Assembly (NCBI RefSeq): GCF_900187405.1
Contig: NZ_LT896716.1
Location: 124,001 to 188,000 of the forward strand
DNA from: Geobacter sp. DSM 9736
Lineage (GTDB): Bacteria > Desulfobacterota > Desulfuromonadia > Geobacterales > Geobacteraceae
DNA: 64,000 nt
Direction: 5' to 3'
Shown: piece after piece, positions 1 through 64,000 of the stretch
Layout of the letters: the number at the start of each line of letters is the position of its first letter
Position numbering within the stretch: the first letter of the stretch is position 1
Translations under genes and position numbers: made by a program
Notes under the pieces: model-generated
Databases searched by the model: none
Told to the model about the DNA's origin: nothing
Seen by the model: the letters and a program-made list of their open reading frames with translations, nothing else

Positions 1-313
1 TGCCGATGATGAAGATGAATGCCGCATTGCGATGCCGGGGGTCCTCCAGATCGATCCTGGGCCAACCAGGAGCAACGTGTACCTTGTCCTGCCGCTCCTT
101 GTGAACCGTTCTGACCATGCCTATGGGGATCAGGAGAAGCCCCGCCACCATTACTGACGGAAGAAGGATGTAGATGATGAGTCCCAGGTATGGAGCCTGT
201 GCACGCATCACCACCGTCACGAGGAAGAGGAAGATGATCATGAAGAGGCTCGTGACGGCTATGATGGCGCCGCTGAGGGAGAGCCAGTTCTTTGCCGAGT
301 GGGGAAGTTTCAT
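1..313 (-). CDS. N-terminal part of a membrane protein, possibly a NapC/NirT-like multihaem cytochrome (partial)
   Basis: Reading the minus strand from an ATG at 313 gives about 104 codons that run off the window. A GGAG ribosome site lies 6 to 7 bases before the ATG. The protein starts MKLPHSAKNWLSLSG and has two strongly hydrophobic segments, roughly residues 13-33 and 40-62, followed by a charged stretch ending ...PRIDLEDPRHRNAAF. This two-helix start followed by an R-x-D-L-x-D-P-R-H-R-N motif is, as I recall, typical of Geobacter inner-membrane multihaem cytochromes with a NapC/NirT part, but no CxxCH haem motif lies inside the visible fragment. The membrane anchor is seen; the cytochrome call is inference from the motif. 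It is tandem with and downstream of the kinase gene at 405-2693. Confidence 0.45.
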   Translation of the reverse strand, partial: MKLPHSAKNWLSLSGAIIAVTSLFMIIFLFLVTVVMRAQAPYLGLIIYILLPSVMVAGLLLIPIGMVRTVHKERQDKVHVAPGWPRIDLEDPRHRNAAFIFIIG

Positions 314-404
314 CGCGGCTCCGTGGGCATTTTATTGAAAAGTTTAACTTCAGGGGAGGTTGAGTCAATACCCGGAAACCGGATGGTGGATGGACCGTCC
401 TTCT

Positions 405-2693
405 TCATCCCTTCTCGATGGGAATGGTGAAGCTGAAGGTGGATCCCTTTCCGGGGGCAGATTCAACCCAGATTCGACCGTGGTGCTGTTCCACGATCTT
501 CTTGCACGATGCCAGGCCGATCCCCGTGCCCGGATATTCCTCCCTTGTGTGGAGCCGCTGGAATATCTGAAATATCCGGTGAAAGTTCCGGGGCTCGATT
601 CCGATGCCGTTGTCGCTGATGGAAAAGAACCAGTGCATTCCTTCCCGTCGCGCCGAGACATGTATCCTCGGCGTCACTCCCGGTTTCCGGTACTTCAGGG
701 CGTTTGAGAGAAGATTCTGGAAGAGCTGGAGAAGCTGGGTTTCGGAGCCGCGGACACTGGGCAGTGCCTCCCGGGTAACGTCGGCTCCGCTCTCGGCGAT
801 GGCGGCCCTCAGGTTCGCCACGGCGCCGGCGAAGACCGCCTCCGTGTCCACCGTCCGGAGTTCTTCCTTGCGGGTAGTGATGCGGGACCAGGTGAGAAGG
901 CCTTCGATGAGCTTCTGCATCCGTGCTGCGCCGTCCACGGCGAATTCAATGTACTGCGTCGCCTTGTCGTCCAGCACTCCCTTGTACCTTCGCTCCAGGA
1001 GCTGAAGGTAACCAGTTATCATCCTGAGCGGCTCCTGCAGGTCGTGTGACGCCACGTATGCGAACTGCTCCAGTTCACGGTTCGAACGGGCCAGCTCCTC
1101 CATTGTCCGTTCAAGGGCTTCCTCTGCATCCTTGCGATCGGAGATGTCGAAAACGATCCCCGTCACCCGCCGCCTGTTCCCCTCCTGGTCGCAGTAGACC
1201 TTGCCTCGTCCCATGATCCAGTGGACGGAGCCGTCGGGCCACGTCACGCGGAATTCATCCTTGAAATGGCACGATGAACGGAGGGCATTCTCCATCGATT
1301 GCCGGATACGGTCCCGATCTTCCGGATGGAGAAGGGCCAGCAGGGATTCCGGCGAGTCGGGCTCCCCCGTGATGCCGAGAAGGCCGAGACACTGCTCCGA
1401 GAAGGCGGGCTTCCGGTTCTGCATGTCCCAGCTCCAGATGCCGATGCCTGCTCCCGCCTGGGCCATGGAGAGCCATTCCTCGTTCCTGCGCAGCGCCTCT
1501 TCAACCCGCTTCCGCTGGGTCACATCCTGGCCTATGCTGAGGATTCCGGCAAAGTCACCCTTTTCGTAAATTATCCTGTTGGTCCATGAAATCCAGACCC
1601 TTTCCCCGTTCCGCTTGACGTTCTCGTTTTCGTTCTGCTCATGCGCCGGTGGATTTCGCAGAATTGCCTCGGCCATTGCCGACATGTTCCTGCCGCGGCT
1701 GTCGGTTGTGGGCAGGATCGTATCGATGAGGGGTCTGCCTACCAGCTCCTCCTCCGCATAGCCGAAGAATTTCAATGCATACTGATTGGCGAAAGTGAGG
1801 ACTCCAGATCTGTCCATCCTGATGATGATGGAGTTCGCCCCCTGGACCAGTTCCCGGTACTTTTCCTCGCTTGCCTGCAGCCGGGTCTCGAAGTGTCTGC
1901 GTTCGGTATCATCCAGGGCGGACCCTATCATGCCGTTGATGCGCCCACGGTCCAGTAGCGGCACCACATTCAGAAGAAGCGTGCGCAGCGACCCGTCCTT
2001 GCGCACTATGGAGCATTCGTGTTCTTCCAGGCTGATTCCATGGGAAATCACGAGTCGGAGGCTCGATTCCAGCTGCGCAGCTGCCGATTCGTCGACCAGC
2101 ATCCGGAAGGGTTGTCCGAGGATCTCTTCGCACGGGTATCCGCACAACCTGATGGCTGCCATGTTGAGCCTGGTAAAGCGCCCCCACTCGTCCAGGACGA
2201 AGATCGCGCTGGACACTCCCTCCATGACCAGTTCGAGAAAGATGCTGGACTGGTTCAGTTCGTGTTCCAGGTCTTTGCGGGAGGTGATGTCGATATTCAC
2301 ACCTACCAGGCGTTCCGGCTCCCCCTTTTCGTCCCTGAAGAGCTGACCGCGCCCCTCCAGCCACCGAACCCTTCCATCCGGAAGCCGGACGCGCCACTCG
2401 GCCAGGAATGTTCCCGTTTCGAACGCCCGATGCATCTGCCGGACAGCTTCCGGAAGGTCCTCCGGGTACACGAGAGCCTGCCAGCCTTCGCAGGTGCATG
2501 GGAAGCTGCCTTCTTCGATGGCGTAAAGATACTGAAACTCTCCGGAGCAGGTGTAGGTGCCCTCCCTGATATTCCACTCGAAGAACCCGAGGCCGCCGAT
2601 CTTCTGAAGGAGCCGCATCTGCTCCTGGTTTTTCCGCAGCGCCTCCTGCGCTTCATTCTCCAGCCTGCGTTCCCTGCGGCTGCCGGTGCCCAT
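405..2693 (-). CDS. PAS(x4) sensor histidine kinase with phytochrome-type kinase module
   Basis: A 762-residue cytoplasmic kinase with no membrane segment. Four PAS-like domains can be followed at about residues 30-145, 148-268, 272-392 and 400-522, each ending in a D-x-(T/S)-x-R-K PAC signature. The kinase core begins SNRELEQFAYVASHDLQEPL, with the phosphoacceptor His near residue 550. It has the N box QNLLSNALKY, G1 DNGIGIEP and G2 GTGIGLASCKK. The ATG at 2693 has AGGAG six bases upstream. A promoter (2758-2785) precedes it, so it is probably its own unit downstream of the chemosensory operon. The core is almost the same as in five other kinases of this window. The ligand is unknown; multiple PAS domains suggest small-molecule, redox or gas sensing, which is inference. 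Confidence 0.92.
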   Translation of the reverse strand: MGTGSRRERRLENEAQEALRKNQEQMRLLQKIGGLGFFEWNIREGTYTCSGEFQYLYAIEEGSFPCTCEGWQALVYPEDLPEAVRQMHRAFETGTFLAEWRVRLPDGRVRWLEGRGQLFRDEKGEPERLVGVNIDITSRKDLEHELNQSSIFLELVMEGVSSAIFVLDEWGRFTRLNMAAIRLCGYPCEEILGQPFRMLVDESAAAQLESSLRLVISHGISLEEHECSIVRKDGSLRTLLLNVVPLLDRGRINGMIGSALDDTERRHFETRLQASEEKYRELVQGANSIIIRMDRSGVLTFANQYALKFFGYAEEELVGRPLIDTILPTTDSRGRNMSAMAEAILRNPPAHEQNENENVKRNGERVWISWTNRIIYEKGDFAGILSIGQDVTQRKRVEEALRRNEEWLSMAQAGAGIGIWSWDMQNRKPAFSEQCLGLLGITGEPDSPESLLALLHPEDRDRIRQSMENALRSSCHFKDEFRVTWPDGSVHWIMGRGKVYCDQEGNRRRVTGIVFDISDRKDAEEALERTMEELARSNRELEQFAYVASHDLQEPLRMITGYLQLLERRYKGVLDDKATQYIEFAVDGAARMQKLIEGLLTWSRITTRKEELRTVDTEAVFAGAVANLRAAIAESGADVTREALPSVRGSETQLLQLFQNLLSNALKYRKPGVTPRIHVSARREGMHWFFSISDNGIGIEPRNFHRIFQIFQRLHTREEYPGTGIGLASCKKIVEQHHGRIWVESAPGKGSTFSFTIPIEKG

Positions 2694-2757
2694 TGCCTGC
2701 TCCTGAAGGTGTAGGTCCTTCGTCCATGCCTTCCGGCCGTTTCGCTCCCGTATAACA

Positions 2758-2785
2758 ACTATAACGGGGAGTGGGAGCCGCGCAA
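2758..2785 (-). promoter_or_regulatory. Promoter A of the shared TTGCGC-N16-TATAGTT type
   Basis: On the minus strand TTGCGC (2785-2780) is followed by 16 bases and TATAGT (2763-2758), then TG. It lies 65 bases before the start of the kinase gene ending at 405. The same hexamers at the same spacing occur at 12155-12182, 17177-17204 and 22690-22717. Confidence 0.65.
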
Positions 2786-2844
2786 GACCCGATGAAATGG
2801 TATTGGGTCGCAGCCTTTAAGAGCGCGCCGCATGCAGGTAAAGA

Positions 2845-4281
2845 TCAATTGAAACTGCCAGGAATTTCTCCGTCGATATCTCCATCTGCTCCTTTTGCCG
2901 GCAGCGAGAAAAGGAATGTACTTCCCGCACCCGGTTCAGCCTCGACCCACATCCGGCCGTGGTGGCGTTCGACGATCTTTTTGCAGGAAGCGAGTCCTAT
3001 GCCGGTGCCCGGGTACTCCTCCAGGGTGTGGAGGCGCTGGAATATCTGGAAGATCCGCTCTTTGTGCTGTGGCTCGATCCCGATGCCGTTGTCCCTCACC
3101 GAGAACACCCATTCCGCCCCCTCACGGTGTGCAGAGACTTGCACCCGCGGGGGGATGCCCGGTTTCCGGTATTTCAGGGCGTTGGCCATCAGGTTCTGGA
3201 AGAGCTGAAGGAGCTGGGTTTCATCCCCGAGCACCGTGGGGAGCGGATCGGCGTTTACCTCCCCCCCCGATTCCTGAACTACCCTCTTCAGGTTTGCGAG
3301 TGCTCCTTCGAAGACCGCATTGGTGTTTACCGGGGTAAATTCGGCGCCCCGGCTGAGACGGGAATAGTTCAGGAGTCCCTCGATGAGTTTCTGCATCCGG
3401 GCGGCGCCGTCGACGGCATAATTGATGTAGGTTTCCGCCTTCTCGTCAAGCCGCTCACTGTATCTGCGCTGGAGCAGCTGCATGTAGCTCGCCACCATGC
3501 GGAGCGGTTCCTGAAGGTCGTGTGAGGCAACGTAGGCAAACTGCTCCAGGTCCCGGTTGGATTGCTCCAGCCGCGCGACCGTCTCGCGCAGTTCCTCCGT
3601 CCGTTTTTCCACCAGCTCTTCGAGCTGCCGCCGGTACCTGGTGAGCTCCCGCTCTGCCTGTTTCCGTTCTTCTATCTCCGCCATGAGCTGTGCCGTCCGT
3701 ACATCCACCTTTGTTTCCAGCTCGTCGTTCAGGGCTTCGAGATTGCGGCGGGCTTCCGATAGCTCCCCCGTGCGGCGCACCGCGGCTTCATAGACCGACA
3801 GAAGGAGGTCGAGTATCTGCTTCCTGTCGGACCTGATGACGTAGCGCTCCCCTTGGAAATGAAGCTCTACAGCGTTTGCCGGAGGGGGCTCTCCCGAGGG
3901 GGAAGGCCTGTAGAGCAGGTGTCTGATGCGGCTCAGGAGGTAGGGCTCGTCGTACGGCTTCGTGAGAAAGCTGTCGGCGCCGCACTGCAATCCCTTCAGC
4001 ACGTCATGTGACTCCGCAAGGGAGGTGAGGAGCATAACCGGGATATCTCTGGTGTCATCCTGCTTCTTGATGCCTGAGCAGAGGCTGAATCCGTCCAGCT
4101 CCGGCATGATGATATCGCTTATGATGAGAACGGGCCTGACCTGCCGGACCTTTTCCAGGGCTTCCCGGCCGTTTCGGGCCACCGCAGCCGTATAGCCGTT
4201 CTTTTCCAGTACGTGCCGCAGCTGTTCCGCCTGGGTCATGCTGTCTTCGGCTATCAGAATCGTTCCCCTGTTTCCGTTCAC
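2845..4281 (-). CDS. Receiver-histidine kinase (REC-coiled coil-HK), probable output of the chemosensory operon
   Basis: A 478-residue protein. Residues about 7-120 form a receiver with acidic pair ED, phosphoacceptor Asp56 in ISDIIMPELDG and a KPYDEPY loop. A charged coiled coil follows (about 150-245), then the same kinase core as its paralogues (ASHDLQEPLRMVASYMQLL, acceptor His near 257) and an ATPase domain ending in a GTGIGLASCKK box. The start is a GTG at 4281 that overlaps the cheB stop codon (GTGA), with AAAGGA upstream, so the two are translationally coupled. It is the last gene of the Wsp-like operon, in the place where Wsp systems have a receiver-GGDEF protein. It is therefore probably phosphorylated by the CheA at 5380-7578 and passes the signal on to an unknown regulator (inference). 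Confidence 0.9.
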   Translation of the reverse strand: MNGNRGTILIAEDSMTQAEQLRHVLEKNGYTAAVARNGREALEKVRQVRPVLIISDIIMPELDGFSLCSGIKKQDDTRDIPVMLLTSLAESHDVLKGLQCGADSFLTKPYDEPYLLSRIRHLLYRPSPSGEPPPANAVELHFQGERYVIRSDRKQILDLLLSVYEAAVRRTGELSEARRNLEALNDELETKVDVRTAQLMAEIEERKQAERELTRYRRQLEELVEKRTEELRETVARLEQSNRDLEQFAYVASHDLQEPLRMVASYMQLLQRRYSERLDEKAETYINYAVDGAARMQKLIEGLLNYSRLSRGAEFTPVNTNAVFEGALANLKRVVQESGGEVNADPLPTVLGDETQLLQLFQNLMANALKYRKPGIPPRVQVSAHREGAEWVFSVRDNGIGIEPQHKERIFQIFQRLHTLEEYPGTGIGLASCKKIVERHHGRMWVEAEPGAGSTFLFSLPAKGADGDIDGEIPGSFN

Positions 4282-5336
4282 TGGATATTCCTTTCCTCTG
4301 GGTGCTTCATCGTAAGCTCCCGCAGAAACGCCGGCATCCGTTCCGGAGCCAGTTCATGAAGAGCGGCGCCGAGCTGGAGAGCGGCCGCAGGCATCCCGAA
4401 GACGGCGCATGTCTCGCGTGACTGAGCTATCGTCACCGCACCCTTCTGCCGCAGGAGGAGCATTCCGTCGGCCCCGTCCTCTCCCATACCTGTCAGCAGA
4501 AGGGCTGCTGCTCTCCCCCCATAGGAGGCGGCCACCGACCGGAAGAGGCAGCAGACCGAAGGGCGCGCGCCATGTTCGGGTGCGCCTCTGGACAGGCAAA
4601 TCGTGCCATGGCGCGTCACTTCCATATGGATATCATCCGGTGCAAAATAGACGTGTCCAGGGGCCAGGACCTCTCCGTCAACGGCAATGTGGAGGGGGAG
4701 GGGGCAGCTCTGGCCGAGCCATTCCATCATCCCGGGAAGAAACCCCGCTGCCAGGTGCTGTACGACAACTACAGGCAGAGGAAAATCGGGGGGCAGACCC
4801 CCCAGGATCGTGTGGAGCACGGGAGGCCCTCCCGTGGAGGCGCCGATGGCGACGATGGAGAGCGCGCACCAGGGGGGGCAGCTGACGGCAGGAAGCCTGT
4901 TGGCGGGAGGCTTTGCGCCGCGGCTCCAGCGCCGGACTACCTTCACCTCCGCCATGAGACGCACCGTCCGCCGCAGTTCCTCGGCCAGCTTCCGGTACTC
5001 CGGGTTTCCCGGTCCCGGCGGGCGCCGGACCGTGGCCAGCGCCCCCGCTTCCATGGCCCGGAAGGTGGTCTGCACCTCGGTGGGGTTCCAGATGCCGCTC
5101 ACAATGACGATCGGCACCGGCGAGGTCTCCATGATGCGTCGCGTCGCCTCCAGACCGTCCATCCGGGGCATCACGATGTCCATGGTCACCACATCCGGCC
5201 TGAGCCTCCTCACCATCTCCACCGCCTGCAGACCGTCGGCGGCGGTGCCGACGACACGCATGTCGCCGCTGGAGAGGATGTGGACGAGAAGTTCCCTTGC
5301 CACAGGAGAGTCTTCCACCACGAGCACCGAGATCAT
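4278..5336 (-). CDS. cheB: CheB-type protein-glutamate methylesterase (WspF-like)
   Basis: A 352-residue CheB. The receiver domain (residues 1-125) has the acceptor Asp in VTMDIVMPRMDG. The C-terminal methylesterase domain (about 160-340) shows the catalytic Ser in GASTGGP, the His in VVQHLAAGF and the Asp in TGMGEDGADGM. CheB removes methyl groups from receptor glutamates and deamidates glutamines, setting adaptation of the array. The ATG at 5336 has GGAGG seven bases upstream. The gene sits between cheA-REC and the receiver-kinase. All catalytic residues are present, so it should be active. Confidence 0.95.
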   Translation of the reverse strand: MISVLVVEDSPVARELLVHILSSGDMRVVGTAADGLQAVEMVRRLRPDVVTMDIVMPRMDGLEATRRIMETSPVPIVIVSGIWNPTEVQTTFRAMEAGALATVRRPPGPGNPEYRKLAEELRRTVRLMAEVKVVRRWSRGAKPPANRLPAVSCPPWCALSIVAIGASTGGPPVLHTILGGLPPDFPLPVVVVQHLAAGFLPGMMEWLGQSCPLPLHIAVDGEVLAPGHVYFAPDDIHMEVTRHGTICLSRGAPEHGARPSVCCLFRSVAASYGGRAAALLLTGMGEDGADGMLLLRQKGAVTIAQSRETCAVFGMPAAALQLGAALHELAPERMPAFLRELTMKHPEERNIQ

Positions 5337-5379
5337 GGCCCCGCCTCCGTCCCGGCGGCATACTCTTCCGCACGTCCCT

Positions 5380-7578
5380 TCACAGCAGCCTCCTGATCAC
5401 TTCCAGGAGGTTGCTCTGGTCGAAGCTGCTTTTCACCAGGTATGCGCTTGCTCCCGCGTCGATGCCCCGCTCCTGGTCCTCCCGGGAGGCGAGGGAGGTT
5501 ACTATTATCACCGGCAGTGAAGCCAGACGGCGGTCGCTCCTGATCTTCGCCGTCAGCTCGAACCCGTTCATTCCGGGCATGTCGACATCGGAAACGACGA
5601 GATCGAAGTCTGCTTCCTGAAGGGTCCTGAATCCCTCCACGCCGTCCACCGCGGTGCGGACAGCGTACCCTGCCGCCTGCAGGATGTTCTTGAGAAGCGA
5701 CCGCGAGGTGATGGAATCTTCGACCACGAGGATCGATTTCACCTTCCTCTCCGCCTCTTCTTCATGAGCCTCGGGAGCCGGTGGGGGGGGCGCCCGCAGA
5801 GCTGATTTTATCAGGTCCGGCACGTTGAGAATCGGGACGACCTCACCGTTGCCCAGAATGGTAGCGGCCAGAACGTTCCTGACCCTAGGCAACTGGGGGC
5901 CCAGATGTTTTACGAGCACCTCCTGCTCATGGAGAACCTCGTCCACGCGGAAGGCTACACGTTCACCTCCTGCGCCGAGGATGACGAGCCTCGCAAAGGG
6001 TGAGGTGGCGGCGGAGCCATGCGCAGCAAGCTCCAGTACCGTTTCCAGGAGCGCCACCGGAATGATCCTCCCGTTGGCGATAACCGTGTTCCTGCGGATT
6101 TCGTCGGCCCCCACACGGGCCGTCCGCCTGACGGCGGTGGAGGGTATGACGAAATGCCGCTCGCCGCACCTGACCAGCAGCCCCCGGAATGTTGCCAACG
6201 TGAGGGGGAGGAGGATGCGGAAAAGAGTTCCCTTTCCCCCGGCCGTTTCGCAACCGATGGAGCCTCCAAGACGTTCCACCCGCTCCCGTACGATTGCCAG
6301 CCCCAGCCCGCGCCCGGAGATCTCTGTGATCATCCGGCTTGCGGAGACACCTGAGCGGAACATCAGCGATGCAACCCCCTCTTCGTTGAGCCGCTCGGCT
6401 TCCTCGGGGGATATCAATCCGAGGCGCACCGCCGAGTTTTTTACCCTTTCCGGATCGATCCCCTTTCCGTCATCGGCCACTATCAGCTCTATCCATTGCC
6501 CCTCCCTGTATCCGATCTCGATGCGCAGTTCCCCGGTTTCGTCCTTTCCGCTCGCTCTCCGTTCTTCGGGGTTCTCGATGCCGTGATCGATGCAGTTGCG
6601 GACCAGATGTATGAGGGGTTCCCGCATCTCGTCCAGGATGCGCCGGTCCGCTTCTATCTCCCCCCCGGTGACCAGAAGCCTCACCTGCTTCCCCTGGTCG
6701 TGTGCCAGATCCCGGACGACTTTTCCCATCATGTCGAGGAGTGACGAGAAGGGGAACATCGAGACGGACTTGAGGGTGTCGAGGAGCGTGTCGATCATCA
6801 TGGCGGCGGAGCGCCTGTCCTGGTCGAGCCGGTTGTTCATCTTTCCGAGGGCGCCGGAAAGGGACGCCAGCCTTTCCGACACCTGCTGCAGACGGGGTGA
6901 GTTCCGAACCTCCGAATCTTTCATCTCTCCCTGGAGCACCGACCATTCATTGGCCAGTTCCGCCGCGGCAACGGCCGCTCCCGCCATCTCCGACGACCGC
7001 TGGGCCGCTGCCTGCTTGAGAGCCAGGAACCCCTCCCCCTGAAGGAGGAGCAAATCGAGCTTGGTCTTTGCTACCCGCACCGTCTCGGCCATGAGCAGAT
7101 GGGCTGCCTGAGGGGGGGGGACCCCCTCTGCCGGAGAAAGGGGGGGGACTTCTGCAACGGGAGTCTCCTCCCTGCGGGTGATGATGTCGCTGAGCCCGCT
7201 GACGATTTCCCGGGCGGGGCCGCGTTCCGCCGAATCATCCTCAGGGGAGGCCAGCATGGCATAAAGCAGGTTGACTGCGCGGTGAAGGATGTCGAAGAGT
7301 CGGGGGGAAAGTGTGAGCTCCTTTTTCTTCAGGGCGGCGAAAACGCTCTCCAGCGACTGGCAGATCCGCTCGATTCCCGACAGGTTCACGGAGCGAGCGG
7401 CACCCTTCATGCTGTGCGCTTCACGGAAGATGATTTCCACCACCCGTTCCGCTTCTTCGGCGGGCATGTTCCTTTCAAGCTCCAGGAGGGATGATGCGAT
7501 TACCTCCAGGTGCTCCGCCCCCTCCGCCTTGAAGGTTTCGAGAAGTCTTTTCAGGAATTCGGCATCACGGTCGTCCAT
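5380..7578 (-). CDS. cheA: CheA-type hybrid kinase with C-terminal receiver (WspE-like)
   Basis: A 732-residue CheA. The N-terminal Hpt domain has the acceptor His55 in FREAHSMKGAARS. A long linker of about 200 residues follows, then the dimerisation segment, the ATPase domain (HLVRNCIDHGIE, DDGKGIDP, GRGLGLAIVRERVE) at about 280-460, a CheW-like P5 domain (about 465-600) and a receiver (about 612-732) with acceptor Asp in VVSDVDMPGMNG. A CheA fused to a receiver is the WspE/FrzE arrangement of non-flagellar arrays; the receiver may act as phosphate sink or modulator. No CheY-binding P2 domain is recognisable. Probable targets are its own receiver, CheB and the receiver-kinase downstream. Confidence 0.95.
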   Translation of the reverse strand: MDDRDAEFLKRLLETFKAEGAEHLEVIASSLLELERNMPAEEAERVVEIIFREAHSMKGAARSVNLSGIERICQSLESVFAALKKKELTLSPRLFDILHRAVNLLYAMLASPEDDSAERGPAREIVSGLSDIITRREETPVAEVPPLSPAEGVPPPQAAHLLMAETVRVAKTKLDLLLLQGEGFLALKQAAAQRSSEMAGAAVAAAELANEWSVLQGEMKDSEVRNSPRLQQVSERLASLSGALGKMNNRLDQDRRSAAMMIDTLLDTLKSVSMFPFSSLLDMMGKVVRDLAHDQGKQVRLLVTGGEIEADRRILDEMREPLIHLVRNCIDHGIENPEERRASGKDETGELRIEIGYREGQWIELIVADDGKGIDPERVKNSAVRLGLISPEEAERLNEEGVASLMFRSGVSASRMITEISGRGLGLAIVRERVERLGGSIGCETAGGKGTLFRILLPLTLATFRGLLVRCGERHFVIPSTAVRRTARVGADEIRRNTVIANGRIIPVALLETVLELAAHGSAATSPFARLVILGAGGERVAFRVDEVLHEQEVLVKHLGPQLPRVRNVLAATILGNGEVVPILNVPDLIKSALRAPPPPAPEAHEEEAERKVKSILVVEDSITSRSLLKNILQAAGYAVRTAVDGVEGFRTLQEADFDLVVSDVDMPGMNGFELTAKIRSDRRLASLPVIIVTSLASREDQERGIDAGASAYLVKSSFDQSNLLEVIRRLL

Positions 7579-7646
7579 CCATAAACTCCCCTTGCAACGT
7601 GAAGCAGGTAGAGGTAAGCGTCAGCGAACGGTACGTTTGCCTGTTC

Positions 7647-9401
7647 CTAGATGCGGTACCTCGATACCAGCTCTTTCAGCTTCCCCCCCAGCTGGTGGAT
7701 GTTGCGTGCCGCCGCTTCCACCTGCCGGGTGCCCATCACGTTCTGTTCGCTCGCCTGCTTGATGTTCTCCATCGCGGTGAGAACCTGTTCCATCCCTATC
7801 AGTTGCTGCTGGCTGGAGGCGGCAATCTGGGAGGCGGCTTCCGCAGCTTCCACTATGCTCGCGGAGAGACTCCTGATCGATTCGCCTGCTCGTATGGACT
7901 GATGCACCCCTTCGTCCACGGTCTTGCTCCCCTGCTCCGTCGCCAGTACCGCGGCGCTGGTCGCTTTCTGTATGTCGTTGAGGATGGTGCGCACCTGGGC
8001 GGTGGCCTGCTTCGATTGTTCGGCGAGGTTCTTCACTTCCTGGGCGACGACTGAAAACCCTTTTCCGTGTTCCCCCGCCTTGGCCGCCTCTATGGCGGCA
8101 TTGACCGCCAGCAGGTTCGACTGCTCCGCCAGGTCGTTCACCGTTGCGATGATTTCCCCGATGGCCTGGCTCTGTTCGCTCAGCATGATGATCCGCCCGG
8201 CGATGGATTCCATCTGTTGGCGGATTCCCTTCATCCTCTCGGCCACCTCCTCCACCGTGCTGCTGCCGGACTCGGATATCTGCACCGCCCTTTGGGCGGC
8301 TTCCGCCACCCGGTTGGCCTTCTCGGTGGAAACCTCCGAGGTCTGCCGCACCTCTTCGGTGGTGGTTGTCGTTTCTACAACGGCGGAAGCGGTCTCGGTA
8401 ACGCTGGCCGCTACCTGGGTGGTCGAGGAGAGTATCTGCCCGGCGGAGTTGGCGATGATGTTGACTGCGTCCTGGATTTCCGCCGTCATCGTCCTGAGCG
8501 CGTCCGACATGGTGGTGAGAGCCCGGCCTAGGCTGTCTCGCTGCGACTGGACACCCAATACGGCGGAGAGATTTCCCGATGCGACCTGCTCCGCCATCTC
8601 GGCCACGCGTCCCAGGTAGCCGTTCATCTGCTGGAATGCCAGAGTCAGCTGGCCGACCTCGTCGTGCCGCTCCCTGGGTATCTCCGGGGTGCTGAAATCC
8701 CCCGAAGCTATTGCCTGCGCGCGTGCAGTAAGTTCTTTCAGCGGATCGGAGATGGCGCGGTTGAGGAGGGTGGTGAGGAAAATTGCCGCAACCAGCGCCA
8801 TGGCGCTTATCGTAGTGAAGATCCTTCCGAGCCTGTCCACGCTTTTCGACGCTGCACTGATTTCACCCTCCGCCCGTTTCTGGATCTGGGTGATAAGGTC
8901 GTCGGTCACGGCTCCCATCTGCCTGTTTCGCTCCTGCTGGACGCCGAAGAGAAGCAGCTTCGCCTTCTCCGCCTCGCCGGCCATTATGAGCGGTATCTCC
9001 TGCTCGAATCTCGTCTGAACGAACTCCTTGCGTAACGACATAAGTTCCTTGAGACGGGGGAAGAACACCGGCTCGTTCTGCAGGCGTTTCTCAAGACGCG
9101 TGAAAAGCTCATCGTTATTCTCCGTCTGTTTCCGGATCTCCTGAAGCGAGCGGTCCCGTAAGAGACGGTCATCGCTGGAAGCCATCTCGATAGTGTGTGC
9201 CCTTGTGGCGAACTGGTTTGTCCGGATGTCCTTGAGCTCGAGGGCGGTTGCGAAATCCATCTCGTATATCCGCCGCTGTGAAGCCTCGATCTGCCTGATG
9301 CCGTAGTACGAGGTAAGCACCACGGCGGCGAGTAGAAGGATCATCACTGTGAAGGAGAGGGTGAATTTGCTTCGTGCCGTTATGTCGTGGAACCACCTCA
9401 T
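7647..9401 (-). CDS. Methyl-accepting chemotaxis protein (WspA-like)
   Basis: A 584-residue receptor. It has transmembrane helix 1 at about residues 12-33, a periplasmic four-helix-bundle type sensor of about 160 residues (to residue 195), a second membrane helix at about 197-217, a HAMP domain, and a cytoplasmic signalling helix pair. The conserved tip [20 protein letters not shown] is intact, so it should bind CheA and CheW. It ends [10 protein letters not shown] and lacks a CheR-docking pentapeptide. GGAGG stands seven bases before the ATG at 9401. It is the only receptor inside this operon, so it probably supplies the signal for the whole array. The ligand is unknown; Wsp receptors respond to surface contact, but that cannot be carried over from sequence alone. 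Confidence 0.95.
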
Positions 9402-9423
9402 GGGTCGTCCTCCTCTCGAATGG

Positions 9424-10041
9424 TCATCCCGCTTCTTCGTTCACGATCAGACGCGGGTCCGCCAGGATGGCGGCAACGTCGAGAACTGCTGTACGGTCTT
9501 CCGTCATTCCCTTGATGTATGCGCTGTTAATTCCGGCGGAACCGGCTCCTTCCTGGAGCGCCTTGCGGGGCAGCATCCGGACGCCGAGAATACGGTCGGC
9601 CAAGACGCCGAGCTCCATACCGCCGGTGCTTAGTATGATGATCCCCGCGCCCTCCCTCCTCCTCTCTCCTGAGATGCCGAAAAAGATTTCGAGGTCAGTC
9701 AGCGACAGGAGCATCCCCCTGATGTTCATGATCCCCGCGATGAAGGGGGGCGTGCAGGGGAGGGGAACCAGATCCCGGAGCGGATGGACTTCCCGGACGT
9801 ACCCGATATCGATACCGTACTGATGCTCACCGAGGAGGAAGTCCAGGATATGCAACGTTTCTTCCGGCTCCCTCCGTTCCGGAGGACGTGCCAGGTCCCG
9901 CGCCCGCTTCTCCAGTATTCGGCGCCGCGCTTCCTGGTCAGGCAACCATTCCTGCCCGGCTCTGACCGCCGCCTCTTCAAGGCGGGCATGAACCGCCCGC
10001 CAGTCGATGGATCCGGTATCTTCTCCGCTGAACTCCTTCAC
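9424..10041 (-). CDS. cheW: CheW adaptor with N-terminal extension (WspD-like)
   Basis: A 205-residue protein. Residues 1-62 are a charged extension ([18 protein letters not shown]...) similar in style to WspD-type adaptors. Residues about 63-200 form a CheW domain starting [20 protein letters not shown], with the conserved NIRG segment at [17 protein letters not shown]. CheW joins receptors to CheA. The start is a GTG at 10041 with AAGGAG ten bases before it. This is the second of two CheW genes flanking cheR. The order cheW-cheR-cheW matches wspB-wspC-wspD. Confidence 0.93.
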
Positions 10042-10115
10042 TCGCTGACCGCTCCTTCAAATCCGCCATTCAACGCGCCGGCAGCCACAAGGGTGATTCA
10101 GCCTCCCCCCTGGGC

Positions 10116-11603
10116 CTATACAGCCGTTCTTCCGGTCATGGCGGTGGTGATCATCTCCCGCATCCTTCCCGCTGTGATTCCCTCCGTAAGCGGGACTACA
10201 TCGTCGCGCCCCATTCGTTCCAGCACCAGAAGGGCGTATCCGAAATGCCGGTCCGCCTCGCGGCGCGCCGTCCTCCGCAGAGCCAGGTTCCCCCTGGCAA
10301 AGTGGGCGACTATCAGGTCATGGTCCAGGTAGAGCGCCCGCTTCAGGGCCAGGTCCTCCTCTTCGGCCAGGTCCATTTCCTGGAGTATCGTCGCCAGAAG
10401 CACATAGAGGCCCGCGTTAAGCTTGTCACCCGATATTGCCTGTTCGCACAGCTCGCGTGCACGCTGCAGCCGTCCCAGATTTGCCTGCACCCTTGCCATC
10501 AGCTCAATGACGCTGCTGCGTGCGTCACGCACCATAAGCTCTTTCAGCATCTCTTCCGCATCGCCGTAGCGCCCGCTGCGGTAGGCCTCTTCAGCGTCCC
10601 TGTAGAGATCGGAAGGGGGGGGAGGCGGAGCCGGTTCCGGGGCTTTGCGCGCCGCCGAACCGGGGGGCGCTACAATCGGTCTCTGCTGGGAGATCGTCAT
10701 TTGCGGAGCCGAGACCCGCGAGGATGGCGGAGCGGGTCGAACCCGACCATCCTCCCCCTCCTTGACGTAATAGACCCACCCAGGAAGCCTCATCTCCGAA
10801 AAGGGTGAAAATACAGAGGGGGAGGACTCGGTGGGGCTGGCCGCCAGAATGCCCCGGTGAACGAGGCAACGGTGGAACTTGCGCACCACGTCCGCCTGCT
10901 GCTGTTGCGTGAAGTACATCAGGACGTTGCGGCAGAAGATTAAGTCCATGGCGTTGGTGCGGTTCAGGAGAGAAGGGTACAGGTCGTCGGCCAGGTTCAG
11001 ATAGGAGAAGGTTACGCAGTCCTGGAGGCTGGGAACGATCCGGTAGCGTCTGGGAGCCACCGCAGTGAAGTAGCGCTCCCTGATCCGGGGCGCGACGGAG
11101 CGGAACGACCAGTCGCCATAGATCCCTTCCCTGGCCTTTCGCAGGAAGCCAGGGTTTATGTCGGTTCCCAGGATCGTGATGTTCCATTCTTCCATGTCAG
11201 GCAGCAGCCGGCTCAGGAGTATGGCCACCGAGTACGGTTCCTCACCCGTGGCGCAGCCCGCGGACCAGATGCGGAGGTGCCTGCCGTTGCCCCTGCGGTC
11301 GCGGATCAGTGGCGGGAATACATCCCGCTCCAGAGTTTCGAACATTTTAGGGTCCCGGAAAAAGTAGGTTTCCCCGATGGTGAGGTGGCTGGCCAGGATC
11401 TCCACCTGGTGTTTCGACAGGGGGGCCTGCATCAGCCACCGCACGCAATCCTCGTCGTCGTCGAACCCGAATTCCCTGGAAGCCCACCCGATGCCTCTCA
11501 TCAGGTCCGAATGCCGCTCCCGCGGGAAACGGAGCCCCATGTGCAACGAGATGTACTCGCTGAACCTGAGGAGGAGTTCTTCGGAGATCCGGCGTTGGGT
11601 CAT
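10116..11603 (-). CDS. cheR: CheR-type receptor methyltransferase with TPR-like C-terminus (WspC-like)
   Basis: A 495-residue protein. Residues about 5-270 form the CheR fold: a helical N-terminal domain, the SAM-binding motif IWSAGCATGEEPYSVAI, and the later LIFCRNVLMYFT. It transfers methyl groups from SAM to glutamates of receptors. A proline-rich linker (about 315-335) leads to tetratricopeptide-like helices (about 335-460), with a DAEEAYRSGRYGDAEEMLKEL repeat. TPR fusions to CheR are seen in WspC and FrzF. Its ATG overlaps the stop of the upstream cheW (ATGA), with a strong GGAGGGGG site. The TPR part probably recruits the enzyme to a partner, replacing the missing pentapeptide on the receptor (inference). 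Confidence 0.95.
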   Translation of the reverse strand: MTQRRISEELLLRFSEYISLHMGLRFPRERHSDLMRGIGWASREFGFDDDEDCVRWLMQAPLSKHQVEILASHLTIGETYFFRDPKMFETLERDVFPPLIRDRRGNGRHLRIWSAGCATGEEPYSVAILLSRLLPDMEEWNITILGTDINPGFLRKAREGIYGDWSFRSVAPRIRERYFTAVAPRRYRIVPSLQDCVTFSYLNLADDLYPSLLNRTNAMDLIFCRNVLMYFTQQQQADVVRKFHRCLVHRGILAASPTESSPSVFSPFSEMRLPGWVYYVKEGEDGRVRPAPPSSRVSAPQMTISQQRPIVAPPGSAARKAPEPAPPPPPSDLYRDAEEAYRSGRYGDAEEMLKELMVRDARSSVIELMARVQANLGRLQRARELCEQAISGDKLNAGLYVLLATILQEMDLAEEEDLALKRALYLDHDLIVAHFARGNLALRRTARREADRHFGYALLVLERMGRDDVVPLTEGITAGRMREMITTAMTGRTAV

Positions 11604-12094
11604 GGTCCCCCTCCGCTGTCGGCGGGAAGCGCACCGTCCAGGGGGGCGAGGAGAATGTCGAGGTCGTGGATGACGACGAGGCCGTCGGGCAGGGTGAGAA
11701 CACCTTCAACGGCCTCAAGGCCGGAGAGTATCTGCGATGCGGGTGCCAAGCGCCCCCCGGGGAGGACTCCTTCGACCGAATCGACCAGTAGTGCCGCCAT
11801 GCGGCGCGGGGTTCTCGCGATGAGGAGCTGATCCGTGAGGAGAATCTCGCGGGGGGGGATGCCGAGACGTCGCCGCAGGTCGATTACCAGTGTTATTGTC
11901 CCCGCTATATCGATTACTCCAGCAACCTCTTCAGGCGCTCCCGGAAGAGGGGTCACCTCCACTGCCTGCACGACTTTTTCCACCACTCGCAGGGGGAGAG
12001 CGAGCCGGTGCCCTTCGACGGAGAATAGAACGAGACGCTCTTCTCTCCTTTCGGGCTCTCCTGATCTTCTGAGGCGCGGCGTCTCCATGGTCAC
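11600..12094 (-). CDS. cheW: CheW adaptor (WspB-like), first gene of the chemosensory operon
   Basis: A CheW domain of about 155 residues: RLVLFSVEGHRLALPLRVVE, then VAGVIDIAGTITLVIDLRRRLG. It couples receptor to CheA. Start choice: GAGGAG lies six bases before a GTG at 12094, and an ATG follows at 12088; an upstream GTG at 12112 is open but poorly placed. The gene overlaps cheR by four bases. Promoter B (12155-12182) stands just upstream, so this gene probably opens the operon that runs to 2845. The C-terminal tail after the CheW core is acidic and glycine-rich. Confidence 0.9.
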   Translation of the reverse strand: MTMETPRLRRSGEPERREERLVLFSVEGHRLALPLRVVEKVVQAVEVTPLPGAPEEVAGVIDIAGTITLVIDLRRRLGIPPREILLTDQLLIARTPRRMAALLVDSVEGVLPGGRLAPASQILSGLEAVEGVLTLPDGLVVIHDLDILLAPLDGALPADSGGGP

Positions 12095-12154
12095 GATGAT
12101 CTCCTCGCCCACCGCCTGTTTCAGATGTGTATCAGTTGTTACCTCTCTCCATTA

Positions 12155-12182
12155 ACTATAGCTGTGGGCGCACGGGGCGCAA
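12155..12182 (-). promoter_or_regulatory. Promoter B (TTGCGC-N16-TATAGTTAA) of the Wsp-like operon
   Basis: On the minus strand TTGCGC at 12182-12177 and TATAGT at 12160-12155, with a 16-base spacer, followed by TAA and preceded by GC. It lies about 60 bases before the first cheW and after the kinase gene ending at 12210, so it would drive the chemosensory operon. Confidence 0.7.
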
Positions 12183-12209
12183 CCTCCCGGCGCGTGCCGC
12201 GAACAATCG

Positions 12210-14753
12210 TCAGCCTTCTGTCTGATCCTCCCGAGCGGGGATGGAAAAGAAGAAGGTCGTGCCTTTTCCCGGTGTGGACTCAACCCAGATACGTCCGCCA
12301 TGGCGCTCGACGATCTTCTTGCAGGAGGCGAGGCCGATGCCGGTGCCGGGGTACTCGTCCTGGGTGTGTAGCCGCTGGAAGACCTGAAATATCCTGTCGA
12401 AAAAGCGGGGCTCGATCCCTATGCCGTTGTCGGAAACGGAGAAGACCCAGTCCGCCTCCTCTCTGCTGCAGGAAAGGTGAATGCGGGGGGGCGCATCGGC
12501 CCTGCGGTACTTGAGGGCGTTACCTATCAGGTTCTGCAGGAGCTGGAGAATCTGTATCTCATCCCCCCACACTGTAGGGAGGGTATCGGTGGTGACGACA
12601 GCTTCCGCCTCCTTGACGGCGGCCTGCAGGTTGTCGATGGCGGCCCTGCATGCCGCGGCGGCATCCACCGGGCCGAAGGCTGCTCCCTGGGAGATTCTCG
12701 AATAGCCGAGGAGGCCTTCTACCAGTTTCTGCATCCTCGTCGTCCCATCCACTGCGAAACCTATGTACTGCCGCGCCTTGTCGTCGAGCATGTCGGCGTA
12801 TTTGCGCTGCAGCAGACCCATGTAGCCGGAGATCATCCGGAGCGGCTCCTGGAGGTCGTGGGAGGCGACGTAGGCGAACTGTTCCAGTTCACGGTTTGAA
12901 CGGGCAAGTTCCGCCAGGGTCTGCCGAAGGGCCTCCTCCGCTTCCTTCCTTTCGGTAATGTCCCGGTAGTAGACCTCCAGGAGCCCATCCCGCGGATAGG
13001 CGTGGACTTCGTGCCACCTGTCGTTTATCCGGGAGCGTCCCTCGAAATGCACCGGTCGGTTCTCCTGCATGGCCGCGAGGTAGTGCCGGTGGAATTCGCT
13101 TCCCACCACCCGGGGGAACTCTTCCCAGAACACCTTGCCCAAGAGTCCTGCGGCAGGCCTTCCGAAGAGCCTTTCCGCATGTTCGTTGATCTCCACCAGC
13201 CTCCATTCCTGGTCGAGGACGAAGTAGGCGTCGGTGATGCTCGAAATGATCCCGTTGAGCCGCAGGGTCAGCTTCTCCGCCTCGGAGAAGAGCCGCGCGT
13301 TTTCAAGGGCCAGCGATGCCGACGCCGCTACTTTCTCCGTGAAGTCTATGTCGCCGGCAGGCGTGAAGCCAGTCTTTCTCCACCCGTATCCCAGCACGCC
13401 GAAGACCTCTCCCCGGCTGATGAGGGGCACGATCAGGAGGGAACGCGCCCCATGCTCGCCGGCAAGCCTCCGGTTCAGTTGCCTGTCCGCCTCGACATCG
13501 GGACAGACATACGTTCTTCCCGTCCGACGGACCAGGGTGAACGCGCGGAGCTCCTCCATGGGAAAGGATGCGCCGAGCATGTCGCGAGACAGGTTATGCA
13601 CGTACCGGATTATCCATTCGCCTGCCTGGAACATGGCGACTGTAACCATGTCGGCGCCTATGCAGACGGCGGCTTCGGCAATGCTCTTCTCGATGATCGT
13701 GTCGGCGTCGTGGGTGGACATGAGAAGAGAGTTGATGCCGTTCAGGCAGTCGCCAAGCCCCTTCTCCCTGGCCATCCACTGTTCGGCGCTCTTTCTGCCG
13801 GTTATGTCGATGGTGATCGCCATGGCTTCGCTTCTGCCGTCGAGCTTCGTACCCGCAAAAAGCCCCCAGAACCTGGTGCCGTCCTTGCGGAGGTACTCCT
13901 TCTCGTACGGGGCCATCCGTCCCGTCGCCTCCAGTTCCTCCATTGCCGCCAGGGTTCGGCCCATCCATTCCGGAGGCGTCAGGCGGTCCCAGCGTATCTC
14001 TCCCCGGTCGAGTTCTTCCCTTGTGAAGCCGACCAGGGAGAGCCATGGACCGTTTGCTCCCACCACGCGGCCGTCAAGCTCGAAGTAGGCGATGCCGAAA
14101 ATGCCGCTTTCGCTCAGGCAGCGGAAATACATCTCGGTCTCCCGCAGCGCCTGTTCCGCCTGTGACCGTTCCCGAAAGAGAATGGCGTTTTTGAGGGCAA
14201 GGCCCAGGGACGCGGCGACCCTGTTCACGAAATCGATTTCCAGGTCGGAAAAGGTGCGGCCGGGGGTGTGATAGTGGAGGGAGAAATCGCCGATCATATC
14301 CTCTCCGACCATTATCGCCGCATCGATAAGCGCCCTGATGCCGTAGCGCTCATTGGTCTGCCGGTCGGCACGTTCGTCGTTGAGGGCGTCATCGATCACA
14401 ACCGTTCGCCGCTCGCGGCATGCCCACACCGAATAGCGCACTTCGGTCTCCGCCAGCGCACCGTCGACCTCCTCACGCGGCATCCCGTAGGTGTACCGGG
14501 GAACCCACCGCTCCGCCTCCGGCATGTAGATTACCGCCGACTCCGCTCCCACCCCCCGCGCCGTCTCCACGACCACCTGCTGCATGATCTCGTCGAAGTC
14601 GAGGGCCGAGTGGATGAGGGAGTTGATGCGGTCCAGTTCGCCGCTGAAGTGGCGGATCTTCTCCAGGAGCCCCCCCAGCCGCCGCACTTCGTCGGCGAGC
14701 TGCGCTTCCCGCTGGCTGCATCCCGGATCGCCTGTTCTGTGGTTACCGTCCAT
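12210..14753 (-). CDS. GAF-PAS-GAF-PAS sensor histidine kinase
   Basis: An 847-residue soluble kinase. A GAF domain (about 30-185, INSLIHSALDFDEIMQQVV) is followed by PAS (about 190-315), a second GAF (about 325-490), a second PAS (about 495-612), then the shared core SNRELEQFAYVASHDLQEPL (acceptor His near 635) and ATPase domain. The first GAF is closely similar to that of the kinase at 17296-20223, including a DFSLHYHT-x-GRTF segment, so these two arose by duplication. There is no PHY domain and no obvious bilin-binding Cys, so a light sensor is not supported. AGAGG stands five bases before the ATG. It lies 19 bases after the response regulator at 14773-15222 in the same direction, suggesting one transcript. 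Confidence 0.92.
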   Translation of the reverse strand: MDGNHRTGDPGCSQREAQLADEVRRLGGLLEKIRHFSGELDRINSLIHSALDFDEIMQQVVVETARGVGAESAVIYMPEAERWVPRYTYGMPREEVDGALAETEVRYSVWACRERRTVVIDDALNDERADRQTNERYGIRALIDAAIMVGEDMIGDFSLHYHTPGRTFSDLEIDFVNRVAASLGLALKNAILFRERSQAEQALRETEMYFRCLSESGIFGIAYFELDGRVVGANGPWLSLVGFTREELDRGEIRWDRLTPPEWMGRTLAAMEELEATGRMAPYEKEYLRKDGTRFWGLFAGTKLDGRSEAMAITIDITGRKSAEQWMAREKGLGDCLNGINSLLMSTHDADTIIEKSIAEAAVCIGADMVTVAMFQAGEWIIRYVHNLSRDMLGASFPMEELRAFTLVRRTGRTYVCPDVEADRQLNRRLAGEHGARSLLIVPLISRGEVFGVLGYGWRKTGFTPAGDIDFTEKVAASASLALENARLFSEAEKLTLRLNGIISSITDAYFVLDQEWRLVEINEHAERLFGRPAAGLLGKVFWEEFPRVVGSEFHRHYLAAMQENRPVHFEGRSRINDRWHEVHAYPRDGLLEVYYRDITERKEAEEALRQTLAELARSNRELEQFAYVASHDLQEPLRMISGYMGLLQRKYADMLDDKARQYIGFAVDGTTRMQKLVEGLLGYSRISQGAAFGPVDAAAACRAAIDNLQAAVKEAEAVVTTDTLPTVWGDEIQILQLLQNLIGNALKYRRADAPPRIHLSCSREEADWVFSVSDNGIGIEPRFFDRIFQVFQRLHTQDEYPGTGIGLASCKKIVERHGGRIWVESTPGKGTTFFFSIPAREDQTEG

Positions 14754-14772
14754 TGTGCCTCTGGAAAAATGT

Positions 14773-15222
14773 CTACCGGCTCGGCGGGAGCTTGGCTATC
14801 CCGAACCAGAAATCCTCCATGCTCTTCACCATATCGAAAAGCTGAGTTATCCCCACCGGTTTGGTGATGTAGCAGTTGGCGTGGAGCATATAGCTTCTCA
14901 TGATGTCCTCCTCCGATTCGGAGGTGGTGAGGACGACGATGGGTATCGTTTTCAGTTCAGGGTCCCTCTTTACCTCGGCAAGCAGCTCCCGCCCATCCTT
15001 CCGGGGAAGGTTCAGGTCGAGGATTACGAGGTCGGGCCGAGGGGCCGCCACATGGCTTCCCCGCCGGTGCAGAAAGTCGAGCCCTTCCTCGCCGTCGTTT
15101 GCCAGATGCACCGCCGTCCGCACCGGCGTTTCCTTCAGCACTTCCTGCATGAGGAAAGCGTCCGCCTCGTTATCCTCCACCAGGAGGATCTCCATGGTTC
15201 TGCCCGGATTGCCGCTATTCAT
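14773..15222 (-). CDS. Rcp1-like single-domain response regulator
   Basis: A 149-residue stand-alone receiver: TMEILLVEDNEADAFLMQEVL, acceptor Asp in DLVILDLNLPRKDGRELL, Thr in VVLTTSESEEDI and Lys in CYITKPVGITQLF. The insertion between the acidic pocket and strand 3 matches the Rcp1 family, partners of phytochrome-type kinases. The start at 15222 is preferred because AAGGAG lies seven bases upstream; longer forms would run far into the preceding kinase. It overlaps the end of the kinase at 15215 by eight bases and precedes the kinase at 12210-14753, so it may serve both. There is no output domain, so it acts as a phosphate relay or binds a partner. Confidence 0.92.
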   Translation of the reverse strand: MNSGNPGRTMEILLVEDNEADAFLMQEVLKETPVRTAVHLANDGEEGLDFLHRRGSHVAAPRPDLVILDLNLPRKDGRELLAEVKRDPELKTIPIVVLTTSESEEDIMRSYMLHANCYITKPVGITQLFDMVKSMEDFWFGIAKLPPSR

Positions 15223-17101
15223 GTCCGACTTCTCCTTTTCTCTCCCGGCTGATTCCCACTCCTTTGGGAAGTGTGAAGAAGAAGGTGGCTCCTTCACCCG
15301 GGGCCGATTCGACCCGGATGCTTCCCCCATGATGCTCGACGATCTTCTTGCAGATGGCGAGCCCCATCCCCGTCCCCTGGTACCGCTGGCGGGTGTGGAG
15401 CCGCTGGAAGATGTGAAAGATCCTGTCGAAGAACCGCGGCTCTATGCCGATGCCGTTGTCACGGACGAAAAATTCCCACATTTCTTCCTGCTCGCGAGCG
15501 CCGACCCGCACCACCGGGGCGGTTCCGGGCTTCCTGAATTTCAGCGCGTTGGACAGCAGGTTCTGGACGAGCTGCACGAGGAGATATTCGTTTCCCCAGA
15601 CTGCCGGGAGCTGATCGACGTCGAGGGCCCCCCCGGTATCTTCAAGCTCCTGCCGGACGTTCAGCGCCCCCTGGCGCACCACCCTCTCCATCGCAACCAG
15701 TTCCCTTTCCCTGTTCTTTTCACCTATCCGGGTAAAGGTCAGCAGGTCGCCGATCAGGGAGTGGATCTGCTTTGCTCCGTCTGCGGCGAAGCGTATGTAG
15801 GTGTTGGCCTGCTCGTCCAGCCGGTCCGTGTACCGCAGCGCCAGAAGCTCCACGTACCTGGCCACCGCCCGCAGGGGCTCCTGGAGATCGTGGGAGGCTA
15901 CGTAGGCGAACTGCTCCAGCTCCCGGTTGGAACGGGAAAGTTCATCCAGCGCCGTCTGAAGCTTTTCTTCCGCCTGCTTTTGAGGATCTATGTCGGTGCA
16001 GGTGCCGAACCAGCGGATGATATTCCCCTCCCTGTCCCGCAGCGGCAGCGCTCGTCCGAGAAACCAGTGATAAGCGCCGTTGGCCCCCTTGAAACGGTAC
16101 TCTATCTCGTACGGTTCTCCCGTTTCGAGACTGTGGTGCCAGCGTTCAAGGGTCCTCCGGTAGTCGTCGGGATGCAGGAGCAGCGACCAGAGTTCCCCCT
16201 GCGTCTCCACCGGAAGGAGGCCCGTGAATTCGTGCCACTTGCTGTTGAAGTATTCATGATAGCCGTCGGGACGGGTAATCCAGACCAGTTGCGGCAACGC
16301 CTCCGTAAGTTGCCGGAACTGCGCCTCGCTCTGGCGCAGCGCTTCCTCCACGGCATGCCGCTCTGTCAGGTCGAGCATGGAGCCGATCATCCGGACTGCT
16401 CTTCCCCCCTCGTCACGAGCGATGATCCCCCTGTCGTAGAAGGTACCGTAGGAGCCGTCCTTGCGACGGAAGCGGTACTCGGCACCCCATGTGTCGGCCT
16501 TGCCGGTAATGGCGGCTTCAATCCCTGCAAGTATCTCTTCACGTTCCTGGGGGTGTATCCGCTCGGCCCAGCCGGAAAAGGCGCCCCCCAACTCATCGGG
16601 GGTGCAGCCGAAGGCCTTCTCTACCGCGTCGTTCCACTGGACCTCGTTGGATGCCACGTCCCAGTCCCATATGACGTCGGTTGTCGCACGGCTCACCAGG
16701 GCGTACCGTTCCTGGGCATTTTCCAGCTCATGCTCGCGCTGCTTCATCTCCGTGATTTCACGCGAGATTCCGCACAGGACCACCGTTCCCTCCTCGTCAC
16801 GCAGTGCGAATTTGTCGGTGAGGAAGATGTGCTGCCGGCCGCCGATGGTCAGCACTTCCTCGGCTGAGACCCCCCTGCCGGCTTCCTGTCGTGCCTGCTC
16901 GTCCTCCCTGCGTACAGTTTCAGCTTCTGTCGCAGGAAGCAGATCGAAGTCGGTTTTGCCTATAATGGCGTGGCGTGAGAGCTCGAAGAGTTCCTCGAAG
17001 CAGCGGTTGACGGAGATGTAGCGGCCTTCCGAATCTTTCAGATAGATGGCGGCGGGAGAATGATAGAAGATTGCCTGGCAGATCTGTGGAATGTCTTTCA
17101 T
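15215..17101 (-). CDS. PAS(x3) sensor histidine kinase
   Basis: A 628-residue soluble kinase. Three PAS domains lie at about 1-125 (IFYHSPAAIYLKDSEGRYIS), 130-255 and 258-385, each closing with a PAC motif. The shared kinase core follows (SNRELEQFAYVASHDLQEPL, acceptor His near 410). N box QNLLSNALKF and G2 GTGMGLAICKK are intact. The promoter at 17177-17204 precedes it. The ribosome site is weak. The stop overlaps the start of the Rcp1-like regulator, so the pair forms a two-component unit with the kinase at 12210 behind it. Its core is the most divergent of the set (RAVARYVELLALRY in place of RMISGY-type sequence). Confidence 0.92.
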   Translation of the reverse strand: MKDIPQICQAIFYHSPAAIYLKDSEGRYISVNRCFEELFELSRHAIIGKTDFDLLPATEAETVRREDEQARQEAGRGVSAEEVLTIGGRQHIFLTDKFALRDEEGTVVLCGISREITEMKQREHELENAQERYALVSRATTDVIWDWDVASNEVQWNDAVEKAFGCTPDELGGAFSGWAERIHPQEREEILAGIEAAITGKADTWGAEYRFRRKDGSYGTFYDRGIIARDEGGRAVRMIGSMLDLTERHAVEEALRQSEAQFRQLTEALPQLVWITRPDGYHEYFNSKWHEFTGLLPVETQGELWSLLLHPDDYRRTLERWHHSLETGEPYEIEYRFKGANGAYHWFLGRALPLRDREGNIIRWFGTCTDIDPQKQAEEKLQTALDELSRSNRELEQFAYVASHDLQEPLRAVARYVELLALRYTDRLDEQANTYIRFAADGAKQIHSLIGDLLTFTRIGEKNRERELVAMERVVRQGALNVRQELEDTGGALDVDQLPAVWGNEYLLVQLVQNLLSNALKFRKPGTAPVVRVGAREQEEMWEFFVRDNGIGIEPRFFDRIFHIFQRLHTRQRYQGTGMGLAICKKIVEHHGGSIRVESAPGEGATFFFTLPKGVGISRERKGEVGHE

Positions 17102-17176
17102 CGGCTGGCACCATCGGGGAGGCTTGTGTCGGCCGCCTCAGAGCCTGAAAGAGCCGGTCTGGGATGCTCACTGTTA

Positions 17177-17204
17177 ACTATAGCCGCGCTGGGGTTAGGC
17201 GCAA
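17177..17204 (-). promoter_or_regulatory. Promoter C (TTGCGC-N16-TATAGTTAA)
   Basis: TTGCGC at 17204-17199 and TATAGT at 17182-17177 on the minus strand with a 16-base spacer, 76 bases before the kinase start at 17101. Flanking bases GC before and TAA after the -10 match promoters B and D. Confidence 0.7.
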
Positions 17205-17295
17205 GGAGGGGGAAGGTATTGGTCCATGCTATCAGAGATAAAGGCAGAGCAGGCTTCTGAGCTATCGGGAAGGGAGTTCCAGCGCTACCCGCTTT

Positions 17296-20223
17296 TCATG
17301 CTGCCGGGAGGGTGAAGAAGAATGTCGATCCGTCTCCGGGCGTTGATTCGACCCAGATCCGCCCATGGTGGCGCTCCACGATCTTCTTGCAGGCGGCGAG
17401 TCCGATGCCGGTGCCGGGATACTCCTCCCGGGTGTGGAGTCGCTGGAATATCTGGAAAATCCGGTCGAAATGCTGGTGCTGGATACCGATGCCGTTGTCG
17501 CGCACGAAGAACACCCACTCGTTCCCATCCCTGTGTGCCGATACATGCACGCGCGGCGGCACTCCGGGTTTTGTGTACTTCAGGGCGTTGCCGATCAGGT
17601 TCTGGAAGAGCTGGATAAGGAGGGTAGCGTCTCCCGTTACTGTCGGAAGAGGGTCGGCCTTCATCTCTGCACCGGTTTCGCCGATGACCGCCGCCAGATT
17701 GGCCACTGCGTCGGCCAATGCCCCCCCCATGTTTACAGGTTCGAGCTCGGCTCCCCGGGTGGTGATGCGTGACCAGGAGAGTAGGGCTTCAATGAGCTTC
17801 TGCATCCTTTGAGCCCCATCCACCGCGAAGTGGATGTACGAGTCCGCCTTCTCGTCGAGCCTGCCTCGGTACTTTCTTTCCAGGAGAACCAGGTACCCGG
17901 AGATCATCCGCAGGGGCTCCTGCAGGTCGTGGGATGCCACGTAGGCGAACTGCTCAAGTTCCCGGTTCGACCGCGCCAGCTCTTCAAGGGTCCGATTGAG
18001 TTCATGCTCCGCCATCTTCCGGTCATGAATGTCCTCCACGAGGGCGATGGCCTGAAACGGCCGCTCCTCGGCATCCCGCCGCACGGTCACGCTGATCCTC
18101 ACCCACACGGAGCTTCCGTCCTTGCGGATATTCCTCTTTTCCAGGAAGAAGTAGGGAAGTTCTCCCGCCACAAGGCGCTGGAACAGTTCGACGTTCGTGC
18201 CGACATCCTCCGGGTGGGTGAGCTGCTGGAAGCCGAGCCCTCCCCCTAATATTTCTTCTCTGTCGTATCCTACTATCCCGCAGTAGGCCCCGTTTACGTA
18301 GAGGAACCGGCCCCCGGGGTCGCAGATCGCCATGCCTACGGGTGCGTGGGCGAATACGTCTCGGAAGAGCTCTTCGCTTTCCCGCAGTGCCGCTTCGGCC
18401 CGTTTCCGGGAGGTAATGTCGGTGGAGATGCCGATGACGGCGTGGCAGCGTCCTGTGTTGTCGAAGAGGGGGGACTTGACCGAGCTGTAGAGGTGGATGC
18501 CGTCATCATGAGGTATAGCCTCTTCGAATTCCGCGGCAGCACAGGTTTCCAGAATCTGCCTGTTGTTGGCGGCCAAAGTTGCGGCGTATTCGTTCGGGAA
18601 GAAATCGAATATGGACCTCCCTCTAAGCTCGTCGGAACTGAAGCCCACCGCCTCTTCGTACCTGCGGTTCACGTGCAGGAACCTGTTTTCTTCATCCATG
18701 AGGTAGACGAAGGCAGGGGTGTTCTGCAGGATGATTTCCAGGCGCTTCTTTACCGCTTCCAGCTCGTTCGCCCTCGCTTCGGCGGCAGCTCTCGCCTCTA
18801 TGTGCCTGATGCCGAGGGATGTCAGGAGGCCGAGCTGGGAGAGGAGCGCCTCGTCCTCATCGGTGAAATCCCCCTGCCGCTTGTGGGAGACGAGTATCAT
18901 CCCGTTCGGCTTCCCGTCGAAGCCCGCCAGCCGAGCACCCAGAAGCCCTCTGAGCGGCGGATGCCCCTCGGGAAGTCCCCACCATGCCGGGTGGCGCGTC
19001 AACTCCTCCTGGGTCAACCTGATCTTCGGAGACCCTTCGATGAGGTCGAGGTAGACACCGCCACGATCGATGATGAAGGGGCTTTCGGGGCATGGGGGTA
19101 GGTCAGCATCATCGGAGCGTGCGCCGACGGTGATCCGCCCTTCGTCGAATCCATGCCCTGATGCGGCCATTTCCGCTCCGGTGAGGAGGAGGGCGCCGTG
19201 GACGGCACGGTCGAGGATGCCTTCAATGGTCGTCTCGTTGAGAACGCTCGATGAAACGCTGAGGAGGATCATGATGCGGTCGAGTGATTCGATGACCCTT
19301 TCTTCAGTCTGCTTGAGCGCCGTCACATCCTGCACGACCCCCCTCAGTCCGCTGACGTTGCCCGAGCCGTCATGCAGGGCAATGATCTTCGCTTCGATCA
19401 GGCGTACCTCACCGTCCGCCCTTCTGATCCGGCACACATCTTTCAGGTCGGCACCTGTCCGGACGATGCTGCGTATGTTGCTCTCCACCCGCTCCCGGTC
19501 CTCAGGCAGCACGTGACGGAGGAATCTTTCGGAGGTCCATTCTTGGGGTGGTTCGGGGTAGCCGAATATACGGTGGTGCTGGGATGAGCACCAGCCCTTC
19601 CCGGTTCTCAGGTCCACTTCCCACGCACCGATTCCGGCTGCCTCGAGAGCGAACTCCAGCTTCTCTCCAGTTTCCCCGAGAGCTTTCGCCGCCTCCCTGC
19701 GTTCATTGAAGAGTATGGCGTTCTCAAGGGCAAGAATGATCGACGAAGCCGCCTTGACGGCGAAATCGACTTCAGCCTCTCCGAAGGTACGTCCTGCGGT
19801 GTGGTAATGGAGAGAAAAATCTCCTATGAGTTCTCCTGCAGCCGTCAGCGGGATATCCAGGATGGCTGTGATCCCGTACCTTTCGATGATCGCGGGATCG
19901 ACACGATCATCGTGGAGCGGGTCGTCTATCACCAGTGTCTTACCCTCCACTGCCGCTATGACCGAATACCGGATCTCTTCGGCCGTCAGGTCCCTTCCCG
20001 CCATCTCCATGGGAAGGCCGTAAACGTAGCGCGTGTTCCAGACGTCGTCATTCGGAACGTAGATGACGGCCGATTCCGCGCCTACCGCCCGCGCAACTTC
20101 CACTACCACCCGCTCCATTATAGTATCGATATCGGTGGTGGAGTGGATGAGGGCATTGATGTCATTCAGCGCGTCGCCGTATCGCTTCCGCGTCTTCAGC
20201 TCTTCGTACTCGTCCAGATCCAT
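17296..20223 (-). CDS. GAF-PAS-GAF-PAS-PAS sensor histidine kinase
   Basis: A 975-residue soluble kinase, the largest of the set. Order: GAF (about 15-175), PAS (about 185-310), GAF (about 320-480), PAS (about 490-615), PAS (about 618-740), then the shared core SNRELEQFAYVASHDLQEPL (acceptor His near 763) and ATPase domain. The chosen ATG at 20223 has TGGAGG five bases upstream; an ATG 26 codons earlier lacks a site and would translate the odd GGTAAA-repeat region. The first GAF is a close copy of that in the kinase at 12210-14753. It lies 130 bases after the kinase at 20353 and may share its transcript. The signal is unknown. Confidence 0.92.
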   Translation of the reverse strand: MDLDEYEELKTRKRYGDALNDINALIHSTTDIDTIMERVVVEVARAVGAESAVIYVPNDDVWNTRYVYGLPMEMAGRDLTAEEIRYSVIAAVEGKTLVIDDPLHDDRVDPAIIERYGITAILDIPLTAAGELIGDFSLHYHTAGRTFGEAEVDFAVKAASSIILALENAILFNERREAAKALGETGEKLEFALEAAGIGAWEVDLRTGKGWCSSQHHRIFGYPEPPQEWTSERFLRHVLPEDRERVESNIRSIVRTGADLKDVCRIRRADGEVRLIEAKIIALHDGSGNVSGLRGVVQDVTALKQTEERVIESLDRIMILLSVSSSVLNETTIEGILDRAVHGALLLTGAEMAASGHGFDEGRITVGARSDDADLPPCPESPFIIDRGGVYLDLIEGSPKIRLTQEELTRHPAWWGLPEGHPPLRGLLGARLAGFDGKPNGMILVSHKRQGDFTDEDEALLSQLGLLTSLGIRHIEARAAAEARANELEAVKKRLEIILQNTPAFVYLMDEENRFLHVNRRYEEAVGFSSDELRGRSIFDFFPNEYAATLAANNRQILETCAAAEFEEAIPHDDGIHLYSSVKSPLFDNTGRCHAVIGISTDITSRKRAEAALRESEELFRDVFAHAPVGMAICDPGGRFLYVNGAYCGIVGYDREEILGGGLGFQQLTHPEDVGTNVELFQRLVAGELPYFFLEKRNIRKDGSSVWVRISVTVRRDAEERPFQAIALVEDIHDRKMAEHELNRTLEELARSNRELEQFAYVASHDLQEPLRMISGYLVLLERKYRGRLDEKADSYIHFAVDGAQRMQKLIEALLSWSRITTRGAELEPVNMGGALADAVANLAAVIGETGAEMKADPLPTVTGDATLLIQLFQNLIGNALKYTKPGVPPRVHVSAHRDGNEWVFFVRDNGIGIQHQHFDRIFQIFQRLHTREEYPGTGIGLAACKKIVERHHGRIWVESTPGDGSTFFFTLPAA

Positions 20224-20352
20224 CGGGCCTCCAGACAACAGGTAAAGGTATTCGTTCGCTACGCTCACATGTAGAGGTAGAGAATAAACCCTCACCTTCA
20301 TTGAATTCGTGTTTCGCCTTTCTTTACCTCTACCTTTACCTTTACCTGCCTT
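20224..20352. repeat. Short GGTAAA/GGTAGA repeat tract between two kinase genes
   Basis: The gap between the kinase genes holds several copies of GGTAAA or GGTAGA. On the minus strand four occur in a row at about 20322-20346. More lie at 20241-20250 and 20271-20276 in the opposite reading. A related AGGTAGAGGTAAG lies at 7605-7617, before the cheA-REC gene. No promoter of the shared type is seen here. Confidence 0.4.
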
Positions 20353-22533
20353 TCACGCCGGCAGGGTGAAGAAGAAAGTGCTCCCTTCGCCGGGGGTTGA
20401 TTCCACCCAGATTCTGCCCCGGTGGCGCTCCACGATTTTCCGGCAGGTGGCGAGGCCTATGCCGGTGCCGGGGTAGAGATGTCTTGCGTGGAGGCGCTGG
20501 AAGATGTGAAAGATCCGTTCGAAATAGGCGGGCTCGATCCCGATGCCGTTATCGGCCACGGAAAACACCCATTCATTGCCCTGGAGCTGTGCTTCGACCC
20601 GTATGGAGGGAGGGGCTTCAGGCCTCCGGTATTTCAGCGAGTTCGACAGCAGGTTGCGGAAGAGCTGAAGGAGCTGCGTACGGTCTCCGGTTACTATGGG
20701 GAGGTCCCCTCGGGTCACTTCTCCTCCCGATTGCCGGATCGTCTCTCCCAGGTATCCTGTCGTTTCTTCGAAAACTTCATTGAGATCCACCGGTCCGAAT
20801 TCTTCGCCCCGGGCTATCCGGGAAAATGCCAGCAGGTCTTCGATGAGGCTTTTCATGCGCGTGGCCCCCTCGACGGCATAATCTATGTACAGCACTCCCC
20901 GCTCGTCGAGCCTGTCGCGGTAACGCTTTTCGAGGAGCTGGACGTAGCTTGCCACCATGCGAAGGGGTTCCTGGAGGTCGTGGGAGGCGACGAAGGCGAA
21001 CTGCTCCAGTTCACGGTTGGTCTGGACCAGTTCTTCCATGGCCCGCTTGAGTTCGGTTTCCGCCTGCTTACGCTCGGTGTACTCGTGGCCGATTCCCATT
21101 ATCTCGGTTACCTCGTTCCCCGGATCGAAGAGCGGGACGAAGGTCACTATGAAATTGCGCATTCCGTTCTGGAAGGGGAGGTCGAGCTCCATTTTTCGGA
21201 CCCTTCCCGACTCCAGGACATCGACGAGGCCATCGTGCCACAGCTCGTAAAAGGCGGGCCAGATTTCGCTCCCTTTGCGGCCTATGAAGTGCGATTCCGG
21301 AAGTCCCGTGTAGGCGGTCATGTTGGGATTGACGTACCTGATCCGCAGGTCGCTGTCGTAAATGACGATGGAATCGGGTATGTTGCCGAGGGCGAGCCGG
21401 AACCTCTTTTCCGCCTCGCCGATCTCCGCCATCATCTCGTAGACCGCACGGCGAACCCTGCTGACCTCCTTGGGGGCGAGGAGGTCGGAGGCGGCAATAC
21501 GTTCTTTTTCCCCGTTATGGGTATCACGCTCCAGCCGGAGAAGCGGAACCGAGATGGTGCGGGCAGCGACGGCGGCCAGGAGGAAGGCGAAGGCGAATAC
21601 CGCGAGGCCGAGGAGTATTTCCCGGCGAAGGGCGTCGTTCACGGGAGCGAAAGCGGCTTTCGACGGTGTCCCGGCTCCAGCTACCCACCCGATGGCCGGG
21701 ATGGGCACACGGGCCGATACCCAGCTTCCGCCGGTTATGACCTGGGTTATGCCGATATGGGGTTTTCCCGTCTCCAGCGTCCTTTGCAGAACGGCGTCCT
21801 GCTCTGACCACCGCCTCCTGGTTTCCCATGAGAGGGAGGGACTGGTGCTCCGGAAGACGAGGGTCCCCTGGCGGTCGAATATGGCGTAGGCGCCACCGGT
21901 AAGCCGCTGCTGGGTGAGGGCCAGTTCCCCGAGCCTTTCCGGCTCGATACCCGCTACCACCATTCCGCGCAATGCACCCTTCTCGTCCCGGATGGCCGTT
22001 GCGATGGCGAAGATGGGTGCGGTCGAGGAGGTCCCGGTGGCGGTTACGTCGCCGATGGACCAGGGGCTGCCGTGCATGAGCTGCCGGAAATAGGGGCGGG
22101 AGGAAAGGTCCCTTCCTGCCAGGGCGGAATCACTGGAGGCTATGACGAGGCCGTCGGTATTCGTCCAGCTGAAGTTGCGGACCGAAGGATAATTTTGTGC
22201 GGTGAGCGCCAGCAGGCGCACGGCATTCTGAGTTACAGGAGGGGAGAGCCTGATGATCGCCTGGCCGAGGGAGTAGTTTTGCCGCCGGAGGCCGTTCACA
22301 AAATTAGAGAAGGTCATGGCGACCCCCTCGGCTACTTCCACTTCGGTCTGGAAGGCGAGAGAGCGGCGCGTCTGGTACCGTTCGTGGTAGACCCAGGTCA
22401 TGAGGAGCGCAAGGGGGAGAAGCACCAGGGCGATCAGGAGGAAAAGGCGCGCACGTATGCCCGACGGAATGAGCCGCCGGAGGCGGTCCGTCCCCACCGC
22501 ATCTGATGACGCAGGCGATTCCGGCCCTGTCAT
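20353..22533 (-). CDS. Membrane-bound Cache-PAS sensor histidine kinase
   Basis: A 726-residue kinase, the only one of the set with a periplasmic sensor. Transmembrane helix 1 is at about 25-47 and helix 2 at about 306-327. The 260 residues between them have the features of a double-Cache domain, such as FSWTNTDGLVIASSDSALAGRDLSSRPYFR. A linker, a PAS domain (about 368-490) and the shared core with FVASHDLQEPLRMVASYVQLL (acceptor His near 510) follow. Cache domains usually bind small metabolites outside the membrane. AGGAG stands six bases before the ATG at 22533. Promoter D lies upstream, so this opens a transcript that may include the kinase at 17296. Confidence 0.92.
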   Translation of the reverse strand: MTGPESPASSDAVGTDRLRRLIPSGIRARLFLLIALVLLPLALLMTWVYHERYQTRRSLAFQTEVEVAEGVAMTFSNFVNGLRRQNYSLGQAIIRLSPPVTQNAVRLLALTAQNYPSVRNFSWTNTDGLVIASSDSALAGRDLSSRPYFRQLMHGSPWSIGDVTATGTSSTAPIFAIATAIRDEKGALRGMVVAGIEPERLGELALTQQRLTGGAYAIFDRQGTLVFRSTSPSLSWETRRRWSEQDAVLQRTLETGKPHIGITQVITGGSWVSARVPIPAIGWVAGAGTPSKAAFAPVNDALRREILLGLAVFAFAFLLAAVAARTISVPLLRLERDTHNGEKERIAASDLLAPKEVSRVRRAVYEMMAEIGEAEKRFRLALGNIPDSIVIYDSDLRIRYVNPNMTAYTGLPESHFIGRKGSEIWPAFYELWHDGLVDVLESGRVRKMELDLPFQNGMRNFIVTFVPLFDPGNEVTEIMGIGHEYTERKQAETELKRAMEELVQTNRELEQFAFVASHDLQEPLRMVASYVQLLEKRYRDRLDERGVLYIDYAVEGATRMKSLIEDLLAFSRIARGEEFGPVDLNEVFEETTGYLGETIRQSGGEVTRGDLPIVTGDRTQLLQLFRNLLSNSLKYRRPEAPPSIRVEAQLQGNEWVFSVADNGIGIEPAYFERIFHIFQRLHARHLYPGTGIGLATCRKIVERHRGRIWVESTPGEGSTFFFTLPA

Positions 22534-23006
22534 GCGAGCTCCTGCCGATCGGGAATCGAGTTTTACTTATCCGCTAAAGGTCGGGCACCAAGAATACGGA
22601 GTTGTGCTAAAAAACTCGAAGCATGCGAAGGTTTTCCATGGGTCCCGTGTCCGATTCGTGCAATGAAAAGTTCATCAATTAACAGATTAACTATAGCCGG
22701 TAACGGGGGGGGCGCAAGAAGGGGAGGGTAGGGGATGTGCCGGGGTCGGACCTGTTCCTGTCCTGCTTTTTTTCATCCGTAGCCGCTCTTCTTTTCGTTG
22801 TATCTTGTAACTGTCGGTAATTTGTTGTATATCGACATGACGCAGCCTAAGGTATGTGGCGGCTCCCGCCGATCTCCGACCCGCATGCTTAATGGCCGAA
22901 ACGGCCTTGTATTCAAGCGAAGATTGTGAAAGCGCGATAGACTTGCTGTAGGCGGAGAGGCGCCGCGAGGGCATCATTCTTTGTCCCCGGCTTTTCGGAG
23001 GTGACC
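22534..23006. other. Intergenic region between divergent kinase and receiver genes
   Basis: 473 bases without a gene. It holds promoter D for the minus strand. A small GGCCG-AAA-CGGCC hairpin lies near 22893-22905. GGAGG at 22997-23001 serves the receiver gene. I see no clear plus-strand promoter. Confidence 0.6.
22690..22717 (-). promoter_or_regulatory. Promoter D (TTGCGC-N16-TATAGTTAA)
   Basis: TTGCGC at 22717-22712 and TATAGT at 22695-22690 on the minus strand, 16-base spacer. It leaves a leader of about 150 bases before the kinase at 22533. Confidence 0.7.
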
Positions 23007-23378
23007 ATGGCATCAATTCTGCTCATCGATGATGATCCCCAGATACGGGAGGCGCTGGCCGGCTGCATGTCCCTTGACGGGCATCAGGTTCATCTCGCGG
23101 AGAACGGACGCGCGGGGCTGGAGATCATCCGCACGGTCGCAGTGGATGTGGTTATCACCGACATAATCATGCCGGAGCAGGACGGTTTCGAGGTGATAAT
23201 GTCACTCGGAGCCCGGCTTCAGCCTCCCAAGATAATCGCGATAACAGGGGGGTCCGCCTACCTGGACCACGAGATGCTGCTTAAGATCGCCAGCAACATG
23301 AAAGTGAACAAGGTTCTGCAGAAGCCGGTGCGATTCGAGGAGATTTCGAAGGCGATAGCGGAAGTTCTGGGCGGGTAA
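23007..23378 (+). CDS. Single-domain response regulator
   Basis: A 123-residue receiver: ILLIDDDPQIREALAGCMSL, acceptor Asp in VVITDIIMPEQDGFEV, Thr in IAITGGSAY and Lys in KVLQKPVRFEEI. All phosphorylation residues are present and there is no output domain. The ATG at 23007 has GGAGG (22997-23001) five bases upstream, better than the GTG two codons earlier. It is divergent from the kinase cluster and alone between promoter and terminator. It is a candidate partner for one of the orphan kinases, which is inference from position only. Confidence 0.9.
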   Translation: MASILLIDDDPQIREALAGCMSLDGHQVHLAENGRAGLEIIRTVAVDVVITDIIMPEQDGFEVIMSLGARLQPPKIIAITGGSAYLDHEMLLKIASNMKVNKVLQKPVRFEEISKAIAEVLGG

Positions 23379-23405
23379 GGCGCACCGGAAAATGTCACCA
23401 GGAAC

Positions 23406-23442
23406 AAAAAGAAAGGGCCGCGCGGCAGCCCTTTCTTTTTTT
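23406..23442. terminator. Bidirectional rho-independent terminator
   Basis: Stem AAAAAGAAAGGGC (23406-23418) pairs with GCCCTTTCTTTTT (23428-23440) around a nine-base loop. A-run and T-run flank it, so it can end both the receiver gene (plus) and the lipoprotein gene (minus). Confidence 0.9.
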
Positions 23443-23458
23443 ATTTCCGTAGATAAGC

Positions 23459-24136
23459 CTACTCCTGCCTGCCCCCTGCTGCCGCTCCTGTGCTTCCGGG
23501 GGTGAGGGCGGTTATGGCGCGGTCCATGGCTGAAATAGCAGGTTCGGCAGCTTGCTTGAGGGCCTGCCCGTCCTGGATTGCTTTCTGCGCCACCGGCCTC
23601 ATTGCTTCTATCCCTTTCGGCGTCAGATCGGAGGTAAGATATGTCTGGATCTGCTTGAGTTGGGCCAGGTAAGGTGTGAGCGAATCTTTGACGTTGGAGC
23701 TCGCCTGCGGAACTTTACTGTACACCTGGTTCATATCGGTCCTGCGCTCACTGCTTGCTTCACGGAGTTTCGGATCCGTATAGTTCATTTCTTTCTGCTG
23801 TAGCTCTGAAAAATACTCCCTTCCCTCATTTCGCAGTTCCGTGTCGTTTTTGTTGATCTTGTTCGCAACGCTCTCCATCTTGTCCACATTATCCTTGTAC
23901 TCATCGAATGCCTTCTGCAATGCAACCTGATCGGGTTTGATCAGAGTTTCGAGGGATGCCGTAGTGGCATCTACCTGGACGACAGCCTGCTTCATGTCGG
24001 TCTGCGCCTTCTGCAGGGTGTCGGTCGGGGCTTTGGCCATTGGCTGTCCACCTCTCATTGTGGCGCATCCGCCGAGCAGCGTGACTGTGCCGAAAAGGGT
24101 CATTGTGAGGATGGCTCCGAGGATTCTTCGTTTCAT
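23459..24136 (-). CDS. Lipoprotein with helical domain, DUF2959-like
   Basis: A 225-residue protein with signal peptide and lipobox LLGGC (Cys24), so exported and lipid-anchored. The rest is almost all charged helix (AFDEYKDNVDKMESVANKINKND, YFSELQQKEMNY), which fits the DUF2959 family as I remember it; the function is unknown. The strong site AGGAGGT is before the ATG. A stable GCCGGCCC-TCC-GGGCCGGC hairpin (24177-24195) lies in the leader. The tail is rich in Gly, Ala and Thr. Stand-alone gene, convergent with the receiver gene. Confidence 0.75.
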   Translation of the reverse strand: MKRRILGAILTMTLFGTVTLLGGCATMRGGQPMAKAPTDTLQKAQTDMKQAVVQVDATTASLETLIKPDQVALQKAFDEYKDNVDKMESVANKINKNDTELRNEGREYFSELQQKEMNYTDPKLREASSERRTDMNQVYSKVPQASSNVKDSLTPYLAQLKQIQTYLTSDLTPKGIEAMRPVAQKAIQDGQALKQAAEPAISAMDRAITALTPGSTGAAAGGRQE

Positions 24137-24353
24137 GGTTTACCTCCTGTGCAGTGAGTTGTTTACCGGACTGACAGCCGGCCCTCCGGGCCGGCGCTCC
24201 AACCATAGATTAACTACCTGCGGTTTTTCGCAGACGGTTCTCATTTGTTCTTAGAGTATTCTAACATGACTCGCCGACTCCGCCACCAGTGACGGGAGTA
24301 AAATGAACGGAAGGGGGAAAAAAGGATTGACTTTCATGAGCTCGATAACTAGC

Positions 24354-24370
24354 ATGAAATTCACTTTCAT
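24354..24370 (+). promoter_or_regulatory. Candidate Fur box upstream of fur
   Basis: Inverted repeat ATGAAA-N5-TTTCAT directly before the fur ribosome site, with a second half site TGACTTTCAT at 24328-24337. It resembles the TGAAAxTxA-type Fur half sites of this window and implies self-regulation of fur. Confidence 0.6.
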
Positions 24371-24383
24371 TGAGAGGTGACGC

Positions 24384-24815
24384 GTGAAGCGAGTAAAGAA
24401 GAAAGCCTTTCAGGAGTTCATGACCCAGAAGGGGCTGAAGTCGACGCGACAGCGGGACATCATCCTCGACGCCTTCCTCTCCTCCGAGCGCCACCTCAGC
24501 ATCGAAGAGCTCTACCTGAAGCTCCGTGCCAAGCACCCGAGCATCGGCTATGCTACCGTCTACCGCACCCTGAAGCTCTTCGCCGAGTCGGGCATAGCCA
24601 GAGAGATCCAGTTCGGTGACGGTCAGACCCGCTACGAGCACGTGGCAGAAGGGGAGCATCACGACCACCTGGTGTGCACCCGCTGCGGCACGATCATCGA
24701 GTTTGAAAACGAGACGATCGAGAAGCTGCAGGAGGAAGTGGCAAGCCGTCACGATTTCCTGATTGAAACACACAAGATGGAGCTGTACGGAGTCTGCGCA
24801 AAGTGCCGCAAATAA
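24384..24815 (+). CDS. fur: Fur-family ferric uptake regulator
   Basis: A 143-residue Fur protein. The N-terminal winged helix holds STRQRDIILDAFL and the recognition helix IGYATVYRTLKLFAESG. The C-terminal dimer and metal domain has the HHDHLVCTRCG motif, the later E-x-H ligands in FLIETHKMELYG, and a second pair CAKC, so the structural zinc site with four Cys is complete. With iron bound it represses uptake genes. GTG start at 24384 after GAGAGG. Fur boxes precede it, feoB and the second feo unit. In G. sulfurreducens a fur-feoB-ideR cluster is known, which fits this order. Confidence 0.95.
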   Translation: MKRVKKKAFQEFMTQKGLKSTRQRDIILDAFLSSERHLSIEELYLKLRAKHPSIGYATVYRTLKLFAESGIAREIQFGDGQTRYEHVAEGEHHDHLVCTRCGTIIEFENETIEKLQEEVASRHDFLIETHKMELYGVCAKCRK

Positions 24816-25007
24816 AGGTCGCAGGGAAACCGGCCGCCGGCGGGCTCCGGCTCAGCCTCTCTCCGGTACGCCTGTGGAGGATTCATGGCCGGGGTAACCG
24901 GTGATGTTGGAAAACTGATGTCTGAGGCCGGCTACAGCTAATTTTTTTTGTGCACTTCTGAAAGTGAATATCATTGGCAAGTTGTAAGAAAAGAGGTGGC
25001 TGCATTG
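24816..25007. other. fur-feoB intergenic region
   Basis: 192 bases. The first half is G+C-rich with several complementary CCGG/GCCGGC segments, ending in T8 at 24942-24949, and may hold a terminator for fur. The Fur box and feoB ribosome site AGAGGTGG follow. Confidence 0.5.
24959..24973 (+). promoter_or_regulatory. Candidate Fur box upstream of feoB-1
   Basis: TGAAAGT-G-AATATCA, a 7-1-7 imperfect palindrome (five of seven positions pair), 34 bases before the feoB ATG. It also shows that the open frame upstream of 25008 is not coding. Confidence 0.65.
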
Positions 25008-26999
25008 ATGTCGTTCTTCTCCAATAAAGAACCCCGCCAGGCTTCTGCGGCCGATGCCACGGCCAAAGCCAGGAAAGTCGCGCTCGTCGGGAACCCCAAT
25101 GTGGGCAAGAGCGTTCTCTTCAATGCCCTGACTGGTTCGTACGTTACCGTATCCAACTACCCCGGGACATCCGTAGAGGTCTCCAGAGGTTCGGCCGTCA
25201 TAGGGGGGGAGGCATTCGAGGTCATCGATACCCCCGGCATGTACTCGATTCTTCCCATCACCGAGGAGGAGCGGGTCGCCCGCGAGATATTGCTGAATGA
25301 ATCCCCCGATCTTGTGATCCATGTCATAGATGCGCGGAACCTGGAGCGGATGCTCGCCATGACGCTGCAGCTCGTGGAAGCGGAGCTGCCGGTGATCCTC
25401 GTAGTCAACATAATGGACGAGGCGGAGCGGATGGGGCTTCTCCTTGACCTTCCTCTACTGGCGGAGAAGCTCGGAATTCCGGTCATCGGCGCCGCCACTG
25501 CTAGAAAGCGCGGTCTTGCCGAAATACGTGAGGCCATTGCCGCGGGACCACCCGAGAAACGGGCATCTTTCGGCTACAGCAAGCGGCTCGAAAACGATAT
25601 CAATACAATATCCGACGAACTCACCGGCGAATACCGGCTGTCGCGCAAGGCGCTGGCGCTGCTTCTCCTCCAGCGTGACGAGGAAGTTGCGGCCATCGTG
25701 AAGCGTGAGGAAAAGGAGCATTACCCGCAGGTCGAGACCAGGGTGAAGGAGAAGGTATTCGAGCGGCGCGAGTCATTTCATCTCGACCTTTCCATGGAGC
25801 GGAAGGGGATCGTCCGTGCGCTTATGGAGGGGGTTCTCAATCTGCCGAAGAACCGTCCCGTAACGATGGGTGAGCGGCTGTCGCGCTGGGCCGTCCGCCC
25901 CCTTACCGGCGTTCCCCTGCTCCTGATCGTCCTCTACTACGGCCTCTACAAGTTCGTCGGCTCCTTCGGCGCCGGGACCCTTGTGGATTTTCTGGAAGGG
26001 ACCATCTTCGAGGAGTATTTCAACCCTTGGATCATTAATGTAGTCAACGGCATTGTGCCGTGGTGGTATGTACAGGAGCTGCTGGTGGGTGAGTACGGCA
26101 TCATCACCCTCGGGCTCCGCTACGCGGTGGGAATCATTCTTCCCATTGTCGCCACTTTTTTCCTCTTCTTCTCCATCCTTGAAGACAGCGGCTATTTCCC
26201 CAGGCTGGCCCTTCTCGTGGACCGGCTCTTCAAGAAGATAGGCCTCACCGGCCGCGCCGTCATTCCCATAGTACTAGGCTTCGGGTGCGATACCATGGCG
26301 ACGATGGTAACGCGGACCCTTGAGACGGTGCGGGAGCGCATACTGGCAACGATTCTGCTCGCACTGGCCATTCCCTGCTCGGCGCAGCTCGGCGTGATCC
26401 TTGCGCTCCTCTCCCAGGCTCCGGGCGCGCTCCTCGTATGGGCAGGCTGCCTCGTCCTCATCTTCCTGGTGATCGGCTTCATCGCTGCCCGCCTCATGCC
26501 GGGAGAGACGCCCATGTTCTACATGGAGCTTCCCCCCATGCGGCTTCCCCAGCTGTCGAACATACTCACGAAGACCTACACCAGGATGCAGTGGTACTTC
26601 ATGGAGATTCTTCCCCTCTTCATACTGGCTTCCGTCCTCCTCTGGCTCGGCAAGATCACCGACTTCTTCGATACCCTCGTCGAGTGGATGAGCCCGGTAA
26701 TGGGAGCTATCGGCCTTCCCCGCGAAGCAGCAGTGGCATTCATCTTCGGGTTCTTCCGGCGCGACTACGGCGCGGCGGGTCTGTACGATCTTCAGACCAA
26801 GGGAGGGCTCGACGCGCGCCAGCTGACGGTGGCTGCTGTCACGCTCACGCTCTTCATCCCCTGCGTCGCACAGTTCCTCGTTATGAAGCGGGAGCGAGGG
26901 CTGGCCGTCGCGACCGGGATAGGCCTTTTCGTGAGCGTTCTCGCCTTCGGCAGCGGCTGGCTCCTGAATCAGGTGCTCCTCGCGACGAACATTCTGTAA
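25008..26999 (+). CDS. feoB: Ferrous iron transporter FeoB (first copy)
   Basis: A 663-residue FeoB. The N-terminal G domain has G1 GNPNVGKS, G2 NYPGTS, G3 DTPG and G4 NIMD. A helical GDI-like segment follows (about 190-280), then about nine to ten membrane helices with the Gate motifs VLGFGCDTMATMVTR and PCSAQLG. The last Gate region has FRRDYGAAGLYDLQ, a variant of the usual form. It takes up Fe(II) across the inner membrane, driven or gated by GTP. The ATG at 25008 with AGAGGTGG eight bases upstream is preferred to one 20 codons earlier, which would place the Fur box inside the gene. It forms an operon with the zinc-ribbon and DtxR genes. No FeoA is directly next to it; the FeoA domain is in the DtxR protein. 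Confidence 0.95.
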   Translation: MSFFSNKEPRQASAADATAKARKVALVGNPNVGKSVLFNALTGSYVTVSNYPGTSVEVSRGSAVIGGEAFEVIDTPGMYSILPITEEERVAREILLNESPDLVIHVIDARNLERMLAMTLQLVEAELPVILVVNIMDEAERMGLLLDLPLLAEKLGIPVIGAATARKRGLAEIREAIAAGPPEKRASFGYSKRLENDINTISDELTGEYRLSRKALALLLLQRDEEVAAIVKREEKEHYPQVETRVKEKVFERRESFHLDLSMERKGIVRALMEGVLNLPKNRPVTMGERLSRWAVRPLTGVPLLLIVLYYGLYKFVGSFGAGTLVDFLEGTIFEEYFNPWIINVVNGIVPWWYVQELLVGEYGIITLGLRYAVGIILPIVATFFLFFSILEDSGYFPRLALLVDRLFKKIGLTGRAVIPIVLGFGCDTMATMVTRTLETVRERILATILLALAIPCSAQLGVILALLSQAPGALLVWAGCLVLIFLVIGFIAARLMPGETPMFYMELPPMRLPQLSNILTKTYTRMQWYFMEILPLFILASVLLWLGKITDFFDTLVEWMSPVMGAIGLPREAAVAFIFGFFRRDYGAAGLYDLQTKGGLDARQLTVAAVTLTLFIPCVAQFLVMKRERGLAVATGIGLFVSVLAFGSGWLLNQVLLATNIL

Positions 27000-27022
27000 C
27001 GAGGAGACATTAGAGGTGTGGT

Positions 27023-27226
27023 ATGATCCGCTGCGGACTCTGCGGACATGAATATGCCGAAGCCGACGGGATAACCGGGTGCGGTAAATGCGGCAAGCCG
27101 GGCGCGTGCCGGATGGTTCGCTGCCCCCGCTGCTTCTACGAGAACGCACCGGAACCGAAGCTCGTGAAGAAGGTAAGGAAGCTTTTCCGTAAAGATCCAG
27201 GAGACGTTACCGGAAAATCGGAGTAA
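27023..27226 (+). CDS. Small zinc-ribbon protein of the feo operon
   Basis: A 67-residue protein, MIRCGLCGHEYAEADGITGCGKCGKPGACRMVRCPRCFYENAPEP, with four CxxC or CxxxC pairs and a basic tail. It looks like a double zinc ribbon or an Fe-binding peptide. It sits 23 bases after feoB-1, with AGAGGTG before the ATG, and 64 bases before the DtxR gene. It may be a metal-binding helper of FeoB in place of FeoC; that is inference from position. Confidence 0.7.
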   Translation: MIRCGLCGHEYAEADGITGCGKCGKPGACRMVRCPRCFYENAPEPKLVKKVRKLFRKDPGDVTGKSE

Positions 27227-27290
27227 TCGCAGGCGTTTCTGTCGATTCTCGCCCCGGGACTGACTCCTTTTCAATTCAAAGGAGCGCACC

Positions 27291-27935
27291 ATGAAACTGT
27301 CAGATAAAGCCGAAGAAATACTCGAAGCCCTCTGGATAGCCGTGGAGGAAGAGGGGAAAGGGTTCGCGGAACTGGACAAGATCGGCGTCGCCGTCGGTGA
27401 CCCTGCGTGGAGCGAACTGGCCCAGCTCGCGTTCATCGAGGTTAGAGAGGGACGGGTTTACCTCCGCCAGGAAGGGAAGGGGGAGGGGCGCAGCACCGTC
27501 CGCCGGCACAGGCTTGCCGAAAGGCTCATGATGGATGTGTTCGACATCCGTGGTGAAGCAGGTGACGACAAGGCCTGCCAGTTCGAGCACCTGCTCCATG
27601 AGGGTGTGGACACCAAGCTCTGCACCATGCTGAACCATCCGGAGACATGCCCCCACGGCAAACCCATTCCCCCGGGGGAATGCTGCGATGAGGCGAAGAA
27701 GAGCGGGGACCTGGGGGTAGTTCCGCTCACGGAGCTCAGGGCCAACGACGAGGGGGAAATTGCCTACATCCAGACCAAAGACGACAAGAAGATGCAGAAG
27801 CTGATGGCGATGGGGGTGCTCCCCGGCAACCGGATCGTGCTCCAGCAGACATTTCCCTCCTTTATTTTCCGCGTAGGTTTCTCTGAATTTGCCATCGACA
27901 CCGCCATGGCAAGGGAGATATTCGTGCGGAGGTAG
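27291..27935 (+). CDS. ideR: DtxR/IdeR-type iron-dependent regulator with FeoA domain
   Basis: A 214-residue protein. The N-terminal winged helix is compact (residues 1-60). The dimer and metal domain carries the family signature RRHRLAERLMMDVF and the ligand-rich CQFEHLLHEGVDTKLCTML, then NHPETCPHGKPIPPG. Residues about 140-214 are an SH3-like FeoA domain (LTELRANDEGEIAYIQTKDDKKMQKLMAMGVLPGN). With Fe(II) or Mn(II) it binds DNA. The helix-turn-helix is shorter than in classical DtxR. The gene follows feoB and the zinc-ribbon gene and ends in a strong terminator. Having Fur and a DtxR homologue in one cluster suggests a two-level iron response. Confidence 0.88.
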   Translation: MKLSDKAEEILEALWIAVEEEGKGFAELDKIGVAVGDPAWSELAQLAFIEVREGRVYLRQEGKGEGRSTVRRHRLAERLMMDVFDIRGEAGDDKACQFEHLLHEGVDTKLCTMLNHPETCPHGKPIPPGECCDEAKKSGDLGVVPLTELRANDEGEIAYIQTKDDKKMQKLMAMGVLPGNRIVLQQTFPSFIFRVGFSEFAIDTAMAREIFVRR

Positions 27936-27947
27936 CCAGATGATGCG

Positions 27948-27971
27948 GGCTCGCAGTAGCGAGCCTTTTTT
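27948..27971 (+). terminator. Rho-independent terminator after the fur-feoB-ideR cluster
   Basis: Perfect stem GGCTCGC-AGTA-GCGAGCC followed by six T. Confidence 0.93.
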
Positions 27972-27982
27972 AAAAAGATGTA

Positions 27983-28009
27983 TTGACAATGACTTTCAAT
28001 TTTGATAAT
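27983..28009 (+). promoter_or_regulatory. Fur-controlled promoter of the second feo operon
   Basis: TTGACA (27983-27988), 15-base spacer, GATAAT (28004-28009). The spacer TGACTTTCAATTTTGA (27990-28005) is an AT-rich Fur-like half-site pair, so bound Fur would cover the promoter. Confidence 0.65.
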
Positions 28010-28091
28010 TTCCCTCCAGCATTAATGAGCAAACCGGACCGATCCCTTTTCGCCGGTTTTAGTAGACCCGCCCTTTTTTTTATCGGTTAAT

Positions 28092-28106
28092 TGAAAATAA
28101 AAGTCA
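28092..28106 (+). promoter_or_regulatory. Second candidate Fur box before the DUF2325 gene
   Basis: TGAAAAT-A-AAAGTCA, 16 bases before the ATG at 28123. TGAC/GTCA ends match the site at 27990. Confidence 0.55.
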
Positions 28107-28122
28107 TTATTAGGGATTGATC

Positions 28123-28461
28123 ATGTGTGTTGCGATAATCGGTGGAATGACAAGGCTTGAGCAGCATTATCGCGACGAAGCAGAGCGTCTCGGTGTTACC
28201 CTTAAGGTCTTCCCGACGGCCGAGCACCGAATGGAAAACAAGCTGCGGTGCGTGGACGCAGTGATCATCTTTACCGGGAAGGTGTCACACCGGGCGCGCA
28301 ATGAGGCCGTATCGGCTGCGAAGAGCATGGGGATACCTGTACATATGCGTCACTCGTGTGGGGTCTGCACCCTGCGACAATGCCTCGGATGCATCGCGCC
28401 CGAGGAAGAGTGCGAAAGGAGAAAGGATCATGTTGTCACTGGGACTGCTGTCCGCCGGTGA
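28123..28461 (+). CDS. DUF2325-family protein, first gene of the feoAAB operon
   Basis: A 112-residue protein starting MCVAIIGGMTRLEQHYRDEA. The Rossmann-like start, the middle CVDAVIIFTGKVSHRARNEA and the MGIPVHMRHSCGVCTL part fit DUF2325. Cys pairs near the end (CGVCTLRQCLGC) could hold a metal. The function of the family is not established. It lies between two Fur-like sites and overlaps the next feoA by 32 bases, so it is clearly part of the iron operon. Confidence 0.75.
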   Translation: MCVAIIGGMTRLEQHYRDEAERLGVTLKVFPTAEHRMENKLRCVDAVIIFTGKVSHRARNEAVSAAKSMGIPVHMRHSCGVCTLRQCLGCIAPEEECERRKDHVVTGTAVRR

Positions 28462-28663
28462 GAAGGCGGAAATCGTGGCGGTGCGGGAGCTGGCGGTTGC
28501 GGGAGCCAACTGTGAGTGCCGGATCGAGGATATGGGGCTGAGGGTCGGCAAGACCATTGAGATGCTCAGTAACGGCGGCGGCGCAATTCTCCTTAGGGTT
28601 GACGAGTCGAGGATCGCCATCGGCCGCGGCATGGCTATGAAGATAATGGTGAGGAGGCAGTGA
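28430..28663 (+). CDS. feoA: FeoA-domain protein (first)
   Basis: A 77-residue FeoA: LGLLSAGEKAEIVAVREL, then IEDMGLRVGKTIEMLSNGGGAILLRVDESRIAIGRGMAMKIMV. This is the small SH3-like cytosolic partner of FeoB. The start at 28430 has AAGGAGAAAGG before it and lies inside the end of the preceding gene in another frame. The stop shares bases with the next start (TGATG). Confidence 0.9.
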   Translation: MLSLGLLSAGEKAEIVAVRELAVAGANCECRIEDMGLRVGKTIEMLSNGGGAILLRVDESRIAIGRGMAMKIMVRRQ

Positions 28664-28890
28664 TGAATCTGGCTAAGCTGAAGCCCGGCGAAAAGGGAAC
28701 GATAACGGCCATTGGCGCCATCGGCCCGCTGAAAAGACGGTTGATGGATATGGGAGTTCTGGTCGGGGAGGAAGTGAAGGTGGTCAAGGTGGCACCGCTG
28801 GGGGACCCGATAGAGGTGACGGTAAAAAATTACCAGCTCTCGCTGCGCAAGAAAGAGGCGGAGGGAATTTCTGTGGAGGTGGCGAAATGA
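28663..28890 (+). CDS. feoA: FeoA-domain protein (second)
   Basis: A 75-residue FeoA: MNLAKLKPGEKGTITAIGAIGPLKRRLMDMGVLVGEEVKVVKVAPLGDP. It holds the classical RRLMDMG motif and so looks the more typical of the tandem pair. GAGGAGG lies ahead of the ATG. It overlaps feoB by four bases (ATGA). Confidence 0.93.
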   Translation: MNLAKLKPGEKGTITAIGAIGPLKRRLMDMGVLVGEEVKVVKVAPLGDPIEVTVKNYQLSLRKKEAEGISVEVAK

Positions 28891-31118
28891 AGGGTAATGC
28901 CGGGATCAAGATCCAGTCCGCCGAGGAGGCTCCGCTGCTCAGGCCGGTGGAAAAGCGGCAGATTACGGTTGCGGTGGCGGGGAACCCGAACGCCGGCAAG
29001 TCCACCCTCATCAACGCGATAGCCGGCAGCCGGCTGCACGTCGGCAACTGGCCGGGTGTCACGGTGGAGAAGAAGGAGGCGAGTTTCGACTATTCCGGCA
29101 GGAAAATCCGCCTCGTCGACCTTCCCGGTACCTATTCCCTTTCCCCCTACACCCAGGAGGAGATCATTGCCCGGGACTACCTCGTTCACGAGAAGCCGGA
29201 CCTGATCGTCAATGTGGTGGATGCGACCAACCTCGAGCGCAACATCTACCTCACCATTCAACTCCTGGAGCTGGGAATTCCGGTGGTTATGGCTCTCAAC
29301 ATGTTCGATGAGGCCGAGGCGAAGGGATACCGCATCGATGTGCCGGGGATCGAGAAGATGCTTGGCGTCACGGTGATTCCTACCGCCGCAGTAAAAAACG
29401 CCGGGATGAAAGAACTGCTGGAGGCGGTGCTCGCTGTTGCCGATCGCCCGCAGCAGCATCAACCCCGGCAGCTTAACTACGGGGAAGACATCGAGGCTGC
29501 TGCGGAATGGGTTTGCGCGACGCTCAAGAAGGATTACGAGGAACTGGCTTCCCGCTTCCCGCTTCGCTGGCTCTCGTACAAGCTGATGGAAGGGGACGCC
29601 TGCGTCGCGAAGGAAGCGGGCATGTCTCCCGAGGTGGTAGCGGGCGAGCCGCTGCACCACCTGATGAAGTGTCATGGGGAGGATATCGAGGCGCTGATGG
29701 CCGACGCCCGTTACGGCCTCGCTTCGGGCCTTACCCGCGAGGTGCTGGTGAAGCCGGAGATCCGGAAGATGGAGCTGACGGAAAAGATTGATAGGATCGT
29801 CCTGAACCGCTTCCTCGGTATTCCGATTTTCCTCGGGGCCATGTGGCTGGTGTTCAAGCTGACTTTCGACCTTTCCTCTCCCTTCGGCGACTGGATCGAC
29901 GCCATGACGAGCGGTCCTTTCAAAAGATGGGCAGCCGCCATTCTTGGCTCCATCGGCGCTCCGGAGTGGACCGTTTCTCTCGTCAACGACGGCGTCATCG
30001 CCGGCGTCGGATTCGTCCTCGTCTTCGTCCCGGTCATCTTCGCAATGATGTTCTTCATCACCTTCCTGGAGGGGAGCGGCTACATGGCGCGGGCGGCATT
30101 CGTCATGGACCGGGCGATGCACACAATCGGCCTCCACGGAAAATCGTTCATTCCGATGCTCCTGGGTTTCGGCTGCAACGTTCCCGGCATCTACGCAACC
30201 AGGACACTTGAAAACCCGAGGGACAAGGCACTGACGGCCCTTCTTCTTCCTCTGATGTCGTGCGGGGCGAGGCTACCTGTCTACGTCCTCTTCGTGGGCG
30301 TTTTCTTCGCAGGCAGCTCCGGCACCGTCATCTGGTCCCTCTACCTGATGGGGATCGCACTGGCGATCCTGATGGGGCTAATCTTCAAGCGCACCCTGTT
30401 TCGCGGCGAGGCACCCATGTTCATCATGGAGCTTCCGCCCTACCGGATGCCCTCCTTCAAGAGCCTCTGCCTCCACACCTGGGAGAAGGGAAAGCACTTC
30501 CTCATCAAGGCCGGTACCTACATTTTCGCCGTCTCGGTCCTTGTCTGGTTTCTGCTGAACCTCCCGTGGGGGGTCGAGAGCAAGAGGGACTCCTACCTCG
30601 GGAAAACCGGTGCAGTGGTCGCCCCGGTGCTGGCACCGCTCGGCTTCGGCACCTGGGAGGCGGCATCGGCTCTCATCACCGGAGTTATTGCCAAGGAGAT
30701 CGTCGTCGGCACCATGGGAGAGATCTACGCCGCCACCAAAGAGAAAGAGGAGAAGAAGGACACGCCTACCCTGGGGGAAGATCTGAGGGAGATCGTCACC
30801 TCATTCGGAGCGGCTGCCAGGGACTCGGTGATGAATGTAGCGGCTTCTTTCCACCCGTCCAGCCTGTCGATGGAGGAGGAAGAGGACAATTCCGGGCTCA
30901 AGGCTTCGATCCGCCAGCAGTTCACTCCCCTTACCGCCTATGCCTTTATGGCCTTCGTCCTGCTCTACATGCCTTGTGTCGTGGTGGCGGTAGCGATGCG
31001 GCAGGAGTTCGGTTCGTGGAAGTGGTTCGGGGTGGCGCTCCTGTACCAGACGGTGCTGGCCTGGAGTGTGGCTTTCATAATCTATCAGGGGGGGAAACTC
31101 CTCGGGCTTGGGGGCTGA
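28887..31118 (+). CDS. feoB: Ferrous iron transporter FeoB (second copy)
   Basis: A 743-residue FeoB with G1 GNPNAGKS, G2 NWPGVTVEK, G3 DLPGTYSL and G4 NMFDEAE, a GDI segment, and the membrane core with Gate motifs MLLGFGCNVPGIYATRTLE and MSCGARLPVYVLF. This is the canonical FeoB form, unlike the divergent first copy. Two FeoB genes with distinct Gates may differ in metal preference (Fe versus Mn or another divalent ion); this is inference. It is translationally coupled to feoA. Confidence 0.96.
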   Translation: MKGNAGIKIQSAEEAPLLRPVEKRQITVAVAGNPNAGKSTLINAIAGSRLHVGNWPGVTVEKKEASFDYSGRKIRLVDLPGTYSLSPYTQEEIIARDYLVHEKPDLIVNVVDATNLERNIYLTIQLLELGIPVVMALNMFDEAEAKGYRIDVPGIEKMLGVTVIPTAAVKNAGMKELLEAVLAVADRPQQHQPRQLNYGEDIEAAAEWVCATLKKDYEELASRFPLRWLSYKLMEGDACVAKEAGMSPEVVAGEPLHHLMKCHGEDIEALMADARYGLASGLTREVLVKPEIRKMELTEKIDRIVLNRFLGIPIFLGAMWLVFKLTFDLSSPFGDWIDAMTSGPFKRWAAAILGSIGAPEWTVSLVNDGVIAGVGFVLVFVPVIFAMMFFITFLEGSGYMARAAFVMDRAMHTIGLHGKSFIPMLLGFGCNVPGIYATRTLENPRDKALTALLLPLMSCGARLPVYVLFVGVFFAGSSGTVIWSLYLMGIALAILMGLIFKRTLFRGEAPMFIMELPPYRMPSFKSLCLHTWEKGKHFLIKAGTYIFAVSVLVWFLLNLPWGVESKRDSYLGKTGAVVAPVLAPLGFGTWEAASALITGVIAKEIVVGTMGEIYAATKEKEEKKDTPTLGEDLREIVTSFGAAARDSVMNVAASFHPSSLSMEEEEDNSGLKASIRQQFTPLTAYAFMAFVLLYMPCVVVAVAMRQEFGSWKWFGVALLYQTVLAWSVAFIIYQGGKLLGLGG

Positions 31119-31119
31119 T

Positions 31120-31266
31120 ATGGGCATCGTAGACGTGACAATCGCAGTCATCATCGTAGCAGGCGCAGGGTACCTCCTCTATCACTCCCTATGGAAGAAG
31201 AAGGGACATTGCACCGGCTCCGGGTGCGGCGGCAGTTGCGCGACAGGAAAGCGCTTGCATAAGTAG
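31120..31266 (+). CDS. FeoB-associated Cys-rich membrane peptide
   Basis: A 48-residue peptide: MGIVDVTIAVIIVAGAGYLL as one membrane helix, then a basic segment HSLWKKKGHC and a Gly/Cys tail CTGSGCGGSCATG with four Cys counted from residue 31. This matches the FeoB-associated Cys-rich membrane protein family found after feoB. The ATG follows the feoB stop by one base (TGATATG). It probably binds metal or stabilises FeoB. Confidence 0.85.
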   Translation: MGIVDVTIAVIIVAGAGYLLYHSLWKKKGHCTGSGCGGSCATGKRLHK

Positions 31267-31359
31267 TGGTGATCTCAAGGTAATCAGGACAGAGCCGAAA
31301 AGGGCTTATAACGCACATCGTCGCACAATATTAATCAGGTTCAAAGGGAGACAACCGGA

Positions 31360-32574
31360 ATGAAGCGCGTCGTGAGTATTGGAGTGGCAGTCTTGTTGGC
31401 AGCGGCGGCAAATCTCCATGCAGCCGAAGGAAATCTGCTGGGCGACTGGGCAGGGCTGAGGCCAGCAATGGAGGAGAAGGGGCTTACGGCGGAGGCGGTA
31501 CTGACGACCGATTTTCTTTACAATACCAGCGGCGGCATCAGGAAACGCGGAACCATCCTCGGCAACGTTGATGTTACCTTGAAGCTGGACACCGACAAGG
31601 CAGGCTGGTGGAAGAACGGAACCTTTTTTCTCTACTTCCTCGGCAATTTCAATTCAAACGGGCCCATGACCGAGATCGTCGGCGATGTGCAGGCCAGCAG
31701 CAATATCGAGGCCGATAGCAAATTCAAGCTCTATGAGGCGTGGTACGAGCACCGGTTTTCCGGCGATCGGTTCTCGGTTCTTGGCGGTCTGCACGACTAC
31801 AACAGCGAGTTCGACGTGGTCGAGTACGGTTCCCTCTTCATCAATAGCTCCTTCGGCATCGCTCCCGACATCTCCCAGACGGGCCCGTCCATCTTCCCTA
31901 CCACGTCCCTGGGACTCCGGCTTAAGGCTCAGCCGACGGAGAAGAGCTACCTTCTGGCCGCACTCTACGATGGCGTGCCGGGGGACCCTCATGATCCGCC
32001 GCGCACTGCCGTCATCCTGAAGGAGGAGGATGGAGTATTTGCCGCTTTCGAGGCGGGGATGTCGGCGGGGCAGCCGGGGGAGAAGGATTATTACAAGCTG
32101 GGCGCCGGAGCGTGGCTGCATACCGCCGAGGTGGAAAACTTCGACGGGCATCCCAAGGGGACGAATCACGGATACTACCTAATCGCCGAAAAAACGCTTT
32201 TCGCCGAGAGTGCCGCCGGGCAGGGTCTTGGGGGCTTTGCGCAGGTGGGCTGGGCCGACGACGACTGGAATCAGATCGCATATTACTGGGGTATGGGGCT
32301 CAACTACACCGGCCTGATCCCGGGACGTGATCGTGACAGTGCAGGTATTGCGGTGGGAAGCGCCAGGAACGGCAACAAGTTCATGGACTTCAGGAGCAAT
32401 GTCGAGGGTGCCCCCGTGGAGCGTTCCGAGACGGCCATCGAAGTGACCTATCGTGCGGAGGTATTCCCGGGGGTGGTCGTCCAGCCGGACTTCCAGTACA
32501 TAGTCAATCCGGGGATGGACCCATCTCTGAACAACGCTTTCCAGATCGGGTCGCGGGTCGAGATCGCTTTCTGA
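31360..32574 (+). CDS. OprB-family carbohydrate-selective type outer-membrane porin
   Basis: A 404-residue protein with signal peptide ending LHAAEG. The mature start GNLLGDWAGLRPAMEEKGLTAEAVLTTDFLYN is the OprB hallmark, followed by amphipathic beta strands and a C-terminal Phe (VEIAF) typical of outer-membrane barrels. AGGGAGA precedes the ATG. OprB proteins are often called sugar porins, yet in metal-reducing bacteria they are also found near metal genes. The substrate is unknown. It lies 94 bases after the Feo unit with its own terminator, so it may be co-regulated by iron. Confidence 0.85.
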   Translation: MKRVVSIGVAVLLAAAANLHAAEGNLLGDWAGLRPAMEEKGLTAEAVLTTDFLYNTSGGIRKRGTILGNVDVTLKLDTDKAGWWKNGTFFLYFLGNFNSNGPMTEIVGDVQASSNIEADSKFKLYEAWYEHRFSGDRFSVLGGLHDYNSEFDVVEYGSLFINSSFGIAPDISQTGPSIFPTTSLGLRLKAQPTEKSYLLAALYDGVPGDPHDPPRTAVILKEEDGVFAAFEAGMSAGQPGEKDYYKLGAGAWLHTAEVENFDGHPKGTNHGYYLIAEKTLFAESAAGQGLGGFAQVGWADDDWNQIAYYWGMGLNYTGLIPGRDRDSAGIAVGSARNGNKFMDFRSNVEGAPVERSETAIEVTYRAEVFPGVVVQPDFQYIVNPGMDPSLNNAFQIGSRVEIAF

Positions 32575-32590
32575 TAGCAGCAGAAATACT

Positions 32591-32622
32591 CCCTGCCCAA
32601 GTCCGGGCAGGGGGTTTTTTTT
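32591..32622 (+). terminator. Rho-independent terminator after the porin gene
   Basis: Stem CCCTGCCC-N6-GGGCAGGG followed by GG and eight T. Confidence 0.93.
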
Positions 32623-32627
32623 ATATG

Positions 32628-32750
32628 AAGGTTGTTGAAAAACAGCCATCTCGCCGCCGTCCTCGAAAGCCGCCGTGTGCGGCGTGGCGCTGCCACGCCT
32701 CCGTGGGGCTTTCTGCGGGTGCGACGATCTGACTGTTTTTGAACAACCTT
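32628..32750. repeat. MITE-like repeat R1, copy a
   Basis: 123 bases bounded by an 18-base terminal inverted repeat, AAGGTTGTTGAAAAACAG and CTGTTTTTGAACAACCTT (17 of 18 pair). Inside are nested palindromes, GAAAGCC...GGCTTTC and GGCGTGG-N5-CCACGCC. Copy b at 35892-36013 is almost the same and in the same orientation. Confidence 0.9.
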
Positions 32751-32791
32751 TTCTGTTTACGGCGGGGTACATTCTTGCCGGCTTCGCTTGG

Positions 32792-35700
32792 CTACTCGCC
32801 TGTATTTCTTCTTCCGAAGCGCAGGTAGAGAGAGGGCAGCACGATCATGTTGAGGAGCGTCGAGCTGGCAAGCCCTCCGAGGATGACCACCGCCAGCGGA
32901 GACAGTATCTCGTTCCCCGGCTTGTCGGCTGCGATGGCGAAGGGAACCAGGGCGAGCCCCGCCGCAAGGGCCGTCATCACCACCGGGCGCAGGCGCTCCT
33001 TTGACCCCTGCACCACGGCCTCCCACAGCTCTTTCCCTTCGTGCTCCATCAGGTGCTGGTAGTGTGATACCAGCAGGATCCCGTTCCTCGTGGCGATGCC
33101 GAAGAGGGTGATGAAGCCCACCAGCGAGGCGACGCTGATGACCTTGCTCGTGAGGTAGACGGCGATGATACCGCCGATGAACGCCAGGGGCAGGTTTACC
33201 ATGACCAGGAATGCAGTGCGGAACGAACGGAACTCGGCATAGAGGATCACCACGATGAAGAGCAGGGAGGCGATGCTTAGGAGTCCAATGGTCCGGGTGG
33301 CCTGCGCCTCGCTCTCGAACTGCCCGCCGTACTCGACGAAGTAGCCCGCCGGCAGCTTCACGTTCCGGTCGATCCGTTCCTTCACGTCATCGAAGACGCT
33401 GCGCAGGTCACGTCCCGCCACGTTGGCCTGTACCACTATCTTGCGCTGGACGTTCTCGCGGCTGATGCTGTTCGGTCCCTTGGCCGAAACCACTTCGGCA
33501 ACCGCCGAGAGCGGCACCTTCACACCAGTGGGGGTATCTACCAGTACCTGGCCGATGGCGCCTATTTCCTGCCTCGCGACCTCCGGAAAACGCACCACTA
33601 TGTCGAAACCCCGGTCCCCTTCCAGGGTACGGGATACCGTTTTCCCGGCCATGGCCGTTTCCACGGCTTCGGCAACCGAACCGACCGTGAGGTTGTACTT
33701 GGCCAGCTCGCTTCGCCGGGGGGTGATCCGCACCTGGGATATGTCCGCCTGCTGCTCGACCGACAGGTCGGCTATTCCGGGAACCCCCTCCATCTGCGCC
33801 TTTATCTCCTCGGCGATGGCCCGGTTGCGGAATAGCTCCGGTCCATACACCTTTATCGCCAGGTTCGCCATCGTTCCGGAGAGCATGTGGTCGATGCGGT
33901 GGCTGATGGGCTGGCCGAAGGTCACGATGATACCTGGGATTGTTCCCACGCTCTTTCGCAGCTCCGCGAGAACATCCGGGAGCTTCCGCCCCTTCATATC
34001 GAGGGTCGCTTCTATCTCGGAAGCGTTAGGGTATTTGCCATGCTCGTCCAGTTCGCCCCGCCCCGTTTTCCGTGCCGTCTTTGCGATGTTGGGATGATCG
34101 AGCAGTATCTTCTCCACCCGTCCGGCAACTTCCGCCGATTTTTCCAGTGAAGTCCCCGGTGCCGTGGCCACCAGCACCGTCAGCGATCCCTCGTTGAAGC
34201 CGGGAAGAAAGGAACGGCCAGTCTGTGAGAGCGGAATCATGGCGAGGAGAAACGCTGCGGCAGAGCCGGCGATTACCAGCATCGGCCGACGCACCGAGAG
34301 TTCAAGCATCGGCTGGTATACCCTCTGCAGCCATCGCATCACGGGACCGTCACCCTCTTCGGCCATGAATTTCGCGCGGGGGAGAAGATAAGAGCACATG
34401 GCGGGGGTAACTGTCAGGGCTACAAGCAGCGAAGCGCCGATGGAGACCATGTAGGAGATGCCCAGCGGCTTCAGAAGCCGACCCTCAATCCCGGAGAGAA
34501 AGAAGAGGGGGATGAACACCAGCAGGATTATGAGCGTCGCGTTGACGATGGATGAACGGATCTCCTTGGAGGCATCGAAAATGACCTCCAGGGCAGGATG
34601 GCGCTCCTCCGGCGGCCTGTGCGCATTCTCCTTCAGGCGGCGGAAGACATTCTCCACGTCGATGATGGCGTCGTCGACGATGACCCCGATGGCGATGGCC
34701 ATTCCTCCCAGTGTCATCGTGTTGATGGAGATGTCGAAGATTCGCAGGGCGAATATGGCGAATATGAGCGACAGCGGCATCGCCGTTATGGAGATGAGGG
34801 TGGTCCGCAGGTTGCCGAGAAAGAGGAAGAGGATGACGATGACGAGTCCCGCCCCCTCGATCAGCACCCGCTGGATGTTCTTGAGAGCGAGTTCGATGAA
34901 GTTGGACTGGCGGAAGATGTTGGTGTCGATGGTCATCCCTGCAGGAAGGGTCTTCTTCAGCTCTTCGAGCTTCGTTTCAAGCCGCCTGGTCAGTTCCAGC
35001 GTGTTCGCGTCCGGGTGTTTCTGGATCGCTATGAGTATGGCGGGCTTCAGGTTCACCGAGGAATCTCCCACCCTGAAGGCGGAACCTATCTTCACCTCAG
35101 CCACATCGCGGACCATGATGGGGATGCCGTTTCTGGTGGCCACCACCGAGTTCTCCAGGTCCGCCGGCGATTGTACCCGTCCCACACCCCGGATCAGATA
35201 ATCCTGCCCCCGTTCCTTCATCACTCCCGCAGCGAAGTTCTCGTTACTTCCCTTGACGGAGGCGAGCACCTCGTTAACCGACACGCCGAATGCCGCCAGC
35301 TTCTGCGGATCGGTTTCCACGACGTACTGCTTGCTTTCCCCACCGATGGTCACGACCTGGGATACCCCCGCCACAGCCATCAGCCGTTTCCTGACTACGA
35401 AATCGGCCGTTTCCTTGAGGGCTTTCAGGTCATGGCGGTCGCCGGTGACCGCGATGTACATGATCTCCCCCATGATCGAGGAGATGGGCGCCAGCATGGG
35501 GAGCGTGCCGGCGGGGAGCGTTCCTCCTACGAGCTGCAGCTTTTCGTTCACCACCTGCCGGGCGCGGTAGATGTCGGTTCCCCAGGTGAATTCCACCCAT
35601 ACCGTGGAGAGGCCGGGGGTCGAGGCGGAGCGGACCCGCCGGACACCTGTTGCGCCGTTCAGGTTGCTTTCGATCGGGTAGGTGATGAGGGTTTCCACCT

Positions 35701-35878
35701 CTTCCGGAGCCATACCCTTTGCTTCTGTGAGAATCGTTACCGTCGGTGCCGTCAGGTCGGGGAGGACGTCGACGGGCATCTTTACAGTGACGTAGGTGCC
35801 GGCAATGAGGATCAAGAGCGAGGCTATAACGACAATGAGCCTGTTTTCCAGGGCGAGTCGTATTATTTTATCAAGCAT
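32792..35878 (-). CDS. Heavy-metal efflux RND pump (CusA/CzcA family)
   Basis: A 1028-residue inner-membrane pump with the 12-helix RND layout: TM1 at about 11-30, a large periplasmic loop, a helix group at 335-540, a second loop and a last group at 850-1010. The proton-relay segment of TM4 reads GGMAIAIGVIVDDAIIDVEN, closer to the CusA type than to the DFG type of CzcA. It exports metal ions across the envelope with the adaptor and TolC partner upstream. Repeat R1b separates it from the adaptor gene and R1a follows it. Specificity cannot be read from sequence. Confidence 0.95.
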   Translation of the reverse strand: MLDKIIRLALENRLIVVIASLLILIAGTYVTVKMPVDVLPDLTAPTVTILTEAKGMAPEEVETLITYPIESNLNGATGVRRVRSASTPGLSTVWVEFTWGTDIYRARQVVNEKLQLVGGTLPAGTLPMLAPISSIMGEIMYIAVTGDRHDLKALKETADFVVRKRLMAVAGVSQVVTIGGESKQYVVETDPQKLAAFGVSVNEVLASVKGSNENFAAGVMKERGQDYLIRGVGRVQSPADLENSVVATRNGIPIMVRDVAEVKIGSAFRVGDSSVNLKPAILIAIQKHPDANTLELTRRLETKLEELKKTLPAGMTIDTNIFRQSNFIELALKNIQRVLIEGAGLVIVILFLFLGNLRTTLISITAMPLSLIFAIFALRIFDISINTMTLGGMAIAIGVIVDDAIIDVENVFRRLKENAHRPPEERHPALEVIFDASKEIRSSIVNATLIILLVFIPLFFLSGIEGRLLKPLGISYMVSIGASLLVALTVTPAMCSYLLPRAKFMAEEGDGPVMRWLQRVYQPMLELSVRRPMLVIAGSAAAFLLAMIPLSQTGRSFLPGFNEGSLTVLVATAPGTSLEKSAEVAGRVEKILLDHPNIAKTARKTGRGELDEHGKYPNASEIEATLDMKGRKLPDVLAELRKSVGTIPGIIVTFGQPISHRIDHMLSGTMANLAIKVYGPELFRNRAIAEEIKAQMEGVPGIADLSVEQQADISQVRITPRRSELAKYNLTVGSVAEAVETAMAGKTVSRTLEGDRGFDIVVRFPEVARQEIGAIGQVLVDTPTGVKVPLSAVAEVVSAKGPNSISRENVQRKIVVQANVAGRDLRSVFDDVKERIDRNVKLPAGYFVEYGGQFESEAQATRTIGLLSIASLLFIVVILYAEFRSFRTAFLVMVNLPLAFIGGIIAVYLTSKVISVASLVGFITLFGIATRNGILLVSHYQHLMEHEGKELWEAVVQGSKERLRPVVMTALAAGLALVPFAIAADKPGNEILSPLAVVILGGLASSTLLNMIVLPSLYLRFGRRNTGE

Positions 35879-35891
35879 GGAATCTCCTAAG

Positions 35892-36013
35892 AAGGTTGTT
35901 GAAAAACAGCCATCTCGCCGCCGTCCTCGAAAGCCGCCTTGTGCGGCGTAGCGCTGCTACGCCTCCGTGGGGCTTTCTGCGGGTGCGACGATCTGACCGT
36001 TTTTGAACAACCT
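35892..36013. repeat. MITE-like repeat R1, copy b
   Basis: 122 bases, same terminal inverted repeats and nested palindromes as copy a, in the adaptor-pump gap. A further lone right end, TTGTTCTTGAACAACCTT, lies at 36059-36076, 46 bases beyond it. Confidence 0.9.
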
Positions 36014-36079
36014 GAGCTTTTTCAAGAATCTGCTAAAGGTCGGGTGAAACTATCTAGATTGTTCTTGAACAACCTTCTC

Positions 36080-37783
36080 CTAGTGGGCATGTCCGGCATG
36101 GGGGTCAGCACCTTTCCCCGCAGTCGCTGCCAGCTTGACGTAGTAGGCACCTTTCGTCACCACACGTTCGTGAGGCTGGAGCCCTTCCACCACTTGAACA
36201 TGGCCTTTGTCCTGAGCCCCTATCTTTACCTCCCGCCGCTCGAATGCTTCCCCTGAGGTCTGGACGAAGACGAACCAGCGACTCTCATCCTCGACAAGCG
36301 CTTCCTTCGGCACAGTCAGGGCGTTCCTTGCTTCTCCGGTACGTATCGCCACGTTCGCGAACATTCCGACCTTGAGCCGGGCCCCCGGGTTCGGTACTTC
36401 GAAAATAACCGGCAGCGTACGTGTCTGCGGATCGAGCATGTCTCCGACCGTGACGAGCCGCGACGGCCGGAATTCCCCATCGAGTCCGGTAATGGTAAAG
36501 GTCGCTCCCGAGGCCAGAGCCGCCTTGCCGGCATCGGCCGCCGGAAGATTGGCTTTAAGCCAGAGGGTGCCGGTATTGACCACTCGCAGGATCGGCTGTC
36601 CGGCCTCGACCCCCTTGCCGTTGGCGGCGTTGATCTCCACAACGGTGCCGCCGACGGGTGCCCGAACGGCAATCCGGCCGTTGCCGGCATCCCCCCTGAT
36701 GCTGTTGACGGCTCTTTCAAGCGGCTCCAGCGCAGCCTTCGCACTGGACAGTGTCAATTCCGCTTCCTCGACCCGTTTCAGCGGGGCTATCTTGGCCTCG
36801 TAGAGGCGCTTCGCCCGGTCGTACTCCTTCTGCGCAAGCGCGACCCGGTTCCTTGCTTCGGCATACCCCGCAGTCAGTTGGCCCATGCCCCCTTCCTGGC
36901 GCACCGGGGGTTCGATGTAGGCTACGATCTCCCCCTTGGTAACTTTTTTGCCGATAAAGGGAAGCGATTTGCTGCCGGAGATGATCCCTGCCAGCGGTGC
37001 CGAAACGATCGCCTCCGCATTTGAGACCGGCAGCAGTTCTCCCATGGTCGAGAAATAGGTGGCGAGGTCCTTTCGCACGGCCGGCTGCGTCATGAATTCG
37101 GTCACCCATTGCTGTTCCTTGAGAAAGGGTATGGTGCCGCCACCGGTTCCGGTGATCACGGTCGCCACTTCCTCCCCATGGTGGGCTTCTTCGGTCTCAC
37201 CATGATGTGCTTCTTCGGTCGCACCCTCATGGTCATGGTCGTCATGCTCCGATTCGGCGTGCTCTTTCTGGTGCGCCTCCTCTTTCTTCGGAGTCTCGGG
37301 GTGTTTCCCCTTCTCGTGCGCGGCATGGGCTTCGCCTTTCCGCACCACATGCACGTGCGGAATGGTTATCGTGTCGGCAAACCCCGTGCCTTCAGGAATT
37401 ATGGCGAGGGAGTATTCCCCCTCCTTTGCCAGGGTCAGTCCGGCCTGATAAATTCCCGGACGGGCGGGCGCCGGTATCGTGAAGGAGGCGGGTGCCCCGG
37501 CGGCCGGTGTAAATACGAGCTTCAGCGACCCCTGGTTGACCGGTTTCCAGTCGGCAAGCCGCGTGAGGTGGATCAGAAAATCCGTCTTTTCTCCCGCCAC
37601 CGGCTCTGCGAACTCCATGAACACTTCCGATTTATCCGAGTATGCCGTTATCTGGACCTTTTCCTCCTCATGCTCGTTGGCGGAATGAGTATCCCCATGT
37701 TCCCGGGAAGTGCATCCGGCGAAAAGGGCAGCGGAGAGCAGCAGCATCGGCAGATATTTGTAAATGATTCTCCAGGTTTTCAT
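36080..37783 (-). CDS. His-rich periplasmic adaptor (HlyD/CzcB type) of the efflux system
   Basis: A 567-residue lipoprotein (lipobox LFAGC). Residues about 35-150 form a beta-rich extra domain. Residues about 150-205 are a linker dense in His and Glu (DDHDHEG, EEAHHGE twice), likely a metal sink. Residues about 230-555 are the adaptor proper: barrel-sandwich hybrid (VSAPLAGIISGSKSLPFIGKKVTKGE), helical hairpin, lipoyl and beta-barrel parts. The C-terminus is again His-rich (ADPHAGHAH). It bridges pump and outer-membrane channel. The ATG overlaps the end of the TolC-like gene (ATGA). The extra N-terminal domain makes it longer than usual CzcB proteins. Confidence 0.92.
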   Translation of the reverse strand: MKTWRIIYKYLPMLLLSAALFAGCTSREHGDTHSANEHEEEKVQITAYSDKSEVFMEFAEPVAGEKTDFLIHLTRLADWKPVNQGSLKLVFTPAAGAPASFTIPAPARPGIYQAGLTLAKEGEYSLAIIPEGTGFADTITIPHVHVVRKGEAHAAHEKGKHPETPKKEEAHQKEHAESEHDDHDHEGATEEAHHGETEEAHHGEEVATVITGTGGGTIPFLKEQQWVTEFMTQPAVRKDLATYFSTMGELLPVSNAEAIVSAPLAGIISGSKSLPFIGKKVTKGEIVAYIEPPVRQEGGMGQLTAGYAEARNRVALAQKEYDRAKRLYEAKIAPLKRVEEAELTLSSAKAALEPLERAVNSIRGDAGNGRIAVRAPVGGTVVEINAANGKGVEAGQPILRVVNTGTLWLKANLPAADAGKAALASGATFTITGLDGEFRPSRLVTVGDMLDPQTRTLPVIFEVPNPGARLKVGMFANVAIRTGEARNALTVPKEALVEDESRWFVFVQTSGEAFERREVKIGAQDKGHVQVVEGLQPHERVVTKGAYYVKLAATAGKGADPHAGHAH

Positions 37784-39096
37784 TTGTCTCCTCCGTCCGC
37801 TTCCTTGAACTCCGTTCCCGTCGCCGCTTCAAGTCTTGCCAGGGCTGTGTTCCTGTTGTGCAGAGCGGAGAGGTAATCCTCGTTTACTTCCGCAAATTTC
37901 TTCTGCTCTTCGATTACTGGGAGAATACCCAGCTCACCCAGCCGGTAAGCCTCCTGAACCACTTTGAGGTTCTCGTTCATCTGCGGGATGATCTCCTGGC
38001 CGTAGATCTTTACAAGCATCTCGGCATTGATGAACTGCCCATGGGCCGACTCCACCTCTTGCTCGATACGCCGGCGGAGAGACTGGTACCGGCTTTCTGC
38101 GCTGCTTTTTCTTGCGCCGGCTTCATGGATTCCGGCCTGATTGCGGTCGAAGACCGGGAGCGGAACGGATAGCTTCAGCCCTATGAGGTTGTCCGTATCG
38201 CGATCCTCAAGGTTGCCGATGGAGGTCGATGTTCTTTCCCTTGTGAACGAAATGCCGGCGGTTATGTTCGGAAGCCGATCGGCCTTTGCGAGCACGACCT
38301 CAGCTTCTCCTTTTTCGCGTTCCGTCTCCAGTGCCTTCAGATCGGCGCGATTCAGGGCTGCCGACTTCATTGAGGAGAGATCGGTTTCGAAGTTAGTGCC
38401 GTAGGGCAGGCTGGTCAGGCTGCCGGTTACTTCCGGGCTTTGCGACACGGGAAGCCCCGTGCGCACTGAGAGTTGCAGTCGCGTTGCAGCAACCTCGCGG
38501 TCCGCAGCGCTTCTTCTCCCCTCGCTTCGGGCAGTCTCGACTTTGGCGAGATTCACGTCGAGTTCAGGAACGTCGCCGGCGGCGAACCGCTCCCTCGTGA
38601 TGCCCAGGAGCTGGCTGTTCAGCTCATGGTATGTATTGGCGAGGGCCAGGCGGTCTTTCGCAAGCAAAAGGTCGTAATATGCGGTCTTTACATCAAGCAT
38701 TACCAGCCGTTGCGCATCCTGGAGACGCTTTTCCAGGGTGCCCAATTCAGCGTCGGTGACGGCCATGCGCTTCTTCCGCTTTCCGCCGGTCAGGAATTCC
38801 TGCGAAAGGCCGATGGAGATCCGATCCTCCGAGGAACTGCCGGTAAGAGCTCCGGTTTCCCCTTCCAGCTCAAGCACCGGATTGGTGTAGAGTCCCGCCT
38901 TCATTCTTCCTGCTTCGCCTATGCCGAGCTCGGCGCGAAGCGCCTTTAGTTCGCCGTTGTTCTCTCTCGCCATGGAGAGGAGCTCCTGCAGCGTGAAAGT
39001 TTTTTCTTCTGCCGCTGCCGTGGAGATGGCGGCACACAGCAGCGCCGAGGCAGCTATGAAAAGGCATGCCTGTTGTTTCAAGAATGTCGGATTCAA
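37780..39096 (-). CDS. TolC-like outer-membrane efflux channel (CzcC type)
   Basis: A 438-residue protein with signal peptide (residues 1-28) and two OEP repeats of long helices and strands. The typical motif appears as RLVMLDVKTAYYDLLLAKDRLALANTY and later IEQEVESAHGQFINAEMLV. The start is a TTG at 39096 with GGGAGG six bases upstream. It is coupled to the adaptor gene by a four-base overlap. It is the only outer-membrane channel in the two efflux operons, so it may also serve the divergent pump (inference). Confidence 0.92.
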   Translation of the reverse strand: MNPTFLKQQACLFIAASALLCAAISTAAAEEKTFTLQELLSMARENNGELKALRAELGIGEAGRMKAGLYTNPVLELEGETGALTGSSSEDRISIGLSQEFLTGGKRKKRMAVTDAELGTLEKRLQDAQRLVMLDVKTAYYDLLLAKDRLALANTYHELNSQLLGITRERFAAGDVPELDVNLAKVETARSEGRRSAADREVAATRLQLSVRTGLPVSQSPEVTGSLTSLPYGTNFETDLSSMKSAALNRADLKALETEREKGEAEVVLAKADRLPNITAGISFTRERTSTSIGNLEDRDTDNLIGLKLSVPLPVFDRNQAGIHEAGARKSSAESRYQSLRRRIEQEVESAHGQFINAEMLVKIYGQEIIPQMNENLKVVQEAYRLGELGILPVIEEQKKFAEVNEDYLSALHNRNTALARLEAATGTEFKEADGGDK

Positions 39097-39266
39097 TTGT
39101 TCCTCCCTGGTCTCCCGAAGGAGAGCCGAAAGCTGATTATGACAATTGTGGATGTGCCGGGTACCGCAGCACAGGTGCTCCAGAGTTACTTGATTGATTT
39201 TACTACAGCGGAGCCGAGAGACGCGGGTGGACGTCCTTCAGACGCACGAATAGCGGGATTTCTTTT

Positions 39267-39626
39267 TCAGGAGAGGTTTTGCGGAGGAATGAAGCGGTCC
39301 AGGTAGACTTCGGGAACTGCGCGGAAGGGCTCGAATACCCTCATCTGGCTTGAGTGTGGGGTGTAGGTCAGGGTTAGGGAGTAGAAAACGGCAGAGGCAT
39401 GGGAGTGCTGGTTGCAGCAGGAATCGTCGTGCTCCTGATGGCCCCCCTCCTGGGGATGTTCAGGATGCTGTCCGTTGGAGCAGTCATGGGCGTGAGACGC
39501 GGCTACGGGGGCGTGTTCATGAAGGCTGTCGGCATGGCGGCCATAGAAGGCGGCGTCCGCGGAGAAGACGAAGCTGAGCAGAAGTACGAAACCGATCAAT
39601 TTTTTAAACAGGAACGACCCGCCCAT
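39267..39626 (-). CDS. Small His-rich secreted protein with PEVYL-FIPPQN tail
   Basis: A 119-residue protein. The start at 39626 has TGGAG five bases before it; earlier ATG codons lack a site. A signal segment (KLIGFVLLLSFVFSADAAF) is followed by a His, Glu and Cys-rich stretch (HEHAPVAASHAHDCSNGQHP, HDDSCCNQHSH) and the C-terminal FRAVPEVYLDRFIPPQNLS. The protein at 41391-41741 has a Cys-rich middle and the same tail. Both stand near the head of an efflux operon. A periplasmic metal-binding function is likely but not known. Confidence 0.7.
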   Translation of the reverse strand: MGGSFLFKKLIGFVLLLSFVFSADAAFYGRHADSLHEHAPVAASHAHDCSNGQHPEHPQEGGHQEHDDSCCNQHSHASAVFYSLTLTYTPHSSQMRVFEPFRAVPEVYLDRFIPPQNLS

Positions 39627-39710
39627 GGTTCTCCATGTCCTCATCAATTCATTAGGACAATAAGCGAACAGCGGAACGGGTGTCAAGAGATTTGGAAGAG
39701 CTTCTCATTT

Positions 39711-41219
39711 TCAGTACGAGTGCTCCGGGTGAGCTCCGTACATGAACTCGACTCCGAGCCACACCGAATGTGCTTCCCCGCTTGCGAGATGGTCCACCCG
39801 GTCATAGTTGTACTGGAGGCGAAGGCGCGAGAACTCCGTCGGTTGCCAGGAGATGAGCGGCGATACCCGATGCCGGTCGTTACGAAAGGGGTCCGGCTCC
39901 CGTCCACCCATGCTCTCGCCGCTGCCGGTCGCGTAATCGTACCTCACTCCGGCGGCCCATCCGTGGTGGAAACCGAACAATACCTGTGTGTAGAGACCCC
40001 AGTCTCGGAGGTTCGCAGCCGGAAGGTCCACTACCTCGGCCGGATTGGAGTCATCGAAGAAGGATGCGGCTCGGTAATCCCGCTTCATGATCTCCGATTC
40101 CCAGGTGACGAAAGGCCACTTCATTTCCCCCTTTACCGGGCGCCACTTCAGGACCAGGTCGGCGCCGTAGATTAAGGTTTCAGCTCTCGGTCCGGTGGCG
40201 TTGGGGCCGTAGAGCCCGGAAAATCCGAGCTTCATCGTCAGGTCATCCGCAAGGCTCCAGGAGTTGTCGACGCGGGCCAGGTAGACCAGGTCCCTAAGGT
40301 TCCTGACCCGCCGGTTGACGAAAGGTCTTCCGCCAATAGAGCGTTCCTCGAAGAACTCCTCGTTGGCGAGGAAGCTGGCCATTGTCTCGCCGTTTGCATT
40401 CTGGGCACCCACATGGAGCTCTGAGGACCAGGGAAGGGGAGCGAGCCACCCCAGCCGGAAGCCCGGTCCGCGCATGCCGTCGGGACCGAAGAGCCGCGTG
40501 TTGATGACCGGCTGATCCTGCCAATGCCACTGGTGAGGGTGCAGCGGGTTGATCCTGCCGAATTCGGTGAAGAAATGCCCTGCCTCCAGCTGGAGGCCGA
40601 AGGGGCGGTGCTGGGTGGTGAGAAAAATCTCTTCCAGTTCTATCTGCGTTTCGCCGGTCAGCGGCTCAAGGAAAAAGATGATGTGCGCTTCGCCGGTCAT
40701 GAAGGGATCTACGGCACCCTTGAGGGAGAGCTCGATGTTCTGCACGGTGAATCCGCGCTTGCGCGGATCGTGCCCTCCCCCCTGGAGGGATTGCAGCGAT
40801 TCGTCGTCCTCCGTCGAGCTTCCGGCTGCAACGAGTGCATCCACCGAAAGGTCGATGAGCCGGGCCCTCGTGCTTGGCGGTTCCTCAGTCGCATGATCGT
40901 GGGGGTCGGCAGTGGCGGGGCGGGCATCCTGCTGTGCATCGGTGTCCCTTCCGGACTTCTCATGGTTCGGTCCTGCCCCTCCGGCCAACGGCTCTTTTTG
41001 CAGCATATCGAGGCGTCGCCGCAGGTCGTCTAGCTGCTTCTGCTTTTCCGCATCCCTGCGCAGGAGTTCCTCCAACTGCTTCTCCAGGCGTCGGGAGCTT
41101 TCCGCACTGCTGTCTTCCGCATATGCAGCGGTGAGGGATAGGCTGAGGAGCATGCCTGAGATGCCCAGCAGGGCGAGGGCTCGACAGGTGGTTTGAGTCA
41201 CGGTTAAGGTCTTTTGCAT
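39711..41219 (-). CDS. Outer-membrane beta-barrel protein with N-terminal coiled coil
   Basis: A 502-residue protein. The ATG at 41219 has AAGGA nearby and is followed by a signal peptide ending AAYAED. Residues about 28-70 are a coiled coil (RRLEKQLEELLRRDAEKQKQLDDLRRRLDML), then a Pro/His-rich linker and many amphipathic strands with the closing HSVWLGVEFMYGAHPEHSY. This resembles zinc-regulated TonB-independent or porin-like proteins in efflux loci, but I do not recognise a named family. It is the first gene of the minus-strand efflux operon, downstream of the promoter at 41265-41291. Confidence 0.75.
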   Translation of the reverse strand: MQKTLTVTQTTCRALALLGISGMLLSLSLTAAYAEDSSAESSRRLEKQLEELLRRDAEKQKQLDDLRRRLDMLQKEPLAGGAGPNHEKSGRDTDAQQDARPATADPHDHATEEPPSTRARLIDLSVDALVAAGSSTEDDESLQSLQGGGHDPRKRGFTVQNIELSLKGAVDPFMTGEAHIIFFLEPLTGETQIELEEIFLTTQHRPFGLQLEAGHFFTEFGRINPLHPHQWHWQDQPVINTRLFGPDGMRGPGFRLGWLAPLPWSSELHVGAQNANGETMASFLANEEFFEERSIGGRPFVNRRVRNLRDLVYLARVDNSWSLADDLTMKLGFSGLYGPNATGPRAETLIYGADLVLKWRPVKGEMKWPFVTWESEIMKRDYRAASFFDDSNPAEVVDLPAANLRDWGLYTQVLFGFHHGWAAGVRYDYATGSGESMGGREPDPFRNDRHRVSPLISWQPTEFSRLRLQYNYDRVDHLASGEAHSVWLGVEFMYGAHPEHSY

Positions 41220-41264
41220 GCTGCATCCTTTTCGAAGGCCTTTCACATTAAACAGGCTGAGGAA

Positions 41265-41291
41265 AGTATACAGAAAGATTTGCGATGTCAA
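41265..41291 (-). promoter_or_regulatory. Candidate promoter of the minus-strand efflux operon
   Basis: Minus strand TTGACA (41291-41286), 15-base spacer, TATACT (41270-41265). The spacer is shorter than usual. A possible plus-strand promoter, TTGAAT-N18-TATGGT (41321-41350), serves the divergent operon. Confidence 0.5.
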
Positions 41292-41390
41292 GCGGTTCCC
41301 AGGCAGGCTCTGACTTCTGTTTGAATTTGAGTTGTTTTGTCGGGTATGGTTCTGCTATCGTAGGAGCCACTCTTTCAGGTCAGGGTGCCC

Positions 41391-41741
41391 ATGTCCCGTT
41401 TTCTATGCAGATACATCTCGTTTCTGTTGATGATCGTTTCGCTCACCGTCTCGGTGACCGGGGCGTGCCGGGATGCGCAGGCAACGGAACTGGGGTGCTG
41501 TACGCAGCAGCTTCCCGGTAATCCTGACGGCACAGCGGAATCGTCACCGTGCCACGATGAGGAACGGGATTCATCCGGTTGTGATTCTTCCTGCTACTGC
41601 CCGGGGCAGGCTCCGTTGACCCCGCAACACCTTCAGATCGCCTACTCCCCTGACCAGCTTCCCTTGCGTTTCACCGACCCCTTAATGTTTTTCCCCGAAG
41701 TGTATCTGTCGAAGTTCATCCCCCCGCAAAACCAGGTCTAA
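41391..41741 (+). CDS. Small Cys-rich secreted protein with PEVYL-FIPPQN tail
   Basis: A 116-residue protein with an N-terminal hydrophobic signal (FLCRYISFLLMIVSLTVSVTG). The middle has ten Cys (ACRDAQATELGCCTQQ, CHDEERDSSGCDSSCYC), and the end is FFPEVYLSKFIPPQNQV. It shares only this tail with the protein at 39267-39626. It may start at ATG 41391 or at GTG 41385. It is the first gene of the plus-strand efflux operon. Metal binding by the Cys is inference. Confidence 0.65.
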   Translation: MSRFLCRYISFLLMIVSLTVSVTGACRDAQATELGCCTQQLPGNPDGTAESSPCHDEERDSSGCDSSCYCPGQAPLTPQHLQIAYSPDQLPLRFTDPLMFFPEVYLSKFIPPQNQV

Positions 41742-41742
41742 C

Positions 41743-41972
41743 AGGTTGTTGAAAACGAAGTTTCAGCGCAGCTAAAAACAGCCATCTCGCCGCCGTCCTC
41801 GGCAGACCGCTTTGTGACTTCGGCCTGCGGCCTCACCCTTCGGGCGCTCAATGCTGCGGTCCACTTTTGCAAGCAAATGTGTGCGGCGTAGCGCTGTTTA
41901 TGCCCCAGAGGGTACTACGCCTCCGTCGGGTCTACCTGCGGGTGCGACGATCTGTCTAGTTTTGAACAACCT
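41743..41972. repeat. MITE-like repeat R1, long variant copy c
   Basis: 230 bases with the ends AGGTTGTTGAAAA and TTTTGAACAACCT. Core segments match copies a and b (AACAGCCATCTCGCCGCCGT, GTGCGGCGTAGCGCTG, GCGGGTGCGACGATCTG), with an extra block of about 70 bases (from GACCGC to GCAAAT) in the middle. It starts right after the stop of the small Cys-rich gene. The rest of the gap to 42198 shows nothing further except the ribosome site AAGGAG. Confidence 0.85.
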
Positions 41973-42198
41973 GCTAACTACCAAGACTACCAACATCGAA
42001 TACTTCTAAAGATTCCGGAACGCGGGGCGAAGCGCCTTCTGACTCTCTGATTCTGAAGTCATTCCACCCGCATATGCATAGGGGACGCTGAAGTCTCTCG
42101 CAGGCACAGCCTGCAGATTCCCGAAGCGGTCTTTGCCCTTTCTGCGGGTGATATCAACAATGTTGCCGGCAATGCCAATATAAAAAGGAGACAACACT

Positions 42199-42513
42199 AT
42201 GTACCGTACCCTCATTTTAGCCGCAGCTCTTTCTCTCACCCTTGCTTTCCCGGCCTTTGCTGCCGAGAGTTCCAAGCCCGCAAAGGGTGGTGCCGATGTC
42301 CATGGCGAAAAGGGTGCCAAGCCCGGTTCGCATGAGGACTGGTGCAGCGAGCATGGGGTGGCGGAGTCCCAGTGTACCCGCTGCGACAAGTCGCTCATCC
42401 CTGCTTTCAAGGCTACCGATGACTGGTGCAAGCAGCACGGCCTGCCCAAGTCCCAGTGCAAGAAGTGCGATCCTAAGTTGAAAATCGTCCGTCCGCCAAA
42501 AGGGAGCAAATGA
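42199..42513 (+). CDS. Small secreted protein with W-C-x-x-H-G Cys repeats
   Basis: A 104-residue protein with signal peptide (LILAAALSLTLAFPAFAAES). It has two repeats: DWCSEHGVAESQCTRCDKSL and DWCKQHGLPKSQCKKCDPKL, each with Trp, Cys, His and a CxxC pair. The same repeat occurs twice in the adaptor that starts two bases later. It is likely a periplasmic metal-binding partner that hands ions to the adaptor, which is inference from the shared repeat. AAGGAG precedes the ATG. Confidence 0.8.
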   Translation: MYRTLILAAALSLTLAFPAFAAESSKPAKGGADVHGEKGAKPGSHEDWCSEHGVAESQCTRCDKSLIPAFKATDDWCKQHGLPKSQCKKCDPKLKIVRPPKGSK

Positions 42514-42514
42514 C

Positions 42515-43894
42515 ATGCGCCGGCTGATTCTGGTTTCAGCGACACTGACCCTTCTTGCCGCAGCCACTGGCTGCGGCGAGAAGGGGAAAACTCCCCAACC
42601 CGCTCCACCGCAGCAGGCTTACGGGAAGACCGAGGTAGCGGAAGAGGCCGGGATGTGCAGGGAGCACGGGGTTCTCGAAGCCCTGTGCACCAAGTGCAAT
42701 CCGAAACTCGCTCCTGTTTTCCAGGCAAAGGGGGACTGGTGCGCGGAGCACGGCTTCCCCGAGTCGGTGTGCCCGACCTGCCATCCGGAGCGGGGGGGGA
42801 AACCGGCTGTTGACGTTGCCGGCGACGATGCCCCTGCCGACGGGACGAAGGTCCTCCTCAAAACGAAGGAGACCGAGCGTCTGGCAGGCATCGAGACCAC
42901 CAAAGCAGTACCGGGCAAGGGGACTGCGGCCATTGTTGCTCCGGCAGTTATTGCGTACGACGCGACCCGGATGGCCCAGGTAAATGCGCGTTCGTCGGGG
43001 GTTGTCAGGCGGGTTTCCGCCGACATCGGCGCCTGGGTTGCGGCAGGCTCGCCACTCGCCGTCATCGAAAGTGCCGCGGTGGGTACGGATCAGTCCAAGC
43101 TTGCCGTGGCACGAAGCCGCGCGCAGATGATGGAGACCAACTACCGGCGTAAGGTCGATCTCGAAAAAAAGGGAATATCGGCCAAAAAGGAGGTCCTTGC
43201 AGCGGAGCAGGAATACCGTGAGGCTGTTGCCGAGGTGGAGGCGCTGCAGGCATCCTTGCGAGGCGTCGGTCCGGCCGCGGGTAGCGGCCGGTACACGCTG
43301 AAGGCGCCGGTTTCGGGCGTGGTGACGCAGCGTAACGTCTCTGTCGATCGTTACGTCGACCCCCAGATGACGCTCTTCGAGATCGTCGATACATCTTCCA
43401 TGTGGGCCGAGGTCGCGGTGCGCGAAGCCGATCTCGGCGCGGTCAAAATCGGCTCGTCCGTTACCCTCACCTTCGACGCCATAAGCGGGCGCGATTTCAA
43501 GGGGACCATCTCCAACCTCGCCTCCGTCATCGATCCTCAGACAAGGACGGTGAAGGCACGGGTCCGTCTTGCGAACACCAACGGGCTCCTGAGGGCGAAC
43601 ATGTATGGTCAGGCACGTATCCAGGCCGGCGGGGAAAGGTCCTCATCGGCGGTACCACGGGGAGCCGTCCAGCGGGCCAAGTCTGTCAACGTCGCTTTTG
43701 TGAGGGTGGCGCCGGCGGAATACGAAACCCGGCGGGTTCAGCTGGCGGAAACCCGCGGCAGCAACGGAATGGTGGATATAGCCTCGGGAATCGAAGTGGG
43801 GGAGGAGGTTGTCGTCGCCGGAAGTTTTTTCCTCAAGACGGAAACCCTCAGGGATTCCATCGGCGCCGGCTGCTGCGAGGTCGAGAGCAAGTAA
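42515..43894 (+). CDS. Efflux adaptor protein (CzcB type) with N-terminal Cys/His repeats
   Basis: A 459-residue exported protein, probably a lipoprotein (TLLAAATGC). Residues about 45-95 carry two repeats (GMCREHGVLEALCTKCNPKL, DWCAEHGFPESVCPTCHPER). The adaptor domains follow from about 110: barrel-sandwich (VNARSSGVVRRVSADIGAWV), helical hairpin and beta-barrel, with LKAPVSGVVTQRNVSVDRYV as the lipoyl half. It links the inner-membrane pump at 44303 to an outer-membrane channel. No channel gene is in this operon. Confidence 0.92.
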   Translation: MRRLILVSATLTLLAAATGCGEKGKTPQPAPPQQAYGKTEVAEEAGMCREHGVLEALCTKCNPKLAPVFQAKGDWCAEHGFPESVCPTCHPERGGKPAVDVAGDDAPADGTKVLLKTKETERLAGIETTKAVPGKGTAAIVAPAVIAYDATRMAQVNARSSGVVRRVSADIGAWVAAGSPLAVIESAAVGTDQSKLAVARSRAQMMETNYRRKVDLEKKGISAKKEVLAAEQEYREAVAEVEALQASLRGVGPAAGSGRYTLKAPVSGVVTQRNVSVDRYVDPQMTLFEIVDTSSMWAEVAVREADLGAVKIGSSVTLTFDAISGRDFKGTISNLASVIDPQTRTVKARVRLANTNGLLRANMYGQARIQAGGERSSSAVPRGAVQRAKSVNVAFVRVAPAEYETRRVQLAETRGSNGMVDIASGIEVGEEVVVAGSFFLKTETLRDSIGAGCCEVESK

Positions 43895-43909
43895 TCCTTG
43901 ATCGAGTGG

Positions 43910-44069
43910 TTCGTGAGGCATGGGGGCTCGCCTCCGCTGCAATGCCTCTGTTCTTGCGACCGAGATGGTACTGACGTTTTGGCGAAGGTCACCGACGGCG
44001 GTTGTTCAAACTCCCCGGCGGCGATCAACCCCGGCATTTCCGCTCCACCGAGCCCCCATGCCTCACGAA
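43910..44069. repeat. MITE-like repeat R2, copy a
   Basis: 160 bases with 21-base perfect terminal inverted repeats that begin TTCGTGAGGCATGGGGGCTC. The second copy follows 59 bases later in the same orientation. Confidence 0.9.
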
Positions 44070-44128
44070 TTCAGGTGGGACACTATATATGATGATTGGT
44101 CGCTCAAACTGAGCAGGATGTGCAGCCC

Positions 44129-44284
44129 TGAGGCATCGGTACTCGCCTCCGCTGCAATGCCTCTGTTCTTGCGACCGAGATGGTACTGACGTTTTGGCGA
44201 AGGTCACCGACGGCGGCTGTTCAAACTCCCCGGCGGCGATCAACCCCCGCATTTCCGCTGCACCGAGCCCCCATGCCTCACGAA
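44129..44284. repeat. MITE-like repeat R2, copy b
   Basis: 156 bases almost the same as copy a in the core (CTCGCCTCCGCTGCAATGCC onward). The left end is decayed (TGAGGCATCGGTACTCG) while the right end is intact up to CACGAA. It ends 18 bases before the RND start codon. The 408-base gap 43895-44302 holds only these two copies and the ribosome site TAGGAG. Confidence 0.9.
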
Positions 44285-44302
44285 TTCATGTAGGAGATTG
44301 TA

Positions 44303-47300
44303 ATGCTGAATCACATTATTCATTGGTCCCTCAATCACCGGATGACGGTCATAGCTGCATGGGCCCTCATCGCCGTCATGGGTGTGGTCGCCTTCCTGCG
44401 GCTTCCCCTCGACGCCTTTCCCGATACGACCCCCGTCCAGGTTCAGGTGAACACGGTGGCGCCGGCCCTTTCTCCTCTGGAGATTGAGCGGCAGGTTTCG
44501 GCCCCGCTGGAACAGGCGATCTCTGGGCTTCCGAAGCTGAAGGAGGTGCGCTCTCTTTCAAAGTTCGGGCTCTCCCAGATCACCGTCATCTTCGAGGACG
44601 GAATGGACATTTACCTCTCGCGCCAGGTGGTCATGGAACGGATACAGGGTGTGGCCCTTTCCGCCGGCATCGAGAAGCCCCAGCTGGGGCCGGTTGCGAC
44701 GGGGCTGGGCGAGGTATTCCACTACCTTATTACCGCAAAGGACAAGTCCCTCGCTGAGCTGCGCACGCTGCACGACTGGGTGGTGAAGCCGCAGATGCGC
44801 TCCGTTCCAGGCGTTGCCGAAGTGAACACGTGGGGCGGCGACGAGCGGCGGATCGAGATAGTCGTGGACCCGGAGGAACTCGCGAAACGGGGCCTGTCCC
44901 TGGATCAGCTCATCGAAGCCGTGGAGCAAAACAATGCCAACGTCGGCGGGGGCACCATCGATCGGGCAGGGGAGTCGAGTCTGGTTCAGGGTGTCGGAAT
45001 CATCAGGACGCCGCAGGAGCTGGAAGAAGTCGTCGTGACGGCCAGGGAGGGGATCCCGGTCCGGGTAGCCGACGTCGCGCGGGTGATGGAAGGGCGGGAG
45101 ATACGCCGCGGCGCGGTGACGGCCGACGGCAAGGGTGAGGCGATCCTCGGCCTCGGCTTCATGCTTATGGGGGAGAACAGCCACGACGTCACCACCCGGC
45201 TCAAGACTCGCCTCGACGAGGTGAAGAAGAGCCTGCCCAAGGGGGTCGAGGTGGCAACGGCCTACGATCGCACGTCGCTTGTGGACAAGGTCCTCCACAC
45301 GGTGGAAAAGAACCTCTTCGAAGGCGCCATCCTCGTCATCGCAGTCATCTTCGTCTTTCTCGGGAACCTCAGAGCCGGTCTCATCGTCGCCCTGGCGATT
45401 CCGCTCTCGATGCTCTTCGCCTTCGACCTGATGCTCCGCTTCGGGATCGCCGGAAGCCTCATGAGCCTCGGCGCCATCGACTTCGGCCTCATCGTCGACA
45501 GCTCCGTCATCACGGTGGAGAATTCCGTGAGGCGCCTTTCCGAGGACAAAAGTGGCCGGAGCGTCATCGACGTCGTCCGGGATGCCGCCATAGAAGTCCG
45601 CAAGCCGACCATGTTCGGCGAGCTGATAATAATGATCGTCTACCTTCCCATTCTTGCCCTGGAGGGGGTGGAGGGGAAGCTCTTCAGGCCGATGGCCCTC
45701 ACCGTCATCTTCGCGCTCCTCGGCTCCATGGCGCTCTCTCTCACCCTCATGCCCGTGCTGGCCAGCATGGGCCTTGTCCGGAAAAGGGAGGAGAAGGAGC
45801 CGTACGTCGTGCGGCGGTTGAAGGAATGGTATCGTCCGGTTCTTGATTTCGCGCTCCACCGGCGCCGGGTGGTGCTCTGGGCGGCCGTAGGATGCCTTTT
45901 AGTCGCGGGGCTCCTTGCCACCCGGCTCGGCTCGGAATTCGTCCCGCGGCTGATGGAAGGGACGATCGTTGTAAACACCGTCCGGCTTTCCGGCGTCTCA
46001 CTGGACGAGTCAGTGCGCTACGGGACCCACATCGAGAGGGCGCTCCTGGAGAAGTTTCCCAACGAAATAGAGCGGCTCTGGACCCGTACCGGGAGTGCCG
46101 AGGTCGCAACGGACCCGATGGGGGTCGAGCTCAGCGACATCTTCATCACATTGAAGCCGAGAGAGAGGTGGAAACGTGCCCGTACACAGGCCGAACTCGT
46201 AGCGGTCATGGAAAAAGAGCTGGGCTCCTTCCCCGGAATGAAACTGATCTTCACCCAGCCCATAGAGATGCGGGTAAACGAGATGGTGGCGGGGATACGA
46301 TCGGATGTGGGGATCAAAATCTTCGGTGACGACCTCGACATCCTGAAGGCGAAGGCGAAGGAAGTTGAGAAGGCGGTGAAGGGGGTGCCGGGGGCAGCTG
46401 ATGTAAGCGTCGAGCAGGTGACGGGGCAGCCCCTCGTCCAGGTGGAGGTTGATCGCGCCGCCACCGCGCGCTACGGCATACCTGCCGCGGAGGTCCTAGA
46501 AGTGGTAGAAGCCCTCGGCGGGCGGCACGTGGGGGACCTCCAGGAGGGGGAGCGGCGATTTCCTATCGCCGTTCGGGTTGACGACCGTTATCGAGCCGAA
46601 CCTGACGACCTGGGCCGGATACTCGTCACCTCCGCAAGCGGCGAACGGATTCCGCTCTCGCTCCTTACGAAGATCAACACGAGCGAGGGGCCTTCCACCA
46701 TCAACAGGGAGTGGGGCAAGAGGCGGATCGTCGTCCAGGCAAATGTACGGGGCAGTGACGTCGGGAGCTTCGTTTCCGACGTCCAGGCGGCCATCGAGCG
46801 GGAGGTGAAACTGCCGAGCGGCTACTACGTGCAGTACGGCGGCCAGTTCGAGAACCTGCAGCGCGCCCAGAAGAGGCTGATGATCGTGGTCCCCATAGCG
46901 CTCCTCCTCATCTTTACCCTCCTCTACTTTACCTACGGAAGAGTGATAGATGCCGCGCGCGTCTTCACCGGCGTGCCCTTCGCAGCCGTGGGCGGAATAG
47001 TGGCTCTCTGGCTTCGCGGCATGCCCTTCAGCATATCCGCCGGTGTCGGGTTCGTGGCGCTTTCGGGGGTGTCCGTGCTCGGTGACATGGTCCTTGTTTC
47101 CGCCGTACGGGACCTGACAGCCAAAGGGGTGCCGCTTCTGGAAGCGATCCGGCAGGCGGCCGAAAAGCGGCTTCGTCCGGTCCTGATGACGGCGCTTGTG
47201 GCAAGTCTGGGTTTTGTCCCCATGGCGCTGAATACGGGAATCGGCGCCGAGGTTCAGAGACCGCTGGCCACGGTTGTCATCGGCGGGGTGGTATCGTCGA

Positions 47301-47386
47301 CCTTGCTCACGCTTCTCGTGCTTCCGGTGCTGTACGTAGTCTTCGGGCGGCCGCAAGGTGTGGAGAGTATTGAGAAAACCGAGTGA
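44303..47386 (+). CDS. Heavy-metal efflux RND pump (CzcA-like)
   Basis: A 1027-residue pump with the full 12-helix RND plan. The TM4 relay segment reads GAIDFGLIVDSSVITVENSVRRL, with the DFG-x3-D and E pattern of CzcA/CnrA pumps for divalent ions (Zn, Co, Cd, Ni). The substrate path is periplasmic. It pairs with the adaptor at 42515-43894; the outer-membrane channel must come from elsewhere, perhaps the CzcC-like gene at 37780. AGGAG stands before the ATG. Confidence 0.95.
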   Translation: MLNHIIHWSLNHRMTVIAAWALIAVMGVVAFLRLPLDAFPDTTPVQVQVNTVAPALSPLEIERQVSAPLEQAISGLPKLKEVRSLSKFGLSQITVIFEDGMDIYLSRQVVMERIQGVALSAGIEKPQLGPVATGLGEVFHYLITAKDKSLAELRTLHDWVVKPQMRSVPGVAEVNTWGGDERRIEIVVDPEELAKRGLSLDQLIEAVEQNNANVGGGTIDRAGESSLVQGVGIIRTPQELEEVVVTAREGIPVRVADVARVMEGREIRRGAVTADGKGEAILGLGFMLMGENSHDVTTRLKTRLDEVKKSLPKGVEVATAYDRTSLVDKVLHTVEKNLFEGAILVIAVIFVFLGNLRAGLIVALAIPLSMLFAFDLMLRFGIAGSLMSLGAIDFGLIVDSSVITVENSVRRLSEDKSGRSVIDVVRDAAIEVRKPTMFGELIIMIVYLPILALEGVEGKLFRPMALTVIFALLGSMALSLTLMPVLASMGLVRKREEKEPYVVRRLKEWYRPVLDFALHRRRVVLWAAVGCLLVAGLLATRLGSEFVPRLMEGTIVVNTVRLSGVSLDESVRYGTHIERALLEKFPNEIERLWTRTGSAEVATDPMGVELSDIFITLKPRERWKRARTQAELVAVMEKELGSFPGMKLIFTQPIEMRVNEMVAGIRSDVGIKIFGDDLDILKAKAKEVEKAVKGVPGAADVSVEQVTGQPLVQVEVDRAATARYGIPAAEVLEVVEALGGRHVGDLQEGERRFPIAVRVDDRYRAEPDDLGRILVTSASGERIPLSLLTKINTSEGPSTINREWGKRRIVVQANVRGSDVGSFVSDVQAAIEREVKLPSGYYVQYGGQFENLQRAQKRLMIVVPIALLLIFTLLYFTYGRVIDAARVFTGVPFAAVGGIVALWLRGMPFSISAGVGFVALSGVSVLGDMVLVSAVRDLTAKGVPLLEAIRQAAEKRLRPVLMTALVASLGFVPMALNTGIGAEVQRPLATVVIGGVVSSTLLTLLVLPVLYVVFGRPQGVESIEKTE

Positions 47387-47423
47387 TGTAAAACCGTAAT
47401 GTAAAAAAAGTTTACATCGCCGT

Positions 47424-47450
47424 TAAAGGTTGCCAACTGCCCGACGATAA
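47424..47450 (+). promoter_or_regulatory. Sigma-28 (FliA)-type promoter
   Basis: TAAAGGTT-N11-GACGATAA, close to the TAAAGTTT-N11-GCCGATAA consensus, 38 bases before the MCP start. Confidence 0.75.
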
Positions 47451-47488
47451 GCGGTCATATTGAAACAGCTCATTCCGGGGAGGTCCAG

Positions 47489-49113
47489 ATGAAATTCCAG
47501 AATATGAAGCTCGGCGTTAGGTTGGCGATAGGTTTCGGGGCGATAATCGCAGCGATAGGGCTGTTCGTTGCCTTGACCACCTATTCTTTCGACCGGGTGG
47601 AGAAGACGGCCCTCCATATAAAGAATGAAACCATCCCCTTCGCCCTGCTCGCCGAAGAGATCGCATTCAATGCCGTACAGGTGCAGCAGTTCCTGACGGA
47701 TGTCGGCGCCACACGGGAGCCGGACGCATACAAGGACGCGGAGGAAGCTGCACAGGGTTTCGTGAAGGGCCTGAACCGTTTCGAGGAGATGTTCCGCCGG
47801 GAGAACGACACGAAATCGTTGCAGGAGATCTCCGACCTGCGGCGCGAGTTCACAGCCTTCTATGCCATGGGGAAAAAGATGGCGGAGGACTACATCACAA
47901 GTGGGGTCGAGGGGGGTAACGCCACGATGCGGGAGTTCGATGCCGCGTCGAAAACGCTTACCGAGAAGATCAATACATTCCGTCATGAGCAGGTCACCGA
48001 GACCGAGCGGCTGACCTCCGGGATGATCGGCTCCATGGAAAAGGCGAAGCTCATCCTCTTCGGAGTGGGGGCTGCCGCCGTTCTCTTCGGCCTCTTCGTA
48101 TCCTGGAGCATCAGCCGCAGCATAACGAAACCTGTGAAGGAAATAGTGTCGGTCATCGAAAAGATAGCAGCCGGTGATCTGAGGGAAAAGCCTTCCTGCG
48201 CGGGCAGGGATGAAATAGGCCTGCTGTCGTCGGCGGTGAACCGGATGGTGGATGATATGAATTCGGTCTTCTCGTCGGTCATGTCCGCCTGCGGAAACGT
48301 GGCTTCCGCCTCGGCGCAGCTGCATTCGACCTCTGAGCAGATAGCGACGGGGATGGAAGAGGTGGCGAGCCAGGCATCCACCGTCGCTGCCGCAGGAGAG
48401 GAGATGGCTGCCACATCGAACGAGATCTCCATGAACTGCTCCCGTGCGGCGGGAAGCGCCACCGACGCCGGAAAGTCGGTGGAGAAGAGTTCCGAGGTGA
48501 TCCGCCAGACGGTGGAGGGAATACATCAGATATCGGAAAGGGTAAAGCTATCTGCCGGATGTGTAACGAGCCTGGGGGAGAGATCGGAACAGATAGGCCA
48601 GATAATCGGAACAATTGAAGATATAGCCGACCAGACCAACCTTCTGGCGCTAAATGCGGCTATCGAGGCGGCACGTGCCGGGGAGCAGGGACGTGGCTTC
48701 GCTGTGGTGGCCGATGAAGTGCGGGCACTTGCGACACGCACCGCCAGGGCGACCGAAGAAATCGCCGGGTTGATCGGGTGCATACGGAAGGAAATAGACG
48801 AGGCCGTCACCGGGATGAAGGAGGGGGTGGCGGAGCCGAGAGAAGAAAGGAAGATGCTGCCGGCTCCGGGGAAGCAATAACGGAAATTCTCGCCGCCGTA
48901 AGCACCATATCCGATCAGATCGGGCAGATAGCCACTGCAGCGGAACAGCAAACGGCGACCACCGGTGAAGTCAGCAACAACATGCAGCAGATAACATGCG
49001 TTGTAGAGGAAACCGCCAAGGGGGTCCACGATTCAGCCGCTGCGGCGGGGCAACTTGCCAGGATAGCCGAAGACCTGCAGTCACGTATCCAGCGTTTCAA
49101 GCTGGCGGTCTGA
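47489..49113 (+). pseudogene. Methyl-accepting chemotaxis protein gene with a frameshift
   Basis: The first frame runs 463 codons to a stop at 48880. It has transmembrane helices at about 11-33 and 190-212, HAMP, and the signalling tip [20 protein letters not shown]. After MKEGVAE the frame is lost, and the remaining C-terminal helix ([24 protein letters not shown] to IQRFKLAV) is in the +1 frame up to 49113. Joining the frames gives about 541 residues, which aligns without gaps to the MCP at 58713-60326 (537 residues). One missing G near 48834 explains it. It is either a recent pseudogene or a sequencing error. GGGGAGG precedes the ATG. Confidence 0.88.
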
Positions 49114-49201
49114 CCTTCCGATGTAGAGCAGCCGGGCCATCCGCGCGACGACCCGGCTAACCCTCTATTCTCTGCTTCGCCGGATACTGCATCCGTCTGA
49201 T

Positions 49202-49705
49202 TCAATCTTTGAAACCGCACTTAGCGCATATGTTGATGGGGCTCCATCCTTGATGGGGCGTCCCGCAGACGGGGCATGTCCAGCACCCCCATGCGGCGCT
49301 TGGCGTGCCGGATTTCCCGGTGCGAGCAAGATCGCGCTTTCTCTTTTCCTCCTTCACGAGGGCGTGCAGTCTCCTTAAATCCAGCGGTTTGGAAAAGATC
49401 GCGCATATCCCTGCCCGTCGGGCCAAAGGTGCCAGCTCCGGCGTGACATCGGCGGTTATGAGCACGACGGATATGTCGGGCAAGATGCTTCTGGCCATGA
49501 GCGAGAGTTGCAGACCGTCGATCTCCGGCATGTTCAGGTCCGTGATCAGGACATCAGGCTGCCGTTCTTCCAGCAACCGAAGCGCTTCTTCTCCGCCGGG
49601 AGCACACGCCGCCTCAAAACCTGCCGCCGTGAAAAACCTTCGCAAAAGCTCTCTGTCGTTCCCGTTGTCGTCTACCAGCAGAATGCTGCAAGCTCCCTCG
49701 TTCAT
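49202..49705 (-). CDS. Response regulator receiver fused to a C-terminal zinc ribbon
   Basis: A 167-residue protein. Residues about 6-122: receiver with SILLVDDNGNDRELL, acceptor Asp in VLITDLNMPEIDG, and Lys in AIFSKPLDL. Residues about 135-167: GCWTCPVCGTPHQGWSPINICAKCG, a CxxC-x(n)-CxxC ribbon of rubredoxin or zinc-finger style. No DNA-binding domain. The gene overlaps the upstream small gene by four bases. The ribbon may bind metal or a partner; the combination is unusual. Confidence 0.85.
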   Translation of the reverse strand: MNEGACSILLVDDNGNDRELLRRFFTAAGFEAACAPGGEEALRLLEERQPDVLITDLNMPEIDGLQLSLMARSILPDISVVLITADVTPELAPLARRAGICAIFSKPLDLRRLHALVKEEKRKRDLARTGKSGTPSAAWGCWTCPVCGTPHQGWSPINICAKCGFKD

Positions 49706-50010
49706 TTCCCGTCCTGTTCTTCTCCGGCTGCGACTACCCGGTACGAAAGCCGGAAGTCCTCGTCGAGCCTTTCCGGCAGGTCACCATTCACTCCGATCAG
49801 GCCGCGCGCGGCGAGTCCCCGGCAGGCATGGCGAAGCCTGATTATGCAGAAGCTCTCTCCCATCGCCGCGCGGATGGTGACGGAGCCTATCTCTCCCTCA
49901 CCCGTCGTACCGCAGGCAACCAGAAGCAGGAGATAGAGCTTCAACTCATCGGTCGTAAGCTCCTCCGCTGTCCGACCCCTCAGGTTTTTCAGAACCCGCA
50001 CCTTGTCCAT
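49702..50010 (-). CDS. Small protein of unknown function, possibly winged-helix
   Basis: A 102-residue protein that starts MDKVRVLKNLRGRTAEELTTDELKLYLLLLVACG. The helix-rich part GSVTIRAAMGESFCIIRLRHACRGLAARGLIGVNGD has the spacing of a winged helix, so a regulator is possible. I do not recognise a family. The start lies in the AT-rich divergent region with the XRE gene. It is coupled to the receiver-ribbon gene. Confidence 0.65.
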   Translation of the reverse strand: MDKVRVLKNLRGRTAEELTTDELKLYLLLLVACGTTGEGEIGSVTIRAAMGESFCIIRLRHACRGLAARGLIGVNGDLPERLDEDFRLSYRVVAAGEEQDGK

Positions 50011-50091
50011 GAGAGCCTTTTTTGGAAAACTCTAAGACAAATATGCATTGCAGTCAAGAACAAATATGACTATATATCCTATAGCCGGTCA

Positions 50092-50120
50092 TTGACATCA
50101 TGTGAGATTCGGTTTATACA
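50092..50120 (+). promoter_or_regulatory. Sigma-70-type promoter of the XRE regulator
   Basis: TTGACA (50092-50097), 17-base spacer, TATACA (50115-50120), 48 bases before the GTG start. Confidence 0.7.
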
Positions 50121-50167
50121 AAGGACGGCGAAAAGGCAGTATCCATTGCAGGGGCGGGGGAGCGCGC

Positions 50168-50602
50168 GTGAGGCTTCGGATAGGCACCCGATTGAAGCAG
50201 TTGAGAACGGACCGTGGGATGACCCAGAAGGAACTGGCTTCCCGGATCAGTGGCGGGATCGACTATACCTACATCGGAAAGATCGAGCGTGAGGAGCAGC
50301 TCCCCTCGCTGAAGATCCTGCTGAAGATCAGCGAAGCCCTGCAGGTCCCGGTGGGAAGTTTCTTTGCTGACGCCGCCGTGCCGTTTCCCATGGACATGCG
50401 CCTGCAGCGGCTGAACCGGACTAAGACGGGAAAATCCCTGCTAAATGCGCTGCAGCAGGTTGAGGATGAGGATCTTCCACTCCTCGTGGAGATCGTGGAG
50501 GTCCTTGCACGCCATCGGCGGCATGCATCCAGGGCGCATGCCGCGCTGCGTGCCGCCGAGGAGCAGCCCCCCTACGGTGACCCGGAGGATACCGCCGGTT
50601 GA
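50168..50602 (+). CDS. XRE-family helix-turn-helix regulator
   Basis: A 144-residue protein. The Cro/C1-type helix-turn-helix (about residues 5-60) is clear: RLKQLRTDRGMTQKELASRI and YTYIGKIEREEQLPSLKILLKISEALQVPVG. The rest is a helical tail (about 75-115) that may dimerise. GTG start at 50168 with GGGGGA upstream. An upstream ATG at 50102 is inside the promoter. It stands between the divergent gene pair and the cytochrome gene; the target is unknown. Confidence 0.88.
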   Translation: MRLRIGTRLKQLRTDRGMTQKELASRISGGIDYTYIGKIEREEQLPSLKILLKISEALQVPVGSFFADAAVPFPMDMRLQRLNRTKTGKSLLNALQQVEDEDLPLLVEIVEVLARHRRHASRAHAALRAAEEQPPYGDPEDTAG

Positions 50603-50664
50603 CATGCTTCGGTTTTGAACTATGGTAGACCTGTGATTGAAGATATTCCTGCGAGGAGGTTCAG

Positions 50665-51135
50665 ATGAAAAAATTGTGGGTCGTTGTGCTGACGATGGTG
50701 GTTTCCTTTGCGGCGGTGGCTGTTGCCGCGGAGAAGGCATCGCTCCCGAAGGGTTACCAGAAGTGGGAAAAGAGCAAACAGAAGATCGTAACCGACAAGA
50801 ACTCGCTCTTTTACGGGATCCACTACATTTACGTCGATTCCAAGGCCATGAAAACCTACAAGAGTGGAGGCACCTATCCGGAAGGGAGCAGGTTCGTCGT
50901 CGATTTCTACTCCATCAAGGATGAGGGGGGGAAGCAGGTACCGGGAAAGAAAAACATGATCGTGTTGATGAAGAAGGACAAAAAAGCTACCGAGACCGGT
51001 GGGTGGATATACGCCAGCTTCAATCCTGACGGGAAACCTTCGGGGATCGACCCGGTGAAAAACTGCTTCGAGTGCCACTTGAAGGAAGCCAAGAATACGG
51101 ACTACATCATTTCAAAGTATGCTGATTTCAAATGA
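50665..51135 (+). CDS. Cytochrome P460-family monohaem protein
   Basis: A 156-residue exported protein (signal peptide ending VAVAAEK). The fold part reads SKAMKTYKSGGTYPEGSRFVVDFY and WIYASFNPDG, as in P460 domains. It has a single CxxCH motif, CFECH, near residue 137. P460 enzymes oxidise hydroxylamine or bind NO, but short members in anaerobes have unknown roles. The P460 cross-link Lys cannot be confirmed by eye. GAGGAGG precedes the ATG. Its own terminator follows. Confidence 0.85.
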   Translation: MKKLWVVVLTMVVSFAAVAVAAEKASLPKGYQKWEKSKQKIVTDKNSLFYGIHYIYVDSKAMKTYKSGGTYPEGSRFVVDFYSIKDEGGKQVPGKKNMIVLMKKDKKATETGGWIYASFNPDGKPSGIDPVKNCFECHLKEAKNTDYIISKYADFK

Positions 51136-51161
51136 TTCAAGCTCCTGACCATTGTTCCTGA

Positions 51162-51186
51162 GCCGCCGGCCCCGGCGGCCTCTTTT
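51162..51186 (+). terminator. Rho-independent terminator after the cytochrome gene
   Basis: Stem GCCGCCG-GCCC-CGGCGGC followed by CTCTTTT. Confidence 0.8.
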
Positions 51187-51207
51187 ACGCATCCTCCAGT
51201 TTTGCTC

Positions 51208-51234
51208 TCAAGTATCCGCCTTCACCGGCGATAT
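51208..51234 (+). promoter_or_regulatory. Sigma-28-type promoter before the second chemosensory locus
   Basis: TCAAGTAT-N11-GGCGATAT. The TxAA-to-CGAT distance of 21 bases is the same as in the MCP promoters. Only eight bases separate it from the ATG at 51243. Confidence 0.5.
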
Positions 51235-51242
51235 AGTCATTC

Positions 51243-53306
51243 ATGCATGTTAATTACATCCGGCCAACGCTCGCCGAAGCAACGGGAGACCAGGATTCTT
51301 CCTGTTTTGCGTCTCCATGGGGCCAGGAGCCGGCCGGCAACGGTTATCTCTTCCGCGTTCTGCTGGCAGGGGGCAACGATGAGTTGCGCGCGTTGTTGGA
51401 AACCACGCTCAGCGGCATGAGAGGCGCGCCAATCGAACTTGTCCAGGTTTCGGATATCGACTCCGCCCTGGATTTCCTCCATGCAGGAACGGCGGACGTC
51501 TGTCTTGCGGGGGGATTTCCCGGAGAGGGGCACTCCGGTCTGGATTTCATCCTTCGGGCCGGTGCCGCTTCATGCAGCACTCCCGTCGTTTTCCTCAGTG
51601 AAGACCAATGCCGTGAATCCGTTGCGGAGGCAATGCAGGCTGGCGCGGCGGATTTTCTTGCCGCAGATGAATTGAGCCCATCGCTGCTCGAGCGTTCCTT
51701 CCGGTATGTAATCGACCGCCGCCATCTCCAGGAGGAGATCGGGATGCTTCTTTCGGCTGCCGGTGAGGCTGCCGCGGCCAAGACGGAATTCATGTCCAAT
51801 ATCAGCCATGAGGTGAGGACCCCCCTCAATGCTGTCATCGGCATGATAGACCTCATCCTCGATGACGGCCTCGGAGGCAAGCAGCGTGAAAACCTGATGC
51901 TTGCCAGGTCGGCTGCCACTTCGCTCCTCAAGATGATGGTCAACCTCATCGAATGTTCCTCCGGGGGGGCTGGAAACCTGTCCATCGACAACAGGTATTT
52001 CGACCTACGCCAGCTTCTCGACAACGCGGCTGTTCCCGTCCGGATTGCGACAAACCGGAAGGGAGTGGGTTTCTCGGTCCGAATTGCGCCGGATGTTCCA
52101 TTCCAGCTTTACGGGGATCCGGAACGGCTCTCCCAGATCGTCACGCATCTGCTCGGGAATGCTGTGAAGTTCACCGAATCGGGGGCCATATCTCTGGAAG
52201 TGACGGCCGAGAGCGTGAAGGATACGGAAATCGCCCTGCGCTACACTATCAGCGATACCGGCATAGGCATACCCCGCAGGCGGCTCGCCGAGATTTTCGA
52301 AAACTTTACTCAGGTTGACGGCTCCTCCAGCCGCAGATACGGCGGTATCGGCGTCGGGCTCGGCATCGTCAGGAGCCTCGTGACCCTCCTCGGGGGGAAG
52401 ATATGGGTTGAGAGCGATCCGGGCAAAGGAACTACATTCCACTTCACCACTCGGTTCGGGTTGCCTCATCCGAAACCTGGACGCGGAGCGGCGGTCGAAG
52501 TTACCGGCCCGGCTGCAGTGGCATCCCGTCCCTCCCCTGCGGCGGGTAGAATTCTTGTCGCCGACGACAGCGCCCTCAACCGGATCGTGCTGGAGGAAGC
52601 CCTGAAGAAAGGCGGGTTCCATGTCACTGCGGTGGAGGATGGAAAACAGGTACTTGAGGCACTGGAAACGGAGACCTATGATCTCCTGCTTCTCGACCTG
52701 CAGATGCCGGTAATGGATGGGTACGAGACGGCAACGGCCATAAGGGCTCGGGAAGGTGACGCCGGTTTCCGCATGCCGATCGTGGCGCTCACAGGGAGCG
52801 AGTATCGGCAGGACCGGGAACGGTGCATGCGGGCAGGAATGGACGCATACATCACCAAACCTTTTTGCGACAAGGATCTGCTCGATACCGTCTCCCGATA
52901 CACGTCGAGAGCCGGAGGTCCGGCGGCGCTCGAACGTTTGAGAAAGCACCTGGATATGGATCCCGTTCTGGAAAGCCTTTCGGGAAACATCGACCTCTTC
53001 CTTGAGCTTGTCGCCTATTTTATCCGGGAAGCGCCCCTCCTGATCCAGGAGGCGAAGAAGGCTCTGACTGAGGGGGATGAGCATTGCACCGACCAGACGA
53101 TTCACAAGCTGAAAGGAATGGCCGCGACCATCGGGGCTTCTGCCATAGCGGACGAAGCGTTCCGGGTCCAACTGGCCGTCCGGCGCGGAGATACGGGTTT
53201 CGCACTGACGTCGCTGGAGGGGGTCCGCCTTCTGCTCGACACGATGCGGCCTGATGCACAGGCATCTACTGGCGGAAAAGAGACGATAACCAGCAAAGGA
53301 GCATGA
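51243..53306 (+). CDS. Hybrid histidine kinase: pseudo-receiver, HK, receiver, Hpt
   Basis: A 687-residue protein with no membrane helix. Residues about 36-155 look like a receiver that has Gly90 at the place of the phosphoacceptor Asp (ADVCLAGGFPG). Then HisKA with His189 (SNISHEVRTPLNAVIGM), ATPase domain with DTGIGIP and GGIGVGLGIVRSLV, a complete second receiver (about 437-555; ADDSALNR, LLLLDLQMPVMDG) and a C-terminal Hpt with His621 (HKLKGMAATIG). It could run a full phosphorelay to the CheY-type protein that follows. The start has no ribosome site and lies at the promoter, so the transcript may be leaderless or the real start is inside. Confidence 0.9.
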   Translation: MHVNYIRPTLAEATGDQDSSCFASPWGQEPAGNGYLFRVLLAGGNDELRALLETTLSGMRGAPIELVQVSDIDSALDFLHAGTADVCLAGGFPGEGHSGLDFILRAGAASCSTPVVFLSEDQCRESVAEAMQAGAADFLAADELSPSLLERSFRYVIDRRHLQEEIGMLLSAAGEAAAAKTEFMSNISHEVRTPLNAVIGMIDLILDDGLGGKQRENLMLARSAATSLLKMMVNLIECSSGGAGNLSIDNRYFDLRQLLDNAAVPVRIATNRKGVGFSVRIAPDVPFQLYGDPERLSQIVTHLLGNAVKFTESGAISLEVTAESVKDTEIALRYTISDTGIGIPRRRLAEIFENFTQVDGSSSRRYGGIGVGLGIVRSLVTLLGGKIWVESDPGKGTTFHFTTRFGLPHPKPGRGAAVEVTGPAAVASRPSPAAGRILVADDSALNRIVLEEALKKGGFHVTAVEDGKQVLEALETETYDLLLLDLQMPVMDGYETATAIRAREGDAGFRMPIVALTGSEYRQDRERCMRAGMDAYITKPFCDKDLLDTVSRYTSRAGGPAALERLRKHLDMDPVLESLSGNIDLFLELVAYFIREAPLLIQEAKKALTEGDEHCTDQTIHKLKGMAATIGASAIADEAFRVQLAVRRGDTGFALTSLEGVRLLLDTMRPDAQASTGGKETITSKGA

Positions 53307-53307
53307 G

Positions 53308-53706
53308 ATGAGAACACTGATAGTGGAAGACGATTTTATTGCACGCAGGCTGCTTAAAGAGATCCTCACTCCTCTTGGGGACTGCGATGTTGCAATAAAC
53401 GGCAGAGAGGCCGTCCAGGCCTTCAGGATGGCTCTCGACGACAAGAAACCGTACGATCTGATCACGATGGATATCATGATGCCCGGGATGGACGGACAGG
53501 AAGCGCTGAAGCTTATCCGTGAAATCGAGAAGGAACGGAGCATACCTCCTTCATCCGAAGTGAAGGTCATAATGACGACTGCTCTGGACGATCCGAAGAA
53601 CGTGGTGGAGGCTTATTACCATGGAGGCGCCACCTCATACATCGTGAAGCCTATCAGTAAAGGTAAGCTCATGAATGAAATCAGGGGGTTCGGGCTCCTG
53701 GCGTAA
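53308..53706 (+). CDS. CheY-like response regulator
   Basis: A 132-residue receiver: MRTLIVEDDFIARRLLKEIL, acceptor Asp in LITMDIMMPGMDGQEAL, Thr in VIMTTALDDPKN and Lys in SYIVKPISKGKL. AAGGAG lies before the ATG, one base after the hybrid kinase stop. It is a likely target of the Hpt domain next door and of CheA downstream. Confidence 0.92.
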   Translation: MRTLIVEDDFIARRLLKEILTPLGDCDVAINGREAVQAFRMALDDKKPYDLITMDIMMPGMDGQEALKLIREIEKERSIPPSSEVKVIMTTALDDPKNVVEAYYHGGATSYIVKPISKGKLMNEIRGFGLLA

Positions 53707-53818
53707 GGATATTCCTGAGAGGAGCACCGGAAAATCGATTCAAGTTTTACCGGCTCCCTTCCGAACAGGAAGAACATGTTTGCAGAAACTGTCCTTACAG
53801 AATTTACGAGGGTTATTC

Positions 53819-55615
53819 GTGATACAGGCCGCAAAACGCATAGTCGATGAGGAGCAGGAACGGTTTGAAGATCCGGCGCCCGGATGGGTTGCGCGGTTAT
53901 CGCAGGCAAGCCTGCTCCTGAAAGGTCTTTCGGGTTCCACCGAGGCCGAGTTCCTCGCCATGGGGGAGCGGCTGCACGATTTCCACAGCCGTGCCGCCCG
54001 AATCCTCGATATGTCGAACGAAGTCGTCTGTCTTGTGGCCGGAGATGACGTAATACAGTCCATCGACGGCCTTCAGGACATCCTCCGCATCATGGAGGAG
54101 TACATGGGGCGGGCCGACCATGAGGCGAATGAGGGCTCCTCAACCTTTACGGCCATTCTCGACAGGCTCGAGAAGGTGAGCCAGCCCCTCGCCGGTTTCA
54201 AGAAGATCAACAAATCCCTCAGCGTCCTCGGTATTTCGACAAAGATCGAAAGCGCCCGGCTCGGTCAGAGCGCCGCCGGCTTCGATACCCTCGCCAACGA
54301 TGTTGCAAAGCTGTCGGTTCAGGTCATCGAGAAGTCCGATACCATCAATAAACAGAAAGAGGAGCTCTGTGCCGTCATACGGCAGACGCTCCTCAAGCTG
54401 GTGGACATGTCCGTAAGCCAGCGGCGCAGCATCAGGGAAAGCCTGGAGAAGACCAGCGGCAGCCTGGGAGTGCTGAATGACGTCAATGCGCGATGCGCTT
54501 CGGCGGCTTCCGTCATATCCGGTGTTTCCGCCGAAGTTGCCCAGAGCATCGGCGAAGTTGTTACATCGCTTCAGTTCCACGACATTTCCCGCCAGCAGAT
54601 CGAACATGTCCAGGAGGCCCTCGAAGAGCTTATTCCTCGCCTGCAGCAGGAGGGAGCTTCCCGCGAGCTTATCAAGGAGACGGGGGACGTGTGCGAGCTG
54701 CAGGAGGCGCAGCTTGCCCATGCCCGTGACGAACTCCTCGGTGCTGTGCGGAGCATCGTCATCAATCTCCAGGCCATCGCAAGCCAGGAAGCACATCTCT
54801 CCGACAGGACCCGGGACATTGCTGGTGTCGTCGATCAGGCCGACAGTTCGTTTTTCGCGAGCATGGAGGCCGACATGTCTTTGGTCGGTGGAGCTCTCGA
54901 CAGGAGCGCCGCGGACAACAGGGAACTCGCCACGGCCATGACCCAGGTATCGGGTACGGTTGGGAACATCGCCCGTTTTGTTGGCGACATTGAAAATATC
55001 GGCGAGGAGATAGAGCTGATAGCGCTCAATGCGCAGATCAAAGCGGCACGGACGGGAAGTGACGGTGCGGCGCTCGGCGTTCTAGCCGAAGCGATCCAGC
55101 GCCTTTCCCATGACACGCGCCTGCACACCACCGTGGTTTCGGAGACGCTACGCAGCATTACCGACTTTATTGAAGGGCTGTGCAGCGGGGTGAACGACGA
55201 TGCTTCCCAGATGGAAGCACAGGTGGGCGAGATGGTCGCCGACCTGAAACGGCTGCTCCAATCGCTTCGCGCAATAAACGAGAACCTCTATTCCCTTCTG
55301 ACACGGATGGATGCGGAGGTACAGGCGCTCTCCGGCGACATCGAATGCGCGACCAGGAACATCACCGTAAGCGAAAGCGTCCTGGGCGTTTTGGCCGAAG
55401 CGATAGAGACCCTGCACGGAGTCCTAACCGAGGCCCGCAAGCTTATCCCGGCAGACAGCCGTTCGGGCGAGAGGCTTCGTGAACTGGCCAGCCGCTATAC
55501 CATGCACAGCGAACGGAAGATACATGCAGCGGTTGCCGGCAGTGCTTTCGCTGCAGCGGCCGCCCCGACGGCGGAAGCTGCAGGTGAGTTCGGAGAAAAT
55601 GTAGAGCTTTTCTAG
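53819..55615 (+). CDS. Soluble MCP-like protein with two degenerate tips and a DxxxQ motif
   Basis: About 598 residues of heptad-rich helix with no membrane segment. Segment 1 (about 130-164) LSVLGISTKIESARLGQSAA and segment 2 (about 401-430) ELIALNAQIKAARTGSDGAA both resemble the MCP signalling tip but differ at conserved positions (Gly for Asn, Lys for Glu). Between them LQFHDISRQQIEHVQEAL (Asp255, Gln259) matches the CheZ active-site pattern D-x3-Q in QDLTGQ. The gene lies between two CheY genes with no other CheZ, CheC or CheX nearby, so a CheY phosphatase or array-scaffold role is possible (inference). Start uncertain: GTG at 53819; a well-placed ATG at 53774 is in another frame. Confidence 0.75.
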   Translation: MIQAAKRIVDEEQERFEDPAPGWVARLSQASLLLKGLSGSTEAEFLAMGERLHDFHSRAARILDMSNEVVCLVAGDDVIQSIDGLQDILRIMEEYMGRADHEANEGSSTFTAILDRLEKVSQPLAGFKKINKSLSVLGISTKIESARLGQSAAGFDTLANDVAKLSVQVIEKSDTINKQKEELCAVIRQTLLKLVDMSVSQRRSIRESLEKTSGSLGVLNDVNARCASAASVISGVSAEVAQSIGEVVTSLQFHDISRQQIEHVQEALEELIPRLQQEGASRELIKETGDVCELQEAQLAHARDELLGAVRSIVINLQAIASQEAHLSDRTRDIAGVVDQADSSFFASMEADMSLVGGALDRSAADNRELATAMTQVSGTVGNIARFVGDIENIGEEIELIALNAQIKAARTGSDGAALGVLAEAIQRLSHDTRLHTTVVSETLRSITDFIEGLCSGVNDDASQMEAQVGEMVADLKRLLQSLRAINENLYSLLTRMDAEVQALSGDIECATRNITVSESVLGVLAEAIETLHGVLTEARKLIPADSRSGERLRELASRYTMHSERKIHAAVAGSAFAAAAAPTAEAAGEFGENVELF

Positions 55616-55659
55616 CGACCTGTCGGCCTCTGGAGAGGCGTGAACAGAGGGGGTAACGG

Positions 55660-56016
55660 ATGTCCGATTTTACGGTGACGCATTCGATGTCTGAGGACGG
55701 GGAGGTAAGAGTGGTTACCCTCTCCGGGGAAATGACCATCATGCATGCCGGCGAGCTGAGGGAGACGCTTCTTTCGGCTCTGGCGGGTGAAGGAAAATTT
55801 CGTGTCGATGTTACGGCAGTCACCGATATCGATCTTGCCGGACTGCAGCTGCTGTGTGCCGCTCACAGAGCAGCCGTCGGGGCACGGGGGACAATGACGC
55901 TGAACCGCGAGGGGAACGAAGGGTTTGTCGATGCAGCTCGCGCAGCCGGTTTTCCACGGCATGTCGGGTGCTCCAGGGATACTGAAAAATCCTGTATCTG
56001 GGTTGGAGGTTACTGA
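55660..56016 (+). CDS. STAS-domain protein
   Basis: A 118-residue protein: VRVVTLSGEMTIMHAGELRETL, then VTAVTDIDLAGLQLLCAAHRAA and a last helix. This is the anti-sigma-antagonist type STAS fold; the usual phospho-Ser position is Asp (DIDLAGLQ), as if constitutively charged. The stop shares bases with the next start (TGATG). STAS proteins inside che operons are seen in Geobacter and related groups; the partner is unknown. Confidence 0.88.
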   Translation: MSDFTVTHSMSEDGEVRVVTLSGEMTIMHAGELRETLLSALAGEGKFRVDVTAVTDIDLAGLQLLCAAHRAAVGARGTMTLNREGNEGFVDAARAAGFPRHVGCSRDTEKSCIWVGGY

Positions 56017-56381
56017 TGGCGAAGATAATAATGACAGCCGACGATTCGGCAAGCGTTCGACAGATGGTGAGTTTCACGCTCAAGCAGAGCGGGTACGAGG
56101 TGGTCGAGGCGGTGGACGGGAAGGACGCCCTCCAGAAGCTCGGCAGCCAGAAGGTTGACATGCTCATAACCGACCTCAATATGCCGAACCTTGACGGGAT
56201 AGGGCTGATCAAGGGTGCGCGGGCGCTTCCCGCCTGCAAGTTCATCCCCATCGTCATGCTCACCACCGAATCTCAGGATACCAAGAAGCAGGAGGGGAAG
56301 GCTGCCGGCGCAACGGGATGGATCGTCAAGCCGTTCAAGCCGGATCAGCTCCTGGCTGTGGTAAAGAAGGTGCTCGGATGA
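56016..56381 (+). CDS. cheY: CheY chemotaxis response regulator
   Basis: A 121-residue receiver of typical CheY form: IIMTADDSASVRQMVSFTLK, acceptor Asp in MLITDLNMPNLDG, Thr in VMLTTESQD and Lys in GWIVKPFKPDQL. Overlaps both neighbours by a few bases, so translation is coupled from STAS to CheA. Confidence 0.94.
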   Translation: MAKIIMTADDSASVRQMVSFTLKQSGYEVVEAVDGKDALQKLGSQKVDMLITDLNMPNLDGIGLIKGARALPACKFIPIVMLTTESQDTKKQEGKAAGATGWIVKPFKPDQLLAVVKKVLG

Positions 56382-58480
56382 TGGAAAACCACCGACAGGC
56401 ATTCAAGGAAGAGGCGTACGAACTTCTCGCCGAACTGGAAACTTCCCTCCTCGAGCTGGAAGACAGCCCGCAGGACATGGAAATCATCAGCCGCGTGTTC
56501 AGGGCTATGCACACCATCAAGGGTTCGGGAGCGATGTTCGGTTTTGATGACATAGCGGCCTTCACCCACCAGGTCGAGACGGTCTTCGACACGGTGCGCA
56601 ACGGAAAGCTCGAAGTCACGAAGCGGCTCATCGACCTTACGCTGGCGGCCCGCGACAGGATAAAGCTCCTCCTCGATTCGGCGGACGAACCGGGATCGGT
56701 TGACGAGGCCGCCGGTGAGGCGCTGATAACCGAGTTCAAGGCACTCCTGCCTCAGGCGGAGCAGGGGACGGCTGCGGCGAAGGAGAGTCCTTCCTCCGAG
56801 AATCCGGATCGTGAGGGGGACCTGCCGGCGGTCACCTACCGGGTGCGCTTCAAGCCTATTCCCGGGATTTTCCGCGGGGGCACCAATCCGGTCAGCCTCC
56901 TGAACGAGCTTCGCGAGCTGGGTGAATGCACCGTCATAGCCCAGACGGCCGGCATCCCCCCCATTAAAGAGATGGACCCGGAAGAGTGCCATCTCTCCTG
57001 GGACATCATACTTTCGACCAGCCGGGGGAAGGATGCGATTCTCGATGTTTTCATCTTTGTGGAGGATGATTGCGAGCTGGCCGTTGAAGTCATCGACGAC
57101 GGCGGAAGCGACCGGGAAGGATACAAGAAGCTCGGCGAGATTCTCATCGAGCGGGGAGACATAACGAAGGTGGAGCTGGAGAGCGTTCTTGCCGGTCAGC
57201 GCAGAATCGGCGAGCTGCTGGTCGAGTCAGGGCTCGTGGAACCCGGCAAGGTCCAGTCGGCGCTCCTCGAACAGCAGCATGTGAAAGAGGTCCGGCAGGA
57301 GCGGCAGAGCCAGGAATCGGCCACGAGCATACGTGTTCCAGCGGAGCGGCTCGATACGCTGGTAAATCTTGTGGGCGAGCTTGTGACGGTACAGGCGCGG
57401 CTCAGTCAGATTGCCTCGGTCCAGCGCGAGCCGGGGCTTATGGCGGTAGCCGAAGAGGTGGAGCGGCTGACGGCCGAACTCAGGGACAATGCCCTCAATA
57501 TCCGTATGCTCCCCATCGGTTCGACCTTCAGCAAGTTCAAGCGCCTTGTGCGGGACCTCTCGGCCGAGCTCGGTAAGGAGATCGAGCTTACGACCGAAGG
57601 CGCGGAGACGGAGCTCGACAAGACCGTTATAGAGAAGCTGAACGATCCCCTCGTCCACCTTATACGCAACAGCATCGATCACGGCATCGAATCCCCCGAA
57701 GTTCGCGAAGCCGGCGGCAAGCCGCGTCAGGGTACGGTGCACCTGGCGGCCGTCCACTCGGGAGACAGCGTCTTCATCACCATAAAAGACGACGGCGCAG
57801 GGCTCGACAAGGAGGCGATACGGGCCAAGGCCGTTGAACGCGGCCTGATTCCCGCCACGGCGGAACTCACCGACAAGGAGATTTTCGGGCAGATCTTCGT
57901 GCCGGGGTTCTCGACTGCCAAGGCCGTTACCAGTGTATCGGGACGCGGCGTCGGCATGGATGTGGTGAAGCGGTCGATAGAAGCTCTCCGGGGGAGCATA
58001 GAGCTCTCCAGCAAGCGGGGGGAAGGAACAACGATCACAGTAAAAATACCGCTTACACTTGCCATTATCGAAAGCCTCCTCGTTCGGATCGGCGAAGATC
58101 GGTTCGTCATGCCGCTGGCCATCGTCGAGGAGTGTGTGGAGCTGACCCGCGAGGATGTGGAGCGGGCTCACGGCCGGCACCTTGCCAACGTCCGGGGGCA
58201 GATCGTCCCCTACATCCCGCTTCGCTCGAAGTTCGCGATCCGCGGGGACTCACCCGATATCGAGCAGATCGTCATAACGGAAATAGAAGGAAGACGTGTG
58301 GGGTTCGTAGTTGACGACGTCATAGGCGAACACCAAACGGTCATCAAGTCGCTCGGCCGCATGTACCGCGACATCGATGGCCTCTCCGGCGCAACCATCC
58401 TGGGCGACGGCACCGTCGCTCTGATCCTCGATATTCCCAAGCTGGTTCAGCTGGAAGAGCGTTCCGTGCGCGCGGCATGA
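56378..58480 (+). CDS. cheA: CheA chemotaxis histidine kinase
   Basis: A 700-residue CheA. Hpt with His45 (FRAMHTIKGSGAMFGFDD), a middle domain (about 145-240) with FKPIPGIFRGGTNPVSLLNEL, dimerisation (RVPAERLDTLVNLVGELVTV), ATPase (HLIRNSIDHGIE, DDGAGL, GRGVGMDVV) and CheW-like domain to the end. No receiver. The ATG at 56378 overlaps the CheY stop. It should phosphorylate the two CheY proteins of the operon. No cheW, cheR or cheB lies in this part of the window, so these must be further downstream or elsewhere. Confidence 0.96.
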   Translation: MMENHRQAFKEEAYELLAELETSLLELEDSPQDMEIISRVFRAMHTIKGSGAMFGFDDIAAFTHQVETVFDTVRNGKLEVTKRLIDLTLAARDRIKLLLDSADEPGSVDEAAGEALITEFKALLPQAEQGTAAAKESPSSENPDREGDLPAVTYRVRFKPIPGIFRGGTNPVSLLNELRELGECTVIAQTAGIPPIKEMDPEECHLSWDIILSTSRGKDAILDVFIFVEDDCELAVEVIDDGGSDREGYKKLGEILIERGDITKVELESVLAGQRRIGELLVESGLVEPGKVQSALLEQQHVKEVRQERQSQESATSIRVPAERLDTLVNLVGELVTVQARLSQIASVQREPGLMAVAEEVERLTAELRDNALNIRMLPIGSTFSKFKRLVRDLSAELGKEIELTTEGAETELDKTVIEKLNDPLVHLIRNSIDHGIESPEVREAGGKPRQGTVHLAAVHSGDSVFITIKDDGAGLDKEAIRAKAVERGLIPATAELTDKEIFGQIFVPGFSTAKAVTSVSGRGVGMDVVKRSIEALRGSIELSSKRGEGTTITVKIPLTLAIIESLLVRIGEDRFVMPLAIVEECVELTREDVERAHGRHLANVRGQIVPYIPLRSKFAIRGDSPDIEQIVITEIEGRRVGFVVDDVIGEHQTVIKSLGRMYRDIDGLSGATILGDGTVALILDIPKLVQLEERSVRAA

Positions 58481-58488
58481 TTACCCAT

Positions 58489-58525
58489 GGCAGCACGGCA
58501 GAAGCCGCCGTGCTGCCTCTTTATT
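58489..58525 (+). terminator. Rho-independent terminator after cheA
   Basis: Stem GGCAGCACGGC (58489-58499) and GCCGTGCTGCC (58507-58517), followed by TCTTTATT. Confidence 0.85.
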
Positions 58526-58581
58526 ATCTTTCCTCCTCACAGTTCGCTTCTTCCCTCCTACTGTATTAAATTTATCAAGAA

Positions 58582-58608
58582 TAAAGTCCCGCCATTCAAT
58601 GCCGATGA
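58582..58608 (+). promoter_or_regulatory. Sigma-28 (FliA)-type promoter
   Basis: TAAAGTCC-N11-GCCGATGA, a near-perfect match, about 104 bases before the MCP at 58713. Confidence 0.8.
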
Positions 58609-58712
58609 ACAAGATATCAGCATGCTGATTATTTTCCGATTTTTTCACTGCCCCTGCGGCAGCAGGTCCTTAGCCTGAAGGATTTATCCCCTCGTTAAAT
58701 GAAGGAGACATT

Positions 58713-60326
58713 ATGGCAACAATCAAATCGAAACTTATGGCAAACGTGGCTGTTGTAATCGTAGGCCTCGCAGCGATTGTGGGATTAATCTTCAGCGACC
58801 TGAAGCAGATGCAGGCACTTCAGGAAGAGGTGGCCAGGCGCGCGGCAGACGCCATACGGGCCAAAGAAGCCTCCATGGGTGGTATGGCCTTGTATCAGGT
58901 AGCGGCTGATGCCGCTATAAACCGTGATCTGGCGCAGACCGAGAAGAATTGGGCCGACAGGAAGGCCAAAGTCATCGAGGATATCGACACAATGATCGCA
59001 GCGGCGGACACCCCGGAGGAGAAGAAGCTGGCCGAAGGGGTGAAAAGAGCTGTCATGGAGGCGGCGGCGCTGTTCGAGGGAAAGATGCTACCTCTTCTCG
59101 GCACCACTGACGGAATCACTCCGGAAATGCGGGAGCTCGATGGCCGGCTCGATGAGCTGGTCCGCATTGTCGAAACGGACTCCGGCAAGGTGGTTTCCTC
59201 TCTTGAAAAGGAGCTGAGAACAGCCGACGAAGAATTCGACGCCGAAGTGCGGAACACGATAAAGAAATCCCTCCTCATCGGTCTGATCGCTGTACTATTC
59301 CAGGCAGGGCTGGCCGCCTGGCTCATCCGCAGCATCCTAAGGCCGATAAACTCGATGGTCGCACTTCTGAGAGACATGGCCGAGGGAGAAGGGGACCTGA
59401 CTAAACGGCTGGATGATACGGGGAAGGATGAAATCGCCGTGGCCAGCAGCTGGTTCAACACATTCATCGGCAAGATCCGGGAAATCGTCGGTCAGGTTGA
59501 ACATACCTCCACACAGCTGGCCTCCGCGGCTACCCAGATGCAGACCGCTTCCGAGCAGATCGCCACGGGGGCCGAAGAAGTTGCCTGTCAGACCGGAACG
59601 GTAGCCACCGCCAGCGAGGAGATGGCCGCCACTTCAGGTGAAATCGCGCAGAACTGCATGTATGCGGCCGAAGGCGCCCGGGTTGCCAGCGGTGCGGCCG
59701 AAAGCGGTTCCGACGTAGTCCGCCGCACGGTTGACGGGATGCAGAGAATCACCAGCCGGGTACACGAGAGTGCCATGACGGTCAGGAGCCTCGGTGACAG
59801 GAGCGACCAGATCGGCGCGATTATCGGCACCATAGAGGATATCGCGGACCAGACAAATCTTCTGGCCCTCAATGCAGCAATCGAAGCGGCACGGGCGGGA
59901 GAGCAGGGGCGGGGCTTCGCCGTTGTGGCCGATGAGGTAAGGGCACTTGCCGAGCGCACTACAAGGGCGACCCGGGAAATCGGCGAGATGATCAAGTCGA
60001 TCCAGCAGGAAACAAAAGCTGCGGTAAGCGCCATGGAGGAGGGGGTACGCGAGGTGGAAGCGGGTACGGAGGATGCGGAGAAATCGGGTCGGGCGCTGGC
60101 CGAGATACTCGAACAGATCAATGCGGTGACACAGCAGGTGGCGCAGATTGCAACAGCCGCCGAGGAGCAGACGGCCACCACCGGGGAGATCACCAGCAAC
60201 ATCCAGCAGATCACGGAAGTTGTGCAGTCCACCGCGAAAGGAGCCATTGATTCCGCCGGCGCCGCCGCTCAGGTAAACAGCCTGGCGGGGGAATTGCATT
60301 CCCTGGTCCGCCGTTTCAGGGCGTGA
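58713..60326 (+). CDS. Methyl-accepting chemotaxis protein
   Basis: A 537-residue receptor. Transmembrane helices at about 8-28 and 188-208 enclose a small four-helix periplasmic domain ([20 protein letters not shown]). HAMP and signalling domain follow with the tip [27 protein letters not shown] is before the ATG. It is the closest paralogue of the frameshifted gene at 47489. The ligand is unknown. It is transcribed from its own sigma-28-like promoter. Confidence 0.95.
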
Positions 60327-60352
60327 CCGCTTCGAGTCTAAATTCTTCATCA

Positions 60353-60385
60353 GGCAGCTTTCCCATCCGGAAAGCTGCCTTTTTT
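60353..60385 (+). terminator. Rho-independent terminator
   Basis: Stem GGCAGCTTTCC-CATCC-GGAAAGCTGCC followed by six T. Confidence 0.94.
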
Positions 60386-60449
60386 GTTGGCCTTCCTTTG
60401 CCCCGCGGTTTGTGTACGAGAAAATAGAAATGCGTTTGTTCATATATAT

Positions 60450-60476
60450 TAAAGTTATTCACCGGTGAGACGATGG
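60450..60476 (+). promoter_or_regulatory. Sigma-28 (FliA)-type promoter
   Basis: TAAAGTTA-N11-GACGATGG, same spacing as the others, about 90 bases before the MCP start at 60567. Confidence 0.7.
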
Positions 60477-60566
60477 GAAAACAGGTATGAAGTCCATGGA
60501 GACAATGGGCGGGCTTCCTGTCCTTCAGACATTACTCTGGTGGTTACTATGGAAAACGGAGGAAGT

Positions 60567-63008
60567 ATGTTCAGAAACATGAAGATCGGTGTGCGTCTTG
60601 CCGGGGGATTCGCCTTAATAGTGTTGCTCATGGTCGTTTCGGGTGTGTTCGGCATTACGCAGCTGCACAACCTCGACTCGGAACTTGACCGTATTGTAGA
60701 TGAGCGATGGCCGAAGGCAGAGAATGTCGGCGAGATCCATGATCAGATAAACGTTGCAGCCAGGGCACTGCGCAATGCGGTACTTCTTGACGATAGAGCC
60801 GAGGTGCAGAAGGAGGTCGGCAGAGTTGCCGCTTCGCAGGAGAATGTCGGCAAGGCGGTTGCCGAGCTGGAAAAGACCATGACCAGCCCTGAGGAGAAGG
60901 CGCTGATGGCTGAACTGGTCAGCTCCCGCGCCAGGTATGGAGAGGTTCTCAAGGAGGTGGTCGCCGACATCGAGGCGGGACGCAGGGACCTGGCGGTAAA
61001 GGCGCTCTTCACGAAGGTTCGACCGGTGCAGCAGGCCTTTATGGGTGCGGCGGAGAAGCTGGAAGCCCAGCAGGCGAAACTGATGGAGCAGGCCGGGGAG
61101 CATGCGAAGGAGGATTACCAAAATTCCCGGAACCTCATGGTGGGGCTCATCTTCCTTGCGATTATCCTCTCGGGCCTGATGGCGTGGCTCGTAATGCGGA
61201 GCATAACGCGTCCCATCGCTTTAGCGGTCGACATCAACAACAGGATTGCCGCCGGCGATCTGAGTATGGACATAGTCGTGGACCGGACGGATGAGACGGG
61301 GCAACTCCTGGCGGCCATGCAGAAAATGGTTGCATCCTTCCGGGAGATCGTCACCGACATCAACAAGCTCACGGAAGCGGCTGTAGAAGGGCGGCTGGGG
61401 GTAAGGGCGGAGGCGCAGAAACATAGTGGTGAGTTCAGAACCATTCTCGAGGGGATAAACAGCACCATCGGAACACTGGTGGGGCATCTCGATTCCATGC
61501 CTGCCCCTGCGATGATCGTGGATCGGGACATGAATATCCAGTACATGAACAGGATCGGGGCGCAGGTGGGAGGAAAATCACCTGAGCAGCTTGTCGGCAC
61601 CAAATGCTACGACCATTTTCGCACCTCCGATTGCCGGACCGAGAAATGCGCCTGCCACCGCGCGATTCAGGACGAGAAGGTTTCCAGCAGCGAGACCGAT
61701 GCCCATCCCGGCAACCTTGATCTGGAGATTTCGTACACCGGCGTGCCCATCAGAGACCGGAGCGGCAAGGTCATCGGCGCTTTCGAGGTGGTCAGCGACC
61801 AGACACAGGTGAAGCAGGCTGCCCGCAAGGCCCAGAAGGTGGCGGAATTCCAGGCAGTGGAAACGGCGAAGCTTACCGATGGGCTGGTGAAGCTCTCGAA
61901 GGGGGATACGGGCTTCTCTCTGGCTGCAGATCAGGGAGATGCAGACACATCGGGCGTTCGCACGTCTTATGAAAGCATTTACGCCGCTGTGAACGGGCTG
62001 AGCGATGCACTCAGGAATGTCGCCTCCCTTGCCAAGGAAATCGCTTCGGGGAACCTGACGGTGCAGGTCAAGGAGCGCTCGGAGCAGGATGAACTGATGC
62101 AGACGCTGGCGGCAATGGTGGCGCGGCTCGCGGCTGTTGTGGCGGAGGTGAAGCAGGCGGCGGATAACGTTGCATCGGGAAGCCAGGAGCTGTCGTCCAG
62201 CTCGGAGATCATGTCCCAGGGGGCAAGCGAGCAGGCCGCCGCCGCGGAGGAGGCTTCCTCTTCCATGGAAGAGATGTCTTCAAACATCAAGCAGAACGCC
62301 GACAACGCCCACCAGACGGAGAAGATCGCCATCAAATCCGCGACGGATGCACAGACCGGCGGGCAGGCGGTCCAGGAGACCGTCCATGCCATGAAGCAGA
62401 TCGCCGACAAGATTACCATCATAGAAGAGATAGCGCGCCAGACCAATCTTCTGGCCCTGAATGCAGCCATCGAAGCGGCTCGGGCCGGTGAGCACGGGAA
62501 GGGATTCGCCGTAGTGGCTTCAGAGGTTCGCAAGCTGGCGGAGCGGAGCCAGGTGGCTGCAAGCGAGATAATCGAGCTTGCCGGAACTTCGGTCGAGGTC
62601 GCCGAATCGGCGGGCGGGTTGCTGGCGAGGATCGTGCCGGACATCCAGAAGACGGCCGAGCTAGTGCAGGAGATTAGTGCTGCGAGCCGGGAGCAGGATT
62701 CCGGGGCGGACCAGATAAACAGGGCCATTCAGCAGCTCGATCAGGTGATCCAGCAGAATGCGTCCGCTGCCGAAGAGATGGCTTCAACCGCCGAGGAACT
62801 CTCATCCCAGGCTGAGCAGCTGCAGGAGGTGATTTCCTTCTTTACGATCAGCGAGCAACTCTCATCAGCGAAAGCTCCTGCCCGGCCCGCCAAGGCTACT
62901 GCTCCCGCAAAACAGCAGGTTAAAGCTGCAAAGGCCAAGAAGGCCGTAGGGACCGACCTCAGGCTGGAGGATAATGACTCGCAGGATGGAGAATTTGAAA
63001 AATTCTGA
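60567..63008 (+). CDS. Methyl-accepting chemotaxis protein with cytoplasmic Cys-rich PAS domain
   Basis: An 813-residue receptor. Helix 1 at about 9-31, four-helix periplasmic sensor, helix 2 at about 190-212, HAMP, then a PAS domain at about 310-425 that holds [20 protein letters not shown], a cluster of four Cys and two His. A second HAMP-like stretch and the signalling domain follow, with the tip [20 protein letters not shown]. The ATG at 60567 has GGAGGAAGT directly before it; earlier ATG codons lack a site. The Cys cluster may bind a metal, Fe-S centre or sense redox; it has no CxxCH haem motif. The C-terminus is Lys/Ala-rich. Confidence 0.94.
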
Positions 63009-63049
63009 GATGGCAGGCTGATCATAAAAATACGTTCTATAAAATATTT

Positions 63050-63077
63050 TAAAGTGATTTCCCCGACGCGGCGATGA
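63050..63077 (+). promoter_or_regulatory. Sigma-28-like promoter, one base longer spacing
   Basis: TAAAGTGA-N12-GGCGATGA; TAAA-to-CGAT distance is 22 instead of 21. Confidence 0.5.
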
Positions 63078-63154
63078 GGAAGAACATATGAGGATATATG
63101 AATCCTCACCGTGCGCTGTCTATAGCGCCTCACATTATCTGGAGGAGGGGAACA

Positions 63155-64000
63155 ATGAAGTTCAATGACTACCGGATCGGAACAAGACTGGCTATCGGCT
63201 TCGGGGTGGTGCTTCTGCTTTCATGCTCTCTTACAGCCCTAGGCGTAACCGGCATGTCGAAGATCAATGCCAGCCTCGAGCGTATCGTCAATGTGAACTA
63301 CGAAAAAATAAAGCAGGCCAACTATTCCATGACTGCCATAAATGGTCTCGTGACCTCGATACAGCGGATGATGGTGACGACGGACCGTGAGGCGAAACTG
63401 GAGGAGAAGGCGAACATAGACAACATGCGCGGGAGCTACAAGGCGGCCATGGACAAGCTGGAAAAGCTGGAGGTCCAGGAAGAGGGCAAAAGGATGATCG
63501 CCAACGTCAAGAGCGCCCTCGAAGCTGCCAAGAAGGCCAACAATGAGGTAATCGAGCTTTCCCTTGCCGGTAACAATGCGCAGGCTGTCAGCGTCTTCGT
63601 CAAGGAGGCCGCACCGCTGGACAAGAAGATCGAGGAGGCCTTCATCGCCCTGGTGAAGTACAACGAGGGGCGGATGGACCTCCGTCACCAGGAAGCCCTG
63701 AAAACTTACTCCGGCACCCGTACGCTGAATTTCATCATCGCATCTATTTCTCTTCTAATAGGCATCGTTATTTCCTATTTCATCACCCGCAGCATCACCC
63801 GGCCCGTCGGAGCACTGGCCGCCGCAGCAGACCGGATGGCAATCGGCGACGTGAGCGTCGATGTCGCTGTCGAGTCGAAGGACGAAATAGGAAATCTCGC
63901 CCACTCCTTCAAGAACATGGTGGAGAACATCAAGCAGTCTGCCGGGGCGATGGAGCGTATCGCCAAGGGTGACATGACGGTACAGGTAACCGCCAAGTCG
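63155..64000 (+). CDS. Methyl-accepting chemotaxis protein (partial, cut by window end)
   Basis: 282 codons are visible and stay open to the edge. MKFNDYRIGTRLAIGFGVVLLL begins the first membrane helix (about 11-33); a four-helix periplasmic domain follows, helix 2 at about 190-210 (FIIASISLLIGIVISYFI) and a HAMP domain (SITRPVGALAAAADRMAIGD), then the start of a second HAMP-like unit. The signalling part is outside. GGAGGAGGGG precedes the ATG. The periplasmic part is of the 4HB type, like the two preceding MCPs. Confidence 0.92.
   Translation, partial: MKFNDYRIGTRLAIGFGVVLLLSCSLTALGVTGMSKINASLERIVNVNYEKIKQANYSMTAINGLVTSIQRMMVTTDREAKLEEKANIDNMRGSYKAAMDKLEKLEVQEEGKRMIANVKSALEAAKKANNEVIELSLAGNNAQAVSVFVKEAAPLDKKIEEAFIALVKYNEGRMDLRHQEALKTYSGTRTLNFIIASISLLIGIVISYFITRSITRPVGALAAAADRMAIGDVSVDVAVESKDEIGNLAHSFKNMVENIKQSAGAMERIAKGDMTVQVTAKS

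Follow-up and report, generated by a model that had tools for sequence, protein, structure and literature searches.

The window analysed here, a stretch of 64,000 nucleotides from Geobacter sp. DSM 9736, contains seven genes on the minus strand (2845-12112) that encode CheW, CheR, a second CheW, an MCP, CheA fused to a receiver, CheB and a receiver joined to a histidine kinase, which we refer to as RHK (Table 1); this is the full set named in the original prediction. The intergenic gaps range from -4 to +74 bases, and the start of RHK overlaps the stop of cheB by 4 bases. The identical gene order recurs in dozens of relatives, so the arrangement is not a product of chance. Two details of the prediction changed: CheR is present, but the TPR part of the claimed "cheR-TPR" is weak, with a tail of ~230 residues that scores 23.6 bits for TPR_19 (Pfam cut-off 25 bits), and the operon end given as 12094 is a later in-frame GTG of the first CheW gene, the start of which we place at 12112. 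The MCP has hydrophobic (membrane) stretches at residues 10-36 and 191-218, with a four-helix-bundle sensor domain between them. Active-site motifs are intact, including Hpt His55 and receiver Asp664 in CheA, GASTGGP in CheB, and Asp56, His254 (within ASHDLQEP) and the N, G1, F and G2 boxes in RHK. The local domain HMMs were seeded from window and own-genome sequences with one iteration and thus cover the seeded families. Scans for promoters (3 found, 3.9 expected) and terminator-like sequences (24 found, 15.1 expected, sd 4.6) were of little use.

Table 1 Chemosensory operon, parts of RHK and neighbouring genes in the window
Feature	Position	Strand	Support
CheW (first)	11600-12112	-	PF01584 E=1.7e-22; GTG start
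CheR methyltransferase, weak C-terminal TPR	10116-11603	-	PF01739 E=3.3e-49
CheW (second)	9424-10041	-	PF01584 E=2.7e-26
MCP, 4HB-HAMP-MCP	7647-9401	-	PF12729, PF00672, PF00015
CheA fused to receiver (Hpt-HATPase-CheW-REC)	5380-7578	-	Pfam; His55, Asp664, boxes present
CheB methylesterase with REC	4278-5336	-	PF00072; PF01339 E=1.9e-57
RHK (REC-connector-coiled coil-HisKA-HATPase), putative array output	2845-4281	-	Pfam, motifs
RHK receiver, residues 8-120, phospho-acceptor Asp56	3922-4260	-	PF00072 E=1.4e-25
RHK connector, residues 138-184, class marker	3730-3870	-	sole own-genome match, E=1.9e-20
RHK kinase core HisKA-HATPase, His254	2893-3549	-	identities, tree
Sibling kinase PASx4-HK	405-2693	-	core 68% to RHK
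Sibling kinase GAF/PAS-HK	12210-14753	-	core 65% to RHK
Rcp1-like single receiver, candidate target of RHK and sibling kinases	14773-15222	-	PF00072
Sibling kinase PAS-HK	15215-17101	-	core 54% to RHK; 8-base overlap with receiver gene 14773-15222
Sibling kinase GAF/PAS-HK	17296-20301	-	core 70% to RHK
Sibling kinase Cache-PAS-HK	20353-22533	-	core 63% to RHK

RHK is taken to be soluble, as none of its hydrophobic stretches reaches the length of a membrane helix. Behind its receiver lies a segment of ~47 residues, the connector, which together with the receiver makes up a constant "head". It comprises a beta hairpin (modelled at 138-149) and the start of a long helix (modelled at 153-199). In the own genome, the connector profile had one match at E≤1e-5, namely, RHK, which also supplies the first row of the query alignment. 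The connector had no Pfam match at E≤1; none of the 25 families listed, of the 152 NCBIfam families matching RHK, had its best stretch inside the connector; and against PDB sequences, the single sequence had no match and the profile matched weakly (best E=0.087). Foldseek comparisons of the head matched via the receiver: the top entry of the 50 listed was 3gt7, a histidine-kinase receiver from Syntrophus, while 3bre (PA3702), which we take to be WspR, ranked 33.

The origin of the kinase part is a separate question. Over ~235 residues, the RHK core is 63-70% identical to the cores of four of the five neighbouring PAS/GAF/Cache kinases and 54% to the fifth; the values are 50-71% for nine other own-genome kinases and at most 39% for 82 other connector kinases. 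In a tree, the RHK tail nests with starred support inside the sensor kinases of its own genome, apart from 60 other connector kinases. Since the core resembles the neighbours so much more closely than it does the other connector kinases, RHK is, judging by sequence, a chimera of a class head and an apparently locally derived kinase core, and a domain swap best explains the likeness. The original prediction that the core equals those of the neighbours captured a real similarity, which is one of 54-70% identity and not equality. Likewise, "phytochrome-type" fits the kinase core alone, and RHK has no phytochrome sensor domain according to Pfam. Among the 58 genomes of relatives searched for the core, 12 had a match at E≤1e-65; the genome set as a whole has no congener of the window genome by which to date the swap.

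A key question is whether the operon descends from Wsp, with a kinase having replaced WspR. The parts list (receptor, two CheW, CheR-TPR with a weak TPR part here, CheA-REC, CheB and regulator) is identical to that of Wsp, as represented by two clusters from a single unannotated Burkholderia record that were taken by their parts as R- and H-type Wsp, although the output is a REC-kinase instead of REC-GGDEF (WspR). In one comparison, the window CheA was 35-36% identical to the two WspE-like proteins of that record versus 45-47% to three connector-class loci, and in a quick tree both WspE-like rows grouped (starred) with seven CheA of connector-less clusters, away from the main connector clade. 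The connector model also matched neither Burkholderia output. Descent from Wsp, one way to read the original "Wsp-like", was thus rejected on CheA identity and the quick tree, with two WspE-like sequences compared, and we regard it as very improbable, even though Burkholderia cenocepacia provides a precedent in WspHRR (WspH), a REC-kinase in the place of WspR in a Wsp operon, for which the available text proposes transfer to the DNA-binding regulator RowR (PMC8552884, PMC4324302). WspH and RHK share the same plan, that of a REC-kinase output, but the Burkholderia clusters have a CheA of another lineage and outputs without a connector match.

The window CheA is 42-56% identical to its own class, the 42% line having been set after inspection of the match list, in which the next matches were 39% and lower. 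Connector-associated rows of the CheA tree do not form one clade: 62 of 70 fall in a starred clade of 66, six adjoin it and two lie elsewhere, and the four other members of the clade are Niveispirillum, locus L153 and two rows cut by contig ends. CheA without a receiver occurred in 2 of the 35 phylum regions with CheA (L303, L323), and the tree places both beyond the class. The Azospirillum, Sinorhizobium, Niveispirillum and Burkholderia comparisons came from plasmid searches with CheA, CheR and a REC-GGDEF protein as queries, in which most of the matches listed were more distant. Two Azospirillum clusters, presumably kin of Rhodospirillum centenum Che3 and used as its stand-ins, have CheA 34-36% identical to that of the window, and the connector was not found in the regions of them that were read.

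How closely does the connector follow this CheA class? Among 147 genomes, own included, 45 had both, two the CheA only, three the connector only and 97 neither. The connector was found at 75 places in relatives (69 regions read, including the window) and at 57 outside the order (40 regions read), and it mostly adjoins CheA of the window class. The exceptions are same-class clusters in Niveispirillum and at L153 (G047:C35) with no regulator beside cheB, and L175, in which the CheA next to the connector is just 39% identical. Relatives differ in what follows the head (several kinase types, GGDEF, GGDEF-EAL and HD); the tail is a kinase in 49 of the 53 connector proteins from 48 regions of relatives centred on CheA, and in one related genus the head also occurs on an unlinked GGDEF protein. 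For kinase-tailed outputs (55 loci), CheA distance correlates more closely with head distance than with tail distance (rank correlation 0.45 versus 0.29). The presence of receiver and kinase on one chain could also mean that RHK is a reversed hybrid kinase, with a receiver that accepts phosphate from its own kinase and an array that merely localises it. This is improbable: the receiver is N-terminal, the heads track CheA, and the RHK head is nearest to other che-cluster heads (best 57%), while own-genome receivers in the searched set reach 39%.

Given the gene content, the intact residues, the conserved cassette and the head-tail chimera, we read the locus, with a probability of roughly 0.62, as an ACF-type chemosensory operon with a chimeric receiver-kinase as its dedicated output, which would feed a shared single-receiver regulator. 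ACF pathways are those that govern functions other than flagellar or pilus motility. In the available text of the ACF survey, the definition includes a multidomain response regulator as output, and ~40% of the regulators in CheR-TPR/ACF clusters hold a kinase module (Garcia-Fontana 2012, PMC3447774). The window is similar in having an MCP, CheA and CheW core (Pfam) and a REC-HisKA-HATPase regulator, beside a CheR whose TPR tail is weak; that text (PMC3447774) mentions neither a shared connector nor a swapped kinase core, both of which are features of the window. RHK is the sole dedicated regulator in the operon, which supports the prediction of a histidine kinase as output. The closest biochemical precedent is R. 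centenum Che3, in which, according to the available text, CheA3 transfers phosphate to REC1 of CheS3, which must itself be phosphorylated before it can phosphorylate CheY3 (PMC3868531); the cascade runs from CheA-REC through a receiver fused to another kinase to a single receiver, and the window encodes candidate counterparts. Among Geobacter systems, the CheA/Y clusters also have a CheA-receiver fusion, and the available text of that account does not treat the output regulator (PMC2577667); the Esn system, set beside the window by parts only, comprises MCP, CheW and CheA with a diguanylate cyclase (PMC5585712, available text).

From protein families and these precedents, we infer every phosphotransfer step, the direction in which the switch acts and the regulator reached last. 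The MCP/CheW/CheA array would govern CheA autophosphorylation, with receptor adaptation by CheR and CheB, and CheA~P would pass phosphate to Asp56 of RHK, with the own receiver of CheA as a probable sink or competitor; the phosphate might instead go mainly to that receiver or to CheB. The head could then twist or shift along the continuous helix into the kinase core and raise or lower phosphorylation of His254, and RHK would pass phosphate to a single-receiver regulator that the PAS/GAF kinases nearby also use; an Rcp1-like protein, for instance 14773-15222, is the likeliest.

Another important question is whether the end product is c-di-GMP after all, made by way of transfer from RHK to a REC-GGDEF protein or directly from CheA to a diguanylate cyclase elsewhere. 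The genome has 20 GGDEF places; a REC-PAS-GGDEF gene (C1:121480-122763) lies ~4 kb past RHK; kinases with the sibling core lie near REC-GGDEF genes at 3 of 25 loci (L357, L360, L362); and in some relatives the head is fused to GGDEF. The nearby gene is on the opposite strand, however, and a cytochrome-like gene (read from CXXCH motifs) and a kinase gene intervene. A GGDEF partner elsewhere as the real output had been named as what would refute the original prediction; a connector-marked one was sought genome-wide, and none was found at E≤1e-5. As the connector occurs once in the genome at this threshold, in RHK, none of the 20 GGDEF places bears the head, and we consider a c-di-GMP output unlikely, though a serious contender.

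Under the preferred reading, in which RHK feeds a shared regulator, RHK probably ties the array into a common network of sensor kinases, and the end point is perhaps 14773-15222. Receivers 47-58% identical to this one lie near kinases of the RHK core family at 10 of 25 loci; at the other 15, the short flanks contain none. It is not a unique candidate, since three further receivers of the own genome are 51-53% identical to it and the others at most 37%. Against this target, the two kinases of this genome that lie next to Rcp1-like genes (15215-17101 and C1:320527) show the lowest similarity to RHK within the family (50-56%).

An array that drives a second kinase is already known, and the finding is not remarkable as such, the CheR-TPR survey, WspHRR and CheS3 having come earlier; the window therefore only adds a member. 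What is added here is the constant receiver-connector head, the variable tails and the swapped kinase core of RHK. A tentative extension, which may well prove wrong, is that receiver and connector form the universal plug of one widespread chemosensory class, a CheA recognition surface and a transmission element that would fit unlike outputs (several kinase families, diguanylate cyclase, GGDEF-EAL and HD), so that arrays would be rewired by exchanging only the part behind it. In the window, the plug would be joined to the local sensor-kinase core, and PAS/GAF sensors and the array would feed one regulator pool, perhaps with mixed dimers. If so, the unlinked GGDEF protein with the plug in one related genus predicts a branched output, and the connector, as a sequence handle, may predict regulator-array pairing, unlinked regulators included. 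The class would also offer a ready-made set of outputs that differ behind a shared switch, which, together with this handle, would make it testable how one receiver joint drives unrelated enzymes.

The seven-gene chemosensory operon named in the original prediction was recovered as described: all named domains scored above the Pfam cut-offs, the TPR tail of CheR excepted, and a motif check found the phospho-sites and nucleotide boxes present. The last gene (2845-4281, minus strand) encodes a REC-HisKA-HATPase protein, here termed RHK, which lacks a membrane stretch; two are present in the MCP, on either side of a four-helix-bundle domain. The genome is a single contig of 3,957,683 bases, in which the window lies at C1:124001-188000. 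In the surrounding kinase run, the genes at 14773-15222 and 15215-17101 overlap. Just left of the window, a REC-PAS-GGDEF gene (C1:121480-122763, plus strand; L001:9480-10763) is convergent with the operon and separated from it by a cytochrome-like gene. A second chemosensory cluster (51243-63008, plus strand, continuing to C1:189376) carries an HK-REC-Hpt hybrid, single receivers, three MCP genes and a CheA without a receiver (56318-58480), and a CheW is encoded past the window edge.

Features of the chemosensory operon and the adjacent kinase run
Feature	Position	Strand	Remarks
Operon of seven genes: CheW, CheR, CheW, MCP, CheA-REC, CheB, RHK	12112 to 2845	minus	intergenic gaps of -4 to +74 bases
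Kinase gene	20353-22533	minus	Pfam
Kinase gene	17296-20301	minus	Pfam
Kinase gene	15215-17101	minus	Pfam
Sole single receiver gene in the run	14773-15222	minus	Pfam
Kinase gene	12210-14753	minus	Pfam
Kinase gene	405-2693	minus	Pfam

Alignment of the outputs revealed a receiver followed by a common stretch of ~47 residues (consensus xxIxFxGxxYxIxxDRxQILDLLLSTYExAxxKNxEL), which we refer to as the connector and, together with the receiver, as the head. The connector gave no Pfam match at E<=1, and no description of it was found in Pfam, among the NCBIfam matches listed or in the literature text accessible through descriptive terms. An AlphaFold2 model built from 79 heads (mean pLDDT 90.5) shows the receiver, a beta hairpin (138-149) and one helix (153-199) that continues as far as the model reaches. 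Whole-genome searches at E<=1e-5 placed the connector once in the window genome, in RHK, at 75 places in 48 of 147 relatives and, at the same threshold, at 60 places in 49 of 395 genomes sampled across the phylum.

When the window CheA (5380-7578) was used as the query against the 147 genomes, its own included, matches at E<=1e-100 were present in 58 and matches of at least 42% identity (same-class CheA) in 47. The order cheW-cheR-cheW-mcp-cheA-cheB-REC-X recurred around CheA of relatives, and 48 of 60 CheA-centred regions contained a connector-bearing output; of the other 12, nine have a CheA of lower identity (33-38%), two are truncated at a contig end, and one is L153. Connector and same-class CheA occurred together in 45 of the 147 genomes and were both absent from 97. 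In the two genomes with CheA only, both CheA regions stop at a contig end; in the three with the connector only, the contigs that carry it are 4.7-7.9 kb long, and che genes are present on two of these. The connector was absent from all 11 of these genomes that have only lower-identity CheA. Outside the order, 40 of 57 connector places were examined, and CheA was found in 35 regions, in 33 of them with a receiver. The connector also adjoins same-class CheA in records of Oxalobacteraceae, Gallionella, Bacteroidales (two) and Synergistales, the first five of 80 listed loci. Exceptions include five phylum loci with a connector and no CheA, of which one is close to the end of a contig, same-class clusters that lack an adjoining regulator (Niveispirillum and L153), a connector beside another kind of CheA (L303 and L323) or beside a CheA of 39% identity (L175), and REC-connector-GGDEF proteins unlinked to a che cluster in genus g13 and genome G005. 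The g13 proteins (about 870-940 aa; L246, L247, L257, L259) occur in genomes that also carry a connector kinase inside the che cluster, and could possibly be a second output of the same array.

The tails that follow the head are variable. Kinase tails were present on 49 of 53 connector proteins from the CheA-centred regions of relatives (42 plain, 7 with an extra receiver), and 40 tails of the phylum sample comprised 9 kinases, 15 kinase-receiver hybrids, 5 GGDEF, 4 with PAS/GAF only and 7 without a domain seen at first, three of which proved to contain HD_5 in Pfam. The outputs in Oxalobacteraceae and Gallionella are GGDEF-EAL proteins. H boxes differ among the kinase tails, 24 of which matched none of the patterns tried. 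Among 55 dereplicated loci with kinase-tailed outputs, head distance tracked CheA distance (0.45) better than tail distance did (0.29). Of 634 locus pairs whose heads are at least 45% identical, 250 have tails of less than 25% identity. Head-connector proteins of 253-263 aa without a known output domain were also observed (L308, L309, L316, L160, L166), followed in all but L166 by a REC-GGDEF gene.

Judged by sequence, RHK is a chimera of a che-type head and a sensor-kinase core. Its head reaches 57% identity to other che heads versus 39% to the receivers of its own genome in the set searched. Seven kinases of its own genome have a core 63-70% identical to that of RHK and two have one that is 52-54% identical, but none of 82 other connector kinases exceeds 39%. 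In a tree of 95 cores, RHK nests among the own-genome kinases (98/95 and 100/98, starred), and the 60 other connector kinases are placed elsewhere. The core family extends beyond this genome, with 7-9 copies (50-70% identical), without a connector, in three of five g10 genomes searched. Thus, the head probably acquired its core from a sensor-kinase family. Tight clusters of kinases with such cores, some frames containing stop codons, occur in G054:C36, G009, G015 and G028, members of the same family or order, and look like local duplication of the sensor-kinase family.

A signal route can be proposed from Rhodospirillum centenum, for which PMC3868531 describes phosphorylation of the first receiver of CheS3 by CheA3, a step that turns down the CheS3 kinase and hence CheY3 phosphorylation. 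By this precedent, CheA would signal to Asp56 of the RHK receiver, the head would act on the kinase core, and the core would pass the signal to a single receiver. As to the target, in 25 loci around kinases of this core family in relatives (flanks of about 1.5 kb, some overlapping), a receiver 47-58% identical to 14773-15222 was present in 10 and a REC-GGDEF gene in 3. Because sequence comparison indicates dimerisation and docking helices common to RHK and the neighbouring kinases, these proteins might plausibly act on the same targets or form mixed dimers.

The original prediction described the operon as Wsp-like, with a histidine kinase in place of the diguanylate cyclase. The kinase output holds as an observation but not as a novelty, since kinases are already known as array outputs. 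REC-kinases make up around 40% of the regulators of CheR-TPR clusters (PMC3447774), and in WspHRR of Burkholderia cenocepacia a REC-kinase replaces WspR in a Wsp operon, a predicted DNA-binding regulator is implicated through suppressors, and the effect is described as c-di-GMP-independent (PMC8552884, PMC4324302). An unannotated Burkholderia stagnalis record contains two clusters, whose outputs are REC-GGDEF and REC-HATPase, respectively; we take them as R- and H-type Wsp. The window cheR, mcp, cheA and cheB products are 28-39% identical to its proteins (longer matches), its two WspE-like rows group away from the main connector clade in a quick tree, and neither of its outputs matches the connector model; therefore, as far as two rows tell, the operon is not Wsp by descent, and the label was rejected in that sense. 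Separately, the Alcanivorax-type CheA proteins of L046 and L047 are 2176-2329 aa long and give seven Hpt hits. The operon would work like WspH, with a REC-kinase output, although descent from Wsp is not supported, and like CheS3 in that CheA would feed a receiver joined to a second kinase. What the present analysis adds to these systems is a plug defined by the connector and a swapped tail.
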